Assembly: GCA_947646735.1 (NCBI GenBank)
Contig: CANTFK010000877.1
Span: forward strand, 1 to 64,000
Direction: 5' to 3'
Source of the DNA: Peronospora farinosa
Taxonomy: Eukaryota; Oomycota; Peronosporomycetes; Peronosporales; Peronosporaceae
DNA: 64,000 nt
Below, one piece after another: positions 1-64,000 of the stretch (positions are counted from its first letter, which is position 1; each line of letters opens with the position of its first letter). The translations under genes were made by a program, and so were the position numbers. The notes under the pieces were generated by a model, which saw only the letters and a program-made list of their open reading frames with translations, did no database searches and had not been told where the DNA came from.

Positions 1-73
1 CGGGCCCAGCACCTGCCTACATATGTAATTGTTTATGTGTGTTAATACTATATGTGTAATGTAGCCCATTACA
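1..73 (-). mobile_element. 5' tip of a B/D-type LTR, cut by window edge
   Basis: Read on the minus strand, this begins TGTAATGGGCTACATTACAC at base 73. That is nearly the start of the LTR at 28,114 (TGTAATGGGCTAAATTACAC), and the similarity continues to the window edge through an ACATATGTAG-CAGGTGCT stretch. It abuts the gag fragment of another element at base 74, so one element was inserted into or joined to the other. The rest lies outside the window. Confidence 0.75.
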
Positions 74-277
74 CCAACTGAGCAACATGTTGCTCAGGAG
101 GACAATGCAAGAGATTGACCAGGGCTTGTTCACCAAGTCCCTGCGCCATATGCACTGCCAACTCCCTATGATGTTGGGAGAGGTGAGAGAAGTCACTCCA
201 GTCCATATTAAGGACCATGTCAACCACACGCACGCTCAGAGAGACGGGTCGTGGGAAGGACTACTAGTGCTACCAAG
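74..277 (-). pseudogene. Primer-binding site and gag N-terminus of an A-family Ty3/gypsy element (truncated)
   Basis: On the minus strand the LTR is followed by TGGTAGCACTAGTAGTCC (275 down to 258), the same primer-binding-like sequence as in the other elements here. An ATG at 206 opens a gag start whose residues (HLSQHH.ELA.HMAQGLGEQAL) match the gag start of element A at 20,864. The frame runs into a foreign LTR at base 73 after about 44 codons, so the gag is truncated. The plus-strand ORF over the same bases is a shadow. Confidence 0.7.
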
Positions 278-885
278 TGTAGACGGGCACTTCTATGAAG
301 TTGCCTCGTACTACGAGCACACACCTTATGCACAAGCGAGGAAGCGGTTATACCGTCTTACCTTCGCGTGCGAGGGTGGTTGGGAGGTTGGTTGACTGCT
401 TAAGCAGTCGTACCACCAGTTGCCTCTCGCTTAAGCGAGAGTGCAACGAACTTCTTAACACTTAGAACACCGACGTCACGCAGAAGTCTTTCAACTTCTC
501 GTGCGTGGTGTTGCTGTTTAAGGAATTCTAGACTGAGCTATATTTAATTAATTATAACTAAATATATGTTTAACTACTGATTGGCTATATATATATATAT
601 ATATATATAGATCGGATACGCGACTCTTTAGAAGCGTATCCGGTCGCATGATCTTAAATCTAGATTTAAGATCGCAACTGACGTCCTTCTGAGACGTCGT
701 GATGCCTAGCTTCAACTAGCGTCATCCCTTCTCATGTGAATCCATCAATGGATATCACATTCACGAGGGTGGATCACATTTGTGTATCGCACCCAAGTGA
801 CTGGTTAAAAGTAATCATGGATACTTTTAGACCAAACATTAAGTATATTACTTAATGTTTACGTGTAACTAGGTACCCTGTTACA
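278..885 (-). repeat. LTR of an A-family Ty3/gypsy element (5' LTR, minus orientation)
   Basis: Boundaries TGTAACAGGG (885) and TCTACA (278) are seen on the minus strand, and a primer-binding site follows immediately. The sequence aligns by eye over its length with the LTR at 20,212-20,814. Shared landmarks are CACTTGGGTGCGATACACAA, the CGTGAATGTGATATCCAT block, CAATCAGTAGTTAA and GCTTAAGCGAGAGGCAA. An (AT)n tract lies at about 587-608. The first 22 bases form an inverted repeat, TGTAAC...GTTACA. Confidence 0.75.
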
Positions 886-1400
886 CATGTGTAACATGCG
901 TTCGATGGAAGTCAAACAGCCAGCGCCAGAAAGGGTTAATGATTCCTACCCCCATTCCAAAGAAATGCTGGAAGTAGTGTCAATGGACTTCATTACTGGA
1001 CTACCCGTGTCGAAAGAGTATGATGCTATCTGCGTCGTCGTAGACAAGGTGTTAAAAAGGCCGATTTATGCACCAACGTATAGCACTGCCGATTCTTAAG
1101 ACACCGCAAAGTTGATTGTTGACGCCGTAGTCTGGCATCATGAACTTGCGGAAGGTAATTATCAGCAATCGGGATTCCAAATTGACGGCAATCTTCTGAA
1201 AATCTCTAGTGACCATAACGGGTGCCAAACTAAGCATGACGACCGTATGTTTTGGACTACGCCCGTAAGTTCTGGACTGCGACCGTGGCTTCGATTCGGC
1301 GATATGTCTCGGCCATAAAGTAGACTGTACATACCGAGGCTGCCGCGCAAGCCATTCTGCCGGAATGATATTCAAATACTGTCGCGAATTCGTTCAGTCG
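886..1400 (+). pseudogene. Decayed Ty3/gypsy integrase core fragment
   Basis: Frame 887-1099 contains SMDFITGLPVSKEYDAICVV, a recognisable start of the integrase catalytic core (first Asp in SMDF, then a degenerate VDK). The following frame (about 1,112-1,318) is eroded and carries no clean D-D-E continuation. It lies in the opposite orientation to the LTR beside it, so it belongs to another, older insertion. Nothing convincing is seen from about 1,400 to 1,708. Confidence 0.55.
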
Positions 1401-1708
1401 CCATGAATCGGTGCCACAGCACAATGATAGTCAACTTCCACTGAAAGTCGCTGCTTACAATGACATCGACATGCGCCTGGTTTTCAACCTCATAGAAGGA
1501 TCGACCACCAAACGATAAGTTGCCATTTGCTGGTCAACTCAATTTTCACGTTTCTTGACAGCCTTTTGACTATGATTGCGCTGTATCGACAAACAAAACA
1601 ATACCATCAACGAGGCAGAAATGATACTATAACTTGAAGGCTACATTTTACCATCTCACGTTCGACCACTCGACTAATGATCAGGTCGATTGGAATTTCC
1701 AAATGTAT

Positions 1709-4700
1709 TTAGATAAGCATATCATCGCCCTCATCGTCTTCACCATTTGTTACAGTAGTGAGACCCTGGGCTTTGTACAGGTCGGCAATCTGATTTCGAC
1801 AACAAGTAGCACAATAATAGTTGATCATAGAATGTTCAGTGATTGTAAAGAACCTCCAGCGTACCTGAGATGAGTTGGTCGCCTCCGTTGTCGTCTTGTC
1901 ATCACGGATGCGAATAAAGCGGGGAAAGCGTAGTGAAATACCCTTGTCCTTGGCAACGAGACCGATGGCTGCCGTGTACTTTGGCGAGATGGACAGATCT
2001 GCGCCTAAAATTTCCCACACACAACTTGCCTCAAACCAAACATCAGGCTTGCTTCCTTCACCAACAGCATAGTCACTAGGAGGCTTATCCACGACTTTCT
2101 CCTTCAGTTGATCGTAAAACTTCTTAAGCACTTCATCAGACAAACCAGTACCCAGCTTTGTAATTGGTTGGTACATTTCGGTGTCCGGATCATAGCAAGC
2201 TAGTAGATATGCACCGTATACACCAGTGCGCTTGCCACGTCCATGGAATGCACCAATCGGAACTAGGTCCACTGAGTCACCAATGCCGTCGAGATAATCC
2301 TTCTTCAGCTTTAACCACTTGTGAGAACGATTAGCAGGCTCGTAAGTTGCTTCCTTTTCGAGAGTTTTCACCATCAGGCCTTCACAGTTTTCGCGCACAG
2401 CCTCCTCCAAAAAATTACGGACCTTATCCACAGCTTCTTCCATCGCCTCGGGGTTATCTTTCACATCGACACTATCCTCTACATCTAATGAGGTCGCAAA
2501 TTCAAAGTTACCAGGATTCACCTCAAACATCTCACGCAGTTTTTCACGTCGTTTCGCTAATGGAGTGCCAAGGAACGATTCACCGTTGAGATACAGCAAG
2601 TCAAATGCGTAGATACACACAAAAACCTTGATATCCTCCAGCTTGACGTTCTGCAATTACGAAACGCAAAAAGTTAAACACGATCAAAGAACAACTGAAC
2701 TTTAGTAACGTACCTTTCGAGAACGTGTACTGAGAATCTGAAAGGGCAAACGCTTGTTCGTAGCACGATCAACGGCGACCACCTCTGTGTCAACAATACA
2801 ACTCTTGACAATGCCAGGCTTGGCAGCGTTTGAGATTGCCAGTTTGACATCAGGGAACCGCTCTGTAGAGTTCTCGAAGTTGCGAGAGAAAATGGCCATT
2901 TCTCCGGTTGAAAGTATGTGAATTTGTGCGCGTTCTCCATCATACTTGTACTCGCAAGTGAACGGTTTGCCTTCAAAACGATCGAACACCATCGCATACG
3001 CCTTGGTTGGACGAGCAAGCATGGGAGATACTGGCGTACCTGGTGTCAGCACACACTTCTCAGCAACCTTTGCAAAGTCCTTCACGCGAAGGAAAGGAGC
3101 CGAAGGGACATTCCTCTGCAGTTCGCAAAACGCTGCAACCAATGCGTTGTAGCTTGGACACTCCGCAAAGGCCTTCTTAACAAATGTTAGAGCCTCCTGC
3201 TGTTTTTCTTTGTCTTTGTAATCCTTGTCCGTCATGAACGCGTATGTCAACCCCATCAAAATCGACTTTTCTGCCAGTCCGATACGAAGCTTACCCTGAA
3301 GTCCACGAATAATGTACTTGGCCCCTTCTGCTGACTGTGCATCCTTATCTTGGGACTTCTTTTCCTTTTCACATTTTACCAGCAAGCCTTTGATAATCGA
3401 GCACTTTTGTTGTTGCGAGTTGTTTCCAGTCATCTTAGCGATCTTAACGAACTGGTCGTACACATGCTGGACGGTAAGTTCAGTACCCTTTGAAGAGGCC
3501 GGTGTAAGAGATGTAAATGACAACGTCTTTTGCTTTGAGCGTGCATTCTGTGCAACCTTACCAAGATCGCCCTCCTTGTGGTACATTTCCTTAATAAACT
3601 TGAGATTCGCACCTGTTGCTTCGCCGATAGCTTTCATGAGAATAGCATCACCAATACCAATCTTGAGGTTTTCAAAAGGCGGTGCCAGATCCACACACAC
3701 GCATAGATAGATACAAGCCAATAGATCGTCCGGTGAACGACGAATGACATCTCGGAAGAACGTCGTCAGTAGATCCTGGATAACAAGACGGCCAGTAACT
3801 TCTTCAATCTTTGCAAACAAGTGAGCTAGAGCACAATAAGGAGTCTTCCGAACATCGTTGCTCTCGTCTTCCTGCTTTAACGTAACATCGTCGATTTCTT
3901 TCTTGATGTTTGTCTCCTTCTTATCGTCCATTGGGGACGATTTTATACCCTTTCTCGCCTTCTTCGAGACGGGAGTGAAAAAAATAGTCTTTGATGCTGC
4001 TGTGACTGTCTTTCTCTCGGCTAAAGAAGCAATCTTCTTCATGTCAACATTGTCAACCTCGTCAACCTCGTCAACCTCTTTTTTCTCATCCTTTTCGTTC
4101 TTCTCCTTGTTCTTCTTTGTCTTCTCATTCTTCTTAATACTCTTCTTATCCTTCAGAACCATCTCCATCGCCTTCTCGACATTCTCTGAAATTGACACTG
4201 GCGACGTCATGTCAATCACCTCATTCTTCTTCACTTTCTTATCGTTAGTACTGATGGGTAAATCCATGTCACTGTCTTCGTCCTCCTCCTCTACTATACA
4301 TTGCCGCAGTCGATGACGTCCAGCTGCTCACAAATGTCAATACCCTGTCAGTATATGTAAGACGCCACTTCATATTCAGCCAGTAGCAAAGCAATACGTA
4401 CGCTTTGTCGTGCTCTTTACTTCCTTCTCTTCTTCTTCTTCTTCTTCTTCTTCTTCTTCTTCTTCTTCTTCTTCTTCGTTAGCGTCTTGCTTTTCATCGT
4501 CCTCTGGCTCTTCCTCCATCTGTTGTTCTACTTCTTGTTCTTTTTCCATTTTCTTTTTCTTCTTCTCCTCTTGAGCTGTATTTTTTCGTTTCTTCACTGT
4601 TTTAACGAAAGATTCGGCAGGTATCTCAGTGTCATCATCATCTGCAAGTTTACGTTTCTTGGGTAAAGACGTCTCTTCTGTATTTCCACCAAAGAATGAC

Positions 4701-4747
4701 TTGATAGAGCGCTGCGTCTTGGCAGCAGCCGCTGCTTTCTTCCCCAT
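1709..4747 (-). CDS. LIG1: DNA ligase I (ATP-dependent, replicative), four exons
   Basis: Nuclear ATP-dependent ligase that seals Okazaki fragments and excision-repair nicks. Proposed exons are 4747-4402, 4293-2714, 2650-1865 and 1789-1709. Junctions are phase-consistent and give about 930 aa, close to animal LIG1. The start is the ATG before KKAAAAAKTQRSIKSFFGG, which places a PCNA-binding PIP box (QRSIKSFF) at the N-terminus as in the family. Then come a Lys/Glu-rich region with a poly-Glu run, the DNA-binding domain, and the nucleotidyltransferase with motif I EYKYDGERAQ (catalytic Lys near residue 565, bases 2945-2947). Motif III FSRNFE, EGLMVKTLE and HKWLKLKKDYL follow. The OB fold ends in RFIRIRDDKTTTEATNS, with a short acidic tail. 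The first 3' splice site could also lie 3 bases downstream. Divergent from RNASEH2B. Family assignment is secure; splice sites are inferred. Confidence 0.95.
4422..4480 (-). repeat. Poly-Glu-coding trinucleotide tract in LIG1 exon 1
   Basis: A (CTT)n tract on the plus strand encodes an uninterrupted Glu run (about 17 residues) in the disordered N-terminal extension of the ligase. It is a coding microsatellite and so probably length-polymorphic. Confidence 0.85.
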
Positions 4748-4868
4748 TTCGATCCAAGCTTTTTTACGAATGAGCTCAACCAAACATTTTTGGCGCGTAC
4801 AATTCAGATGACTACCATACTTCTGATTCGACTTTTTTGTTATAACCGCTATAAACTTATACATAAAA
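4748..4868. promoter_or_regulatory. Shared divergent promoter of LIG1 and RNASEH2B
   Basis: Only 121 bp separate the two ATGs. The interval contains CTTTTTTACG and TTTTTTGTTATAACCGC stretches and no recognisable TATA box in a fixed position. Both genes must be driven from here or from overlapping 5' sequence, so co-regulation is likely but is an inference. Confidence 0.6.
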
Positions 4869-5996
4869 ATGTCCTTAGTCCTGTCAAAAACCTCTGTAAA
4901 TATAAATGATCCTGTAGAAATACATGTCTACTATTCTACTCTTTATGGCGACAGAGTCTGTAGTGCTGCTCAAATTAATTTGGCGGGAACTTCAAAAATG
5001 GGTCGCAAGCTCTTGACGCTCGTGCCGTCGGCACTGCCGTCCGCGACCAGTTTGGGGCGTTTCCACTCGGACGCAACGGACGTGCCCTTCCTGTCTATTG
5101 TACTCTGGACCTCTTGCTCCGTTGGCGACTCGACACGTACGCGGCAGTTGGCTCTGGACAAGGACAAGTGTCGTCTGCTGGAGCTGCAGCGTCTGCAGCC
5201 ATTAGAAGGCACACGCAGCTGGTTTGTAGGCAGCACTGTCATACAGGACGGCGAAGTGATGGTCTTCTCTCCCATGGATGAGCTCTTTGTATTGCTGGAC
5301 GCCGCATGGCCTCAGCGCATGAGGTTTTCATCAGTCTTTGACCTATTGACGACAGCGAGCAATACGTGGCTCTTGAAACTCTCGACATTGTGTGAGAAGA
5401 TAACAAACATTTGTGATGTCCAAGTGATGGATGGAGACGATGGTGTAGAGAATCTTTATATAAAGATCAATGAGAACAAGACGATGGACTGGTTAAGGAA
5501 AAAGGTGGAGAAAGTGGCTAAAGTGCTGCTGAGACAGGAACAGGACCGAGTTACTAAAGCTGCAAATGCAGCAGCATTTGATGAGCATGTGAATGTATTA
5601 GGACAGAAACAGGAGAAGAAAGAGGAGGAAGAGCAAGGTGTTGCTCTTTATTATCGACAAGCAATTGATATTGTGGGAAATTATCTGATGGATGAGTGGA
5701 TTGACTTGCTCTGCACTGAGTTCAAGTACGTTGTTAATTGTGTTTATAAGGTAAGAGTAACAACTAAGTTTTTTCTGGCTTTTGTGGACAGAGTGGAGAA
5801 GGAGGTCAAAGCTGTTGCAAAAGTGGCGGCTGGATCGATCGATACGTTCAAGCGGTACGACCGACGTGAAGCCATAGACAACGCGACCAAACGTCCGACA
5901 CTTGCCACTGGAAATGGTGCCAAGAAAAAGAGCAAGTTGGCCAATGTAGATCGATCCGGGATGAAATCGCTGACGTCGTTTTTTGGTAAGAAATAG
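4869..5996 (+). CDS. RNASEH2B: Ribonuclease H2 subunit B
   Basis: Non-catalytic subunit of the heterotrimeric RNase H2, which removes ribonucleotides and RNA-DNA hybrids and docks the enzyme on PCNA. The 375-aa frame shows the triple-barrel part (RSWFVGSTVIQDGEVMVFSP, MDELFVLLDAAWPQ) and the helical wHTH part (DVQVMDGD, then LRKKVEKVAKVLL and VGNYLMDEWIDLL). It ends in a PIP box, MKSLTSFFGKK, very like the C-terminus of animal RNASEH2B. The ATG chosen is the first in frame. A 66-bp GT...CAG segment at 5726-5791 can be removed without changing frame (TEFK joins VEKEVK) and is probably an intron, giving 353 aa. The sequence is somewhat longer than animal homologues. It pairs head-to-head with DNA ligase I, which acts in the same repair pathway. 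Confidence 0.88.
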   Translation: MSLVLSKTSVNINDPVEIHVYYSTLYGDRVCSAAQINLAGTSKMGRKLLTLVPSALPSATSLGRFHSDATDVPFLSIVLWTSCSVGDSTRTRQLALDKDKCRLLELQRLQPLEGTRSWFVGSTVIQDGEVMVFSPMDELFVLLDAAWPQRMRFSSVFDLLTTASNTWLLKLSTLCEKITNICDVQVMDGDDGVENLYIKINENKTMDWLRKKVEKVAKVLLRQEQDRVTKAANAAAFDEHVNVLGQKQEKKEEEEQGVALYYRQAIDIVGNYLMDEWIDLLCTEFKYVVNCVYKVRVTTKFFLAFVDRVEKEVKAVAKVAAGSIDTFKRYDRREAIDNATKRPTLATGNGAKKKSKLANVDRSGMKSLTSFFGKK

Positions 5997-6438
5997 CCTT
6001 GGAGCATGCTTCTTGGCAAAGCAATAGCTTTAGCGAATTTACATTTTAAAGCTGTCTATCGCTCATAGTCGGGATCGACAGCAGCTAAAGCTTCGTCACC
6101 CACCACGATAGTAATCGGTGGACAGCCAGGATCGTATGAGGTCAAGCCATCACCTAAGCATCCTTTTTGTCCAAGCAAGCTCCATCACGACTGCAACGAC
6201 AAAAGGCTTCGCAGTTGTGGCTTCAGCTTCCTTCATTTCTTGGAGTACCTGCAATCGCATGACTTCAAACGATGCAGCACTACAAAGTTCAAGTCCAAGC
6301 AATCACAGCGCACGTATTCATACTTATCACCTCCATTTGCGATTTATTCAGACACCTTCCTGATACCAACGTCACTATGGTATTCTATGATCCACATAAA
6401 CGTGACTCGCTAGACTCATCAATTCGGCATCATCCGCA
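5997..6438. other. Intergenic 3' region between converging genes, possible extra minus-strand exons
   Basis: This separates the stops of RNASEH2B and the PHD/bromodomain gene. On the minus strand there are open stretches after good acceptors: a segment after TTGCAG near 6,252 reads VLQEMKEAEATTAKPF, and a frame ending at 6,062 reads CPPITIVVGDEALAAVDPDYER before a stop. They could be extra 3' exons or a small separate gene, but no complete model could be built. Confidence 0.3.
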
Positions 6439-9400
6439 TTATGTAGTCAATGATGGAGCAATGGATTCTTTGTACAGGCGTTCAAATCCGGCTGACAAAA
6501 TATCAGCTGCCCGTGCGATGCCCGATCCATCGTCATTGAAAAGCTTGCAGTTTGACCACATCAGTCGAATATCGTTGGCGAAGAGCGTAGAATCCAACTC
6601 ATTGACACCATCCGCCACGGTGTTGCTATCTACGTTATACGCACCCTTCTTCAACTTGTTCTCAATCGTTGATAGATCCATCGGTTGCTTTACCACTCGC
6701 GTATACATCGGAACATTTTCCACGGGAGAGAGGAACTGCTTTGAAAATGGATGTGACTGCAAGCACTGAACAATTTTCAGACACTTGTCCAACAAATTTT
6801 TCTCCGAAGCCACAGCAACGGCATATGCATCGAACCGCGACGGTTTCTTACACTCGTTGCACTGCCAATCACCTTCAGGAAGATCAGTCTCGGTCATGTG
6901 CAAGCACTTTAAGTGGAAGGAACGCGGGCACTTATCACAACATACCAGATCGCCAGCCCCCTGGCAAACCTCACAGTAGTCCAAGTTCGCGTCCAGTTCA
7001 CTTTCCGAGCCACCTCCCTCTTCATCGTTCTCCTTGTCTTCCTTTTCATTTGTCTCGACTGCAATCTGTTCGTCGTCGCTTTTACCTCGCTTATCTCGCT
7101 TTGGGGGTCGACCTCTTCCCCTTTTGGGAGGCTCGGTTCTTTTACGTTGTTGTGGCCCCTTCTTTCCTGCTCGCGAAGTTATTAAAGCTGGAGCAACCGC
7201 ATCATCAATTTTTTTGCGGGAACGCCCTGGTACACGATGCGATGGCAGATGTGGCGGTGTCTGTGATGATTGATTTTCATTTGTACCAGTCTGGAGGGCG
7301 CTTTCCTTGCCACGGCCATTCAGCTTCGAACTACGCTGGTGTTGACGCTGACCTCCATTTCGCTGTTCACTTGCAGCACTTTCATTGCAATGAGGCGCCC
7401 GAAAAACATCTCGTGACGTCATGTTATGTGAGTCACGTGGCTCCGGAGTGGCCTCATTGTCGCTTTCATTAGCTTTCCGCCTCACTACCTGACTCCCTGT
7501 GATAGCACCGAAGCTCGAGCATCTACGAGGCGGGCTATCATCCGAGTTCATGGAGCTAGTATATAACTGATCTCGGGCTTGACGGCATCTGTCCGCAATC
7601 CCGCGTGCATGGTACACCAGGGAAGTTGCTTCCGTTTCAGTATCATTCAAGCCTGTCGCGTTTCCACTCGGTCCATTGTTGCCTGCAATATCATTTGGAA
7701 CGTAGCTTGATTTACTCTGGCTGTAAGTACTATCCTTGCTAAACTGACTTCTCACATCAGAGGCCACCAAGTCTGGTGGGGCTCCGCCTTGATTCAACGA
7801 GCTCAACAAGTGGACCAGGGACTTCTCCGACTCGGAACAATTCAAAATGGTCGACGCTGATGGTAATTCCATGAAGCCTGGTGACGCGACTCGAGCAGCA
7901 ACTCGACGATCAGCGACTGTTGCACCATCACCAACTACAGAGAGACAATCGGCAGAAGTGTCGTTTTCTGCTCGTTTCCGAGTAACGGGGTACCGAGGTG
8001 AATGCATTTGTTGTGTCTGCATACCGGAAGGCTGCATACTCAAAGCCTGAACGCCAGAAGTCTGCATTCTGGGAGGCAGCAGGTTGGAAGCATGCATACT
8101 GGTTGCTTGCGTGCTTGACATTTGCACACTGTAAGACTGGACATTGTAGCCGTAATCACTACGGCTGTTTTGCGGATAATGCTTGTACTCAGATTGCAGA
8201 GGCTGCACTAGTCGGCGTCCATCATGCACTGATTCTGTCTCCGGCCTCCGAGCAGAGTGTCCGTCGTTTTGAACATGGGGACGGTCTGTCGCTGGAGATG
8301 TAGGCGGATACTGTGCGTATTGACGACTTTTGTTACTGCTTTCAACAGCACCATGTCCTAAACGCCCCTCGGGCACGATTGAAGCAACGGCAGCAGTAGC
8401 ACGTTCATCACTCATCGCACTCACTGAACCCCGTCCACTACGACGCAGCGTGTCGAGAAGATAACATTTGTACTTGTAGACTTTCCTCTTCTTTTCCGCT
8501 CTGCAAAGAGTGCACGGACATCCGTGTGCGCAAACCAAGCAACGCAGCAAGCGTCGATTGGGTGTAGCGCCATTCCTGCCCACAAACAACGCTTCCAACC
8601 GCACCCTGTAAACACTGCGAAGATGTTCCCGACACAGCGAGTGGTTCTCGTCTGCATGTGGGCAAAAGTTTACAACAGGCACATACTGCTTCTCTTTCAC
8701 TCCACACAAATGACACAACCCCTTCGCCACAAAGTTGGCTTCCCGATCGAGAATCAAGTCCTCCATAGCCACCGCGAACGCATCGTGTAGCACACTCTCA
8801 TCTAGATTCACTTGCTCTCTCAGCATCTTCTCCACTCGCGGAGGCAACTTTTTGTCTCTCTTGTAGTCCTCAGTCATCTTTCCCGAAGGTCCTTCCACCT
8901 TTCCACCTTGATACATTTTTCCAGTAGACATCTCCATCGCTTTAATGCCTTGACCCTGAATAAATCTCCCCTGCTGATACCCTCCATCTATCGTTCTCCC
9001 TTGATACACTACAGCTCCATCTGCTGTACTTCCTTGATACACTACATCTCTTTCCATCAATCTTCCTTGATAAGCTGCCATATGGTCCATTCTTCTACTT
9101 TGAATCATTCTCGTCTGATAAGAACTATATTTGTCCATCATTCTTCCTTGGTACTTTACTGCTTCGTCATCTCTTGCTGTATTTCCCATTGCTTCAGAAG
9201 CAGTCCTAATTACCCCTTCATAAGGTGTCACTACATCCATAGATTCTCTTGCTTGAACTTGTTCAATAGACTTCTTTAAACCTCTTCCTTGATACACACC
9301 AGAGCGTTCTCCTGCACGTGTTGTAACTTGAACATGTGATAATAAAGTACTAGTTCCCTCATATCCCGCAGGATATTGCTGAGGACATTGTATCACTGTT

Positions 9401-9728
9401 TCTTGTGATTTCATCGACGTTTGAAAAGTCCCTCTCTCGTGCCCATTTAAAGCTGATGACGTGGCAGTTGTCGTCATCTCACTTGATGATGTAACAACTG
9501 TCGTATGAATGTATCCATCTGATGTCTTGCCTTTGCTCAGTATTGCTTCCATCCAGACTTCATTAGGAGGAGGAAGTATCAAGCGCTGTCGCTTCTGTTC
9601 AATAGATAGGATAAATATATATATAAAGTTATAGAGACATGAGAATCATAAGAACAATAAAGAGAAGAAAGACATTTACTTTTACGTCGTACCTTATCCC
9701 TACGGTTTTGTATCGTTTCATGATACAT
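6439..9728 (-). CDS. Chromatin-associated protein: zf-4CXXC_R1-like zinc region, AT-hook, PHD finger, bromodomain
   Basis: Proposed exons are 9728-9693 (MYHETIQNRRDK) and 9594-6439, joined in phase across a 98-bp intron (GTACG...GAACAG), giving about 1063 aa. The N-terminal third has degenerate YQGR repeats. Around residues 300-410 is a Cys/His cluster (CHLCGVKEKQY, then CPHADENHSLCREH, CLVCAHGCPCTLCR) resembling the zf-4CXXC_R1 family. A Met/Gln/Ser-rich linker follows, then an AT-hook (KRGRGRPPKRDKRG). A PHD finger (CEVCQGAGDLVCCDKCPRSF, residues about 880-930) and a bromodomain (PMYTRVVKQPMDLSTIENKL, with the acetyl-lysine Asn in SNCKLFND) end the protein. Predicted to be nuclear and to read histone methyl and acetyl marks. 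The exact orthologue is not recognised. Exon 1 is inferred from splice signals. Confidence 0.85.
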
Positions 9729-9752
9729 TCTCCCCGTAAATTTAATCCAAAT

Positions 9753-9812
<60 letters not shown>
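9753..9812 (+). repeat. (GTC)20 trinucleotide microsatellite
   Basis: Sixty bases of uninterrupted GTC lie just upstream of the proposed ATG (9728, minus strand) of the PHD/bromodomain gene, hence in its 5' leader. On the minus strand it reads (GAC)n in frame with the ATG, but no upstream ATG opens that frame, so a poly-Asp extension is not supported. Confidence 0.95.
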
Positions 9813-9813
<1 letters not shown>

Positions 9814-11485
9814 AAGGGTTTTTCAAATTTGGTCCTTCACGCTGGCGTGAAATAAACGTGAGGATTAATATCTTGTAAAAGACAATATGAAAAGGGTGTC
9901 TAGTACTAGATCAAAGAGGGACAGACCTCCCATCTTCTTTTGGTGCTTAAAATTCAATTTGTGACGCGTTTGTCTTGTCGGTAATAACAACAACATGAAC
10001 AACTCGATAGCAACAAGTTTGATCACAATTAAAAGTATACATATGCAAAGGATTATTCATGTATACAACTAATGTTATTGTGCATTCGTTTCCTGGTCAA
10101 AACCTAGTGATGCTGCCAACTTGACAATAGTTTTAGACCTGAAATATCGTCGATAGGCTTCATAAATAGTAGCTCATCATTGTAAAACAAGTTTGTTTTG
10201 TTGCTTTCTCAAAACGACGTAGACTTTCTGTATGTAAGCTTATCTGTAACATTGTCCATTGCACATGTAAGAGCAAAAGTTCTTGGAGTAGAGCTTGCAC
10301 ATCTTGACAATTTGCGCATCGATCGTACACATCTTAAAGATGCGCAATGACGATGCGTAATTTGTTTAGGTTGAGTTTTTTAACGGTCTAGCACCAGTAT
10401 ATAGTACTACCAAATACTTACTATGGGCCAGGGACACACTGACAGATACATGGTCGCGAAATGATAACGAGAACAGATATTCTCTGTACCCATCTACGTG
10501 GATAACGAGGTAAATAAATAGCATCAGCCGTCCACAATTTCTCCATTTTAAAGGGTAGTGCATGATCACAACATATGATCACGTATATGGCGATTCACCA
10601 CCACTAGTCCTTGGCGTATTACTACTACCACCTGAGCAAAAACTAAAGCAAGCAGCTTCCTTCGCGTCGTTTGCAGCAAAATTACCCATATAAGTGTTAT
10701 CTTTGTCTTTTACTGTTTACCCTGCTGGTGTGGGGGGGGGCGACAACCGTGATCTAAATCCCAACGCTTGTTATGCCACCACTAATCAATGGATTGCAGC
10801 TCTTTCGAACGTCTCGTTTGTAAGCTGAATCAGCTTTCTACGGATAAGTCCCATACTTGTTAAGACCGTCTGTACTTTTCCACTTACCTATAAGAACCCT
10901 TTGACAAATGAGCGAGCACCCTCCACCCATGCATTAACAAGTTCCTGCAATTCTCCGTTCCGCCTCCTAGTCGCCGGCCCGTTCGCCAAGCGAATTCCGG
11001 TCCCACCAAGCGAATCCCCTAGAACGTGATCTTGACCGTTCGATTTCGAACGAAGCTGCATGTCACGGATCAGTCGTCTTGGACAGCTGGTTTGGTTTCC
11101 TGCCTCACTTTCAAGGCGCCACCTGCCCCCCTGTATGTGCTCCGATTTAGTCTCACATGCCCACGTGCCCTTTTGAGGTGTCACCCTTGAAGCCCGTTAA
11201 GTTGAGCCATCAGAATGAGCTAGTGCATAGGAGAACGATGTAGTCATGGCAAAAGATCAGGCGATTTTCCTCACAGACATATCTTGAATAAGCATAAAAT
11301 TTAGTAGACAGTATGATCATTATCATACCTGCAAGAACTCTAATAAATTTCGGTTTCTGAATACAGTCAAACTGGAATAAACAACTCAAAACTGTGGTTA
11401 AAGGCCATTAAGTTGGTCGTCTTACTCAAACGGGACGACATATGCACTGCAAATCTCGACTTCTAATCTCACTTTTTATCTCTAG
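9813..11485. other. Gene-poor intergenic region
   Basis: AT-rich sequence with no convincing ORF. Visible landmarks are a G9 run at about 10,732-10,740 and a GC-richer patch at 10,900-11,180 whose minus-strand ORF (98 aa) has no recognisable domain. No RNA gene was recognised. Confidence 0.6.
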
Positions 11486-11878
11486 GATGAGAGCCGTTTC
11501 GCAGTACCCGAGTTCAATGGCAAGGAATACATTGACCGAGGTATGGAAGTTAGAGATAATCTGGTCTACACACCTGATTGAATTGAGCTGTGCTTTTTCG
11601 AGGAAAGTCGTAGCAAATATAAACAAATTTGCATGACGTTGGAAGCTAGTCGAAAAAAGTATCTCAAAATGGGAGTACCGATCCTCAACTCAAACGGATC
11701 CAGCGCTGCTACAGTCCTACACTCTAGCTTTGAACTTCTGTCAAAGTTACCATTATGCCTCGTTAGTAATACAGAATGACTAGTACGCAAAGTCCTTATC
11801 AGCAAACTCCGTGATCAGCAAGAGATGGATGTTCTCACAAAATGTCGAAAGCTTGGAGCACCAAAGCTCTGGACCTAA
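11486..11878 (+). pseudogene. Decayed coding segment of unknown origin
   Basis: After a good acceptor (TTTTTATCTCTAG), one frame runs about 130 codons with only two TGA stops in AT-rich sequence. It begins DESRFAVPEFNGKEYIDRG and ends RKLGAPKLW before TAA. That openness and composition suggest a former exon or a retroelement remnant. No family could be named. Confidence 0.3.
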
Positions 11879-13739
11879 AGCGCGTAGGTCTTTTACAAAA
11901 GCGCATCTTAATACTAGTCTTCATCGTATGAGGAAAACACAGAGACCACAGTGGCCATCAAGAAGGCGATATCTGATTGCATTGTAAAGTGGACAAGCTC
12001 AGCGGCATGTTCAAACAAGAGAAATGAAATAGTTTCTGTTTGTTTACACCCTCAAGAGTTGAAAACGCAAAGATATGGGGAAGAAGTTTTCAGAGTCCTA
12101 TTCCTCTACATTTGGGGGGTGTTACAGGTTTGGGCACCATCTTCCTCGGAGTCCGATTTTGCGTTATGTCTTTGCACAAAGTATTGAAGTAAATGTCCCT
12201 TCAGGGAAAAGGTAACGCTTCATCCCACACACAAGGCTTTACTTAGTAGAATATGACTTGAATATCGTTTGAACTTATCGAGGTAAGTTTTGATGAGATA
12301 TGCTTTTGGCTGGATTGAAGAAAATAAAAGTGAGAACGATTAGTTAAGTTACGCTAGTAAATCGATAGCATTCAGCCATCCGGTTCCTGTCTTAACTATC
12401 TAACTATGCATTGTCCTTCTTCTGTCATGTGCAATATGTAACCTACCCATGAATCTAGCTACAGCATCCTTCTTAACAAAATCCTCCGTCCAGTAAGGCC
12501 GAACACGGTTTTTTAGCTCAAGACGTAAGATCAGTCGATCCAATACGTGGGAATCACTCTCATTAGTATTTGGTTAGGCTTTGGTGATACTATTCTAAGA
12601 AATAACCAAACATTTAGTACACCCAAGGATTGGAGGGGTGAAATTGAATTGAACCTAGCGTGGAGATGAGAGATGTGATGAAAGGAACACACTGTTTTGA
12701 CTGGAGTAACAAGGTATGCGTTTTACTTTGGCTAGCTATGCCTCAAAGAATACGGTCGTGCATGCTCTGCTGCAATAGGAAATATATTAGCGATCATCTG
12801 GAAGAAATCCGCACGTGTGTATCGAAAATACGTGCTGTAACATGTTCTGACATGATTTCCAAGATTCCTGAGTCGAAAAGATCCAGCAAAAACTGACTGC
12901 TCTTTCTTCTGCGTAGAAAGAGGGAGTCACATATCGTCTATTATAGCTACTTATCACAATTAAGATATCGAGTTGTGTGGTATCTCGTTTCATATACCAC
13001 GACACAATCTACGTACACCTCACTTTCTCAATCTGCTGGCTCAATACTTTGGGCTTCACGGCGTAGCACTCGAACAAGGAACCGTAAATCAGTCCATTGA
13101 CCAAGTCCAATTATCTTTGCGAGCACTCTAAACCGAATGGCTAGGCTGCTCTCGCTCTCGGAGCAATCTAATTTAGATGACAGTGTATGCTTGACTAAAA
13201 ATCCTGTTACCAAAAAGGTTATTACAGCGAGCCATCATGACGTAATTCCTGGCCTTCACGTCGTAGTCGACTTGCTCTGTCGGATCTCGGGGTCCACCAA
13301 GGTAAGGAAGCCAGAAAACTGGCTTCCTGCAGGGTCTTGTCTCTGTCCGTTGTCGCCTTTGGGAAAGTGCTTTTTTTCTGCATGGCATCATTCTCGCTAG
13401 CAAATCATGTCCAGCAAGCACAACGAAGCTTTTTTCCTTGATAAGCTATTCTTAAGTGAAAATATTAAGGACTTACTAGGGAGTGGGAGTGTACATACAC
13501 AATGAGGACACGTGTTCCACTACCATTAGCAGAGGTTCTTCTATGTTTTATGCACATGTTGTACTATACCGGATCCTTTCTGGATACTTGCTAATAGAAA
13601 GTCCCGTCTGAAGCTTTGCTTTAAGCCTCCAGACTGTATCCTGGCCATTCCTGTGGGGATACGAAATCGCTTTACGACAGGAATAAAAAAGTTGTATGGG
13701 AGATAAATTACTTTAATATCGTATCGTGACTGCTATCGT
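11879..13739. other. Intergenic region, nothing supported
   Basis: Only short ORFs without recognisable motifs are visible. A GGGGGGTGTTACA string near 12,115 looks like a polypurine tract next to an LTR start, but no matching LTR end or partner copy was found. Confidence 0.5.
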
Positions 13740-14270
13740 TTACACGACACGTTGGCGCTTCATGGGACTGCCTAATGAGATCAAGGCCATTGTGAAACGC
13801 TCCGTCTCCGCGGTCTGGTACTTGGTCCACAAGCGGGAAACTATCGCCTCCTCCTGTTTCCGGCGAATGTAGCTGCTGTGCGCCGGTAGCTCGGCGACTG
13901 CGAGACGCTTGGGAATGATCGGCATAGACTCGACGAACAAGCTAGGGTCCAGCTCATTCAGGTACTCGTCAAGGTCCTGAATAAGCACACGCTCGGAATA
14001 CTGCTTTTCTGTTCGCTGCTGTTGCTGTTCGAGCTGATGCTTGCGTTCGAGGAATTCCTGAATCTCCTCATAGTAACTACGTGAGCGACTGTCGTGTACA
14101 CCGAGTAGTTGAATAGAGGTCTCGTCCAATCCACCGAGTTGGGCACAAATGTACTGCTGTACGTGGTCAATCTCGGTACGGTACTGTTGTTCTTTGGCAG
14201 GTGAAGCGAAACGTAAGGGGCGACGCACAATGCGGCGGGTTGAAGGTAACTTGTTGCTATTGCTAGTCAT
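13740..14270 (-). CDS. Small conserved-looking protein of unknown function (176 aa)
   Basis: A single-exon ORF with ATG at 14,270 and stop at 13,740. The N-terminus is basic (STRRIVRRPLRF). The centre is helical, with a Gln-rich coiled-coil-like segment (EFLERKHQLEQQQQRTEKQY), followed by LIQDLDEYLNELDPSLF and a C-terminal helix ending MKRQRVV, a possible nuclear signal. GC content and codon usage match the neighbouring genes and contrast with the AT-rich flanks, which supports a real gene. No domain was recognised. It is divergent from the pantothenate kinase gene with about 580 bp between their starts. Confidence 0.6.
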   Translation of the reverse strand: MTSNSNKLPSTRRIVRRPLRFASPAKEQQYRTEIDHVQQYICAQLGGLDETSIQLLGVHDSRSRSYYEEIQEFLERKHQLEQQQQRTEKQYSERVLIQDLDEYLNELDPSLFVESMPIIPKRLAVAELPAHSSYIRRKQEEAIVSRLWTKYQTAETERFTMALISLGSPMKRQRVV

Positions 14271-14853
14271 TATTTTTAGTGATCGGTACGTGTAGTTGAC
14301 CGCTAATAATATAATGGGATCAACTCAGTCACCGAAGTCCTGTGTGGCAAGTCCTACGGCCGTTACCCATCGCTTCAAGACCATCACCTTTGCTAACGAC
14401 GTGACAACAGGCGTGACACTTTAGGTATCAATCAGGCGATAATGGATTCTTTTTTGGTGATCAAAAGTACATGAGAGAGGTAGGAATCCAATATGTTTCT
14501 ATTATCCTCGAAAAGCAATCCAAAGTGTTTTCGCAGGAATATAAATTATGAAAGGGCTAGACCATCCCTCCATTAGTCATCGAGTTTCGAACAAAAAGAG
14601 ACATTTTTATGAAACGTTGACAGAATTTTATTAGCTGGTAGACATTTGTCGGTCCATCGGAAGATAATGTCGATTCACTATAGGCTTTAAAATAAAACAA
14701 ATTGATTTGTACCTACTCGCAGAGAAAATCCTGTAAAACCGTGTCTTACCGCCATTAAAACACACTCTCATTCGCTAAAACTCATTTCAATACCATTTTC
14801 TATTGGTTAAAAGTCGCATCGTGGTACTATCCGGATCAATCAGGTCACTTCTC
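14271..14853. promoter_or_regulatory. Divergent intergenic region between the 176-aa gene and PANK
   Basis: About 580 bp of AT-rich sequence between two divergent starts, presumably holding both promoters. No specific element can be asserted. Confidence 0.45.
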
Positions 14854-16579
14854 ATGGGCGCTGATAATGTCGCGAAACGTGCACTATTGACCGGCAGCTT
14901 TCTGCTTTTCTCTTCAACTGTGGCGTTGTTCTGCCTGGAGCGGAAACGTTATCGGCGTCAGCGATTGACTTACAAGAAATTGTCGAAATCGTACGGAAAT
15001 TCACGTTATTTTATCATTTTTTATGAAAAAATCGTGGTTATTACTCGCATTTTCTAAAATTACAGATCTGATCTTGGGGCATCTTTTGGTTTGGATATTG
15101 GTAACGGATATTTTTGATAAAATCCATGGATATTATTTTCTGATTTGGGACTGACTCCGGCGCTGCTGACGAATTAGGGGGGACACTGGCTAAGATCGTG
15201 TACTTTGAGCGCTTTGAGGATGGGAATGATAAGCGCAAACGGCCTCGCTCGGCTTCGCTGGACGTTGCAGCTCGTGAAATGAAGAAATTCCTGCGTGAGA
15301 ATCGGTCCTTTGGTACGACGGGAGTGCAGGATGTACGACTGAGGACGTACTCTAAGACATTAAATGGGGTGCGTTTACGGTATTTTAATGGTGCAATTGG
15401 AGCTGGATAAGTTAATGGAAAGCTATTCAGGTCTTTTATTTTGTGCGATTTGATAGTAACAAGACACGAGAAGCAGTTGAATTTATTGCAAACAATGGCA
15501 TTAATCAGTCGCTGCGTCGTCTGCCCTGTACGGGTGGTGGGGCTCATAAGGTACGAATTAAGATTAAAGTCGATAAATTATGGTGTATCATATGCTGATA
15601 TATATATGACTTGCTTGATTATAGTATGGACCTGCATTTAATGAGATTGCTGGGATAGAGTTGGAAAAATATGACGAGATCAACTGCACTATTTTGGGGC
15701 TGCATCTTTTACTTACGACACTATTGGATGAAATGTACACTTTTGAGGTATGTTGATGGGGTTGTGAGAACTGTTGTTGTAAAGTATGAGGCTGAGGTGG
15801 TACATTCATTGCCATGCAGGTTGTTGATTTTGACTCTTTAGCCGCATCACGGGCGAAAATAATCCCATCGGATGCAGACGACAGTGTGTATCCGTATTTG
15901 GTGCGTTAATGAGAACTGTCATTTGTTGTATTGTGGCGGTAAATAAATTCAATTAACACTGTTGTTATGGCAGCTTGTCAGTATCGGGTCTGGTGTTAGT
16001 GTCCTGTATGTAAAGGGACCTGAAGATTATGAGCGTGTAAGCGGCAGCAGCATTGGCGGGGGCACCTATTGGGGTCTTTGTCGTCTGCTGACTCACTGCG
16101 AGTCGTATGATGAAGCGTTGGATTTGTGCGTTCATGGCTCCAATGAAACAGTCGACATGAGCGTGGGAGATATCTATGGTGGAGCATACGATAAGTTTAA
16201 GTTACCGGCATCGACAGTTGCCAGCAGTTTTGGCAAAATGATCTCGGTATCTCGCGAAAGTGTGAGTGATGCTGATCTTGCTCGATCACTATTGGTTATG
16301 ATCACCCAAAATATTGGTCAGGTAGCCTTCCTGAACGCAACTTTGTACAAGACCAAAAACATTTTCTTTGTTGGAAACTTTCTAAGGCACAACAAAATTT
16401 CATCAAGGACACTGGCGTATGCAATTAATTTCTGGTCAAACGGGGCAATGGAAGCGCGCTTTTGCAAGCACGAAGGTTATCTTGGGGCTCTTGGAGCATT
16501 CTTGCGGCATGCCGAGGCGACTAATGCTCACGGTAAAGAGTTTGTGTCAGCTACACGACGGTCGCACCCATTGTCTTAA
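14854..16579 (+). CDS. PANK: Eukaryotic-type pantothenate kinase, seven exons, N-terminal hydrophobic segment
   Basis: Phosphorylates pantothenate, the first committed step of coenzyme A synthesis. Proposed exons are 14854-14990, 15066-15100, 15178-15368, 15431-15550, 15625-15747, 15820-15900 and 15974-16579. All junctions are GT..AG and in phase, giving 430 aa with introns of 62-77 bp. Family marks are the P-loop-like GLDIGGTLAKIVYFE, LNGVFYFVRFDS, PCTGGGAHK, YPYLLVSIGSGVS (ATP/acyl-CoA region), GSSIGGGTYWGLC, DIYGG and NIGQVAFLNA, with NFLR and FWS.GAMEA.F..HEGYLGALGAF near the end. Residues about 10-28 (LLTGSFLLFSSTVALF), followed by an RKRYRRQR stretch, look like a membrane anchor or organelle signal before the catalytic domain. 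The TTG start upstream was rejected because an in-frame ATG follows. Family identity is very secure. Confidence 0.94.
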
Positions 16580-17281
16580 ACGTAAAGATAATGGAAAGTT
16601 ACAGGGTTTTTCGTATAGGCTGCGTGTTGTTTGAAGAGCTCGCTAATGCTTTTGTTGGTGTGGGAGGAATTACTAGCTGCAGCAAAGCAGACAAGCAGGG
16701 GCACATCGTTAACGAGTCGCACTTTGACAGTTGTTAGGAGAGCTACAACCTTTTTGACAAGCACCTAAGCAAACCAATTTATACTGCATCTAATACGCAG
16801 TAGTTGTGTTGCACTTGGTGCTCAGATTGCAAACTCATAGCACAACACCTGCAAGCTTTGAATGATGTTTTCTGCGTTATAGGCTGCCCAAAACCATCAA
16901 GAGGATTTTGCTCAACATTGCGTCATTCATGAAGCGGTATGGTTATACGGTCACAAGATAGCACTTGTCTCGGCTCAGCTTTCTGCGACATTGACCGCTA
17001 TTGCACCCCGTTTCCATGCATTTTTTTCACCATCACTCGATTAAGCACGTAGGGACATGTAACAAGATAATTGTCCAGCAAAGACGTTCAATAGCATACA
17101 ACCACTATCTGTTCATCCACGAATCAGCTTGTGTGATCTCGCAAAGCACCAAATGTGTACCTGACGTAAACATGTTGTTCCTCGAGCTACCGTGGCCTTG
17201 GCGAATGCTTTTATTTGTATTCTTGCTTGTGAAGCGTGACGAACATAAATCTCGAGCCCACTAAAATTTCACTCGTATTCA
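16580..17281. other. Intergenic region between converging PANK and hAT-derived genes
   Basis: No supported ORF or RNA. It presumably contains both 3' UTRs. No hAT terminal inverted repeat was recognised next to the downstream gene. Confidence 0.5.
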
Positions 17282-19687
17282 TCACACGTTCTCAATATGC
17301 TTAAAACTCCCAGAAGTGGTATCAAGATCAGTGCTCAGCCCTGCAGCCTCTGCGATGCCGTTGGCGGTAGATCCCGACCTAAACCACTCCAGCGCGTACT
17401 CCTTGTTTTTCTGGAAGCACAGAAAAGCCTCTACCATTGTTGGATTGTCGGCCAGTGAAGCCTCACGCCCAGGTCCTTCTGTGCGCAAAAGCACACTGTA
17501 CACGTTGTTTCGGACAGTCTCACCACTTGAAGAAGCCGCCGGTAGCGAGAGAACCATTTCAGCGTAAGGTGCAATAAGCGGAAAGCGCAGCTGATTGGTT
17601 TTCCACCATGTCAGTGGATCTACGTTGCGCTCCGACACTGGCAGACTCAAGAATGCACTCAGCTCCTTTTCCCACGTCGCGATCATCTCATTTTCGCCAT
17701 GAACAGATGACTTGGACGATTCAGACGGCAAGTGTGAGAGCAGGTCATCATCTTCATCGTCACCGAGTCCAACATCGTTGCCCGTTGGGCTAACCGGCTC
17801 CTTAGTCAACTCTACGTAGGGAGACGGTGTCATCCTAGCCACAGAGTCTACGCCAGAGTTTGACTGTCCAGTGGAACCAGAAGCATTCGATGACTGCATC
17901 ATGGCACCTTCACGTGTTAACATCTGGCGAAGGAATTCCTTGCCAACACCGCACTCGACCTTAGGAGATAGATAGCAATATTCACGATTCTTGTAACGTG
18001 GATCGAAAAGTGTTGCTGCATAGCAGACTGGCGGCAACGTCGCAAACTGATCACGCAACTTTCTCGACAGCGCCTCGAAAAAGCTTTTCCACATAGCTGG
18101 CCACAAGTGGGCAGGCACACTCTCAGCAACCGACAGTGCCTGTTTCTCTGCATACGTCACTAAAGCCGCGGCAATTGTAGATATGCTTGAAATCCCATTC
18201 TTGTTCACTTCCTTATCGCTACCTGTTTTCCTGTTCTTTTCTCCTTCGAGCGCCTCTGAATACCGGGAAAATGGCCGCAACTTCTTTACGAGCAAACTGA
18301 TAAATTCCACAGTTGATGCGGGAAGATACTTCACCAGGTTTGCGTCTGCAATCTGCTCCAGTATAGGTAGGTGGTCCATTAAGGTACGGAGGAATTCGTA
18401 GTAGGACATTGCTTCGTCTCCTTCCAAACAGAGCCCAACATCAAACAGCGGGCATTTACGACTTAAAGAAAGCATTGCCTCTTCATTCCTTGCCAATCGG
18501 ACCACAAATTCCTCGACTTGACCCACCACATCCGGAAATGCCTTAGCAAATACTTCTTGTGTCAAGCAGACACGAAGGTGCTGCACCGCAGAAGTTAAAA
18601 GGAGTGTATTCTGTGCCGCATCGGGCGAAACAAATGGACCGTCAAAGTTAATAGGCAAAAAGTGGGACGGAAGGTCGGGTGCCGTGAGCTGGACCTTCAT
18701 CCGGAGCTCATCCGTAATACATGCAATGATCTTGTCCTTGATACCCAAACGTACCAAATACGAGTCCAGAATGTCCTTAATATTTTCTAATTTAGCCGAT
18801 TCCTCCAGTGGCACAACTCCAATTGCAATATCAAACAACCGAAAGTTGACACTAAAGTGAATTTTCACAGCCAAATACTGCGTCGGTTTAAATTTCATCA
18901 AGGCCGGGTGTTTCCAGATCTCCATTGACACGGCAACACTTTTACTTTTACTCAGTACCATTTTTGTCATGAGGAAAACACTTTCCTGCAGCATCAAGAT
19001 ACTTTTAGCCAGTACTTCTTCAGTTGGTAATGACAATTTCTTCTCTCCCAATAACTGGTTCATCACATACTGCATCCCTGGTTGAGTTGCAAAATTTAGT
19101 GGTAAATTGTCCATTAAGGCCATTAAAGCCAAGTCTTGAGTAAATTGTTCAGTATTTACCGGTATTGCTTGGACACCATAGATCGAGCCTTGCTCCTTGT
19201 TCATAGTTAACCCAGTTGGGTACGTATAAAGAGCTGCGGCTGTTGGATCTCTCTTTAATGCCGCTGCAAGCATCCCAGGAGAGCCACCAGCAGCGGCCAT
19301 AGCGGCAGCTAGAGCTTGTGATGCACCAGGTGACTGGTACAGAACTGTAGATCCGTATTCAGCACCCCCTTGACTACTCTGTAACCCAATCTTTTGACGT
19401 TTAAGATACCGTTTCGTCTCACGGTGTTCCTCGCATACATTATTAGCCTGTTGATGTGTGACATCCATCCTTCCAGCAGTACGCAGATGCGACAATAAAT
19501 TGGACGAATGGTGGCCCTTGATCACACGCTCGCAGAACTTACAGACAGAATTACCAGACTGATCCTTCTCAAAATAAGACCACACTGCCGAGACACTTGC
19601 GGGTCCATTTGTCCCAGTAATCGACGGTGAAGACGTGGCCGAAGCCTGCAGATATTCAGCACTGGACGGGGGGACACGCTTTACCAT
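17282..19687 (-). CDS. BED zinc finger / hAT transposase-derived protein, probably domesticated
   Basis: An 801-aa single-exon ORF. Residues about 36-80 form a BED-type finger (VWSYFEKD, C49-x2-C52, H67). The middle has a hAT RNase-H-like fold signature ([26 protein letters not shown], then [12 protein letters not shown]). A C-terminal hAT dimerisation region ([20 protein letters not shown]) ends the fold. The usual ATSAPSER-type motif after it is replaced by [12 protein letters not shown], and the insertion-domain C..H motif is not obvious. The frame is fully intact in a neighbourhood where transposons are broken, and no terminal repeats were seen. This favours a host gene of ZBED type (DNA-binding or regulatory) over an active transposase. 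That is an inference. Confidence 0.8.
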
Positions 19688-20211
19688 TCCTCGAAAACCG
19701 GTACGTGCGGTACTAAGGAAATGACGAATGAGCTGGCTAGTAGTTTATTAACTATCATTGGTCATGTGTGTGCTGTTTAAAAGGATTAAAGTATCAGTAC
19801 CGTTCATACTATTGTAGTACCGGTGTATTGTACCCAAAAATGATCTATATTGACATAAAACCCGTATCTTGAATATATCATATATGACTATAGGTGGATG
19901 TCTTTAACTGTCGCGCGAGCTGCTCACGCACAAGTCGATTGTGCAATCTCCGCTCCAAGACCCCACATCAACAGACATTTAACAATTGCTCGAGTTGAAA
20001 CAATCTCTCTGCTCGGTTGCAGGCAGTGACTTGGTAGCCAGCATCAGCCCTAATACAACGTACTCAGGCTTTACTAACCCTTTTCGTGCCACGTCTCATC
20101 TCATACGCACGTAAGGTCGCTTCTCGTGGTAGTCACCTTGTTGTTGCCAGAATGCCAGTCATAATTGACGTGAAAAGGGCAAAAGAAGACGTTTTCATCG
20201 TACGCGTACAA
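19688..20211. other. Intergenic region up to element A
   Basis: It should contain the promoter of the hAT-derived gene. No ORF or terminal inverted repeat was recognised. The last bases, TACGCGTACAA, precede the LTR. Confidence 0.45.
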
Positions 20212-20814
20212 TGTAAAAGGGCATCTACTTACGCGTAAACATTAAGTAATAATTAATGTAAGGTCTAAAAGTATTCATGATTACTTTTGACCTGTCACTT
20301 GGGTGCGATACACAAACGTGATCCACCCTCGTGAATGTGATATCCATTTATGGATTCACATGAGAAGGGATGACGCTAGTTGAAGCTAGGCATCGCGACG
20401 TCCCAGAAGGACGTCACTAGCAAACTTAAATCTAAATTTAAGCTCACACGTCAGGATAAGCTTCTGAAGAGTCGCGTATCCGATCTATATACATAATTAG
20501 CCAATCAGTAGTTAAGTATATATTCAATTATAATTCATTAAATATAGCTCAGTCTTGAATTTCCTTAAAGCATAAGCACCGCGCACGAGAAGCTATAAAA
20601 GCTTTTGCGTGACGTCGATGACTTCTTGTTTTAGAAGTTCGTTGCGCTATCGCTTAAGCGAGAGGCAATTGGTGGTACGACTGCGTAAGCAGTCGACAAC
20701 CCCCCTTGCACGCGAAGGTAAGACGGTCTGACCGCTTCCTCGCTTGTGCTTGAAGGTGTGCCCGCGTAGTACGAGGCAACTTCTTTACGAAGCTCCCGTC
20801 TACACTTGGTAGCA
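20212..20814 (+). repeat. 5' LTR of element A
   Basis: Begins TGTAAAAGGG and ends TCTACA, about 603 bp, homologous to the minus-strand LTR at 278-885. It contains several short palindromes (ATCGCTTAAGCGAGAG, ACTGCGTAAGCAGT). The minus-strand ORF over 20,654-20,956 is a shadow that mirrors the shadow at 87-395. Confidence 0.8.
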
Positions 20815-20816
20815 CT

Positions 20817-20834
20817 AGTAGTCCTTCACGCGAC
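20817..20834 (+). promoter_or_regulatory. Primer-binding site of element A
   Basis: TGGTAGCACTAGTAGTCC follows the LTR end by two bases. Its first eight bases are complementary to the UGCUACCA 3' end found on eukaryotic initiator tRNA-Met. The same motif follows the LTRs of the left copy, B, C, D and H, so it is a genuine shared priming site. The exact tRNA is inferred. Confidence 0.65.
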
Positions 20835-20863
20835 TCGTCTCTCTGAGCGTGCGTGTGGTTGAG

Positions 20864-22573
20864 ATGGTCCTTGTTTTGGACTGGAATGACTTTCCTCACC
20901 TCTCCCAACACCATATGGAGTTGGCAGGGCATATGGCGCAGGGACTTGGTGAACAAGCCCTGATCAACTTCTTAAATGGTCCTTCTGAGCAACATATTGC
21001 TTAGTTAGAGCAATTCGAGGCGTTTGTTTTCGGACAGCGCAGAAATGCGTCCGAGTTAAACAGCCAAGCCACGGCTGAGTCCATCACTAAGACTCAGGAT
21101 GAGCTTTTGCGTGAACAAGCTCGGAATGAGGCGCTCAACAGAATGGTTAAGACGCTCTCTGCGCGGCCTGCTAAACCGAGGCCCATTCAGATGGAACCTT
21201 CGAAGTTTGATGGGAATGCCCCACATACGATTGTCCACTGACTTTTAGCCGTGGAGCAATGCGGTATGGTGCAGCTCATCGAAGACGACACCAGGATGGT
21301 GTCGTATGCCATGTCCAACTTGCGTGGCAAAGCGTTAGAGTGGGCATACTCTGCGCTGATGGCAAACGACGATGCGTTTCCATCATGAGTGATCTTTAAG
21401 TCAAAGATTCGTGCCATGTACCAGCCGCCTAACAACGAAGTGTTACTTCAGGCGCACTTCATTGGAGCACGACAGGCGAAACGCTCTCTGCAAGAATTTG
21501 TGCAGGAGATGCGTTCGCTGTCTGCGTCCATCAATGGGGTACCGATACCGGAACGTATCAAGGCGCCTACGTTCATGAACGGACTACGGCATGGCCCATC
21601 GCGTCAGGCCCTTTTTAGAAAGGTTCCAAAGACGATGGAGGGGGCAGTTGACATTGCCATGGTTGAGGAGCAATCCAACAACAGCGCCTCGGCGACAGCC
21701 TATTACAGGCCGTCTTCCGAGAAGTCTGATGCCACTCCTACGGAGTTAGGCAATTCAGACGTGATATGTTACAAGTGTGGTAAGAGAGGCCATATGATGG
21801 CTCGCTGCTATGCCAAACTTGCTGCTGGTGCTAAGGCAGCCAGCAAGAAGGCTCCCTACCCGAAGGGTTGGTGCGAAGAATCAGCGTGCACGACGCACGG
21901 GTTCAACACCTTTCCAAGATGGGTCGGGAAATGCGGGAGCGCAGTAGGGGCGGGATGCCCTACCGTCGCGGACTCTGAAGCTACCCCTAAGTTCAGAGTT
22001 ATTGAGCTAATGGGTAGCATAGTCCCTGAGGCACTGAAAGGTTGGGCCTCAACCCTTTTGGTCTATAGAGCTCGAGTACGAGGTTATGACCAAGTGATGA
22101 CCCTTCTCGTGGATTCGGGTGCATCACAAAACTTTGTGAAACTCGCGGATCTGAAAAAGAGTCCGGCGAATTATGAGTCGCTTTGCCAGGATGGCAGGCG
22201 AGAAGAGACGATCGTTTGTTTAGCGAACGGCGCGCTCGCAAAATCGGAGAGAGTTCAAGTTGAACTCGCTTTCAGCTTCAGTGACTTCTCTTGTAAAGAG
22301 AAGTTCACAGTGCTAGGTATGGAGAGTCCGTATGACCTCATCCTAGGCATGGCTTGGTTGGATAAACACCAACCATGGATAGACTGGCGTGTACGCACAG
22401 TCGCTAGCTCTACGCAATACACCGGAAAGGATGTGGTCCTGCGAGAGGCTTATGTGGCTTATGCTGTGTCCTATACAGTAGAGGGTGCGATAACGGTATG
22501 CCAATCTGCACCAGGAACTACCCAGCTCGAAAATAGTGGTGTAGTTGGAAGTTTCTGGCAGAAAGCCAAATGA
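20864..22573 (+). pseudogene. Element A gag-protease ORF with three in-frame stops
   Basis: One frame from the ATG at 20,864 to TGA at 22,571-22,573 (570 codons) holds a gag capsid region (LRGKALEWAYSA, QAKRSLQEFVQEMRSLS). A CCHC knuckle (CYKCGKRGHMMARC) and an aspartic protease (LLVDSGASQNFV, then YDLILGMAWL) follow. Stops at 21,002 (TAG, for Gln), 21,239 (TGA, for Trp) and 21,386 (TGA, for Trp) interrupt the capsid. All are single transitions from conserved codons. The downstream pol ATG overlaps the stop as ATGA (22,570-22,573). Confidence 0.85.
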
Positions 22574-25500
22574 CACATATTCCTACCCAGGTCGAAGCGA
22601 CTGGTGTAGTGAATGGGGCGATGACAGGTATTCATGCGTCCAATAGTCCTGCACAGAGCCGAGAGCCTGTGGCAGTTGATGGTGTGCTGACAGAAAGTCA
22701 AGCGACACAAGAACCGGCACAAAGCCATGAGCCTGGTGCGGTTGGAAGGAGTGCGTTAGCTGAGATAGCAACGACACCATCTTCCAGGTCAAAGGTCGTG
22801 GTGACTCGAAGAACGAGCACCAGACGTATTAAGACGATCAAGGGCACGTCGAAACGAGTGACCCTTGGATCAGTCTTGGTCCAAGAGGACGGACCTACGA
22901 ACGAGTTGTTCGAGGCCGTCAAAGACAAAATGCCGGAGGCATCCTCAGTTGAGGTGCTCCAATTTGTCTTGGCATCTGCCGAGGAGATAGTAAATCTCTC
23001 GGAGATGACGTGGTATCTGTTCCTGTCCAATCTAAAGGAAGGAAATTTCCACGAGATAGTCGCACCAGTTCCAAAAGAGAACGTGGTGGACTGTTGCTCT
23101 TCATCCACAATGGATGAGAGAGTCTTAGAGATCGACAAGAAGAAACGGTTCGCTGCTCAAGGCTGGGATGCCTTGAAGGACATCCCGTTCTATGATGTTC
23201 TTTGGAAACACCGTGATGTGTTTCCAGCAGAAGTGCCGAGCCGCCTACCGGCCAATAGGGGCATCAGGCACAAGATTGACCTGAAGCCTAGCACCAAGTA
23301 TTGTGTGACCAGGCAATGGCCGTTGCCGAAGGAACAAGTCGATTACATCGATGAGTTCTTCGACAAGCGAGCCAAGGCGGGACATGTACGTGAGAGCAAG
23401 TCGCCTCACTGCAGCCCGACCTTCTGTGTGCGTGAAGCAACAGGTGGATGGCGCGTGGTTCATGCTTATAACAAGCTGAACACGGCCACCATTCCAGCTC
23501 AAACGCCAATACCGTGGAAAGATGTCTTGTTTAAATCCATGGGAAAGTCAACTATCTTTTCCGCGTTGGATCTGAAGGATGGCTACTATCAGGTTCTCAT
23601 GAGAGATACCGATGTAGCCAAAACGGCAGTAAGCACCCCAAGCGGTATGCTGTGGGAGTGGCTTGTGATGCCACAAGGGTTGAAAAATGCTCCGGCAACA
23701 TTCAACCGAGTAGTGGCTCACGTGATGCGTCAGCACCGTGCCTACGCGCCCCATTACTTTGACGATGTATTCGTGCATAGTAGGGCGGAGGACGGTCTGA
23801 GTGCAATAGAGTCGCACAAGCGTCATTTAGACGCTGTGTTGCAGACTCTGGGTGACGCCCAATTATACGTTAAATGTTAACAGTGTGTAATAGTGGTCCC
23901 CGAAATACCTGTGCTGGGCTGCATCGTAGGCGTACATGATGTAAGAGCAGACCCAGAAAAGGTAAAGGCTGTAAGAGAATGGCCAGTCCCACGTAATGTG
24001 AAGGATATTCGCCAATTCCTTGGGCTCGCTAATTACTTGCATAAGTACAGCAAGAATCATGCGGAGCAGACTAAGCCATTGTCTCATCTTTTGAAAAAGG
24101 ATACAGAATGGACTTGGTCAAAGGATCAAGAAGATGCGTTCATTTCAGTGAAGCAATCTCTTGTAGAGGCACCGGTCTTGGCATTGCCAGACGCGGATAA
24201 GCCCTTTAGCGTCGTCTGCGATGCAAGCAATTTTGCCATCGGCAGCGCGCTCATGCAGAAGTATGACAACGGCGTTGACCGTGTCACTTCGTATCAGTCT
24301 CGGCTTTTAAAGGCTGCCGAGCTGAATTACCCTGTGCATGACAAGGAGCTACTTTCAATTAAGTATGCTCGTGTTAAGTTTCGGGTGCACCTCTTGGGCA
24401 CCGAACCTTTTGTGGTTTATACGGATCACGCATCACTGCGGACCGCTATAAATTCACCACACCTCTCGCCGAGAATGGCGAGATGGCTAACATTCTTCTT
24501 TGAATTCAGTTTCAAAGTTGAATATAAGCCGGGTAAGTCGAATGTCTTGGCTGACGCGTTATCGCGCAGACCAGACTTCGAGGCAAGACACCAGGATAGT
24601 GTGTCTCGTGCGAAAGCACAAGTTGAGTCGTCAACATTGGCAGCCATGAAGGCCTACCATGTGACGAGCTCAATGGCCTCCGATATCAAGGAGTGTTACA
24701 GTCAGGACGAAGATTGTCGCCTGCTGTTGGATCATTTTGGTGGACGAAAGGTTACCCTTCCGTCGCACCTCAAATCGAAGTTAAATCGCTTTAGTTACAG
24801 TGATGAACTATTACGGCATCATCTGCCACCCTGTGATCCTTTTAGAATCTATGTCCCTGATGATACAGATCTCAAGCTGACTATACTTCGTGAGTGCCAT
24901 GATGCGCCATCTAGTGGGCATCTTGGCCGTGAAAAGGCATTTTTACGAGTATCAGAGGAATTTTGGTGGCCCCAGCTATATCGGTGGGCGGCCAACTATA
25001 TTCGCTCGTGCGAAGAGTGTCAGTGCATAAAGCCTGCACCTTCTAACAGTGCGCCATTAAAGCCACTGTCGATTCCAACGGATTGTTGGAAGTCGGTCAG
25101 TTTAGACTTCATGTTTGGCTTACCGCCTGACTATAAAGGCAGGACGGGGCTCGTCGCTCTTTGTAGATAGACTGATCAAGATGGTGCATTTGGCACCATG
25201 TAGCACTAAGATCTCAGGAAAAGATGCTGCCCTCTTGTTTCTGGATCATGTGTACCGATTACACGGGATGCCCGAATCCATAGTATTGGATCGGTATCCG
25301 GATTTTACTTCAGATTTTTGTCGTCATGTGTTTGAGCTGCTGGGTAGCAAGCTCCACATGTCAACAGCCGATCATCCCCAGACCGATGGCCAAACACAAC
25401 AAGACAATCGAGTTGTGGCGGATGTGTTGCGTACAGTAGAGACTACTAAAGAATGAAGCAAACAATTGACATTCGTGAAATTTGCTATTATGACAGTGTG

Positions 25501-26717
25501 CACGCCAGTACGGGTGAAAACCGTTTTATGTTAATGTACTGCGCCATCCTCGAACGCCAGTATCGTTTGTACGCAGTCCGAGTCTTAGTAGGGGAGGGCC
25601 CCTCACTTCGCTCGGTGCAAATGCCAAAAAGGGCCAAGGTTGCCCTAGTGACACTGCTAATTTAGCAGTGGTCACGACACCTATAGGTGTCACAGAGGAG
25701 GCACGGCAAGAAATGCCAGTGCTCCTTGATGATGACATTATCGTGTTATCAACAGCGTCGATCCATGAACGACCACTTTGAGGCGTCATAGGCGAGCTGG
25801 ATGCTAAAAGCGTGAGCGAAGCTCAGCGCTTTGTGGATGAGCGATTAGCCATCACATGTAAATTACTTGACGCGATGGCAAGCGCACAGGACAAGCAAAA
25901 ACAATATGCAGACCAGCATGGTCGCAAAAACAATGAACAATTTAGTGTGGGGTACAAAGTGCTATTAAGTACTGCTACCCTACCTAAACATGCCATTTCT
26001 GTACTACGTGATGGTACTACTAAGCTATTGCCCCGATTCATTGAGCCATTTACGGTGGTCAAGGAGGTTGGAGACCTGAACTATAGGCTCACTCTCTTTT
26101 CATGTACCCCGCATTTTACGTGGGTCGTCTGAAACGATATGTGGATCCACGAGACTTTACATATACGCATCAGTATAACAAGACCGATGTTGACGTCGAA
26201 TGTGAGTCGAGCGTCGCGGCCGACCAGGCGACGAGGAAGCCGAGAGGCTCCCCGTATACGAACGAGGCGATATAGGACTCGGTGGTTGAGGAAGACTCCG
26301 CGCTTGACGCGGGTCTCTCATCACCAGTCGCTCATGTATGTCCAAACGGGTCTACAGGCGGTTATAACCCTGACGATCCCTCGAACTTACATTTAGTAAA
26401 TTTGTAGTCAGTCGCGAGACTTGACTCGACAGATCATCCATCTCTCTTTTCAGCACAGCGCTCTCCGCCTGCAACTGAGGAAACAGGATAGGCACCCGCG
26501 AATAGTTGGGCGTAATCACCGCTTCTATCGTGCGCCACCTGTGTTGGTGGTTGCAGATGGAAACACACGCTTTCTTGTTGAAAGGTTGTTGGCCCACTGC
26601 CATGTGAAGCAAAAGCTTCAGATCCTTGTCCAGTGGAAGGGAAACCCGAAGAGTTTAGACACTTGGGAACCTATCGGCGCATTAAGTATAGACGTGTCTG
26701 GGCTGGTGCCTGCTTAA
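22570..26717 (+). pseudogene. Element A pol: RT, RNase H, integrase, chromodomain
   Basis: The frame from 22,570 encodes reverse transcriptase (HKIDLKPSTKYCVTRQWPLP, TPSGMLWEWLVMPQG) with the catalytic YFDDVFVHSRAE box. After a TAA at 23,878 (Gln position) it continues in the same frame into RNase H (VVCDASNFAIGSALM, VYTDHASLRTA) and the integrase zinc domain (H..H with CEECQCIKPAPS). A frameshift near 25,150 breaks the integrase core (SLDFMFGLPPD / FVDRLIKMVHLAP), and the region to about 26,400 is eroded. A chromodomain remains at about 26,550-26,700 (FLVERLL..., ILVQWKGNPKSLDTWEP). Non-functional as read. Confidence 0.85.
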
Positions 26718-27672
26718 GAGAAGAAGCACCAGCTGCATTCGCTCTGCTACTTCCTGATGTACTAGCAGGGGAAGCGTAGCGAGAAGGAGCTGGTGGTATG
26801 TTGCCACCCAGTTTCCCTCGCACGCGTCATAGCGAAGCTGATTCGCTGCGACCACTTTTTCACTGAATCTGCATGCGGTTTGACACGGCCCAGGAACTCT
26901 GCTTCGTATTCGTTGGTTTTCTCGCTAGAACGCAGCACGACGGGGATAGGAAAAGCACGACCGCGTGCTTTGCCCTTCCGTTTCCATGATGGAAAGAAAA
27001 ATAAATTATATTAGCGTCAATAGTGACAAGCTTTGAAAAACGTTCACTAATACTACTCGAGCGTGACCACTCGGATGGTTGTGGCATTCGTGGCAATACA
27101 CCACTTACGTAGCCGCCCTCGCGACGGCGAGCTATTGTGGCCGACTGTGAAGTCGAAGGAGGTTTTAGCTCACCCTCGCCTGGGTCTGACTCTCAATTAT
27201 GAATTGTCAAGGCATCAAGAGTAGGGTCAACAGAGGCGGACAATTTAGAATCGACGACATGTTGTTGAGTCGCGGCTGTTTCTTTCGAAGCAGCGCGCTC
27301 AGTTGGGGTCGCTGCGCTAGTTGGCGCAGACGAAGAGGCATGACCCTCGCTGTCAGGAAACATGCAAGCTTCCTGAACGTTGGGCGTCTCAAATGATGGG
27401 GAAAAATGTCCCATCAGAGCACTGTGCTCATCACCACTTTGGGGTGATGGAAATGGTGTACTCTCATTGTAGTCAACAATGAGAGACAAGTCATCATCCG
27501 CAACATAGTGGGATGGACCAGTGTTCCCTGCTGGCAAGATGACATTAAATGTCGGCGTTGTCACAGAGACACCTAGCGACGGCTACGACTTATCGCGGCG
27601 CGTGCGTTTTGTGTTGGTCTGCATGGGCGCCTTTGAAGTCGACCCATCAGCATTTTCACGTTTCGGTGGCAT
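26352..27672 (-). pseudogene. Element A antisense ORF (accessory protein candidate), broken
   Basis: On the strand opposite to pol, an ATG at 27,672 (60 bp from the 3' LTR) opens MPPKRENADGSTSKAP and a basic stretch KRTRRDKS. After one TAG (27,583-27,585) the same frame continues to 27,193 through a Ser/Thr/Pro-rich acidic segment. Shifted frames then show RAFPIPVVLRSSEKTNEYEA (about 26,950), sharing FPIP with the element H antisense ORF. A coiled coil (QAESAVLKREMDDLSSQVSR, minus strand, ending at 26,352) lies antisense to the chromodomain linker. The same layout recurs in B, D and H. Function unknown. Confidence 0.5.
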
Positions 27673-27731
27673 CGTCTCTATATTCGATGTTTTACAGAAT
27701 GTAAAAGTCGTCTTAAAGAGGGGTATGGTGG

Positions 27732-28113
27732 TGTAATGAGATTAAAGTTACGCGGTTCGTTAAGTATCATATAGGCCTAAATGAGTACGACGTACCTTAG
27801 ACCTGCCACTTGGGTGTGGCACATCAATGTGACCCAACCTCGTAAATGTGATATCCATGATGGATTCACATTCAACGAGGATGACGCCAGTTGGGATTGA
27901 GCGTCATGGTGACGTTTCAGACAGACATCATCAGCGAGCTTGAATATATTTTAAGCTCGCACGTAAGTATACGCTTCTAAAAAGACGCGTATCCAATCTT
28001 TGCATAATTAACCAGTCAGTAGTTAGATTTATATTTAGTTAAATCTATTAAATACAACTCAGTCTTGAAGTTACTAAATATTGCCCACTGCACACGAGAA
28101 GCTTGATAGCGTC
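27732..28113 (+). repeat. 3' LTR of element A, truncated
   Basis: Begins TGTAATGAGATTAAAGTTACG and follows the 5' LTR layout (CTGCCACTTGGGTGTGGCAC, GTGATATCCATGATGGATTC, ACGCTTCTAAAAAGACGCGT). It stops at 28,113, about 380 bp in, where the LTR of element B begins. The missing remainder is not found beyond element B. Confidence 0.75.
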
Positions 28114-28454
28114 TGTAATGGGCTAAATTACACACATAATTAACACAAATAAATAATTACATATGTAGACAGGTGCTAGGCCCGAATAGCGGGCATAGCG
28201 TGACAAATTATAATTGGTTTATTATTGGGGGCCTAAAGTCCCAATAAAAAGACCAATGATAAATCAACCTGAATTGTGTGGTTCCCGAAAGGCGGGAACA
28301 CTGTCGTATTTATTACGACTAAATCTTCGTAATTAGTACGAATTCAAACCAAAATAAAAATCAGAGTTAAATTTACTTAATACCTAATACTTAGGCTTGA
28401 GTATTCCTCAACCGCGCATGTAAGCTAGTGACGGTACGTTCTAGCCGCGTTATA
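28114..28454 (+). repeat. 5' LTR of element B
   Basis: TGTAATGGGCTAAATTACAC start; the end at ...GTTATA is followed by the PBS TGGTAGCACTTAGTAGTC at 28,457. It shares GGTTTATTATTGGG, CCAATGATAAAT and AATCAGAGTTAAATTTAC with the 35,405 LTR, and related blocks with the D LTRs. Confidence 0.8.
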
Positions 28455-28480
28455 CCTGGTAGCACTTAGTAGTCTTTCCT

Positions 28481-29532
28481 ATGCCCGAGTTTGGAATGAG
28501 CGAATCGTCGTACTTTGACGCTCCAGATTTATTTCTGGAGCACGCGACCTTCCCCCATCTTACTGGTGTTGAGTGGGATGCCCTTAACCGCCTCGCGGAG
28601 ATATCGGGAGAGGCATTCGTCGCGTCGCTGATGAGATCAGCTACCCCTGACGCGCAACGTCTCGCTATACATGAGTTTATGGCACGCGAGCTCGCCGAAT
28701 CCAACCGGCGAGATTTAACTTCCTCGCGACCTACACGTAATGAGGCTGTGAAGATGGAAACCTCCTCCTAATCAGGAGAAGGTAAAGACTGGTTGTCGCT
28801 GAATTGGTGGTGGTTCCTAGAAATTGATATCATCATCGCCTCAAGACTTCTTGAGGCGCCCCAGGCGAAGGTCAACTTCTTTCTTCTCCGCCTTACTGGG
28901 AAGGCCAAGGAGTGGTCCCGTGGTAAGCTTGTTGTAGACGAGCACGCGTTCCCCACCCTGGATACCATCCAGAACGATCTTCGTCTTGCCTTTAAGCCAC
29001 CGCAAAAGGAGAGATTGTTACGATCAAGATTCCTGTCGATGCGACAGGGTAAAATGGCGATGCGAGACTACGTGCAGATGGCTAGACATCTGGCGTCGTG
29101 TATTATCTCGCACCCCATGGACATGTACACGCAGGTGAATGTCTTTGTGGATGGTATGCGCGAGGGGCAGACCCGCTTATCGCTGGAGCGCGCCGAGCCT
29201 GCCACATTGGAGGAGGCATTTGCCATCGCACTCCGTGAGGACCTTAAGGTCGCAAAGGCCTATGCCAAACCCTTGGTCGTCACCGTCCCTCGGCCTCTGG
29301 TCCGGAACAAATGGAGATCGACGTGATTGAGTCGTCGAGTGACCGGCGACGTGTCTTTCATCATATAGGTAACGCTCGCACCGGGCGTCCAATGGTTTGC
29401 TTTCGTTGTCGCAAGCCAGGACATCGCGCGGCAGAGTGCCGTGCGCCAGCCCCATTATCGGTGCAAGTAGTGGACGCCCATCATGAGGGTGCTGTACCGG
29501 CCGCACGTCCAAAAAACGGTCGGGACCAGTAG
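28481..29532 (+). pseudogene. Element B gag
   Basis: ATG at 28,481. The capsid region is in one frame with a TAA near 28,769, where D has a Tyr codon (TYSGEG). Motifs are [20 protein letters not shown] and [21 protein letters not shown] frameshift near 29,300 leads into EIDVIESSS and a CCHC knuckle, CFRCRKPGHRAAEC. Confidence 0.8.
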
Positions 29533-29576
29533 GTGCAGGGCGCCCTACTGGTTGGAACGGAGGTCTGGGTCCCCCG

Positions 29577-29966
29577 GTGGCAGCCCAACCTTCCAGTCCT
29601 CCTGCGCTACGCGCACGGTTAAATGCCACCACTACGAGTGGTGATTCACGTCTGATTATTGTCAGTTTACATGTCGCCGGCGTCCGGCGACCTCTGCGAG
29701 CACTCCTGGACTCAGGAGCAACAAATAATTTATTTCGTGAATTTGGTTTATCGATGCTGCCTCCCAGCATTCAGGTCCGTGAGGGACCTGGCCAAGTCGT
29801 CGTCAAGTTGGCTGACGGGAAACCACACCGCGTATCGCGGCGCGAAGTGTCGTTGCCGTATACGTTTGATGGTTTTCGCAATAATTTTGATTTTTTGGTG
29901 ATCGCGATGAATTATGCATTCGATTGCATACTGGGCATGCCATGGTTGGCACGTTATAAGCCCTAG
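29577..29966 (+). pseudogene. Element B aspartic protease
   Basis: LRALLDSGATNNLFREF is the catalytic DSG motif. AFDCILGMPWLARYKP is the typical closing ILG.PWL motif before a TAG. The domain is out of frame with the preceding gag end as read. Confidence 0.8.
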
Positions 29967-30204
29967 ATCGACTGGTTAGCCAGATCAGTGAGACGTCGAC
30001 GCAAGTTCGATGTCAGTGAAGTGTTTACCCATCTCTTGGTATCTCCAAGTGACTGGCCAAACGTCACAGTCGTGGATCGCGATTCCACGACGTTGGCGGT
30101 GCACAGAGCGAGCGATGGCCCTCTCTGCACTGCTTGTGCTGTTCTTCGGGACACAAGTGACAGTGACTCCAAGCTACAGAGCAAAGAGGACGACGAGGGC
30201 GACG

Positions 30205-30545
30205 CGGTCGAATAGGGGTTCTCACGCGTCATTAACGCGGTTGAACAGAGGTTCCCGCACGAGAATGCAGTGGTTGAACCGGGGTTCACATCTGCACCTA
30301 TTGTGGTCGAGCAGGGGCTCCCACAAGGGCATATTGTGGTCGAGCAGGGGCTCCCACACGAGTACAACGTGGAAGGACAGGAGTCCTCACGCGAGAGCAT
30401 GATGGTCGAACCGGGGTTCCCATCATCACCCACTGTGGTCGAACCGAGGTTCCCACATGGGCATACTGTGGTTGAGCAGGGGCTCCCACACGGGCTTACG
30501 GCGGCCGAGTAGGAGCTCCCGCATCAAGTGTCGGCGGTCGAGTTT
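30205..30545 (+). repeat. Coding minisatellite in the protease-RT linker of element B
   Basis: Imperfect direct repeats of about 30-39 bp built on GTGGTCGAGCAGGGGCTCCC. In one frame they read [30 protein letters not shown] and so on, so the array lengthens a Val-Glu-Gln-Gly-Leu-Pro linker. About eight units are recognisable. Element D has no equivalent array. Confidence 0.8.
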
Positions 30546-30696
30546 AGGCTAATCCCGTCTAGTGTTTCCGGCATCGTGGATGACGACATCCAGTGCCTAG
30601 AGGGGGTGATGGTTTATCACCTGACTGCGGTTCGCCAGCTTCGAGTAGCGACTCGAAGCACGATGGGGACAACAGCACCGAGAATTTAGCGTTTGA

Positions 30697-33600
30697 ATGT
30701 GTCCACGCTATCGTATATATGTGGAAGGGAGTCCACAAAGGCGCCAATATATTGAAGTCGAGAGTCATCCTCGTGACGCGTCTTCCATTACAAACCTTCC
30801 AGGGCTTTCCTGGAAGCATTTCCTACGTGACCTTAAGGGAGGCACTGTGGAACAAGTGTGTCTAATCATCAACGAGGTGGTTACCGTGGCAAACGAGGAG
30901 CATATGGCGCGTCCTCGAAGCGCTGAGCCGAAGTCTGCGCGTGAAGAAAGGTTTGCATCGCAGTCATGGGAGGCCCTGCGAGAGTCTGGTAACCCCGTCT
31001 ACGACATTGCTCGTGAGTATGCAGGCGTGTTTCCGGACAAGATCCTGGCTGAACTTCCTGCGGACCGCGGTGTTCGGTACGAGATTGGTCTCGTGCCAGG
31101 GTCGAAGTATTGTGTGACACGGCAGTGGCCGTTGCCTCGAGATCAAGTCGAAGCTATTGACGCATTCTTTGAAGGCCTCCGCAAAGCGGGTCATGTGCGG
31201 GAGAGTATCTCACCACATTCGAGTCCAACCTTCTGCGTGAAGAAGGCTACGGGAGGCTGGCGGATAGTGCATGCGTTCAATAAGTTGAATGATGCCACTA
31301 TTCCTGCGCAAACGCCAATTCCCAGGAAGGACATGGTGCTGAATTCCATGTCAGGTAGTGTCATCTTCAGTGCCATCGACTTGACCGATGGCTTTTACCA
31401 GATTTTGATGCGCCCGAGCGATATCTCACTCACCGCGGTGAGCACCCCAAGTGGCATGTTATGGGAGTGGCTGGTAATGCCACAAGGTTGAAGAACGCTC
31501 CGGCCACTTTCAATCGCATGGTGTCTCAAGTGTTGAGACCTCTTCGGAACTTTGCCCCAAGTTATTTTGACGATATCTTCGTCCATAGTCGCGCCGAGGG
31601 CAACCTCAACGATGTCCAAGTTCACCTTCAACACCTGAAGCAAGTGTTTCAAGTTATGCGGGACAACAAGTTGTGCGCGAATCTCAAGAAGTGTGTCTTT
31701 TGTGCACCGGAGATTCCGGTGTTAGGTTGCTATGTGAGTAAATCGGGAGTTCGAGCTGATCCAGAGAAGGTGTCGTCCATCTGTTCTTGGGCCACGCCCA
31801 AGAACCCTACGGAGTTGCGCCAGTGGCTCGGCTTGGCTAATTATTTGCACAAGTATACGAAGGATTATGCTGGTTCTATCCAGCCTTTGTCGTCACTATT
31901 GAAGAAAGACGCCACGTGGTTGTAGCGTCCCGAGCACCAAGCAGCCTTCGAAGCAGTAAAGAAGAGCCTGGCTTCAGCGCCAGTGCTGGTCCTATCAGAC
32001 GACTCTAAGCCGTTCCACGTGATATGCGATGCCAGTGATTTTGCAATCGGTTGTGCCCTCATGCAATTTGATGATGAGGGCCGTGAACGAGTCGTGAGCT
32101 ATCAGTCGCGACAGACGAAGCCAGCTGAGAGGAAATATCCGGTTCAAGACAAGGAGCTGTTAGCGATGCGCTATGCACTCATCAAGTTTCGCGTGCATCT
32201 GCTTGGTGAACGTACGTTTGCTTCGTACACCGATCATGCATCGCTGCGCACAGCGATGAAGAGCCCACACCTGTCCCAACGAATGGAACTATGGCTCTCA
32301 TTATTGTCCGAGTACAACTTTGTCGTGCAAAACAAGCCGGGCAAGTCTTATATTCTCACCGACACTCTGTCACGACGTACGATCCTCGGGCTGCGCTGAA
32401 TCGTCAGGCGACTGACGACGAGATGATGATGGTCGATGTGCGATGTGTGTATCGCTGAATCTCACTGGGGTTACACCCGATCTGTGTTTATATGATGAGA
32501 TCGTCGCAGCGTACAAAATCGATTCAGATTATGCAGACATTATTAATTATCTGCGTGGTCCCAGCGATGTCGCACTGGGAGCATTATCCCGAACCAAGCG
32601 CGACCATATTCATCGATACAGTTTAGATGGCGATTTGCTTCTGTATAGCATCGTCCAATTCGATGCTCCTCGCACGGTGATTGCAAACGACATGGATTTG
32701 CGTGCAAGAATTATCCACGAGTATCACGATGTTCCTGCTAACGGCCATTTAGGCCGCGAAAAGACTTTCGCGGCTGTGTCTCGAGACTTCTTCTGGTCCC
32801 ACATGTATACGTGGGTACGCAACTGGATCCGAACGTGCGAAACTTGCCAGTGTGTGAAGCCATCTCCATCGTCGCAGGCTCTTTCGCGATCGTTTGTAAT
32901 TGCAGCCAAAGACTGGAGATCAGTTTCGACAGACATCTTCGGGCTTGCGCCCGATAGCCAAGCTCGAACGGGAATTCTGGTTTTTGTTGACAGATTCAGC
33001 AAGATGACACATCTAGTGCCTGTTCATGCTAAGATCACCGCGGCAGAGAACGCGGCGCACTTATGGACGCGGTGTTCCGTCATCATGGCCTTCCAGAAAA
33101 CAATGTTTTGAACCGTGATCCGCGATTTATGTCCGCATCTTGGACGTCACTGTTCGAGCTCCTCGGGACAAAATTGCTGATGTAGACTGCGACCCATCCG
33201 GAAACGGATAGGCAAACCGAGCGCGTGAAACGGGTCTTTGAAGACGTTCTTCGAAGTTATGCTACGTCATTTACGAGTTGGTCTGCAATTTTACCACTCG
33301 CTGAGTTCACACTCAACAATGCCGTACACGCTTCAACAGGGTTAACGCCATTCTTTGTGCTTTGTTCTCGCCACCATCGTGTTCCTACTCTCCTGGCCGT
33401 GGCGCGACCCACAACACCTAGAGGCTCGACTCTGGGGGGGGGACAAAGGTGATAAACAAGGATCGAGTGCAGCTCGCGGTATTTTGAGCGCGAAAGTACT
33501 AACCCAGTCCAAGGCGAAGACTGCTGCTTTGACGCCTCAAGACGTGGCGTCCCCATTAGCTCGGTGTACTGTGCAGACATTAATTGACCCGTCTTTGGGT

Positions 33601-34642
33601 AAGCGGTCGCCTACTGCCAATTACGCGCCGATTGAGTCGGATCTACATGGAGGAGCTTATACTCCACCGTCAAGTCATCACCCGGTTTGTACGCGACGCA
33701 CTACAATCTGCGGCAGACCAACAGAAAGAGAACGCTGACAAACGTGTCAGATAGAACATGAGCAAGTTTGAGAAAGGTGACCGTGTATTATTATCGACGG
33801 AAGGTTTAAGGGATTCTGCGGTCACTAATCTGGGCGCGAGTAAACTCGCGCCACGCTTCATCGTCCCATTCAAGGTTCTGGAGGAAATAGGCGACGCTTA
33901 TACACTCGACGTCCCCTCTTCATTGCGACTCCACCCGACATTATGTGTCGGGCGGCTGAAGGAATATCGTCCGGCTACGCTTCACGGTTTGGCTCCGACG
34001 CCGGCTTCAGGGGTTCGTAAGTCGAACGGCGTTCCCGTCGCGCTCGACGCGCCGATGACATGGGGCGGGGTCTCGATCCCGTCTGAACCTGACCAAGCAT
34101 CTGGCGCTCCAGAATCCTTATCTGCTCGAGCAGTTCACGGTTCGACTGCCGGGTCTCACTCGAAGTCTTCTCCGCCTGGGCAGCACGTTCACTGGCAGCC
34201 TCAGCCTCCAGCCGAGCATCGGCAGCTATATTCACGGCCTTATCAACATCGTCCTGAGCAACCAGGACGCCAGCTCTATCCCCGCGAGAGCCCTCCTCCG
34301 CTTGTTGATGCGGAGGGACAGGTGCGCTGGATTGTAGACCGCATTGTGGGTCACGAGGACCCTCCACAACCATTACTGCCATCAGCTCATGAGAAGCGCG
34401 CGGTTCCACCCGCGCGCAGGTACCGAGTACGCTGGCTTAAATTCCCTCCCGAGCAAGATACATGGAAACCACGTTCCTCACTCCTTCGTGACGTTTCAGA
34501 TGTGGTTCTGTCGTATGAAGCCACGAAGTCGGGCTATATCAATGCGGGCGAGCACGCGAACGCTCTCGTGACAATGAGAGCGGAAAGGAGATTCACGTCG
34601 TCGGGAACGAGAACGATTAAGCGAACGAGAACGATGACGTGA
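30697..34642 (+). pseudogene. Element B pol: RT, RNase H, integrase, chromodomain
   Basis: RT begins after FPGLSWKHF-like linker residues (EIGLVPGSKYCVTRQWPLPR) and has a frameshift near 31,490 just before NAPATFNR. The catalytic YFDDIFVHSRAE follows. A TAG at about 31,923 replaces a Trp. RNase H is at about 31,983-32,399 (VICDASDFAIGCALM, YTDHASLRTA). The integrase zinc domain (GHLGREKTFA, CETCQCVKPSPS) and core (SVSTDIFGLAPD; NRDPRFMSASW; ETDRQTERV) are split by frameshifts and a stop. The frame from 33,758 carries the post-core domain (FEKGDRVLLST, HPTLCVGRLKEY) and a chromodomain (RWIVDRIVGHED, YRVRWLKFPPEQDTWKP). Confidence 0.85.
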
Positions 34643-35149
34643 AAGAGAACGATGCCGTGAACGAGAACGTCGTAGTAAATATATATCATCACGATTGCGA
34701 GACAAGAACCTCGCAGCAGGACAAGCAGGCGAACATGCCGCTGCTCTGCGCTTATTATTCCACGGGGATTGGCTCTGCTGTCGCGATTGGTGTTGACAGC
34801 GAGGCGCACCTCGAATAACTGCGCTTCTCCGTTCGCTCATACTTCGCTCATACTTTGCAATCCAACTTCGTTCGCGATCACTGAGTGGACACACAGCGAT
34901 GTGTCGTCGCCATTCGTCATGAGTTGGGCGTGGAGTCGAGTCACAAGACTGGCATCCTTCATTGACATGAACGAAGCAGAGGCGGTCCTCATTCCAAGCA
35001 TCCTCACACACTCTTTCGCGTAGCGCGCCGATGAAGTGATCGGCGCGAAGCTCCTCTCGATTGGCGAGCCATAATTGAAAGCTGCTACCATCTTCGAGCA
35101 TCCGATTCCAATGTCGGATGAAAGCGCACCAGAAGCGTTGCAAGGCCTC
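33975..35149 (-). pseudogene. Element B antisense ORF: W/C/H domain, RS-rich region, coiled coil
   Basis: Opposite strand to pol. The frame 35,149-34,496 reads EALQRFWCAFIRHWNRM, FQLWLANREELRADHFIG, a Cys/His cluster (LCFVHVNEGCQSC...H.EW..H...C), WIAKYERSMSE, then an Arg/Ser-rich block (RSRSRHRSLSRHRSRS). A frameshift at about 34,450 leads to the frame 34,409-33,975 with a coiled coil (ARLEAEAASERAAQAEKTSS, QIRILERQM) and a basic tail. It aligns without gaps with the antisense ORF of element D over the N-terminal domain. No known family was recognised. Confidence 0.65.
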
Positions 35150-35404
35150 TTATCACGTTCTATCAGTACTATTTCTACGCAGCTTACGTAAAGTCAATTT
35201 AGTTTTGCATCTATTCCAGTAAGTCCGGAGCGCAGAGCCCAAGGAATGAGTTGTTGCGCCATAATGTTGGTAATTGCACTCCCGCTGATAGTGCTGCGGT
35301 GTTGAGGGCTGTGTGTTTAAGCATCGCTTGGTTCGGTTGTGAGCGTTGGGGTTTCGACAGTTGAGCGCTCACGGCTGGTGAGTGCTGTCTTAAGGAGAAG
35401 GTGA

Positions 35405-35746
35405 TGCAATGGACCACATTGCATATATAGCATTAACATTAATAAACAATTTTAATTTTAGGCAGGTGCTGTGTCCGAAGAACGGGCACAGAGTAGCAAT
35501 TTATTTTTGGTTTATTATTGGGGCCTTAAGACCCAATACGGACCAATGATAAATTAGCCTGAAAATGTGTAGTTACCGAAGGGCAGGAGCACGGTCGTAT
35601 TTATATCGACATATAAATATTCTTGGTTAGTACGAATCAAAACAAAATAAAAGTCAGAGTTAAATTTACGTAATACCTAAAACTTGGGCTTGAGTCTTCC
35701 CAAGCGCGCGTGTAAGCTTGTGACGGTACGTTATAGTCCCATTACA
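35405..35746 (+). repeat. 3' LTR of element B
   Basis: TGCAATGGACCACATTGCA start, ending GTCCCATTACA. It is preceded by a purine-rich tract, AAGGAGAAGGTGA. The 5' tip inverted repeat is kept through paired changes relative to the 5' LTR (TGTAAT/ATTACA becomes TGCAAT/ATTGCA). Confidence 0.8.
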
Positions 35747-36200
35747 CAGTCCACCTACCAGATACTGCTGTTTAATCAGGCATACATGCAATAATAGCCC
35801 AGTCTATATGAACGATGCATTAGATACGAGCTATTTCAATTCATGCGCGCCTGCATTGACGGCGAGGGCTTTATCAATGCGCATTTCGCAAACCCACTCA
35901 ACACAACTGTTTTTTGTTATCGTGACCCCACCTGCGCTCGAATAATATGCGTCTTGTTGAGCACTATCTTCTCAAAACATTCTATTATCGCACTTGTATT
36001 TTTTTAGTTACGTGAACAAGTATCATAAAATCGTTTTACAGATTCGGATTCTATACCAAAGCAACTGGTAGAAGTTTTGTATGTATAGCTATTTTCAAAA
36101 GATGAAAGCAGAAGCTATATACATGAAAGATTATTTTTGAAAAAAATGCTCTAGATCATTCTATTTCTTATGCTACTCGATATTTGTCCAACGAGCTCCA
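35747..36200. other. Unassigned AT-rich spacer between elements B and C
   Basis: No ORF, LTR pair or RNA recognised. Confidence 0.5.
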
Positions 36201-38046
36201 TTTGTCTGACAGCAAATGTATCTTACAAGTTCATTGATCTCAACTTGCTCTATACAAGAGCCGATGTCATTACCGACATCCGGTGTCTCAATTTTACTTT
36301 AAGTTTCACTCAACGGAGTACGTGCCGTTCCACTAGGTGTCACTGAGCTCTGCTCGACACTATTATCCTTGACATTGGAGTTTATCAACTCAGACACTTC
36401 AATGTCCAGCACACTAACTGACTCAGCTAATGGCTCGCGCCAATAGCACTTCTGTTTCCTGGGGAAGGTGGGCTCATGGCTTTACAAAGCTTCGCTAGGA
36501 ACATTGCGCGTTGCGCCTAAGGTTTTGGATCTCCAAATCGATCCATGACTCGTGGCGTTTTAGCCAGGCCATACCAAGAATGAGATCATATCTCGAGTCC
36601 AAATCTAGGACAAGACAGCGTTCAACGCTATTGAAGTCTAAGAACTTCACACCTAAGTTCAACGGAACTTTAGGAACGGTGACACGTACACCGGTCGCGA
36701 GACGCACGGTTATACTGTCACCCTCTTGCGCTTCTAGCGCCTCAGCATACAGCTTAATCCCTTCAAGGGAACGACGTCGAATATAATTACCTGAAGCCTC
36801 TGAGTCAATTAGAACTGACCATCGTTTCTCAACACCCTTACGGTTGCCGACACAACCAACAAGCCTGGCTTGTAATCCTGTTCCATGGAAGCTTTCACAG
36901 AACCACCTGGGGCTACGCCCTGTTTACCTTTACCTCCTAAAGATTTAACAGAACTTAGTTCTTTCCCAGTAGGGCGCCCCGCGCCTACTGGGAGCTGACG
37001 GTTCTCCCTGCCGTGCTCGCCTTTTGGCTAGGTGCAGGGTTTCGGCTCTGCCGATTTGAACGTTGCTTTCGCAACGGACAGCTAGGGCGGAGATTTCTAG
37101 TGCGCACATGTAACATCTACGGATGTAACTTTGCTTCTCAGCAGCTTGAAGCTCAGCTTCTTCAGCATGGCTGAGGTCCATGGGTTCTGCCTGATTAGAG
37201 GCGTTTAATTTGTACCATGGCAGACCATATCGAGCAGATTTAAAATTAAATTCAGCGTTAACCACTATGCTTACTGCCTCTCCGAAAGTCGAAGGCTGGA
37301 CACGATAAAACTCTGTCCTGGCGACCCAGTACGAAGTCCTTCCATAAAAATGGTTACTCGGACTTCCTCTGCCAGAGGGTCCTGTTGCATAGCAGCAATG
37401 AGAGTCCTCGACTATTAAACATAGTCCGACAATTCTTTCTTACCCTGTCGGGTAGATAAAAAGCGTGAGCGCACACGATAAGCCTGATTAGGCTGTGCAA
37501 AACACGCAAGTTAATTGCTTTTTAAGCATTTCCCACGTGGGAAATGCGGCATTTACAAAGACATCGCTCGTTACAGCCTACTCTCTAGATCTTCCACCGA
37601 GCTTAAGAATGGCCAGGCCAACTCGTTGCTTATCTTACACAAATATGGCGGCATCCATTGCTATTTCAATTTCTCGGATCCAGAGGAAAATATTTTCTCC
37701 CTCCTTCCCCTCAAATGTTTTGACGTTTAAAACGAGTGGGCGAGACTTTGGCTCTACATCGGGCACAGGTATCGGGGAACATACTGCGTAGGCGCAGCTG
37801 ACGCTGCCTGGTCGTGGACCTGCCCGAGTAGCGTTGTCTTATAACACATAAAGGCCTCAAGACGAGCATTTAGAACCTCGGGGCCTTGGGCCAAAAGGGC
37901 CTCGATTTGATCGGGCCCGACGAACGCAGATAATTTATCTAGCGCAAGTCGTTGCGCCTCAGAGAGGTAATTTTAATTTTTCCATCCTTACAGAGGGTCA
38001 GTCTTTAAATACTCAGGTGTAGGATTGACTACAAGTGCTACCAAGT
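36201..38046 (-). pseudogene. Element C gag-protease remnant
   Basis: Minus strand, reading from the LTR at 38,047 leftwards. The primer-binding-like TGGTAGCACTTGTAG (about 38,044-38,030) is followed by eroded gag (VRVTIFMEGLRTGSPGQ, VVNAEFNFKSARYGLPWYKL, EPMDLSHAEEAELQAAEK). A damaged CCHC knuckle (CYMCALEISALAVRC) and the protease end (CLVLDLDSRYDLILGMAWLK, 36,495-36,707) come next. Linker sequence (LDIEVSELINSN) reaches about 36,200, where the element is lost. No RT remains. Confidence 0.7.
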
Positions 38047-38684
38047 GTAGCGGAGCTGCACATCTCTTTAGCCAGAGGAAGACTTTCGGCTGGAAGCCTC
38101 TTGGTTCTAGAGAACTAAATAGAGTTAAGGCTAAAAGCCACTTAGTTTTTAGGAACTAATTAAACGACTTAAAGTCACCCTGTTTTAAGGAACGAGGAAA
38201 GAGACTTTTAGTCAGCAAGCAATATGCTTAAGGTTCAGAAAACCAGCGCACAGAGTGCAAGAACAAGCTAGAAGCTTAAAGGGTCAGAGAACCAACGCAC
38301 GAAGTGCACAAGAGAACAAGTCAGAACGACTTGCGATCTTAAACTCAAAAGGAGAACTGATTTTATTTATGCTTTAAGATTTTATGAATAGTCCTACTCT
38401 AAGTACACTACACTAGATTAATTACTATAATAGTAATTATAATATACAGACTTTGCTATTGGACGACGTATCGTCTAAACATCTGTGTATGATGTACTTA
38501 GTACAGCGTTCTCGATTATCGAATCCTAATCAATAAGATAGGGTATTACCGAATACCGTATCTTAACGCTCATACTTAATACCTTTCTAAAGAAATTTAT
38601 CAGGAATACACTATATAAGTTAAGTGGAAAATACAAGCGTAAACTTTCGGAATGATGTTACAACCGTCGTGTAACCCCGTTACA
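38047..38684 (-). repeat. LTR of element C (5' LTR, minus orientation)
   Basis: On the minus strand it starts TGTAACGGGGTTACACG at 38,684 and ends CTACA at 38,047, followed by the PBS. About 638 bp. The 5' tip is an inverted repeat, TGTAAC-GGG-GTTACA. It shares the TGTAACGGGG start with element H. Confidence 0.65.
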
Positions 38685-39400
38685 GTATAACCCTCAGTTG
38701 TACATCTACCTTTTCAGGCGAACCTCGACTCAATAAATAATCACCAAAGTCTCGACAAGAAATTATGGTCATTAAAGCTGCCGACGCCGCTACAAATGTT
38801 GCCTACTCGACTACAACTCAAGTCAGCGCAGGAGCGAATAAAGGCGCAGTATCTTCTCGATAAAAGCGAGTATGGAGCTTCAGAAGACAGGAAAGACCGG
38901 CAACAAAATTAGAAACACTCGTTGAAAGGTTAATTCGCGATGTGGCGCGGGAACAAAACGAATATAATAAGAATCCTACCACTTATTTCAACGTTCAAAT
39001 GCCAAAATTAGTAAGCGTAATTAATCAGCTAGGCAAGTCAGAGCAAGAGCGAACTCGATAGGACAAGCGCTAGGAATCGCATCCGCTAACTGCGCTTCAT
39101 CATTTATGCCACCACCGCAATAGGATCGAGTCCTGAACAGTTTTTTCACTAGTGCATGGACCGGCTCCTGATCAAGAATTTTGGCACCACAGAGCAAAGG
39201 ACATAAGATTTTAAGTATTGAGGAGTTAAGGCTATTAATAAATCATTTCACAAGCACGAAATTATATGCGGGTATAGGATCGGGATTCAAGGATTCGGGT
39301 CTGCAAATTCAGGCTGATCTAGTTGCGACACAGCTAGTCAGTGAGGGTGACTGGCTAGAATATTTTAAGTTGAGGACATGATGTTGTTGGTGTCAACGAT
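38685..39400 (+). pseudogene. Retroelement gag-like remnant
   Basis: Plus-strand fragments such as TYFNVQMPKLVSVINQLGKS and, at 39,181-39,381, KLYAGIGSGFKDSGLQIQAD followed by EGDWLEYFKLRT resemble the N-terminal capsid region of LTR-retrotransposon gag (Y.G...F......Q...A....W.E..K). Several stops separate them. The lineage is not resolved. Confidence 0.35.
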
Positions 39401-40536
39401 TTTAGTACATTTATTTGGAGTGGTTTATTGGCTTGTAAAAGCATGTCATACAACCGATAGCTGGATGGTCCAAACAGGAAGTACTGCATCTCAATAAGAG
39501 CCAGAGTGTTTACCGTAGTGCATTTGGTGAACAAATATGTTAACGCTTTAAGAGAAAGAAATTATCGTTGAACAAGCAACGCGATTAATGCTGTGGAGAA
39601 GTGCCAGGGAAACGGAGGCTCTTCGCAGTTATTATAATAACTGGCGTGAAAATTCTTGATCACTCTCTCGAATGAATGACAGGAAGTGACCAGGACCCTG
39701 AAGTGGTCCAGGGCCCTAGGATCAGAAAAGGGACAAAGTTGCCTTACAGTGTAAAGCCGGTACAGGTCCATGAGCCCGAGGGTTCAGTGCCTCTAGGGTA
39801 ACACAGGTTCCCGGAGTGTACTTGCCCTCAAGGTATACTGTGGTGGAGTGGGTTCTCAAAATTGTATGATGAGACCCCAAACCACTCACTGTGCCGGACT
39901 GCCGACTGTCGGAGGGGGTACCCCGATGCCGCGTATGAACCTTCTCTCACCTTGTGTACCCGTCGGCTGGCGGGTTGCACTCTTCGGAGGACTTGGTGAA
40001 GATGTAGATGTCTGCCTTGAGGGAGGTAGACCTGGGGGGCCTCGAGTGGATATGCTTCACTCGGTGGGCCGGTAGGTGGCCACTCGATCGACCTTGTCGA
40101 GAGTGGACTTAGAGCCAAATTCTTCAGGGAGCTTATCCCTGGCCTTTTCCTTCTGTTTCAGGGGTATTAACCACCTGACCTTTACGTTGCTCCCGGACCG
40201 TGAGGTGAGGGAGACCGCTTCCGATAGCGGGTCTTGGGGGTGTTGCTACTCGAAAGAGCTCACAGGCCAAATATATCCTGGAGCTCTATTCGCACTTGAA
40301 CTTCGCTACACAACTGTCTTCGACGGGGGGCGAAAATTCATCCCTTCCCGGAACAGTGAGTAGCATAGAGCAAGTCCTTCTTGGGTGACGGAGTCGTGCC
40401 ACGTAGATCGCAAATTGAGTAGTATTTAATATAGTCCTATCTTTTTAGCTCCTTTACTCTATCCTTGCCTGAAGCTCTGATTCCTTGCGTCGACTGATCT
40501 GATCAGTGTGTCAACTGGTCAGGAGTGGCTGAACCC
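39401..40536. other. Noncoding stretch at the 3' side of element G, probably its LTR or 3' untranslated region
   Basis: Composition is close to that of element G. Because G reads right to left, its 3' LTR should fall here. The matching 5' LTR was removed by element H at 49,899, so boundaries cannot be set from a repeat pair. No ORF is supported. Confidence 0.4.
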
Positions 40537-40648
40537 CGAGGGGCCGAGGTCGACCGATGAGGGGCCGGGTCGACCAATGAGGGACCGGGTCGACCAATGA
40601 GGGACCCGGGTCTATCAACGAGGGGCCAGGTCGATCAATGAGGGGCCA
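40537..40648 (+). repeat. Minisatellite, unit about 20-22 bp (first array)
   Basis: About six imperfect copies of GAGGGGCCGGGTCGACCAAT. Related units reappear at 42,990-43,070, so arrays of the same unit flank the plus-strand ORF between them. Confidence 0.85.
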
Positions 40649-42820
40649 TGATCAACTCCTTTTGGTACCGGTTAACCGGTACCCTGATACTGATTTTTCT
40701 TCGGCGGATCCTGCGGATTGTTTTCCACCAACGGACGCTCCCCTTCGAGGCCCCTGTCTCTCTGGTCCCCCGTCCCTGACCCACGGCCTATACTCCGAAT
40801 CCAACTGGAGTCTGGGACGTCCACATCACAAAACTAGCACTTCACCACATCCCCCATCTGCACTTGCTCAACCGTACAACGGATTGAGCACGCGCATGTC
40901 TTCACTTTCTTCGTCACGTAGGTCCTTTACTGTTCACTTTGTTGCTCATCCATCTCTAACTCGTGTCTGTCCAGCCATGGCTCCCCCTAGTTCTGATCCA
41001 CCGTCTTCTGACCCACCGTCTGAAGAGCCGACCTCGGTCGTCCTCGCGCCTTCGGTTGCCCCTGGTTCTGAACCACCGTCTGAATAGCTGACCTCGATCC
41101 TCCCCGCACCTTCGGTTGAACCTCCATTCAAAGAGGCGTCCTTGGTCGACCTTCCCGGTCCAGTATCCTCTCATTTGAGTTTCGCTGAAACTGTTGCCGT
41201 TGATAGCCCTCCTATCTTCACCGCTTTGCCTCCTGCCAAGACGGCAGATTCTTCTGCCACGTCGGTCTCCATGGTTGACAATCCGTCTTCCGCGCCAATC
41301 GACGTGCGTGTAGATCTGCAGGAACTGCAAGCTCTCGTGGACGCACAGTCTCACCGCATAGAGGACTGCGAGGGTCAAGTAGGTGTCGTTCTCACTTCGG
41401 CCACCTTATTGGCCACTCGTTGTGAGCGTTTGGAAAAGACGTTACGCGACCATCCCCGGCTGGTGGTCCAACTTCGCGAAGCTCTTCAGCGCGAGACGAC
41501 TCTGGTGGATCGCCTGCGATGGAAGATTGACCACATTTGACGCCGTTACTCGCTTCTAGCTGCAGAGCTTGATCACGTCGACTTCTCCGATGGGCCACCT
41601 CCGGGACCAGCTTCTCCTTCGGCAGCTTCACCCCCGGCCGTATGTCCACCTTCGAGGCCGGCGAAAGCTCTTGGTGAACGGACCAGGCGGCCGTCACCCC
41701 GTGTACCTGCCAAAGTTCCAAGCCTCCGAGGACCGACCCATCTGCCATACCGCTGTCGGCAGTCTCTGGTGGCCGTTCTCCTGTCTCTCTGGAGTCTTCG
41801 GACGACGACCCCAGCGACGACAGCGAGACACTTCGGGCTGCCCTGGCCAAGTCTCGTTCTTCTAATCGGCGCCCCTCCAGTGCAAGCTCTTTAAGTCTTC
41901 CGCCGAAGTCCGCTCCCTCATTGAGGACCACCTCGGCTATCGGCCTCTCGCTGAAACGGGCGATGTTCGGGACGTCGGACTCGGAGACCGAGTCGTCTGC
42001 GGAGAAAGAGAAGAGCGCGCCCACTGTTGCGGACAACCCTACGGCCCCTTTGGCCGACTCCATCCTGCTTCCCAGAGACGCCATGATCCCCGGGTACATG
42101 CAGTCGAAGACCTTATCCGCCGCGGAAGTGGTACCTTGGCCGGTCGACCTGGTCAATTCGTGGTGCATTGTTACACTGTCTTCCACAGACTTGGTCGACC
42201 AGCTGGATCTACCTTGGGGTTGGTTTGGCCCTACGGACGGAAACCTCGACCGTCCCCCCAAATGGAAGAGGTCGTTGGTGAACCCTCCAATGATCCAGAG
42301 ATTGCTAGCGACGGAACCTTGGGTGGAAGCTCGTGTCCCCATGCAGCCCGTTTCCTTCCGACCTGTTGGCTGGATCGCCGAGTTGGCAGCGGCCTACATC
42401 CAGTTTGACGAAGAGCATAGTCAAGCACTTTGGGAGGCGACCCACTGCCTGTGGATCTCCAAGGACCAAGCGCGCGCGAATTCTTTCCTCGCGTCCTACT
42501 ACAACGCGCGGAAGAAGCGTCGGAGTCGGGCGACTCGAGGGTGGCGGGAGGTGGTCGACCTTATCTTCATTGGGATGAGCAAGGGCCTCTGCGATCTTGA
42601 CATTTTCTTGGATCCCTTCTTCCGTCATCTTCCTCAAACCCGCCGTAAGGTTTATTGGTACCCTGGTCGTGAAGAGGGATCGGACCCAGTCGACCTGCTC
42701 GAGGACCTTCGGGTGTCGGATTCCGCGTGGCCGTGGCTCACCCAGTATCGGTTGTCTTCTGTGCCCCATCCTGGCGCTCTAGTTCCACGCCTAAAAGGCA
42801 AGTTTGGGCCACCCGTTTAG
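40649..42820 (+). pseudogene. Element G antisense ORF: coiled coil, acidic Ser-rich region, Trp-rich domain
   Basis: G is on the minus strand, so this plus-strand ORF is antisense, between pol and the 3' end. Frame 40,638-41,540 (one TAG at 41,085) has a Pro/Ser-rich region and a strong coiled coil (VDLQELQALVDAQSHRIEDC, ERLEKTLRDHPRLVVQLREA). After a TGA at 41,538 and a frameshift near 41,700 the second part has SLESSDDDPSDDSETLRAAL and MFGTSDSETESSAEKEK. A Trp-rich domain follows (PWGWFGPTDG, ALWEATHCLWISKDQARANS, VYWYPG) to the TAG at 42,818. Element H's antisense ORF also has MFGSSDESDDS. No known domain was recognised. A long minus-strand frame (41,392-42,342) exists but shows no retroviral motifs. 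Confidence 0.5.
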
Positions 42821-42989
42821 GTCTTCCCTTGAACATGAATCTTTCTTTTCTCTTCGATCCTATTTTGTTTGCTTGTCCATCTTCTATATCCTCTTGCCAT
42901 ATTATCCTCTGTTCCAGGTGATCTTGGCCATCTTCCTCCTTTGTTCTCCATTCTTCTATACCACTGACTCGTGGAAGGTCGAGGTCACC

Positions 42990-43075
42990 CCTTAGGCGAC
43001 CCAGGTCTACCAACGAGAGGCCGGGCCGACAAACGAGGGACCAGGTCTATCAATGAGAAACCCGGTATACCTCCA
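42990..43075 (+). repeat. Minisatellite, unit about 20 bp (second array)
   Basis: About four diverged copies (CGACCCAGGTCTACCAAC, GAGAGGCCGGGCCGACAAAC, GAGGGACCAGGTCTATCAAT) of the unit seen at 40,537-40,648, lying just after the antisense ORF and before the pol stop. Confidence 0.7.
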
Positions 43076-43156
43076 AGGACCTTGTTACCGTCTGCTAATT
43101 TTCATGGATTTGCATTACTTCGAAGCGTTATGGCTTGTCTTCTTGCGCTCGAAGTC

Positions 43157-44976
43157 CTAGAGTAAAGCTCCGCAATTCAGATCCACTTCGTCCACCCACG
43201 AGGGTTCAGGGTGCCCCTTCCATTGCACGAGTACTTTTCGTTGTTGCCTTCCATACCAAGTCTTCTTGCCTGTAAGACTCTCTAAACTTTCTTCGACTTC
43301 ATACTCGCCCTCTTCCAATTCCCGCACCCAGCTGTCTTCTGGTAGCAGACATTCGTTGAAGTCAACTCGATCTGTTCCATCCACTTTCAGCTCGCTGTTC
43401 GGTCGATCGGGGAACTCTCTGACGGGCTTGAGCTTGGAGATGTGCACGATTGGGAATAGTCTATATTCTGTACCTCGTAACTCTAGACGTACTGCATGGT
43501 CTCCGACTAGTTCCCGGACTCGGAACGGTCCATGCCCTAGTTGGGCCAATTTTTTGGCATACCCCTCTTTCCCCGGTCTAAGTATAGCCACACCCGGGCC
43601 CCTGGCTGAATTTCGTGGCCGACTACCCCTTCATTTTGTGCTTGCACCCGAGCCTGACTAGCCGCCCGTAAATTCTCGTTGACTTTGTCTCTTGCTCGCT
43701 GATAGTGACTCTGAATCCGATATCTCCATTTCCGAGGTCCTGATTCTCGACGTCGGGTGTTCACCACCGGTAACATAGTCTCAAGAGTGGTCCTAGCATC
43801 CCATCCATGGACCAGATAGAACGGTGTCTCCTCCCGTACTCTGTCTTGAGCCGTGTTTAACTCGAGCGTTAAACGTTCCGCGTATTCATCCCAGTCTCGC
43901 TGTCCCACGTCGGCTACGTACATCTTGAGCGCTCTTGTTAGAGTCTGGACCATTCTCTCCGCAGTGCCGTTCGCTTGAGGTCGGTAGGCCATGGTCGCTC
44001 TCTGACGTTGACCCACCATGCGACTGAAGTCTTGGAAGAAGTCCGACATAAACCCCGGTTCCCGTTCGTGACGGATCGTCTCGCTGGCGCCAAAACGGCG
44101 GAAAACGCATTCTTCATATCCCTCAGCTACTGTCTAAGCTGTTCGTGACGCACTTGCCTTAGCCATCACATAACCTGTGAACAGGTCGACCCAGATCAGT
44201 AGTTTCGTATTTCCTTTATGCGACTTGGGGAGAGATAGTATGTGGTCCATCGCGATAATTTGGAAGGGGTACGTCGCTTCAACATTCCCCGAAGACTTCC
44301 CTTGTAAAGTGATCCTCCCTTTCCCAGCCTCACAATCCATGCACTGACCCACATATTTCTGGACACTCCGGAACATACCCCTCCAATGACAATATCGTCG
44401 GATCCGATGATAAGTACGCCCGATCCCCTGATGGCCGCCTTCCAAACTCGTATGATAATGATGGAGGACGTCGGCTTGGAGACTCTCAGGTATCACCAAT
44501 CTAGCAGTTATGTCTCGGTCGTCTCCCTTGATCCTCTGGCCGGGGCAGTACACCAGCAGTCCTTCTTCACTTATCTCGTAATCTTCCGACATTTTGCTGC
44601 AGGTTCTGGCCGCTTCCACTGACAAAACCTTCCAGTCTCCCTTCAAATATGCCTTCAACTCGCGTACCCAGCTCTCCTCTTCTTGTGCATCTCGGATCCT
44701 ATCCATCCGGAGATGTTGTACCACATCTTCTTGCATGACCTCTCCCAATGTTTTGACGGGGGACCGTGACCTCGTCACCGCGGATACAGTCACCGACGGA
44801 CCCCGGTCTCTAGGGGCCAACACCTCTGGCAGCCGATTGATTGTTTCTAGACCTACCACTCTCCTCTTGGTATCGACTCGACCCCTTTCTGCTGATGTAA
44901 AGCCGCACTGGCCAACTGGTCTGCGCTCTGATTCCAGTCTCGTTTCACATGTAAGACTGCATGGGTGGGCCACCAC
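43157..44976 (-). pseudogene. Element G integrase and C-terminal chromodomain remnant
   Basis: Minus-strand frame 44,976-44,134 has the integrase zinc domain (HHYHTSLEGGHQG, then CHWRGMF and CMDCEAGKG) and the core start IIAMDHILSLP. After a frame break the core continues (FGASETIRHEREPGFMS, then QANGTAERMVQTLTR) in frame 44,049-43,537. The usual second-Asp motif DRDP reads EREP. Frame 43,591-43,157 has GPFRVRELVGDHAVRLEL, IVHISKLKPVRE and a chromodomain-like end (VLVQWKGHPEPSWVDEVDL). Confidence 0.8.
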
Positions 44977-47562
44977 TGAGCTTGCTCAACGCCTTGGCCC
45001 GCAACGGGGATAAACCTGAAGCTTTGCATTCAATCTCTCCACGCATCTGTCGTATAACCAGATTGGAGTCTCCACAAATAATCAAACGCCGTCGCTCCAT
45101 TGGCTCCAACAGGTCAAAACCCAGTAACATGCTCTCATATTCAGCTTCATTCACCGTAGACTTGTCGAGATATTTCGATGCAGCTGTAACTAAAGTCCAT
45201 GCAGGGAGTCTCCACACAATAGCGCTGCAAGCACCTCCCCCTTGTTTCACCCGGGCCGACCCATCGAAACTCATCACATACAGTTCTTCATTTAGTTCCA
45301 CTGTGGGCGTCGGTAGGTCGGCCACTTGCCTGGATTGCTTCTTGGGAGTAATTGACGACAGAATGGATTCTACATTCTTTCGAGGCGTAATACTGGCAGC
45401 TAACGCCCCCAGCTTCTGGTCCTCGCCTTTCTTGCATTTCACAATCTCCAAAGTCCACTGTGACAACAGAGCGGCCCAGTTTCCTAAGCGTCCTTGCAAC
45501 CCCGAAGACTTCACTAGCCAGGCTAGTGTAGAATGCCTCGTCAGAACCTTGAGAGGTCGGGTGACCAACATCGTGAAGCAAGTTTCCAATATTCGTAACA
45601 ACGCCAACACTTCCTTTTCTACTGTACTATAGTTCACCTCGTTTGACTTGAGGGTTCGGCTCGTAAACATTACCGGCATATACAGGCCGTCGTAATTCTG
45701 CACCAACGACGCCGAGATAGCCCAATCACTTGCGTAGAAAATAATAAATTTCTCTCTAGCCGGGTCGAAATGTCGTAGGATGGGCGCCGTAGCAATCTTG
45801 TTCTTGAGCATGGCAAACGCTACTTGTACCTTCGACCCAATTTTCTTCGTCGTCTTCCTTGGCCGACACTTTGTGTCAAACTTCAATTTGCACCTCCAAG
45901 CGTAAAAATTTACCTCTCGCAGCTCATAAAGGATCGACGCGTATATGGCATAATCTTCGATGTACCTGCTGTAGTAATTTAGGCTTCCTAGAAAGGACTG
46001 CATAGCCTTCAGCGTTGTCGGTAGAGGTAGGTCGACCAAAGACTGAAGATGTTTTGGGTGGGCCTCTAGTCCCCCTTTGGAAACTAGATGTCCAAGGTAC
46101 TCGACTTTCCGACATCCCCACGTACTCTTGACGGCACTGACCGACAAATTCCAATAATCACACACGTCTAGCAGCCGCTCCACTTTCTGGCATAATACGT
46201 CCCACGATTCGGCCGGAACAAGTATATCGTCAATGTATGATCGTCGACCCAATACAGAGAGGCCCGAATTTGCATCGGGTTCCCCTGTTGCGAACAAATC
46301 CTCTGTTTCCTCTGTGGCCGCCCCTGGCGAAATCCGTAAGAATCCATATAACGCATTATCCAACAGCCTTTGATATATTTGAGGCGCATTCTTAAGCCCA
46401 AAAGGCATCCGAAGCCATTCAAATAATCCCAGTGGAGTAACGAACGCCGAGATTAGTCTCACCCTTTCGGTCATACTGACGACCCAAAACCACCCGCCAT
46501 GTCAAGAGAACAGTACCACAAAGCTCCGTCCAAGCCCTCCAGTAAATCGTTAATCAACGGCATCGGGTATACCATGAGCTGGGTGAGATCATTCACCAAC
46601 CGATAGTCGATACACACTCGAATATCGGCTCCATTCTTCTTCACGATAATTACAATTGAGCTGGCCCATGGCGAGGTGGAAGGCTGAATGATCTTTGCTG
46701 ATAACAGTCCCTTGACCAGGTCGGCTAACTTATCTCTGAATTGAGGGGCTACCTTCCGTTCCGGTACGACCGCCCACCCTGGTCTTATGTCCTCGGCCCA
46801 AAGTTCTCCACTCTCGAAAGAACACACCAGGTCATCTGCCTGTAACAAGTCTACCTGTTTGGCTTCATTCTCATCGGTAGTGATCACTGCAGGTAGGTCT
46901 TCCTTAGCTACACTCCGCTCCTGGGTAGACCCCTCCTGCCAATTCACCTTCTCTTCGCATGGTTGTTCTTCTCTGTCGGGTACCGGTTGGTGCGTTAAAT
47001 TCATCATTGGGGCTGGGGCCGCTGGTCGCTGTAAGATGTGTGACGGAGTCTTATACTCTGGTCTCTCCACTAGTGGCCCCTCTTCCTCTTCCGTTGGGTC
47101 GACCTGATGGTCGACTTGGTCGGTGGTAGATTCATAAGCCAGATTTAGCCATTCCGCATATCTTCGAGAGCCTACGGAGACAAACCCTGGCGTTCTCGGA
47201 ACTTGCTCCCTAGTCAACCACATAACTACCTTGGTATCTTCATGCAATGTTAAGGGGCGAGGGCTGACATTGGTTATCTTCAAAATCGGTCGACGCCCTA
47301 TCCCTTGTATCATGGTGGTCACCCATCGTTCGCCTCTCGTGACCCACAATTTCCACTGTTCTGAGGTCGACCTTTTGAGAGGCACTTCCGTACATCCTCC
47401 AACGGATATCTGTACATACCGACGCAATTTCACATCCGATACTCGAGTATTGTACAGTGTCCTTCGTCCAGTCAACTGTACCCTGACCTCATCGGGGAGG
47501 CAAAGAGTTCCGTCGGCCAAGTATAACCGGATACCGGCTGGGACCATGAAGTCCATCCCCAA
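44945..47562 (-). pseudogene. Element G RT, degenerate RNase H and archaeal-type RNase H
   Basis: Frame 47,562-46,471 carries the pre-RT linker and RT start (SSIVIIVKKNGADIRVCIDY). A frameshift near 46,490 leads to frame 46,474-44,945 with FEWLRMPFGLKNAP and catalytic SYIDDILVP. The first RNase H is recognisable (SDWAISASLVQNYDG, STVEKEVLALL) but its catalytic Asp positions read Tyr (FYASDWA) and Arg (LTRHSTLAWL). A second RNase H follows with intact residues: SFDGSARVKQGGGACSAIVW, NEAEYESMLLG and ICGDSNLVIRQM. This matches the archaeal-type RNase HI acquired by some Ty3/gypsy lineages. Confidence 0.85.
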
Positions 47563-47701
47563 AATTGCATCCTGGCCTACTTACACCTCAAAAGATGTAC
47601 ACCAAGTTCCCATTCAGAGTGACCTTGATGCGAGCGCGTCCCTCCGTGATGTATACGGCTTCCCCAATACCAATACTTTCTTGTCGTTCACTTTCATCAA
47701 T

Positions 47702-48034
47702 TTAACAGCCTACCTTACGAGCAAAGGCGATATCCAGAATGGATATCTCGGCACCAGTATCGAACAACAAATTTGCATGGTCGCTGTTGACCTTTCCAGA
47801 GGCTTTCGCTTGCCTGAACCATTTAGTAGGGGCGTGGTATTTCCAGTACCCCCTAGACTCGCCTGGAAATAAGTCCAACCTAATTACTGAACTTTCTCGA
47901 ACAAAATTATTAGGTTCATTCAAAGAAGCAACATGGACCACAGGGTAGTTTCCAATCTTCGATATATTTCCAATCTTAACTGGAATACTCATCTCCTCAT
48001 TGGGCTTTTTTCCACATAAGCAAAGATACAACAA
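47702..48034 (-). pseudogene. Element G aspartic protease
   Basis: ANLLFDTGAEISILDIAFAR contains the DTGA catalytic motif. The flap and C-terminal part (GQDAILGMDFMVPAGI) lies in the next frame near 47,560, across a frameshift. Confidence 0.75.
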
Positions 48035-48077
48035 TTAGAACGCTCGGCTCGTACCAGATTCCAACCTGGCGAGCGTC

Positions 48078-49805
48078 CTAATTTGCCATCTTCTCGAGTT
48101 TCTCCGGGAACATCCCTGCGTGCTTGGCTGGGTTGTACCATTGACGGAACAAATTATAGAACTTCTCCATCTGGCACTTTCCGATCTCGTGAATCTCTCC
48201 ACAACCCCGGCATACAAACAGGCAGCGATCTGATGGGTGATCATTCCTTCCACAGCGGTCGCAGGTCAATCTTTTCCAGCAATTCAGATCTCCGTGTTTC
48301 TTGTACCCGCAATATGCACATCTCTTGTTAAGGGTCGCTGATGATGGGCCGGGTCGCTGGTCTACTGCCTGGCGATGTTGGTCGGCATCCCTAGTCGGTA
48401 GATTCTTTGAGAACCTCACACTTGGGTTTCTCCCCGCTTATTTCTCCATAAAGTAGACTCGTCTTCGATCTCCTTCGTTCTCCGAAGAGTCTGGACTGGA
48501 ATCTTCAGAGCTCGAGTCTTCCAGGGGCGTCCGTACTGCATGTATGGAGCGGCGATTCATATCTCTCGGCCTCTCGGGTAGTGCCGGTGCCTTCTGACGA
48601 AACTTGTTTGATCCAAACAGCATCTTGCCTCGTCTTGCTTTCGTCCGCTGACATGCTGTCAGTACTTCCTCCAATTCTTCCACGTCCGCCAGACGCAACA
48701 TAGTCAACTTGTCTGTTAGCTCTGGGTCGTCCACCGTCAAAATGTAGTGATCGAAATGGTCCTTCTGAACCTTGGGCGACCCATCCTTAATCTTCATCTT
48801 CGCCCTGAGTCCAAGCACATTCAGGCGGTACAGATAATCCAGCGGGGTCTCTTCCGACCTTTTCTTCGCATGGTAGTACTGGCGGGCGATCGGTACCCCC
48901 GTGCCACAGAACCGAATCATGAACTCTTGGATTAAGTCCTTCCAGTTTCCTCGGACTGAGCGACCCAGTTGACGGTACCAATTCTGTGCCGGTCCAGTCA
49001 GCAATCCTCCAAAAACGAGACATCGTTCATCATCTGGTGCTTGGTCTCTTATGAATGCTGTCTTGACCGTCGATACCCAGCTGCGCGCTCTGTCTTCGTC
49101 TTGGTCTCTTCCATGAAATTCTATAAGGTCCGAGGTCGCCGAGAGTTTGATGCGAGGGACCATATTAGGCATATGTCCCAACGCTGCGTTCGCCATCATC
49201 GACTGAGGTCCCCTCAAATCCATATTGTCTGGGTCGAATTCGCAAGAGCCGACGGATTCCATGTCGACGTCGGTCATCGTGTGACCTCTTGGCATTTGTA
49301 TGCCTGGATGCTGGTCATGGTGAGCGGTCGTCCTTTGCGCCTCCGGTCTTCCTCCTGCTACACTCCCGTTAGGGTGTGCCCGCGGTACTTGGCGTTCATT
49401 CAAAATCTTGCCATCGCGCGTCGAAGAGGGTCTGCAGATCACCTACCGGGTAGGTAGGTCCTTCCCCCCCAGCATCTTCGTCACGGGGCAGAGCAAATTC
49501 CAACTTTTTCTCTTGATGATTTCCCATTGGTTGAAAACCGGAATGATTTCATTCTTGCCACGCGTCGCCGTTCCGAGACCCCGTGGTTCCTGCTCCGCGC
49601 TGCGCGCTCGGGCCTGGAGCAGCGCCGCTCCAGTAGGTCCTAGGGGCATCCTAGTGACCGACCCAGTTAAGGACGATCCTGGGGACCACGGTGCTGCTTC
49701 CCTCTGGCCGGTTGGCATCCGGTGTTGAGATGGGCCTTGATTCGCCCCTGGGTGGCCGGCGACTCCGTACATGTGGGGACCCACCGTGATGTCTTGAAGC
49801 GTCAT
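48078..49805 (-). pseudogene. Element G gag with triple zinc knuckle
   Basis: A single minus-strand frame from 49,805 to 48,078, interrupted by a TAG (49,443) and a TAA (48,438). The capsid core is seen (KLSATSDLIEFHGRDQDEDR, RSWVSTVKTAF, GNWKDLIQEFMIRFCG). The nucleocapsid has three knuckles in a row: CAYCGYKKHGDLNC, CDRCGRNDHPSDRC and CRGCGEIHEIGKC. The other elements here have one. A TTGGCACCACGCC stretch near 49,876 may be its primer-binding site. Confidence 0.8.
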
Positions 49806-49898
49806 CTGGCTGTCCTTGGACCGGGTTTGTGTGGGTGTCGTCAGAGGTGGGTGTTCCTTTGCTGGCGTGGTGCCAACTAGGATCGACAGACGCTTGTG

Positions 49899-50357
49899 TG
49901 TAACGGGGTGAGCCCGTTACATAATATTGACACTTATATGAAGTGTCAATAAAAATATTTTTATAACTAATAATATTTGACAATCTTACCTTTTCTTATA
50001 ATATTGTCCCTAGATCTCCTTGAAGTTGGAGATGCCCTATCATTGGTTGATATGGGCCATCATATCAACCAACGCGCTGACCAATGACCGATGGACGCGC
50101 GCAATGAGTGGAGGGCAAGTTGTCAACATGCATAGGTGTAGTTTAATATAGTTAACATAGGTTATAACAGATTAGTTTTATTAAGATATTTAACTATATT
50201 AAATACAGCTTTCTTTTACTTCTCAACTAAGCGTGTGTTTAGTTGTTTGAAATCCTCTGCACACGTGTACGTGAGGTAATTGAGGCACCTGCTTTCACTG
50301 TCATCAGTGAAGTTAGACTATACAGTTATCAGTATAGTCGGAGGGTGCTTCATTACA
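49899..50357 (+). repeat. 5' LTR of element H
   Basis: TGTAACGGGGTGAGCCCGTTACA start (a perfect 9-bp inverted repeat with a 5-nt loop), ending TTCATTACA, 459 bp. TGGTAGCACTTCGTGGTCC (PBS) starts at 50,360. Confidence 0.8.
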
Positions 50358-50404
50358 CTTGGTAGCACTTCGTGGTCCGTTCAGCGACCACCGCACCACC
50401 CGCT

Positions 50405-51579
50405 ATGGAATCAGCGGGTGATGAACGTCATCACTCAACGCGTGATGATTTCCGCCATTTGGGTGACCGCGAATGAAATGCGGTTCAGCGTATGGCTGAA
50501 ACCATCGGCAACCCTGCCGTTGGTGCCATGTTGCTCTCTCTTAGCGGAGACGACCAACATGCAACCATCGCCAAGTTCATACAACATGAACTTGACGAAG
50601 TTGTAAAGAAACTCACCTTGCTTTAGGAGCAAGGTTCTTAACAGGTTGAACTGTTGAGAGAACAAGGCGCTCAACAAGCTGACTTGCTGATGCAGCAGGG
50701 TGCTCAACAGTCTGAGCTGTTAAGACAACAGCAGGCTAGTGCTGTTGCTACCGGGTCAACGTATACAAGTCGACCCGAGTCCTTGAAGACTGATGTCTCC
50801 AAGTACAAGGCAGTCGAAAGCGACTCCTTGTTAAGATGGTTCGTCGAGCTCGACGATGCCATTGAGGCTCGTCGCACCGATGACGATGCGATGAAGGTCA
50901 AGTTCGCCATGTCGAACTTGGCAGGACGTGCCAAAGCTTGGGCCTTAGGGCTCAAACTGCACGACCTATACGTTTTCCCAACGTATGATGTCTTAAAGTC
51001 GCGGCTCAAACACACGTTTTTACCGCCTCGCGCCGAATTCAGGGCTCGGGCAGAGCTCCTGGATTTGAAACAGGGTAAGCGTGATATACACGCTTACACC
51101 CAACACGTACGATACCTCGTTAGCTGTATCGTACTGAACCCGATCGATGAACACACGCAGGTTACTGTGGTCTGACAGATGGTCCTGTTAAGACCCACCT
51201 GTTCCGCTTGGAGCTAGAATCGCTGGATCAAGCGATCTCTGCAGCGGAACAGGAGGACTTTAGCCTACAACAGGCTCACGTCCACTCGGGATCCTATCGT
51301 CCACCGAGACGACAGGAGGGCGGAGGTCCAGAACCAATGGACCTTTCCTATGTGAAGAGCGAGAGACCTCGCTCTCCAGGGTACAAGCGACTGAAAAAGT
51401 GCAATCGCTGTCAAAAGATGGGCCACTACGCTTATGAGTGTAATGCCCCATGCCCAGTGTCTCGTAACACTGGGAGTGACGATCGATCGTCTGCCAAGAA
51501 GGGCCAGAGACGTGGGTCCCACGTTGCTGCGAAATCGCAACAACGTGGTGGACCATCAAAAAACGGTCGGGGTCAGTAA
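50405..51579 (+). pseudogene. Element H gag
   Basis: ATG at 50,405. TGA, TAG and TAA interrupt the first 85 codons. A Gln-rich repeat (REQGAQQADLL, MQQGAQQSELLRQQ) is followed by the capsid (NLAGRAKAWALGLKLHDLYV, KQGKRDIHAYTQHVRYL). A frameshift lies near 51,170, after which a CCHC knuckle, CNRCQKMGHYAYEC, ends at TAA 51,577. Confidence 0.8.
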
Positions 51580-51629
51580 GGGCGGAGCGCCCTACTGATC
51601 CAGCAACGTCAAGAGAGTTCGCGGGACTC

Positions 51630-54376
51630 TTGACGAAGGTTGCTCCCAACATACAGTCACTGTGTGTTGCCGCTCCCAGTGATGAGGTATCCCTCATCAC
51701 ATTGAAGATCGAAGTGACAAAGAACATGTCACTTCGCGCCCTAGTTGATTGTGGGGCTTCGAACAACTTTGTTCGACGCCAATCGCTAGATGATCGTAGG
51801 CTCAAATATGTTGAGCGCGAGACCCCTCCAACGAGGATGACGGTGCGCCTTGAAACGGGCGCATCCGTAACAGTAAAGAAACGTGTAGTGGGAATTCACT
51901 ACACGCTTGAAGGCAAAAAGTAGGATGATGATTTCATCGTACTTGATCTGGATGACAAATTTGATGTCATCCTAGGATTACCATGCAGAAGGTACGAGCC
52001 ATGGGTCAGCTGGCAGCATCGAACCGTGAAGATGCCTGCCGCTTGTTCATCAGATGGCCATCTGATGAACGTCTTGGAGCGTTCACAAGCGTGTGAATGT
52101 ACTACAAGTGAGTGTGATGGCCTCACTTGTGGTTCGGTCGTTAGTACGACTGCACAAGAACTCAGCGTGACAGACAGTCACGCTGTGGAGCAAGCTGCCG
52201 GCGGCTGTGCACAAGCACGGGCAGCGCCGAAGGTCCACCACTCGAATAAGTCGAGTGGACCGGGACATGAATGCTCGCCTAGAGGGCAGCATTCAACGAA
52301 GAGTAAACCGGTTGCCCAGAAGCGGCAACATGGTAGTCCTAGATCAACTGGAGAGTTGATCGCAGAGAATCTCGCTGTGGTTGCGCCACCACAGCTAGAG
52401 GAAGTCGATGGAACAGGTTCCATCGAGCCTGCGGGAATAAGTCCCCAGGAAATAATCACTGAGGGAATAAGTCTTCAGTGCCCTGAGGGAATAAGTCCCC
52501 AGGAAGTAACCGAGACGTTGAACGTCTTGGTTAATGACGGATCAAGCGTAGGCGCTTATACGCTTGATCTGATCGCGCCTCCGAAGTTAACTTCGGAGAT
52601 AACTCAGTTGCCTACGCTAGAACCTAAAAGGTTCTTGCGTGATCTGCGTAGTGGCAAAGTCAAGCAGATCTGTGTGCTCGTCGCAGAGGACGAGTACATG
52701 ACTGACATTCGGTCAGCAACAGTTTTTGCCGAGAACGAACGGGTTCTCAGCAGCTCATCAATGGACGAGAGTGTCCTTGATGAGAAGACTCGGATTGAGC
52801 GCTACACATCGCAATCCTGGGAGCCACTGAAGTCAAATCCTTTGTACAAGGATTTGGTCGAATTCAAGGATGTATTCCCTGAATCCGTTCCGTGCGAGTT
52901 GCCTAAGGATAAAGGTACTCGACACGAGATCGACCTTGTTCCTGGCACAAAATATTGTGTCATGAAGCAGTGGCCACTGCCTCGGGAACAGGTCGAGGCG
53001 ATCGACAAGTTCTTTGCCGATCGCCTAGCAGCGGGCCATGTGAGGGAGTCAACTTTACCTCACAGCTCTCCGACCTTCTATGTGCGCAAGGCCACAGGAG
53101 GGTGGCGGATAGTGCACGCGTTCAATAAGTTGAACGCTGCAACGATACCGGCGCAAACGCCGATACCGAGAAAGGACGCAATCATAGATGGTATGTCTAA
53201 AAGTACCTTCTTTTTGTCCATGGATCTGATGGATGGCTTCTATCAGATCCTAATGCGTGAACGGGACATCCCGTACACAGCAGTGAGCACTCCCAGTGGT
53301 ATGCTCTGGGAATGGTTGGTGATGCCGCAAGGGCTTAGTAATGCACCAGCCACATTCAATAGATGTGTTTCACATCAATTGAGACCGGTGCGCGAATTCG
53401 CACCGAGTTACTTCGATGATGTGTTCTCCCTAGTCGGGCTATGGACGGGAAAACAGACGTGGAAGTCCATAGACTCCACGTCCGTAAGGTTCTTACACTT
53501 ATGCGAGAGCATAAGCTGTACGCCAACCTCAAAAAGTGTATATTCAGAGCTAGCGAAATACCGCTTCTTGGGTGCATCGTCTAAAAGAACGGCGTACCCC
53601 CTGATCCAGAAAAGATCGAGGCGATAACCGACTGGCCAGTGCCAGACGATGTCAAGGGACTTCGGAAGTTTCTTGGGCTAGCGGCGTACTTGCAAAAGTA
53701 CTCACGCAACTACGCCGAAATGACAGTACATCTTTCTTGTTTTCCTAAGAAAAATGTAAAGTGGAATTGGAACGCTGATTGTCAGCGTTCCTTTGAACGT
53801 ATCAAGCAAAGCTTGATGCAATCGCCGGTATTGGCGATTGTCGATCAAAACAGACCATTTCATATCGTCGGTGACGCCAGCGATTTTGCAATCGGATGTG
53901 CACTGATGAAATATGATACAGACGGCGCAGGGCGTGTCGTCTGCTATCAATCGCGTCAGCTGCAACTGGCCGAGCGCAATTATTCGGTGCATGACAAGGA
54001 ACTTCTTGCCATGAAATATGCACTGGCTAAGTTTCGCGTCTATCTCTTAGGAGATATACCGTGCATAGTGTATACAGACCATGCGTCACTACGCACGGCT
54101 GTAAACAGCACACACCTCTCGCAAAGAATGGCGATATGGTTGTCGTTCTTCGAGGAGTACAACTTCTCCGTGAAGCATAAACCGGGACGACTTAACGTCG
54201 TTTACGATGTTTTTTTACGTCGGCCTGACCTAGAGCCGACTGTGCAATTCTACAGTGATGTGAACACCACTGTCTCTACGCTGAGTACCAGCGTCTTTTC
54301 GTCGAGTAAACACGACGACATTAGAATGGCATGCGCACAAGATAGTGATCTTGTACGCCTGATGGAGTACCTTAAG
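51630..54376 (+). pseudogene. Element H protease, RT and RNase H (5' part of pol)
   Basis: The protease motif is LVDCGASNNFV, with DCG in place of DSG, then a TAG at about 51,922, and KFDVILGLPC in the same frame. The linker at about 52,430-52,510 has three GAGGGAATAAGTCCCCAGGA-type repeats. RT runs HEIDLVPGTKYCVMKQWPLP to SYFDDVF. A frameshift right after the active site is restored by 53,639 (KGLRKFLGLAAYLQKYSRNY). RNase H has VGDASDFAIGCALM and VYTDHASLRTA. The frame is cut at 54,376 by the element D insertion. Confidence 0.85.
54372..54376 (+). repeat. Target-site duplication of element D, left copy (TTAAG)
   Basis: TTAAG directly before the 5' LTR of D. The same five bases directly follow its 3' LTR at 61,086-61,090. 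Five bases is the usual duplication length for Ty3/gypsy integrases. Confidence 0.9.
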
Positions 54377-54697
54377 TGTAATGGGGCAACCTATTACATA
54401 AGTAGTTATAGTAATAATACATAATTACATAAGTAGGTATAGGGCAGTAGCCGATTAGCGGATACTGCGCGTCATTTTATTATTGGTTTATTAAATTGGG
54501 GTGCCAGACCCAATAATTAGCCAATAATAAATTGACTTCCATAATTGAGTGGTTCCCATGAGCTAGGGAACATATTCGCACATACTGCGAATTAAAACTA
54601 AACAAAATAAAAACAGAGTTATATTTACGAATTAATTAAGAGCGCTTCCTCAACGCCCTTTTAGTGTAAGACGGTAACGGGTCCTTAGCCCGTTACG
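54377..54697 (+). repeat. 5' LTR of element D
   Basis: Starts TGTAATGGGGCAACCTATTACA and ends GGTAACGGGTCCTTAGCCCGTTACG. The PBS TGGTAGCACTTCGTAGTCC starts at 54,700. Confidence 0.9.
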
Positions 54698-54723
54698 CCT
54701 GGTAGCACTTCGTAGTCCTTCCA

Positions 54724-55760
54724 ATGACCAGATTCGAGATGAACATGGGCGAGTCTTCGGTGGCTCCAGCGGTCTCGCTGGAGCATTCTGATTTTCCACA
54801 TCTCATCTCGGTGGGGTGGCAGGCACTACATCGCCTCGCGACGGTGTCTGGCGAAACTATTGTGACGTCGCTGCTGAGCACAGCGACGCCCGATGATCAA
54901 CGTGCCGCCATCCAAGACTTTATGGTGCGCGAGCTCGCCGGACAAATCGGCGAGTATTGACTCCCTCGCGCACTTCGCACCATGACGCTATCAAGATGGA
55001 TACGTCAACGTATTCCGGTGATGGCCCGGATCGTCTCCCCCTCAATCGCTGGTTTCGCGAGGTGGATATTGCAATAGCGTCAAGATCAATTGTCGCTCCG
55101 ACGGCCAAGGTCAATTTCCTGTTGTCTCGTCTTGCCGGCAAAGCCAAGGAATGGGCTCTCGGAAAGCTCGTCGTAGATGAGTCGGCGTTTCCTACGCTGG
55201 AGGATATCCAGCGCGACTTACGACTGGCTTTCGAGCCTCCTCAAGATGAATCTCGCTTGCGTGCAGATTTCTTCTTACTCCGACAGGGCAAGCTGTCAAG
55301 GCGTGACTACGTGCAGAAGACACGTCATCTTGCTTCGTGCATTACCACGCAGCCAAATGTCTTCACAAGTCCATGTCTTTATTTTTGGTATGCAGGAGGG
55401 CATGACGCGTTACTGACTCACACGTGCTGATCCGAAGTCCCTTGAGGAGGCATTTGCCCTCACGCTTCTTGAGGATTACACTGTCGCGTCGTCGTACCCG
55501 CACGCAACGCCACCACATCCCCGTACGTATGGCACAGAGCCAATAAAAATTGATGCAATTGAGTCCTCTCGTGGTCGCGAAAAATCATTAGGCCGCGACA
55601 TTCGCAATCCTAACACGATGAAGTGGCGAGACAGGCCATTGTGCGGCTGTCTGTCGATCACCTGCGCCGGTGACCATAAACACAGCTGTCTCACGAAGAG
55701 ACGCTGTGTCGTCGATGGTCCCGCCAAAAACCGAGCGGTTCCAGTAGGCGTGGGGCGCCC
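54724..55760 (+). pseudogene. Element D gag
   Basis: ATG at 54,724. After a TGA at 54,958 the overlapping frame from 54,957 continues ([40 protein letters not shown]). A frame break at about 55,360 leads to sequence matching B's LEEAFAL...EDYTVASSY. The zinc-knuckle region (about 55,600-55,720) is eroded beyond recognition as CCHC. Confidence 0.8.
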
Positions 55761-58700
55761 TACTGGCAGAAATGTAGCCCCGAGTACTCAGGTGGCAGAT
55801 CGGATCCGCATGAGATCGACGTGGTGGAGACAGAGCTCCCACGTCTAGAGGTAGTTATCATCCTCTTGTGATAGCGACGTGCCAGTCTCGAGCAGGGGCT
55901 CGAGGCGCAAGAAAAAACGCAAGAAAGGAGCACGCCGATCACCGAGACGGCGAAATGGACGTCAAAAACTGATGCAAATGATTACGTAGTGACGGAATCC
56001 GTATGCGCGCTTGAATATTTGGAGGGGTCTCCACATCGTGGCCGCTACATTGAGGTAGCGAGTCCTTCGTGCACTGCTGCAGATATCACATCTCTGCCAA
56101 ACCTTACATGGAAAGACTTCCGTCATGACCTCAAGGCCGGCGACATCGAGCAAGTGTGCATCGTTTCAGCCACCGAAGCAGCTAGTGAAAAAGTTCTGGA
56201 GTCTCGCCCGAACAGTGCCGAGCCTAAATCAGCGCGCGAAGAACGCTTCGCGGCACAGTCTTGGGATGCTCTTCGTGCTTCAGGCAACTGTATACGATAT
56301 CTCCCGTGAGTACGCCGATATTTTCCCGAAAACAATTCCAGCTGAGCTTCCGGCGAATCGTGGTGTGCGGCACGAGATAGATCTCGTGCCAGGATCGAAA
56401 TACTGCGTGACACGACAGTGGCCGTTACCGCGCGATCAAGTCATCGCTATTGATGAATTCTTCGAGGGTCGCCGCAAGGCTGGTCATGTCCGCGAGAGTA
56501 TCTCGCCACATTCGAGCCCGACTTTCTGTGTGAAGAAAGCCACCGGCGGTTGGCGCATTGTGCACGCCTTCAACAAGCTAAATGACGCCACGATCCCGGC
56601 TCAAACGCCTATTCCTCGTAAAGACATGGTATTGAACACCATGTCCGGAAGCGAGATCTACAGCGCCATAGATCTGACAGACGGTTTCTATCAGATCCTT
56701 ATGAGGTACCGTAACATTCCGTTCACTGCCGTCATCACCCCAAGCGGGATGCTTTGGGAGTGGCTAGTCATGCCACAAGGTCTTAAGAATGCTCCAGCTA
56801 CGTTCAATCGGATGGTGACACAAGTACTTCGCCCACTTCGCGACTTTGCATCGAGCTATTTTGACGACATTTTTGTTCACAGCCGCGCTGAGCAAAAGCT
56901 CAGCGCTACGGAGGTACACCTTCGACACTTGAATCTGGTGTTTCATATTTGCATGAAAATAAATTGCATGCGAATTTGAAGAGCTTTGTCTTCTGCGCTC
57001 CCGAGATTCCAGTACTCGGTTGCTACGTCAGCAAGGAAGGTGTCCGCGCGAATCCTGAGAAGATCTCATCGATCTGTTCCTGGCCAACGCCCAGGAACCA
57101 AACTTCATTACGTCAAGGGCTCGGTTTGGCGAATTACTTGCATAAGTATACGAAGAACTATGCTGAGCTAATTCAGCCATTATCGACTTTGCTCAAGAAA
57201 GATGCAGTATGGTTATGGACGGTAGAACATCAATCTGCCTTCGACTCCGTAAAAAAGAAGAGCTTGTCCGAGGCACCTTTGCTGATGTTACCTGACGACT
57301 CTAAGCCATTCCACGTCGTGTGTGACGCGAGAAATTTCGCTATAGAATGTGCCCTCATGCAATTTGATGACGAGGGTCGAGAGCGCGTCGTGATTTTTCA
57401 ATCACGACAGATGAAACCTGCCAAGAAAAGTTATCCGGTACACGACAAGGAACTTTTGGCTATGCGTTACGCGCTAATCAAGTTTAGAGTATATTTGCTC
57501 GGCGAAAAGATGTTTTCTATCTACACAGATCACGCATCATTGCGTACTGCCGTCAAGAGTCCTCACTTGTCCTAGCGTATGGCACGGTGGTTGTCATTTT
57601 TTGCCGAGTATAATTTTGTGGTGCATTACAAGCCTGGCAAGAATAACATTCTCGCTGATGCGCTTTCTCGTCGTCCTGATTACGATCCTCGGCGCGACAT
57701 GGGTTATCAAACGGAGTATGTTGATGACGACGAAGATATCTGTGTGTGTTGTATTGACCTGGGACTTAATGCGATGATTTCGACACCTGTGCTTTCGATC
57801 CGAACTCAGATCGCTGAATCCTACGCGAATGATTCCTTCTATGCAGGAATCATCAACTATCTCAGGGACCCGAGCGAAAGATTACTCGCGAAGTTGACGA
57901 AACTAACACGCGACAACATCAAGCGTTACGCGCTTGACGGTCCGTTGCTGACGTACACGATGGACGTCTTTGATTCCACGCGTGTCTTCATCCCTGCTGA
58001 TGACGACCTTCGAGTTCGATTGGTTCGTGAATTTCACGACAGCCCAGATGGCGGACACTTGGGTCGCGAAAAGACGTTTGCGGCTATTTCTCGCGTATTT
58101 TTCTGGCCGCGAATGTATAAATAAATCCAGAAATGGGTGCGCTCCTGTGAAACCTGTCAGCGTGTGAAGCCCGCGCCGTCTTCACAAGACTTATTGCGCC
58201 CGCTTCCGATTGCTACGGAAGCCTGGCGCTCGGTCAGCATGAATTTTATCGTTGGCCTTCCACCGGATGAGCAGAAACGCACGGGCGTATTGGTTCTAGT
58301 GGATCGATTCAGCAAAATGGTGCATTTTGCTCCGGTCTCCGCCAACATTACGGCGGAGACGACAGCGAAGATCTTCATTGATCTTATCTTTAGGCATCAC
58401 GGCTTGTCAGAATCTATTGTTTCGGACCGTGACCCGCGTTTCACTTCGGCTTTCTGGGCCGAATTATTCCAGTTATTAGGCACGAGGTTGCTTATGTCTA
58501 CGGCGGCCTATCCAGAGACGGATGGGCAAACGGAGCGTGTGAACAGAGTGCTCGAAGATGTCTTGCGCAGTTATGCAACATCGTTCTCATCATGGAGTTC
58601 ATTTCTTCCGCTTGCAGAGTTTGCAATCAACAATGCTGTCCATGCGTCAGCCGGGTTGACGCCCTTTTTCGTGAGCAACGCGAGGCATCCTCGCGTTCCG

Positions 58701-60317
58701 GCGCTACTTGCTCCCTCAGCTTCAGAGCACCATGTCTCAAAGTTTGGTGTGAAAGTTATTACCGATGAAATTGCGCCAAAAAGATTGATGATTGATTACG
58801 ATGCGGATAAGGTTGCTGCCGATGCACCTAATACTGTTAATTTTGTTGCCAACGGCATATCGACACTGACGCGATGCTTTTCATCGCGTCTCCCGTTGCT
58901 AATATTGCCCCAAAAGTGAATACGTCGCCTGTAAGTTCGGCTGCAGTAACCGACTCTGCTATATCGACAAGGAATCACGCGTTTTGTGCGTGATGCATTA
59001 CAAGAGGCATTCGACAAGCAAAAGGAGAATGCAGACAGAAGAGGTCGAAAGAATATGTTGAAATTTTGAAAAGGTGAAAGATTATTGCTATCAACAAGTG
59101 AATTACCGAACACCTCAGTGACGAATTTGGGCGCTAATAAGTTAGCGCCAATATATATTGGCCCATTTCGTGTTGTTAATGTGCATGGTGACGCTTACAC
59201 GCTAGACATATCTACGTCTATGCGTTTGCACCCGACGTTCTACGTCGGGCGCCTCAAGGCTTACCTGCCGGCGGATCTCCCTTCGAATCTTCCCCGCTCT
59301 TCTGTGCCGGCTCGAAATCCGACATCCCTTGACGACGACGTTGACGACGACTGGGACCAAGTCCTGCCCGAACGCGTGCAGACTCAATCTGCTGGGGCCC
59401 TCCGAACGCAGTCGTCTCAAGTTGACGTAGGCGCTCAACCAGTACCAGCTGCTCACGTCGAGTACGCTCATCAGCCTCAGTCGCAGCATCCGCACGATCT
59501 TGAGCTCTCTCAGCCATCTCGCGAGCATCAAGTAGGGCATTCTTCGATTCCTCAGCTTCAGCGCGGAGTAGGCGCAGCTCATCATTCGACTATACAGGCG
59601 CCCGATTACGAGAATCGGCGCTCATCGCCAGAGGCCTTCCGTCGCGATGCTCCTCCTCCATTAGTCGATGCATCGGGTGCGCGACGCTGGATTGTCGACC
59701 GGATTGTCGATCACGAGGATCACAAGTCCCAGGCGCCGAGTAATAACTCGGCGCCCATGAAGAAGCATGTCGAGAAACATTACAGGGTTCACTGGTTGGG
59801 ATATTCCCCGGCGGACGATACGTGGGAGCCATCGAGTACGCTGACCCAAGATGTACCAGACGTGGTCGAGGACTACGAGTCCCGTAAAAAGACGGTGATC
59901 GTGACTGACGCTGCCGATTCCATCCCCGATCTCGCAAGCCGTAATGCTCGCGAGCAACGAAACCACGGAGACCTCCCGAGCGACTCCGAGACCGAGACCT
60001 ATTACGAGGCTCGGGAGCATACGGATGATACGGTTGACGACCTCGGCTACGCGAATGCCCTCGGCGATCGTAAGGACGCGCTTTCACTCGCCGTAGCTCG
60101 GACACCTGGATCTCCGAAAGGTTTCTCTCATAACGGGCAATCCATGGACGAATATGATCGAACATGCCTCGCGCACACACCAAGTCGTCCCATTCCTGCC
60201 GGACCGGTCGCGATCTGCCCATTTTGCTTGTTGGACATTCCTCACGAACGTGGACGTAACAAAGATGATACTCATCATAAGTCATACGACAGATGCGCCG
60301 GCGCAGGTCGCCAATAG
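55761..60317 (+). pseudogene. Element D pol: RT, RNase H, integrase, chromodomain (protease missing)
   Basis: No DSGA/ILG.PWL protease is visible between gag and the RT linker. RT (HEIDLVPGSKYCVTRQWPLP, SYFDDIFVHSRAE) shifts frame near 56,960. RNase H (VVCDARNFAIECALM, IYTDHASLRTA) has a TAG at about 57,573 for Gln. The integrase zinc domain (GHLGREKTFA) is followed by a TAA at about 58,122, then CETCQRVKPAPS. The core reads SVSMNFIVGLPP, with Asn where the catalytic Asp is expected, SDRDPRFTSAFW and ETDGQTERVNRVLED. Frame 59,085-60,317 holds HPTFYVGRLKAYLP and a chromodomain (RWIVDRIVDHED, YRVHWLGYSPADDTWEP). Confidence 0.88.
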
Positions 60318-60570
60318 CGTGTCGATCACATGTTCCCTCGCGACCGTCTAACCAGGACGTGAAGGATGTTCATTCACGTCGGCTCGCGTTCCAGCGCCTG
60401 ATGAAGGCACACCAAGACCTCTGCAACGCATCTTCGGTATATGCGTTGTTCGTCTCCTTGACTCTCACTGTACGGTATCGCGTGAAAAGGTCCTTCTTGA
60501 CCTCCAGTGGCTCGGGTTCGACATCACCTTCAAGACCATACAAGCGCCACGGTTTCAAGTCCCCATCCAT
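59254..60570 (-). pseudogene. Element D antisense ORF: W/C/H domain, RS-rich region, coiled coil
   Basis: One continuous minus-strand frame of 439 codons from the ATG at 60,570, broken only by TGA (60,370-60,372) and TAG (59,590-59,592). Order: PWRLYGLEGDVEPEP; ALQRSWCAFIRRWN; a Cys/His block (C..D.H..GDLRRRIC, LCYVHVREEC); WIARYERNLSE; Arg/Ser-rich RNRSRSRSRSGG; Pro/Tyr/Ser-rich; then a coiled coil (LRLLRAEAEESKNALLDARE, EADERTRREQLVLVERLRQL) and a basic tail. It aligns without gaps to element B's antisense ORF over the first domain, with mostly synonymous differences. It overlaps the chromodomain of pol on the other strand. Function unknown. Confidence 0.7.
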
Positions 60571-60772
60571 GACCTGCGGCGCCTGCTCTATACGGATTGT
60601 CGCTTGGTGTTCCCAGTTCTGGCTGTCAGAGACATTGTTTCGTGGACGCCTAGTGTTTATGCTGCTCAGTTAAGTCTAACTGAGCAGGTTCGGAGTTACG
60701 CCGTTGGTCGAGAAGAAACTTTCTGCGATTCGCGCTTACGTTGAGGTAAGCGCAACTTAATGAAGGGGGTGA

Positions 60773-61085
60773 TGTAATGGGTCTACCTATTACATAAGTA
60801 GTTATAGGAATAATACATAATTACATAAGTAGGCATAGGGAAGTAGCCGATTAGCGGATACTGCGCGTCACTTCATTATTGGTTTATTAAATTAGGGTGC
60901 CAGACCCAATAATTAGCCAATAATAAATTGACTTCCATAATTGAGTGGTTCCCATGAGCTAGGGAACATATTCGCACATACTTCGAATTAAAACTGAAAC
61001 AAAAATAAAACAGAGTTATATTTACGAGTTAATTAAGAGCGCTTCCTTAACGTGTAAGACGGTAACGGGTCCTTCTCCCGTTACA
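60773..61085 (+). repeat. 3' LTR of element D
   Basis: TGTAATGGGTCTACCTATTACA start and CCCGTTACA end, preceded by the purine tract TGAAGGGGGTGA. It is followed by the second TTAAG. Confidence 0.92.
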
Positions 61086-61090
61086 TTAAG
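61086..61090 (+). repeat. Target-site duplication of element D, right copy (TTAAG)
   Basis: Matches 54,372-54,376. Removing D plus one copy restores the H reading ...EYLK-DPSKQAKKRLK. Confidence 0.9.
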
Positions 61091-63115
61091 GACCCATCCA
61101 AGCAAGCTAAGAAGCGCTTGAAGGCATGTATCCATCTTCTCTAAATCAATACACCCAGCGGAACGGCTTAATGTATTACACAGCCGTCAACAACGACACG
61201 CCTCGTGTCAATGTACTGCCACAACATGATCTCAGGTTACGGATCATGTTTGAATGTCACGATGCACCAATAAGTGGGCATCGCGGCCGTGAGAAGACTT
61301 ACCTCACGGCCAGTCGCGACTTTTACTGGCCACGCCAGTATAAATTTGTGCGCAAGTACGTGCGTGCTTAAGTTGTGTGTCAACAAGTGTAGCCTAGTCC
61401 TTCACTCCGTGCACCATTGCAGCCTCTACCTGTTTCAGGAAAGTGCTGGAAGTTCGTATCAATGGACTTCGTCTTTGGATTTCCCAAAGACGCTCACGGG
61501 AATAATGTTATTCTCGTGTTTGTGGACAGGTTCAGCAAGATGGTACATCTTGTTGCTGTACCTGAGTCGATCACAGCAGAAGGCTGTGCTCGAGTGTTTA
61601 TCGATACAATCTTCGATTGCACGGGTTACCCCGTGAACTTGTGTCCGATAGGGACCCCCGGTTCACAACTGAGTTTTGGCGTTCCGTGTTCCAAACACTT
61701 GGAACACGGCTCACAATGTCTACTTCTAAAAATCCAGATAGTGATGGTCAGACTGAAGGCGCCAATCGCGTCCTCGAAGATATATTTTGAGGTTACGTTC
61801 ACGTTTACGAGTTGGAGTGAGTTTTTGTCGATGGTCGAATTCGCCATTAACAACTCAGTGCATGCGTCCATGACGCATACACCGTTCTACGTGAATGGCC
61901 TTCGCCATCCACGTGTCCCCACCTTAGTAGAGGGTGACTCTAATTCAAGGGGGGGGAGGAACTCGCTCGAGCGAGAACCAATCTGGCTCTTGCTCATCAC
62001 GCGACGACGTTATGGTCGACGCGAAAGTAACCGAAGTCGTACCATTCGACTTCGGTGAAAAGGAAGAAATTAAGAGCGATGACGCTCTTACTGATAACGA
62101 TGCTGAAGATGTCAGCATCGTTCGAGGTATCACAAGTGAGAACAGTATTGTTCTCGCTGAATTAGTAACCGATATCTCCGCAGTGCACTTACAATGCACT
62201 GCAGCCAAAAGAAACGAGCCAGCTGAGGATTTCCTGCTGACTCGTGAAGCGGTAGTCCGTTTCGTGCAAGATTCCATCGCGGAAGCGGTGGATAAGCAAA
62301 AACGAAACGCAGACAATAATGGGAGGGCAAATGCTCATACATTTATTGAAGGTGATTAATTTTTACTGTCAACAGTAAACCTACCTATACATGTAATGAC
62401 TAAGGTGGGCAGCAATAAATTGTTGCCCAAGTACATCGGCCCGTTTCGTGTATTGCGCCACCTAGGCAACGCATACATTACCGAGTTGCCACACAGGATG
62501 CATACGCATCCTACGTTTTACGTGGGACGTCTTCGTCCGTACGTTCAGTAAGCGGCTTCTTCGAACGACGAAGATAGCCGACACGCTCAAGAATCCCCTT
62601 CAGATTCTTGTTGTCACGAACCAGATTCGATAACTGGTCGTGTAGAGATGAAACCGTCCCATGATATTTGACGATATCCTAACGATCTGTCGCTAGTTCG
62701 CTACTTAGAGAATGAAGCCGCCGTTCATTCTCCAGCAGTGCGACAGCATTATCTGCCCGAGACTTCTCATGGTCAAACCCAAGCTGTCGCACAATGTCCT
62801 CTAAGCGGCGATGCTTATCCCGTTCATGATCAATATCACAACGTAGCTCACGAGTTACACGGGCAAACCCGTCTAACTCAGCAGCCAAGTCCGATGAAAG
62901 AATCGGACAGGGTTTTCCTCCATCACTGCATCCGCTGGTAGAGGGAAGCACTTCCTTGTGAAGAGTCTGCTGAATCACCGTGAAGGGACGTCGGAAGATT
63001 TATCTCGTTTAATGGCGTGGCTATCCACCTTTGGAGGATAGCTGGGAACCTCGGGCCCAAGTGATGGCCGACGTTCCCGGCCTTGTCGAACAGTACGACA
63101 AGGGACATCCGATGA
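61086..63115 (+). pseudogene. Element H, right part of pol: integrase and chromodomain
   Basis: Continues H after the nested element. The integrase zinc domain reads CHDAPISGHRGREKTYL and ...KYVRA, with the frame lost before its CxxC. The core starts at FVSMDFVFGFPKDAHGNNVI and VFVDRFSKMVHL. The second-Asp region is scrambled by frameshifts (61,640-61,760), then WSEFLSMVEFAINNSVHAS. The post-core part reads YIGPFRVLRHLGNAYITEL and HPTFYVGRLRPY near 62,430-62,550. The chromodomain (about 62,970-63,100: WRGYPPLEDSWEPRAQVM) has a TAA at a Gln position (63,011). Confidence 0.82.
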
Positions 63116-64000
63116 TGGAGAAAGAAATCGAAGCGTCCAGTGCGCTCGTTAATGGATTACAAAGTAGCAATCCCTTCACGCATCAGAAGAGATTCGAGCT
63201 CTCCACCAGGGCTCATTAAGGAGGTACGCCTCCTTAGGCGCTCTTGACGAGGTGCTCAGGCACCCCGGGTATGGGTCGCCCCAAGAGAGGCATAACAGGC
63301 CTGCCTCTCTAGATAAACGGTGCAAACGATATGATGCATTGAACGTAATTCGTTTCTTAAAAGATATTGCGGCTAGCAAAAAGTCTTTGAAAGCAAGCTT
63401 CTTCCCAACGTTTAAAACGTTGGTGATAAACGCGTTCCAAGATTGGAGGAACGCGTCAGCCTCACGCTTCTTGTGTAGGCCATACCATCAATTTTCAAGA
63501 AACACATCGATGTAATAGTCGTTCTCAGTGCAAAAGTTCTTCGCACTGGCGTCAAGGCCGTGAAGCTTTTACCCATTAAACAACGGTATGGGGAACCGTT
63601 CGTTGGTCTTTCCAGACCAACGATCAAGCAGATGCTTTGGTAGCATCCATGGCTTGCGATCATGAGCAAGGCGCAATACGTTGCGGTCTAAAGCCTCCTG
63701 CGTGGTGTCAACAGAAGTACCGACACCGCGAGCATTAGTGTCAACAGAAGTACCGACACTATGAGCATTGATGTCAGTAGAAGCACTGACATCACCCTTA
63801 CGACCCCCACCCGAGTCACTATCCTTCGACTCGTTTGGCGAGTCGTCTGATTCATCAGACGACCCGAACATTTCACGGTACATTGATTCACTCAATGTAC
63901 CACGATCCCTCTTCGTAGCATTAGACGACGAGGTATCACCCCGGGGAGAGCCTGGGAGTGGAATAGGTGACTTTGAGCCGGATGCGTCATCCGACTCACC
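62679..64000 (-). pseudogene. Element H antisense ORF, open to the window edge
   Basis: On the minus strand the frame is already open at 64,000 (GESDDASGSKSPIPLPGSPR). It continues through MFGSSDESDDSPNESKDSDS and a small ING/THSVGTS-type repeat region, then RKPWMLPKHLLDRW and NERFPIPLFNG. A TAA (63,569) and a TGA lie in the same frame, which continues with AFLQSWNAFITNVLN, FKDFLLAAIS and LLCLSWGDPYPGC to 63,176. A shifted frame, 62,978-62,679, ends in a coiled coil (RLEDIVRQLGFDHEKSRADN). The domain order equals that of the D antisense ORF. Its start must lie to the right of the window. Confidence 0.6.

What the first reader, a model, noticed from the sequence alone, without database searches (positions are those of the whole stretch)
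59254..60570. Conserved antisense gene candidate in the 3' third of Ty3/gypsy elements, supported by synonymous substitutions
Elements B and D share a protein read opposite to pol. At 60,264-60,247 (D) versus 34,981-34,964 (B) the antisense codons are CTT TGT TAC GTC CAC GTT versus CTC TGC TTC GTT CAT GTC: LCYVHV versus LCFVHV, with five of six codons changed only at the third base. At 60,414-60,391 versus 35,131-35,108, W-C-A-F-I-R-x-W is kept with silent changes in C, A and R (AGG to CGA). The alignment of about 45 residues around these blocks has no gaps. In the pol-sense frames these changes would mostly alter amino acids. This points to purifying selection on an antisense protein with a W/C/H-rich domain, an RS-rich region and a coiled coil. 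Antisense extra ORFs are known in some plant Ty3/gypsy elements; I do not recognise this protein.
Basis: partly seen in the sequence, partly recalled or inferred. Interest (0 to 1): 0.88.

Follow-up and report, generated by a model that had tools for sequence, protein, structure and literature searches.

The report
Antisense gene in oomycete retrotransposons
Retrotransposons of this water-mould genome carry an extra protein gene written backwards across the end of their own integrase gene, and natural selection has kept that backwards protein, although nobody yet knows what it does.

Summary
The codons match letter for letter, and the antisense proteins of elements B and D are homologous (41% over 86 aa, E=2e-16). 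The genome gives over 150 matches for each; several loci keep 450-502 antisense codons open. Database homologues are uncharacterised proteins of Phytophthora, Peronospora and Hyaloperonospora.

In 50 B and 30 D copies, private mutations are near neutral on both strands. Variants shared by three or more copies show antisense constraint outside the chromodomain (w 0.47, p=2e-6) and in the N-domain (0.24); opposite the chromodomain only the sense frame is constrained.

Element E in the window has a probable distant version, placed and framed alike. The B/D-type protein has a confidently modelled helical N-domain with a putative metal site, a disordered RS-rich middle and one long helix.

Antisense accessory genes are known in plant and fungal Ty3/gypsy elements, so this is a new variant of a known kind. 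Transcription and function are untested; best guess: a self-associating, nucleic-acid-binding regulator expressed from the 3' LTR.

The parts
54377..54696 (+). element D 5' LTR
   Evidence: blastn against 60773-61084, 92.2% over 321 columns
60773..61084 (+). element D 3' LTR, presumed site of the antisense promoter
   Evidence: promoter role inferred, INR/FPR motifs not found
60373..60669 (-). element D antisense gene, first piece (start region and beginning of N-domain; start codon column ~60660 not ATG in this copy; conserved internal Met ~60570)
   Evidence: HMM of A3, E=4e-35; start column ATG in 26 of 30 D rows
59593..60369 (-). element D antisense gene, second piece (rest of N-domain, RS-rich stretch, segment opposite the chromodomain)
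   Evidence: HMM of A3, E=7e-62; P0002
59257..59589 (-). element D antisense gene, third piece (long helix, opposite the integrase-chromodomain linker)
   Evidence: HMM of A3, E=1.5e-13; helix by AlphaFold2 on the homologue P0008
59688..59885 (+). element D chromodomain (sense pol), inside the antisense gene
   Evidence: Pfam PF00385 E=1e-11, P0001 residues 207-272
59127..59264 (+). element D integrase C-terminal SH3-like domain (sense)
   Evidence: Pfam PF24626 E=3e-9, P0001 residues 20-65
59070..60317 (+). element D sense pol 3' end including a tail after the chromodomain
   Evidence: sense w 1.32 for tail plus linker, shared variants, 30 copies
28114..28455 (+). element B 5' LTR
   Evidence: 79.3% to 35405-35747
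35405..35747 (+). element B 3' LTR
34499..35149 (-). element B antisense gene, N-domain and RS-rich stretch
   Evidence: HMM of A3, E=1.4e-66 (P0004 is itself one of the 29 rows of A3)
33978..34436 (-). element B antisense gene, chromodomain-opposite segment and long helix
   Evidence: HMM of A3, E=6e-46
34331..34516 (+). element B chromodomain (sense)
   Evidence: Pfam PF00385 E=2.7e-5, score 24.4 just below cut-off 25.1
62514..64000 (-). element E antisense gene in five pieces (64000-63572, 63487-63179, 63148-62978, 62999-62682, 62678-62514); reaches the window end
   Evidence: HMM of A4, E 2e-49 to 2.5e-9

Best explanation
It is a real protein-coding accessory gene of Peronosporaceae chromodomain-bearing Ty3/gypsy elements, read antisense to gag-pol. 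It starts next to the 3' LTR, runs backwards through the region downstream of pol, across the chromodomain, and ends opposite the linker between the integrase SH3-like domain and the chromodomain. Shown: open frame, purifying selection in that frame, homologues in other oomycetes, domain order, helical N-domain model. Inferred: transcription from an antisense promoter in the 3' LTR (in B the start codon lies 12 nt from the LTR edge, so a transcript using it must begin in or beyond the LTR). The protein then probably self-associates through its long C-terminal helix, enters the nucleus and binds RNA or DNA through its Arg/Ser-rich region and a putative metal site (C-x9-C-x7-C-x2-C in most B/D-type proteins, H-x9-C-x6-C-x2-C in E). 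There it would regulate the element's own RNA or its silencing in trans, working like HBZ/APH or Rev of retroviruses without belonging to them. Probability that the antisense protein gene is real and selected: about 0.96. Probability of the regulator mechanism: about 0.4.
For: Shared (3 or more copies) versus private variants, antisense, outside the chromodomain: 95N/73S, w 0.47, p=1.7e-6, against private 636N/231S, w 0.99 (Fisher p=2.7e-5); cut-offs of 2, 4 and 5 copies give 0.54, 0.47 and 0.48; N-domain 22/32, w 0.24, p=3e-7. The other two antisense frames of the N-domain give w 2.03 and 1.84. The signal flips at the chromodomain: sense 0.24, antisense 1.21. Integrase control: sense w 0.15 (B) and 0.56 (D), antisense 1.91 and 1.51. 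Between families: B vs L081 dN/dS 0.17 in the N-domain. Synonymous recoding of D's 352 overlapping sense codons leaves the antisense frame open in 2 of 5000 trials. Homologues: 16 and 20 hits, 30 different database proteins in all. Of these, 18 were tested for whether they could encode a chromodomain core on the other strand; 16 could, at the matching place and in the same frame, above a simulation that keeps the residues identical to ours. AlphaFold2 on P0008: residues 41-180 in blocks of 83-96 pLDDT, long helix 350-409 with blocks 56, 80, 93, 96, 97, 91. Arg+Ser up to 0.62 of 60 residues.
Confidence: 0.62

Rival explanations
1. The long antisense frame is a by-product of sense codon use and base composition; the similarity between B and D is DNA left from common descent or sense-strand constraint.
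For: Long antisense frames are common opposite biased sense genes (recalled); part of the frame lies opposite pol. One sense frame also shows w 0.31 in the N-domain.
Against: The N-domain is mostly outside pol in B. All three sense frames carry 2-6 stops there in L019, L032 and L012. Synonymous sites are saturated between B and D (pS 0.82) while pN is 0.39. Sense w is 1.32 where antisense w is 0.32 in D. Only 2 of 5000 recodings keep the frame open.
Confidence: 0.03
2. The antisense RNA itself is the functional product (dsRNA/siRNA source or interference with the genomic RNA), and coding is secondary.
For: Small RNAs map to both strands of Gypsy Pi-1a in P. infestans (PMC3522703, passages); antisense non-coding roles are discussed for other elements (PMC7264820, passages).
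Against: Constraint is codon-phased and frame-specific; start codon kept in 49 of 53 B and 26 of 30 D rows; protein homologues in other species.
Confidence: 0.1
3. The antisense product is a structural or nucleocapsid-like protein of the particle (RNA chaperone or second Gag-like part), not a regulator.
For: Arg-rich disordered stretch, putative Cys metal site and a long self-association helix would suit RNA packaging. Gag is present separately.
Against: Antisense expression would uncouple it from Gag in amount (inference); no Gag or capsid family among the Pfam matches listed for the antisense proteins.
Confidence: 0.22
4. It is a captured host gene riding in the elements, kept for a host function.
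For: Homologues are annotated as ordinary genes in oomycete proteomes.
Against: 16 of 18 tested database homologues remain compatible with an opposite-strand chromodomain in the same frame, so they look like element genes; about 150 or more matches per family in this genome.
Confidence: 0.05

Closest known systems
Antisense aORF-3R of plant Ty3/gypsy elements (Grande gene23, RIRE2, Retand with TRP28, PvRetro13)
   Same: Extra protein gene antisense to gag-pol near the 3' LTR, reported in most copies and in distant species; function unknown (PMC7264820 and PMC11963269, passages).
   Different: Here the gene overlaps pol for about 1 kb, with the chromodomain inside it; TRP28 not among the families listed; host is an oomycete. 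Retand is a non-chromovirus lineage (PMC11963269, abstract opening).
brtn of Boty in the fungus Botrytis cinerea (Zhao et al. 2011, known only from its citation in PMC8365987 passages; Boty also named in PMC7264820 passages)
   Same: Antisense extra gene of an LTR element in a filamentous plant pathogen.
   Different: Sequence not available here; no comparison made.
HBZ / APH-2 of HTLV retroviruses
   Same: Antisense gene at the 3' end; nuclear proteins (PMC11963269 passages), antisense promoter inside the 3' LTR (PMC7264820 passages).
   Different: No bZIP family among those listed (that HBZ is a bZIP protein is recalled); helical N-domain and RS region instead. Resemblance is in layout only; no sequence was compared.
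Chronos and other oomycete LTR elements with captured chromodomains (PMC5348765, abstract and passages)
   Same: Oomycete LTR elements with a chromodomain.
   Different: No second RNase H family match in the B and D pieces scanned; the word antisense does not occur in the held main text of that paper.

Membership tests
Antisense aORF (aORF-3R) | protein-coding frame antisense to gag-pol | tested here: met
Antisense aORF (aORF-3R) | lies between pol and the 3' LTR | tested here: inconclusive
   Starts there but about 1.06 kb of it overlaps the sense pol frame in D copy L032
Antisense aORF (aORF-3R) | present in most copies of the family | tested here: inconclusive
   157 and 155 matches, capped lists; the fraction of all elements carrying it was not measured
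Antisense aORF (aORF-3R) | present in distant species | tested here: met
   30 database homologues of the B/D type, named ones from Phytophthora, Peronospora and Hyaloperonospora
Retand/TRP28 antisense protein | TRP28 domain PF04195 | tested here: not met
   not among the 10 families listed for the 11 members of A1 at E up to 10, nor among the 25 of 34 families shown for the 17 members of A4
HBZ/APH | bZIP domain | tested here: not met
   no bZIP family among the 10 listed for A1 or the 25 of 34 shown for A4
HBZ/APH | transcribed from an antisense promoter in the 3' LTR | not testable with these tools
   B start codon 12 nt from the LTR edge; no RNA data
Chromovirus-like Ty3/gypsy element | chromodomain at the integrase C-terminus | tested here: met
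   PF00385 E=1e-11 in D; B scores 24.4 against cut-off 25.1; E seen by resemblance only
Chromovirus-like Ty3/gypsy element | RT places it in the chromovirus clade | not tested
   no RT tree was built
Chronos | second (archaeal/plant-type) RNase H | tested here: inconclusive
   not found in the B and D pieces scanned, which do not cover all of pol

The most novel reading that the evidence does not exclude
An ancient, Peronosporaceae-wide antisense gene, present in at least three chromodomain Ty3/gypsy lineages, encodes a trans-acting nuclear regulator. Its overlap with pol has made the two strands share the 3' end by turns: the chromodomain is kept by sense selection, and the stretches on both sides mainly by antisense selection, so that the integrase-chromodomain 'linker' is really the antisense protein's dimerisation helix.
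Probability: 0.35. Interest if true: 0.85.

Novelty: new variant of a known kind. Interest (0 to 1): 0.72.

Why it matters
Antisense accessory genes of LTR retrotransposons are known, but selection on the protein has to be separated from selection on any overlapping gene. Here many copies and an internal neutral control (private mutations) let the two strands be scored separately along one overlap. The gene also accounts for sets of oomycete uncharacterised proteins (one E-type cluster named from Peronospora matthiolae has 1335 member sequences) that should be treated as element genes in annotation. It gives a testable non-plant, non-retroviral case of an antisense accessory protein in retroelements.

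Tried and rejected
Rejected: D's sense tail is unconstrained among shared variants, B's pol stops earlier, and the antisense frame pair outscores all others.

Literature: eight searches ran (one search was for promoters). None of the titles and abstract openings listed describes an antisense gene in oomycete retroelements; most subscription journals and all preprints are missing from the library, so this is no proof of absence. Of six papers I saw passages found by term; none was read whole.

Dropped before counts: L066, L075 and L013 from B; L081 and L085 were not aligned to the copies. A rerun without further divergent or duplicate copies (47 B, 27 D) gave antisense w 0.22 for the N-domain.

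Full report
WHAT WAS CLAIMED. The codons given are exactly in the sequence. BLASTP of the two antisense frames gives 41% identity over 86 residues, E=2e-16. Comparing all six frames of the N-domain region of one B copy with all six of one D copy, the antisense pair scores 358 and the next best pair 169.

ANATOMY. Element D has LTRs at 54377-54696 and 60773-61084 (92.2% identical) and element B at 28114-28455 and 35405-35747 (79.3%), so both copies are old. Gag, RT, RNase H and, in D, integrase matches are found on the + strand, with SH3-like and chromodomain matches at the end of pol (B's chromodomain scores 24.4 against a cut-off of 25.1). Both window copies are decayed: the antisense frame of D is in three pieces and that of B in two clear pieces. 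Less decayed relatives show the whole arrangement. In L032 (D type) the antisense frame has 471 codons, and on the other strand pol is open for 740 codons from the locus edge, ending inside the antisense gene. In L019 (B type) the antisense protein is 475 aa. A frame of 450 aa or more remains open in 24 of 53 B-like and 9 of 31 D-like loci examined (the loci were mostly best-scoring matches, not a random sample). The start codon column reads ATG in 49 of 53 B and 26 of 30 D rows; an internal Met is kept in 52 of 53 and 27 of 30. In B copy L019 the start codon is 12 nt from the LTR edge, next to the purine tract (edge read by eye), so a transcript that uses it must begin in or beyond the LTR (inference).

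SELECTION. I aligned 53 B-type and 30 D-type rows to one real copy each, dropped three B rows, and classed variants as private (one copy) or shared (three or more copies). The expected N/S comes from the spectrum of private changes. Private variants reflect decay after insertion: none of the region classes departs from the neutral N/S at p<0.05 on either strand. Shared variants reflect what active elements passed on. Pooled over B and D: antisense outside the chromodomain 95N/73S, w 0.47, p=1.7e-6 (private 636/231, w 0.99); N-domain 22/32, w 0.24, p=3e-7; linker 25/19, w 0.49, p=0.026, with sense w 1.1; opposite the chromodomain antisense 17/5, w 1.21, while sense is 9/13, w 0.24, p=9e-4. In the integrase part the sense frame is constrained (0.15 in B, 0.56 in D) and the antisense frame is not (1.91, 1.51). 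In D's tail and linker the same sites give antisense 0.32 and sense 1.32. Results against this reading: in B the short stretch just after the chromodomain follows the sense strand (0.41, p=0.03; antisense 0.88), and B's linker alone is not significant (0.66, p=0.29). A sense frame that shares its third positions with the antisense frame also gives 0.31 in the N-domain, but all sense frames have stops there in the three copies checked. The copies were chosen by antisense-protein score, which could favour low antisense change; the near-neutral private variants in those same copies show this is not a strong bias.

BETWEEN FAMILIES. B vs L081: dN/dS 0.17 at dS 0.95 in the N-domain and 0.33 in the C region. 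B vs D: 66/62/104 differences at codon positions 1/2/3, pN 0.39, pS 0.82, too saturated for a ratio. Weaker cases: D vs L085 0.58 (N-domain part) and 0.67 (C region), B vs D C region 0.68. Recoding D's 352 overlapping sense codons with synonyms leaves the antisense frame open in 2 of 5000 trials, with 6.1 stops on average.

OTHER SPECIES. Two protein searches found 16 and 20 proteins at E<=0.001, 30 different ones; the named ones are hypothetical, unnamed or uncharacterised proteins of Phytophthora (capsici, infestans, ramorum, rubi, fragariae, idaei, cactorum, megakarya), Peronospora (destructor, farinosa, effusa) and Hyaloperonospora arabidopsidis. Their DNA is not held. I therefore asked whether the antisense protein letters would allow a chromodomain core on the other strand. 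I gave the of the 30, with our own two as positive controls; 16 of 18 do, at the matching place and in the same relative frame, above all 100 shuffles each; P0029 and P0021 do not. Among those not given, P0014 of P. infestans lacks the segment in the alignment. For the 16, keeping the residues identical to ours and redrawing the rest gives lower scores in 32 of 32 comparisons (p from below 0.0005 to 0.026). This suggests, without proving it, that these proteins too lie opposite a chromodomain. In a tree of 27 N-domains the 18-row B-type clade (support 98/97) joins our copy with Phytophthora rows; the five D-like rows outside it, not resolved as a clade, are our copy, P. farinosa, P. fragariae, P. 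rubi and an unnamed one. The B/D split therefore probably predates these genera. The host is probably a Peronospora: the D-type N-domain has zero branch length to the P. farinosa protein, and an E-type protein is 93% identical to one of P. effusa over 67% of its length.

A THIRD ELEMENT. Element E, which D interrupts, has a mostly open antisense frame with one stop opposite its own linker. The genome gives 150 matches, with open frames up to 657 aa. One fetched copy, L086, has a 615-aa antisense frame opposite a sense frame that resembles SH3-like domain, linker and chromodomain (by eye, not by Pfam), and the window's own E copy shows five pieces of it. A search with this protein found 133 database proteins (120 listed), mostly of Peronospora matthiolae. 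The relative frame to the chromodomain and a 42-nt distance between marker motifs are the same in the B, D and E copies compared, and the best full-length profile match between the two types is this chromodomain-opposite segment (hhalign probability 33, E 5e-4). Similarity of the E-type N-domain to the B/D type is weak: not found by HMM, hhalign E=0.0098 but colinear, and best pair P0028/P0053 above 5000 shuffles (the best of 476 pairs). The first ligand of the putative metal site is Cys in the B/D type (pattern present in 22 of 34 proteins; several of the 12 misses are fragments) and His in the E type (strict pattern in 90 of 121). I take E as a probable, not proven, relative.

HOW IT MOST LIKELY WORKS. 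Shown: a selected antisense protein gene with this layout. Inferred: an antisense promoter in the 3' LTR (no oomycete INR/FPR motif was found there), a self-associating protein with a nucleic-acid-binding RS region and metal site, acting in trans on the element's RNA or silencing. Rivals are an RNA-level role and a structural role in particles; neither is excluded, but the first does not explain the codon-phased constraint.

RELATION TO KNOWN THINGS. Antisense extra genes are known in plant elements and in fungal Boty (passages only). The present gene differs in host, in protein, and in running through the end of pol so that the constrained strand changes at the chromodomain. I rate it a new variant of a known kind.

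Noticed in passing
window 51924-54376 and 61085-64000: Element D is inserted into element E; the short flank TTAAG appears on both sides of D (read by eye).
   Followed up: partly
window 44945-46501 (-): Element C carries an RVT_3 (RNase H-like) match, E=6e-5, behind its RT_RNaseH match; it may be a Chronos-type element. No antisense-gene match found there.
   Followed up: no
window 17282-19744 (-): hAT-type transposase gene with BED finger and dimerisation region, lying between inverted repeats 68-846 / 20249-21014 about 20 kb apart.
   Followed up: no
window 6439-9645 (-): 1068-aa open frame with PHD finger and bromodomain, apparently a host chromatin gene.
   Followed up: no
window ~30210-30520: Imperfect short repeats (GGTCGAGCAGGGGCTCCCACA-like) in element B upstream of the RT region (seen by eye).
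   Followed up: no
Peronospora matthiolae proteins P0047 and P0051: Protein clusters of 1335 and 524 member sequences are E-type antisense proteins: element genes that inflate an annotated proteome.
   Followed up: partly
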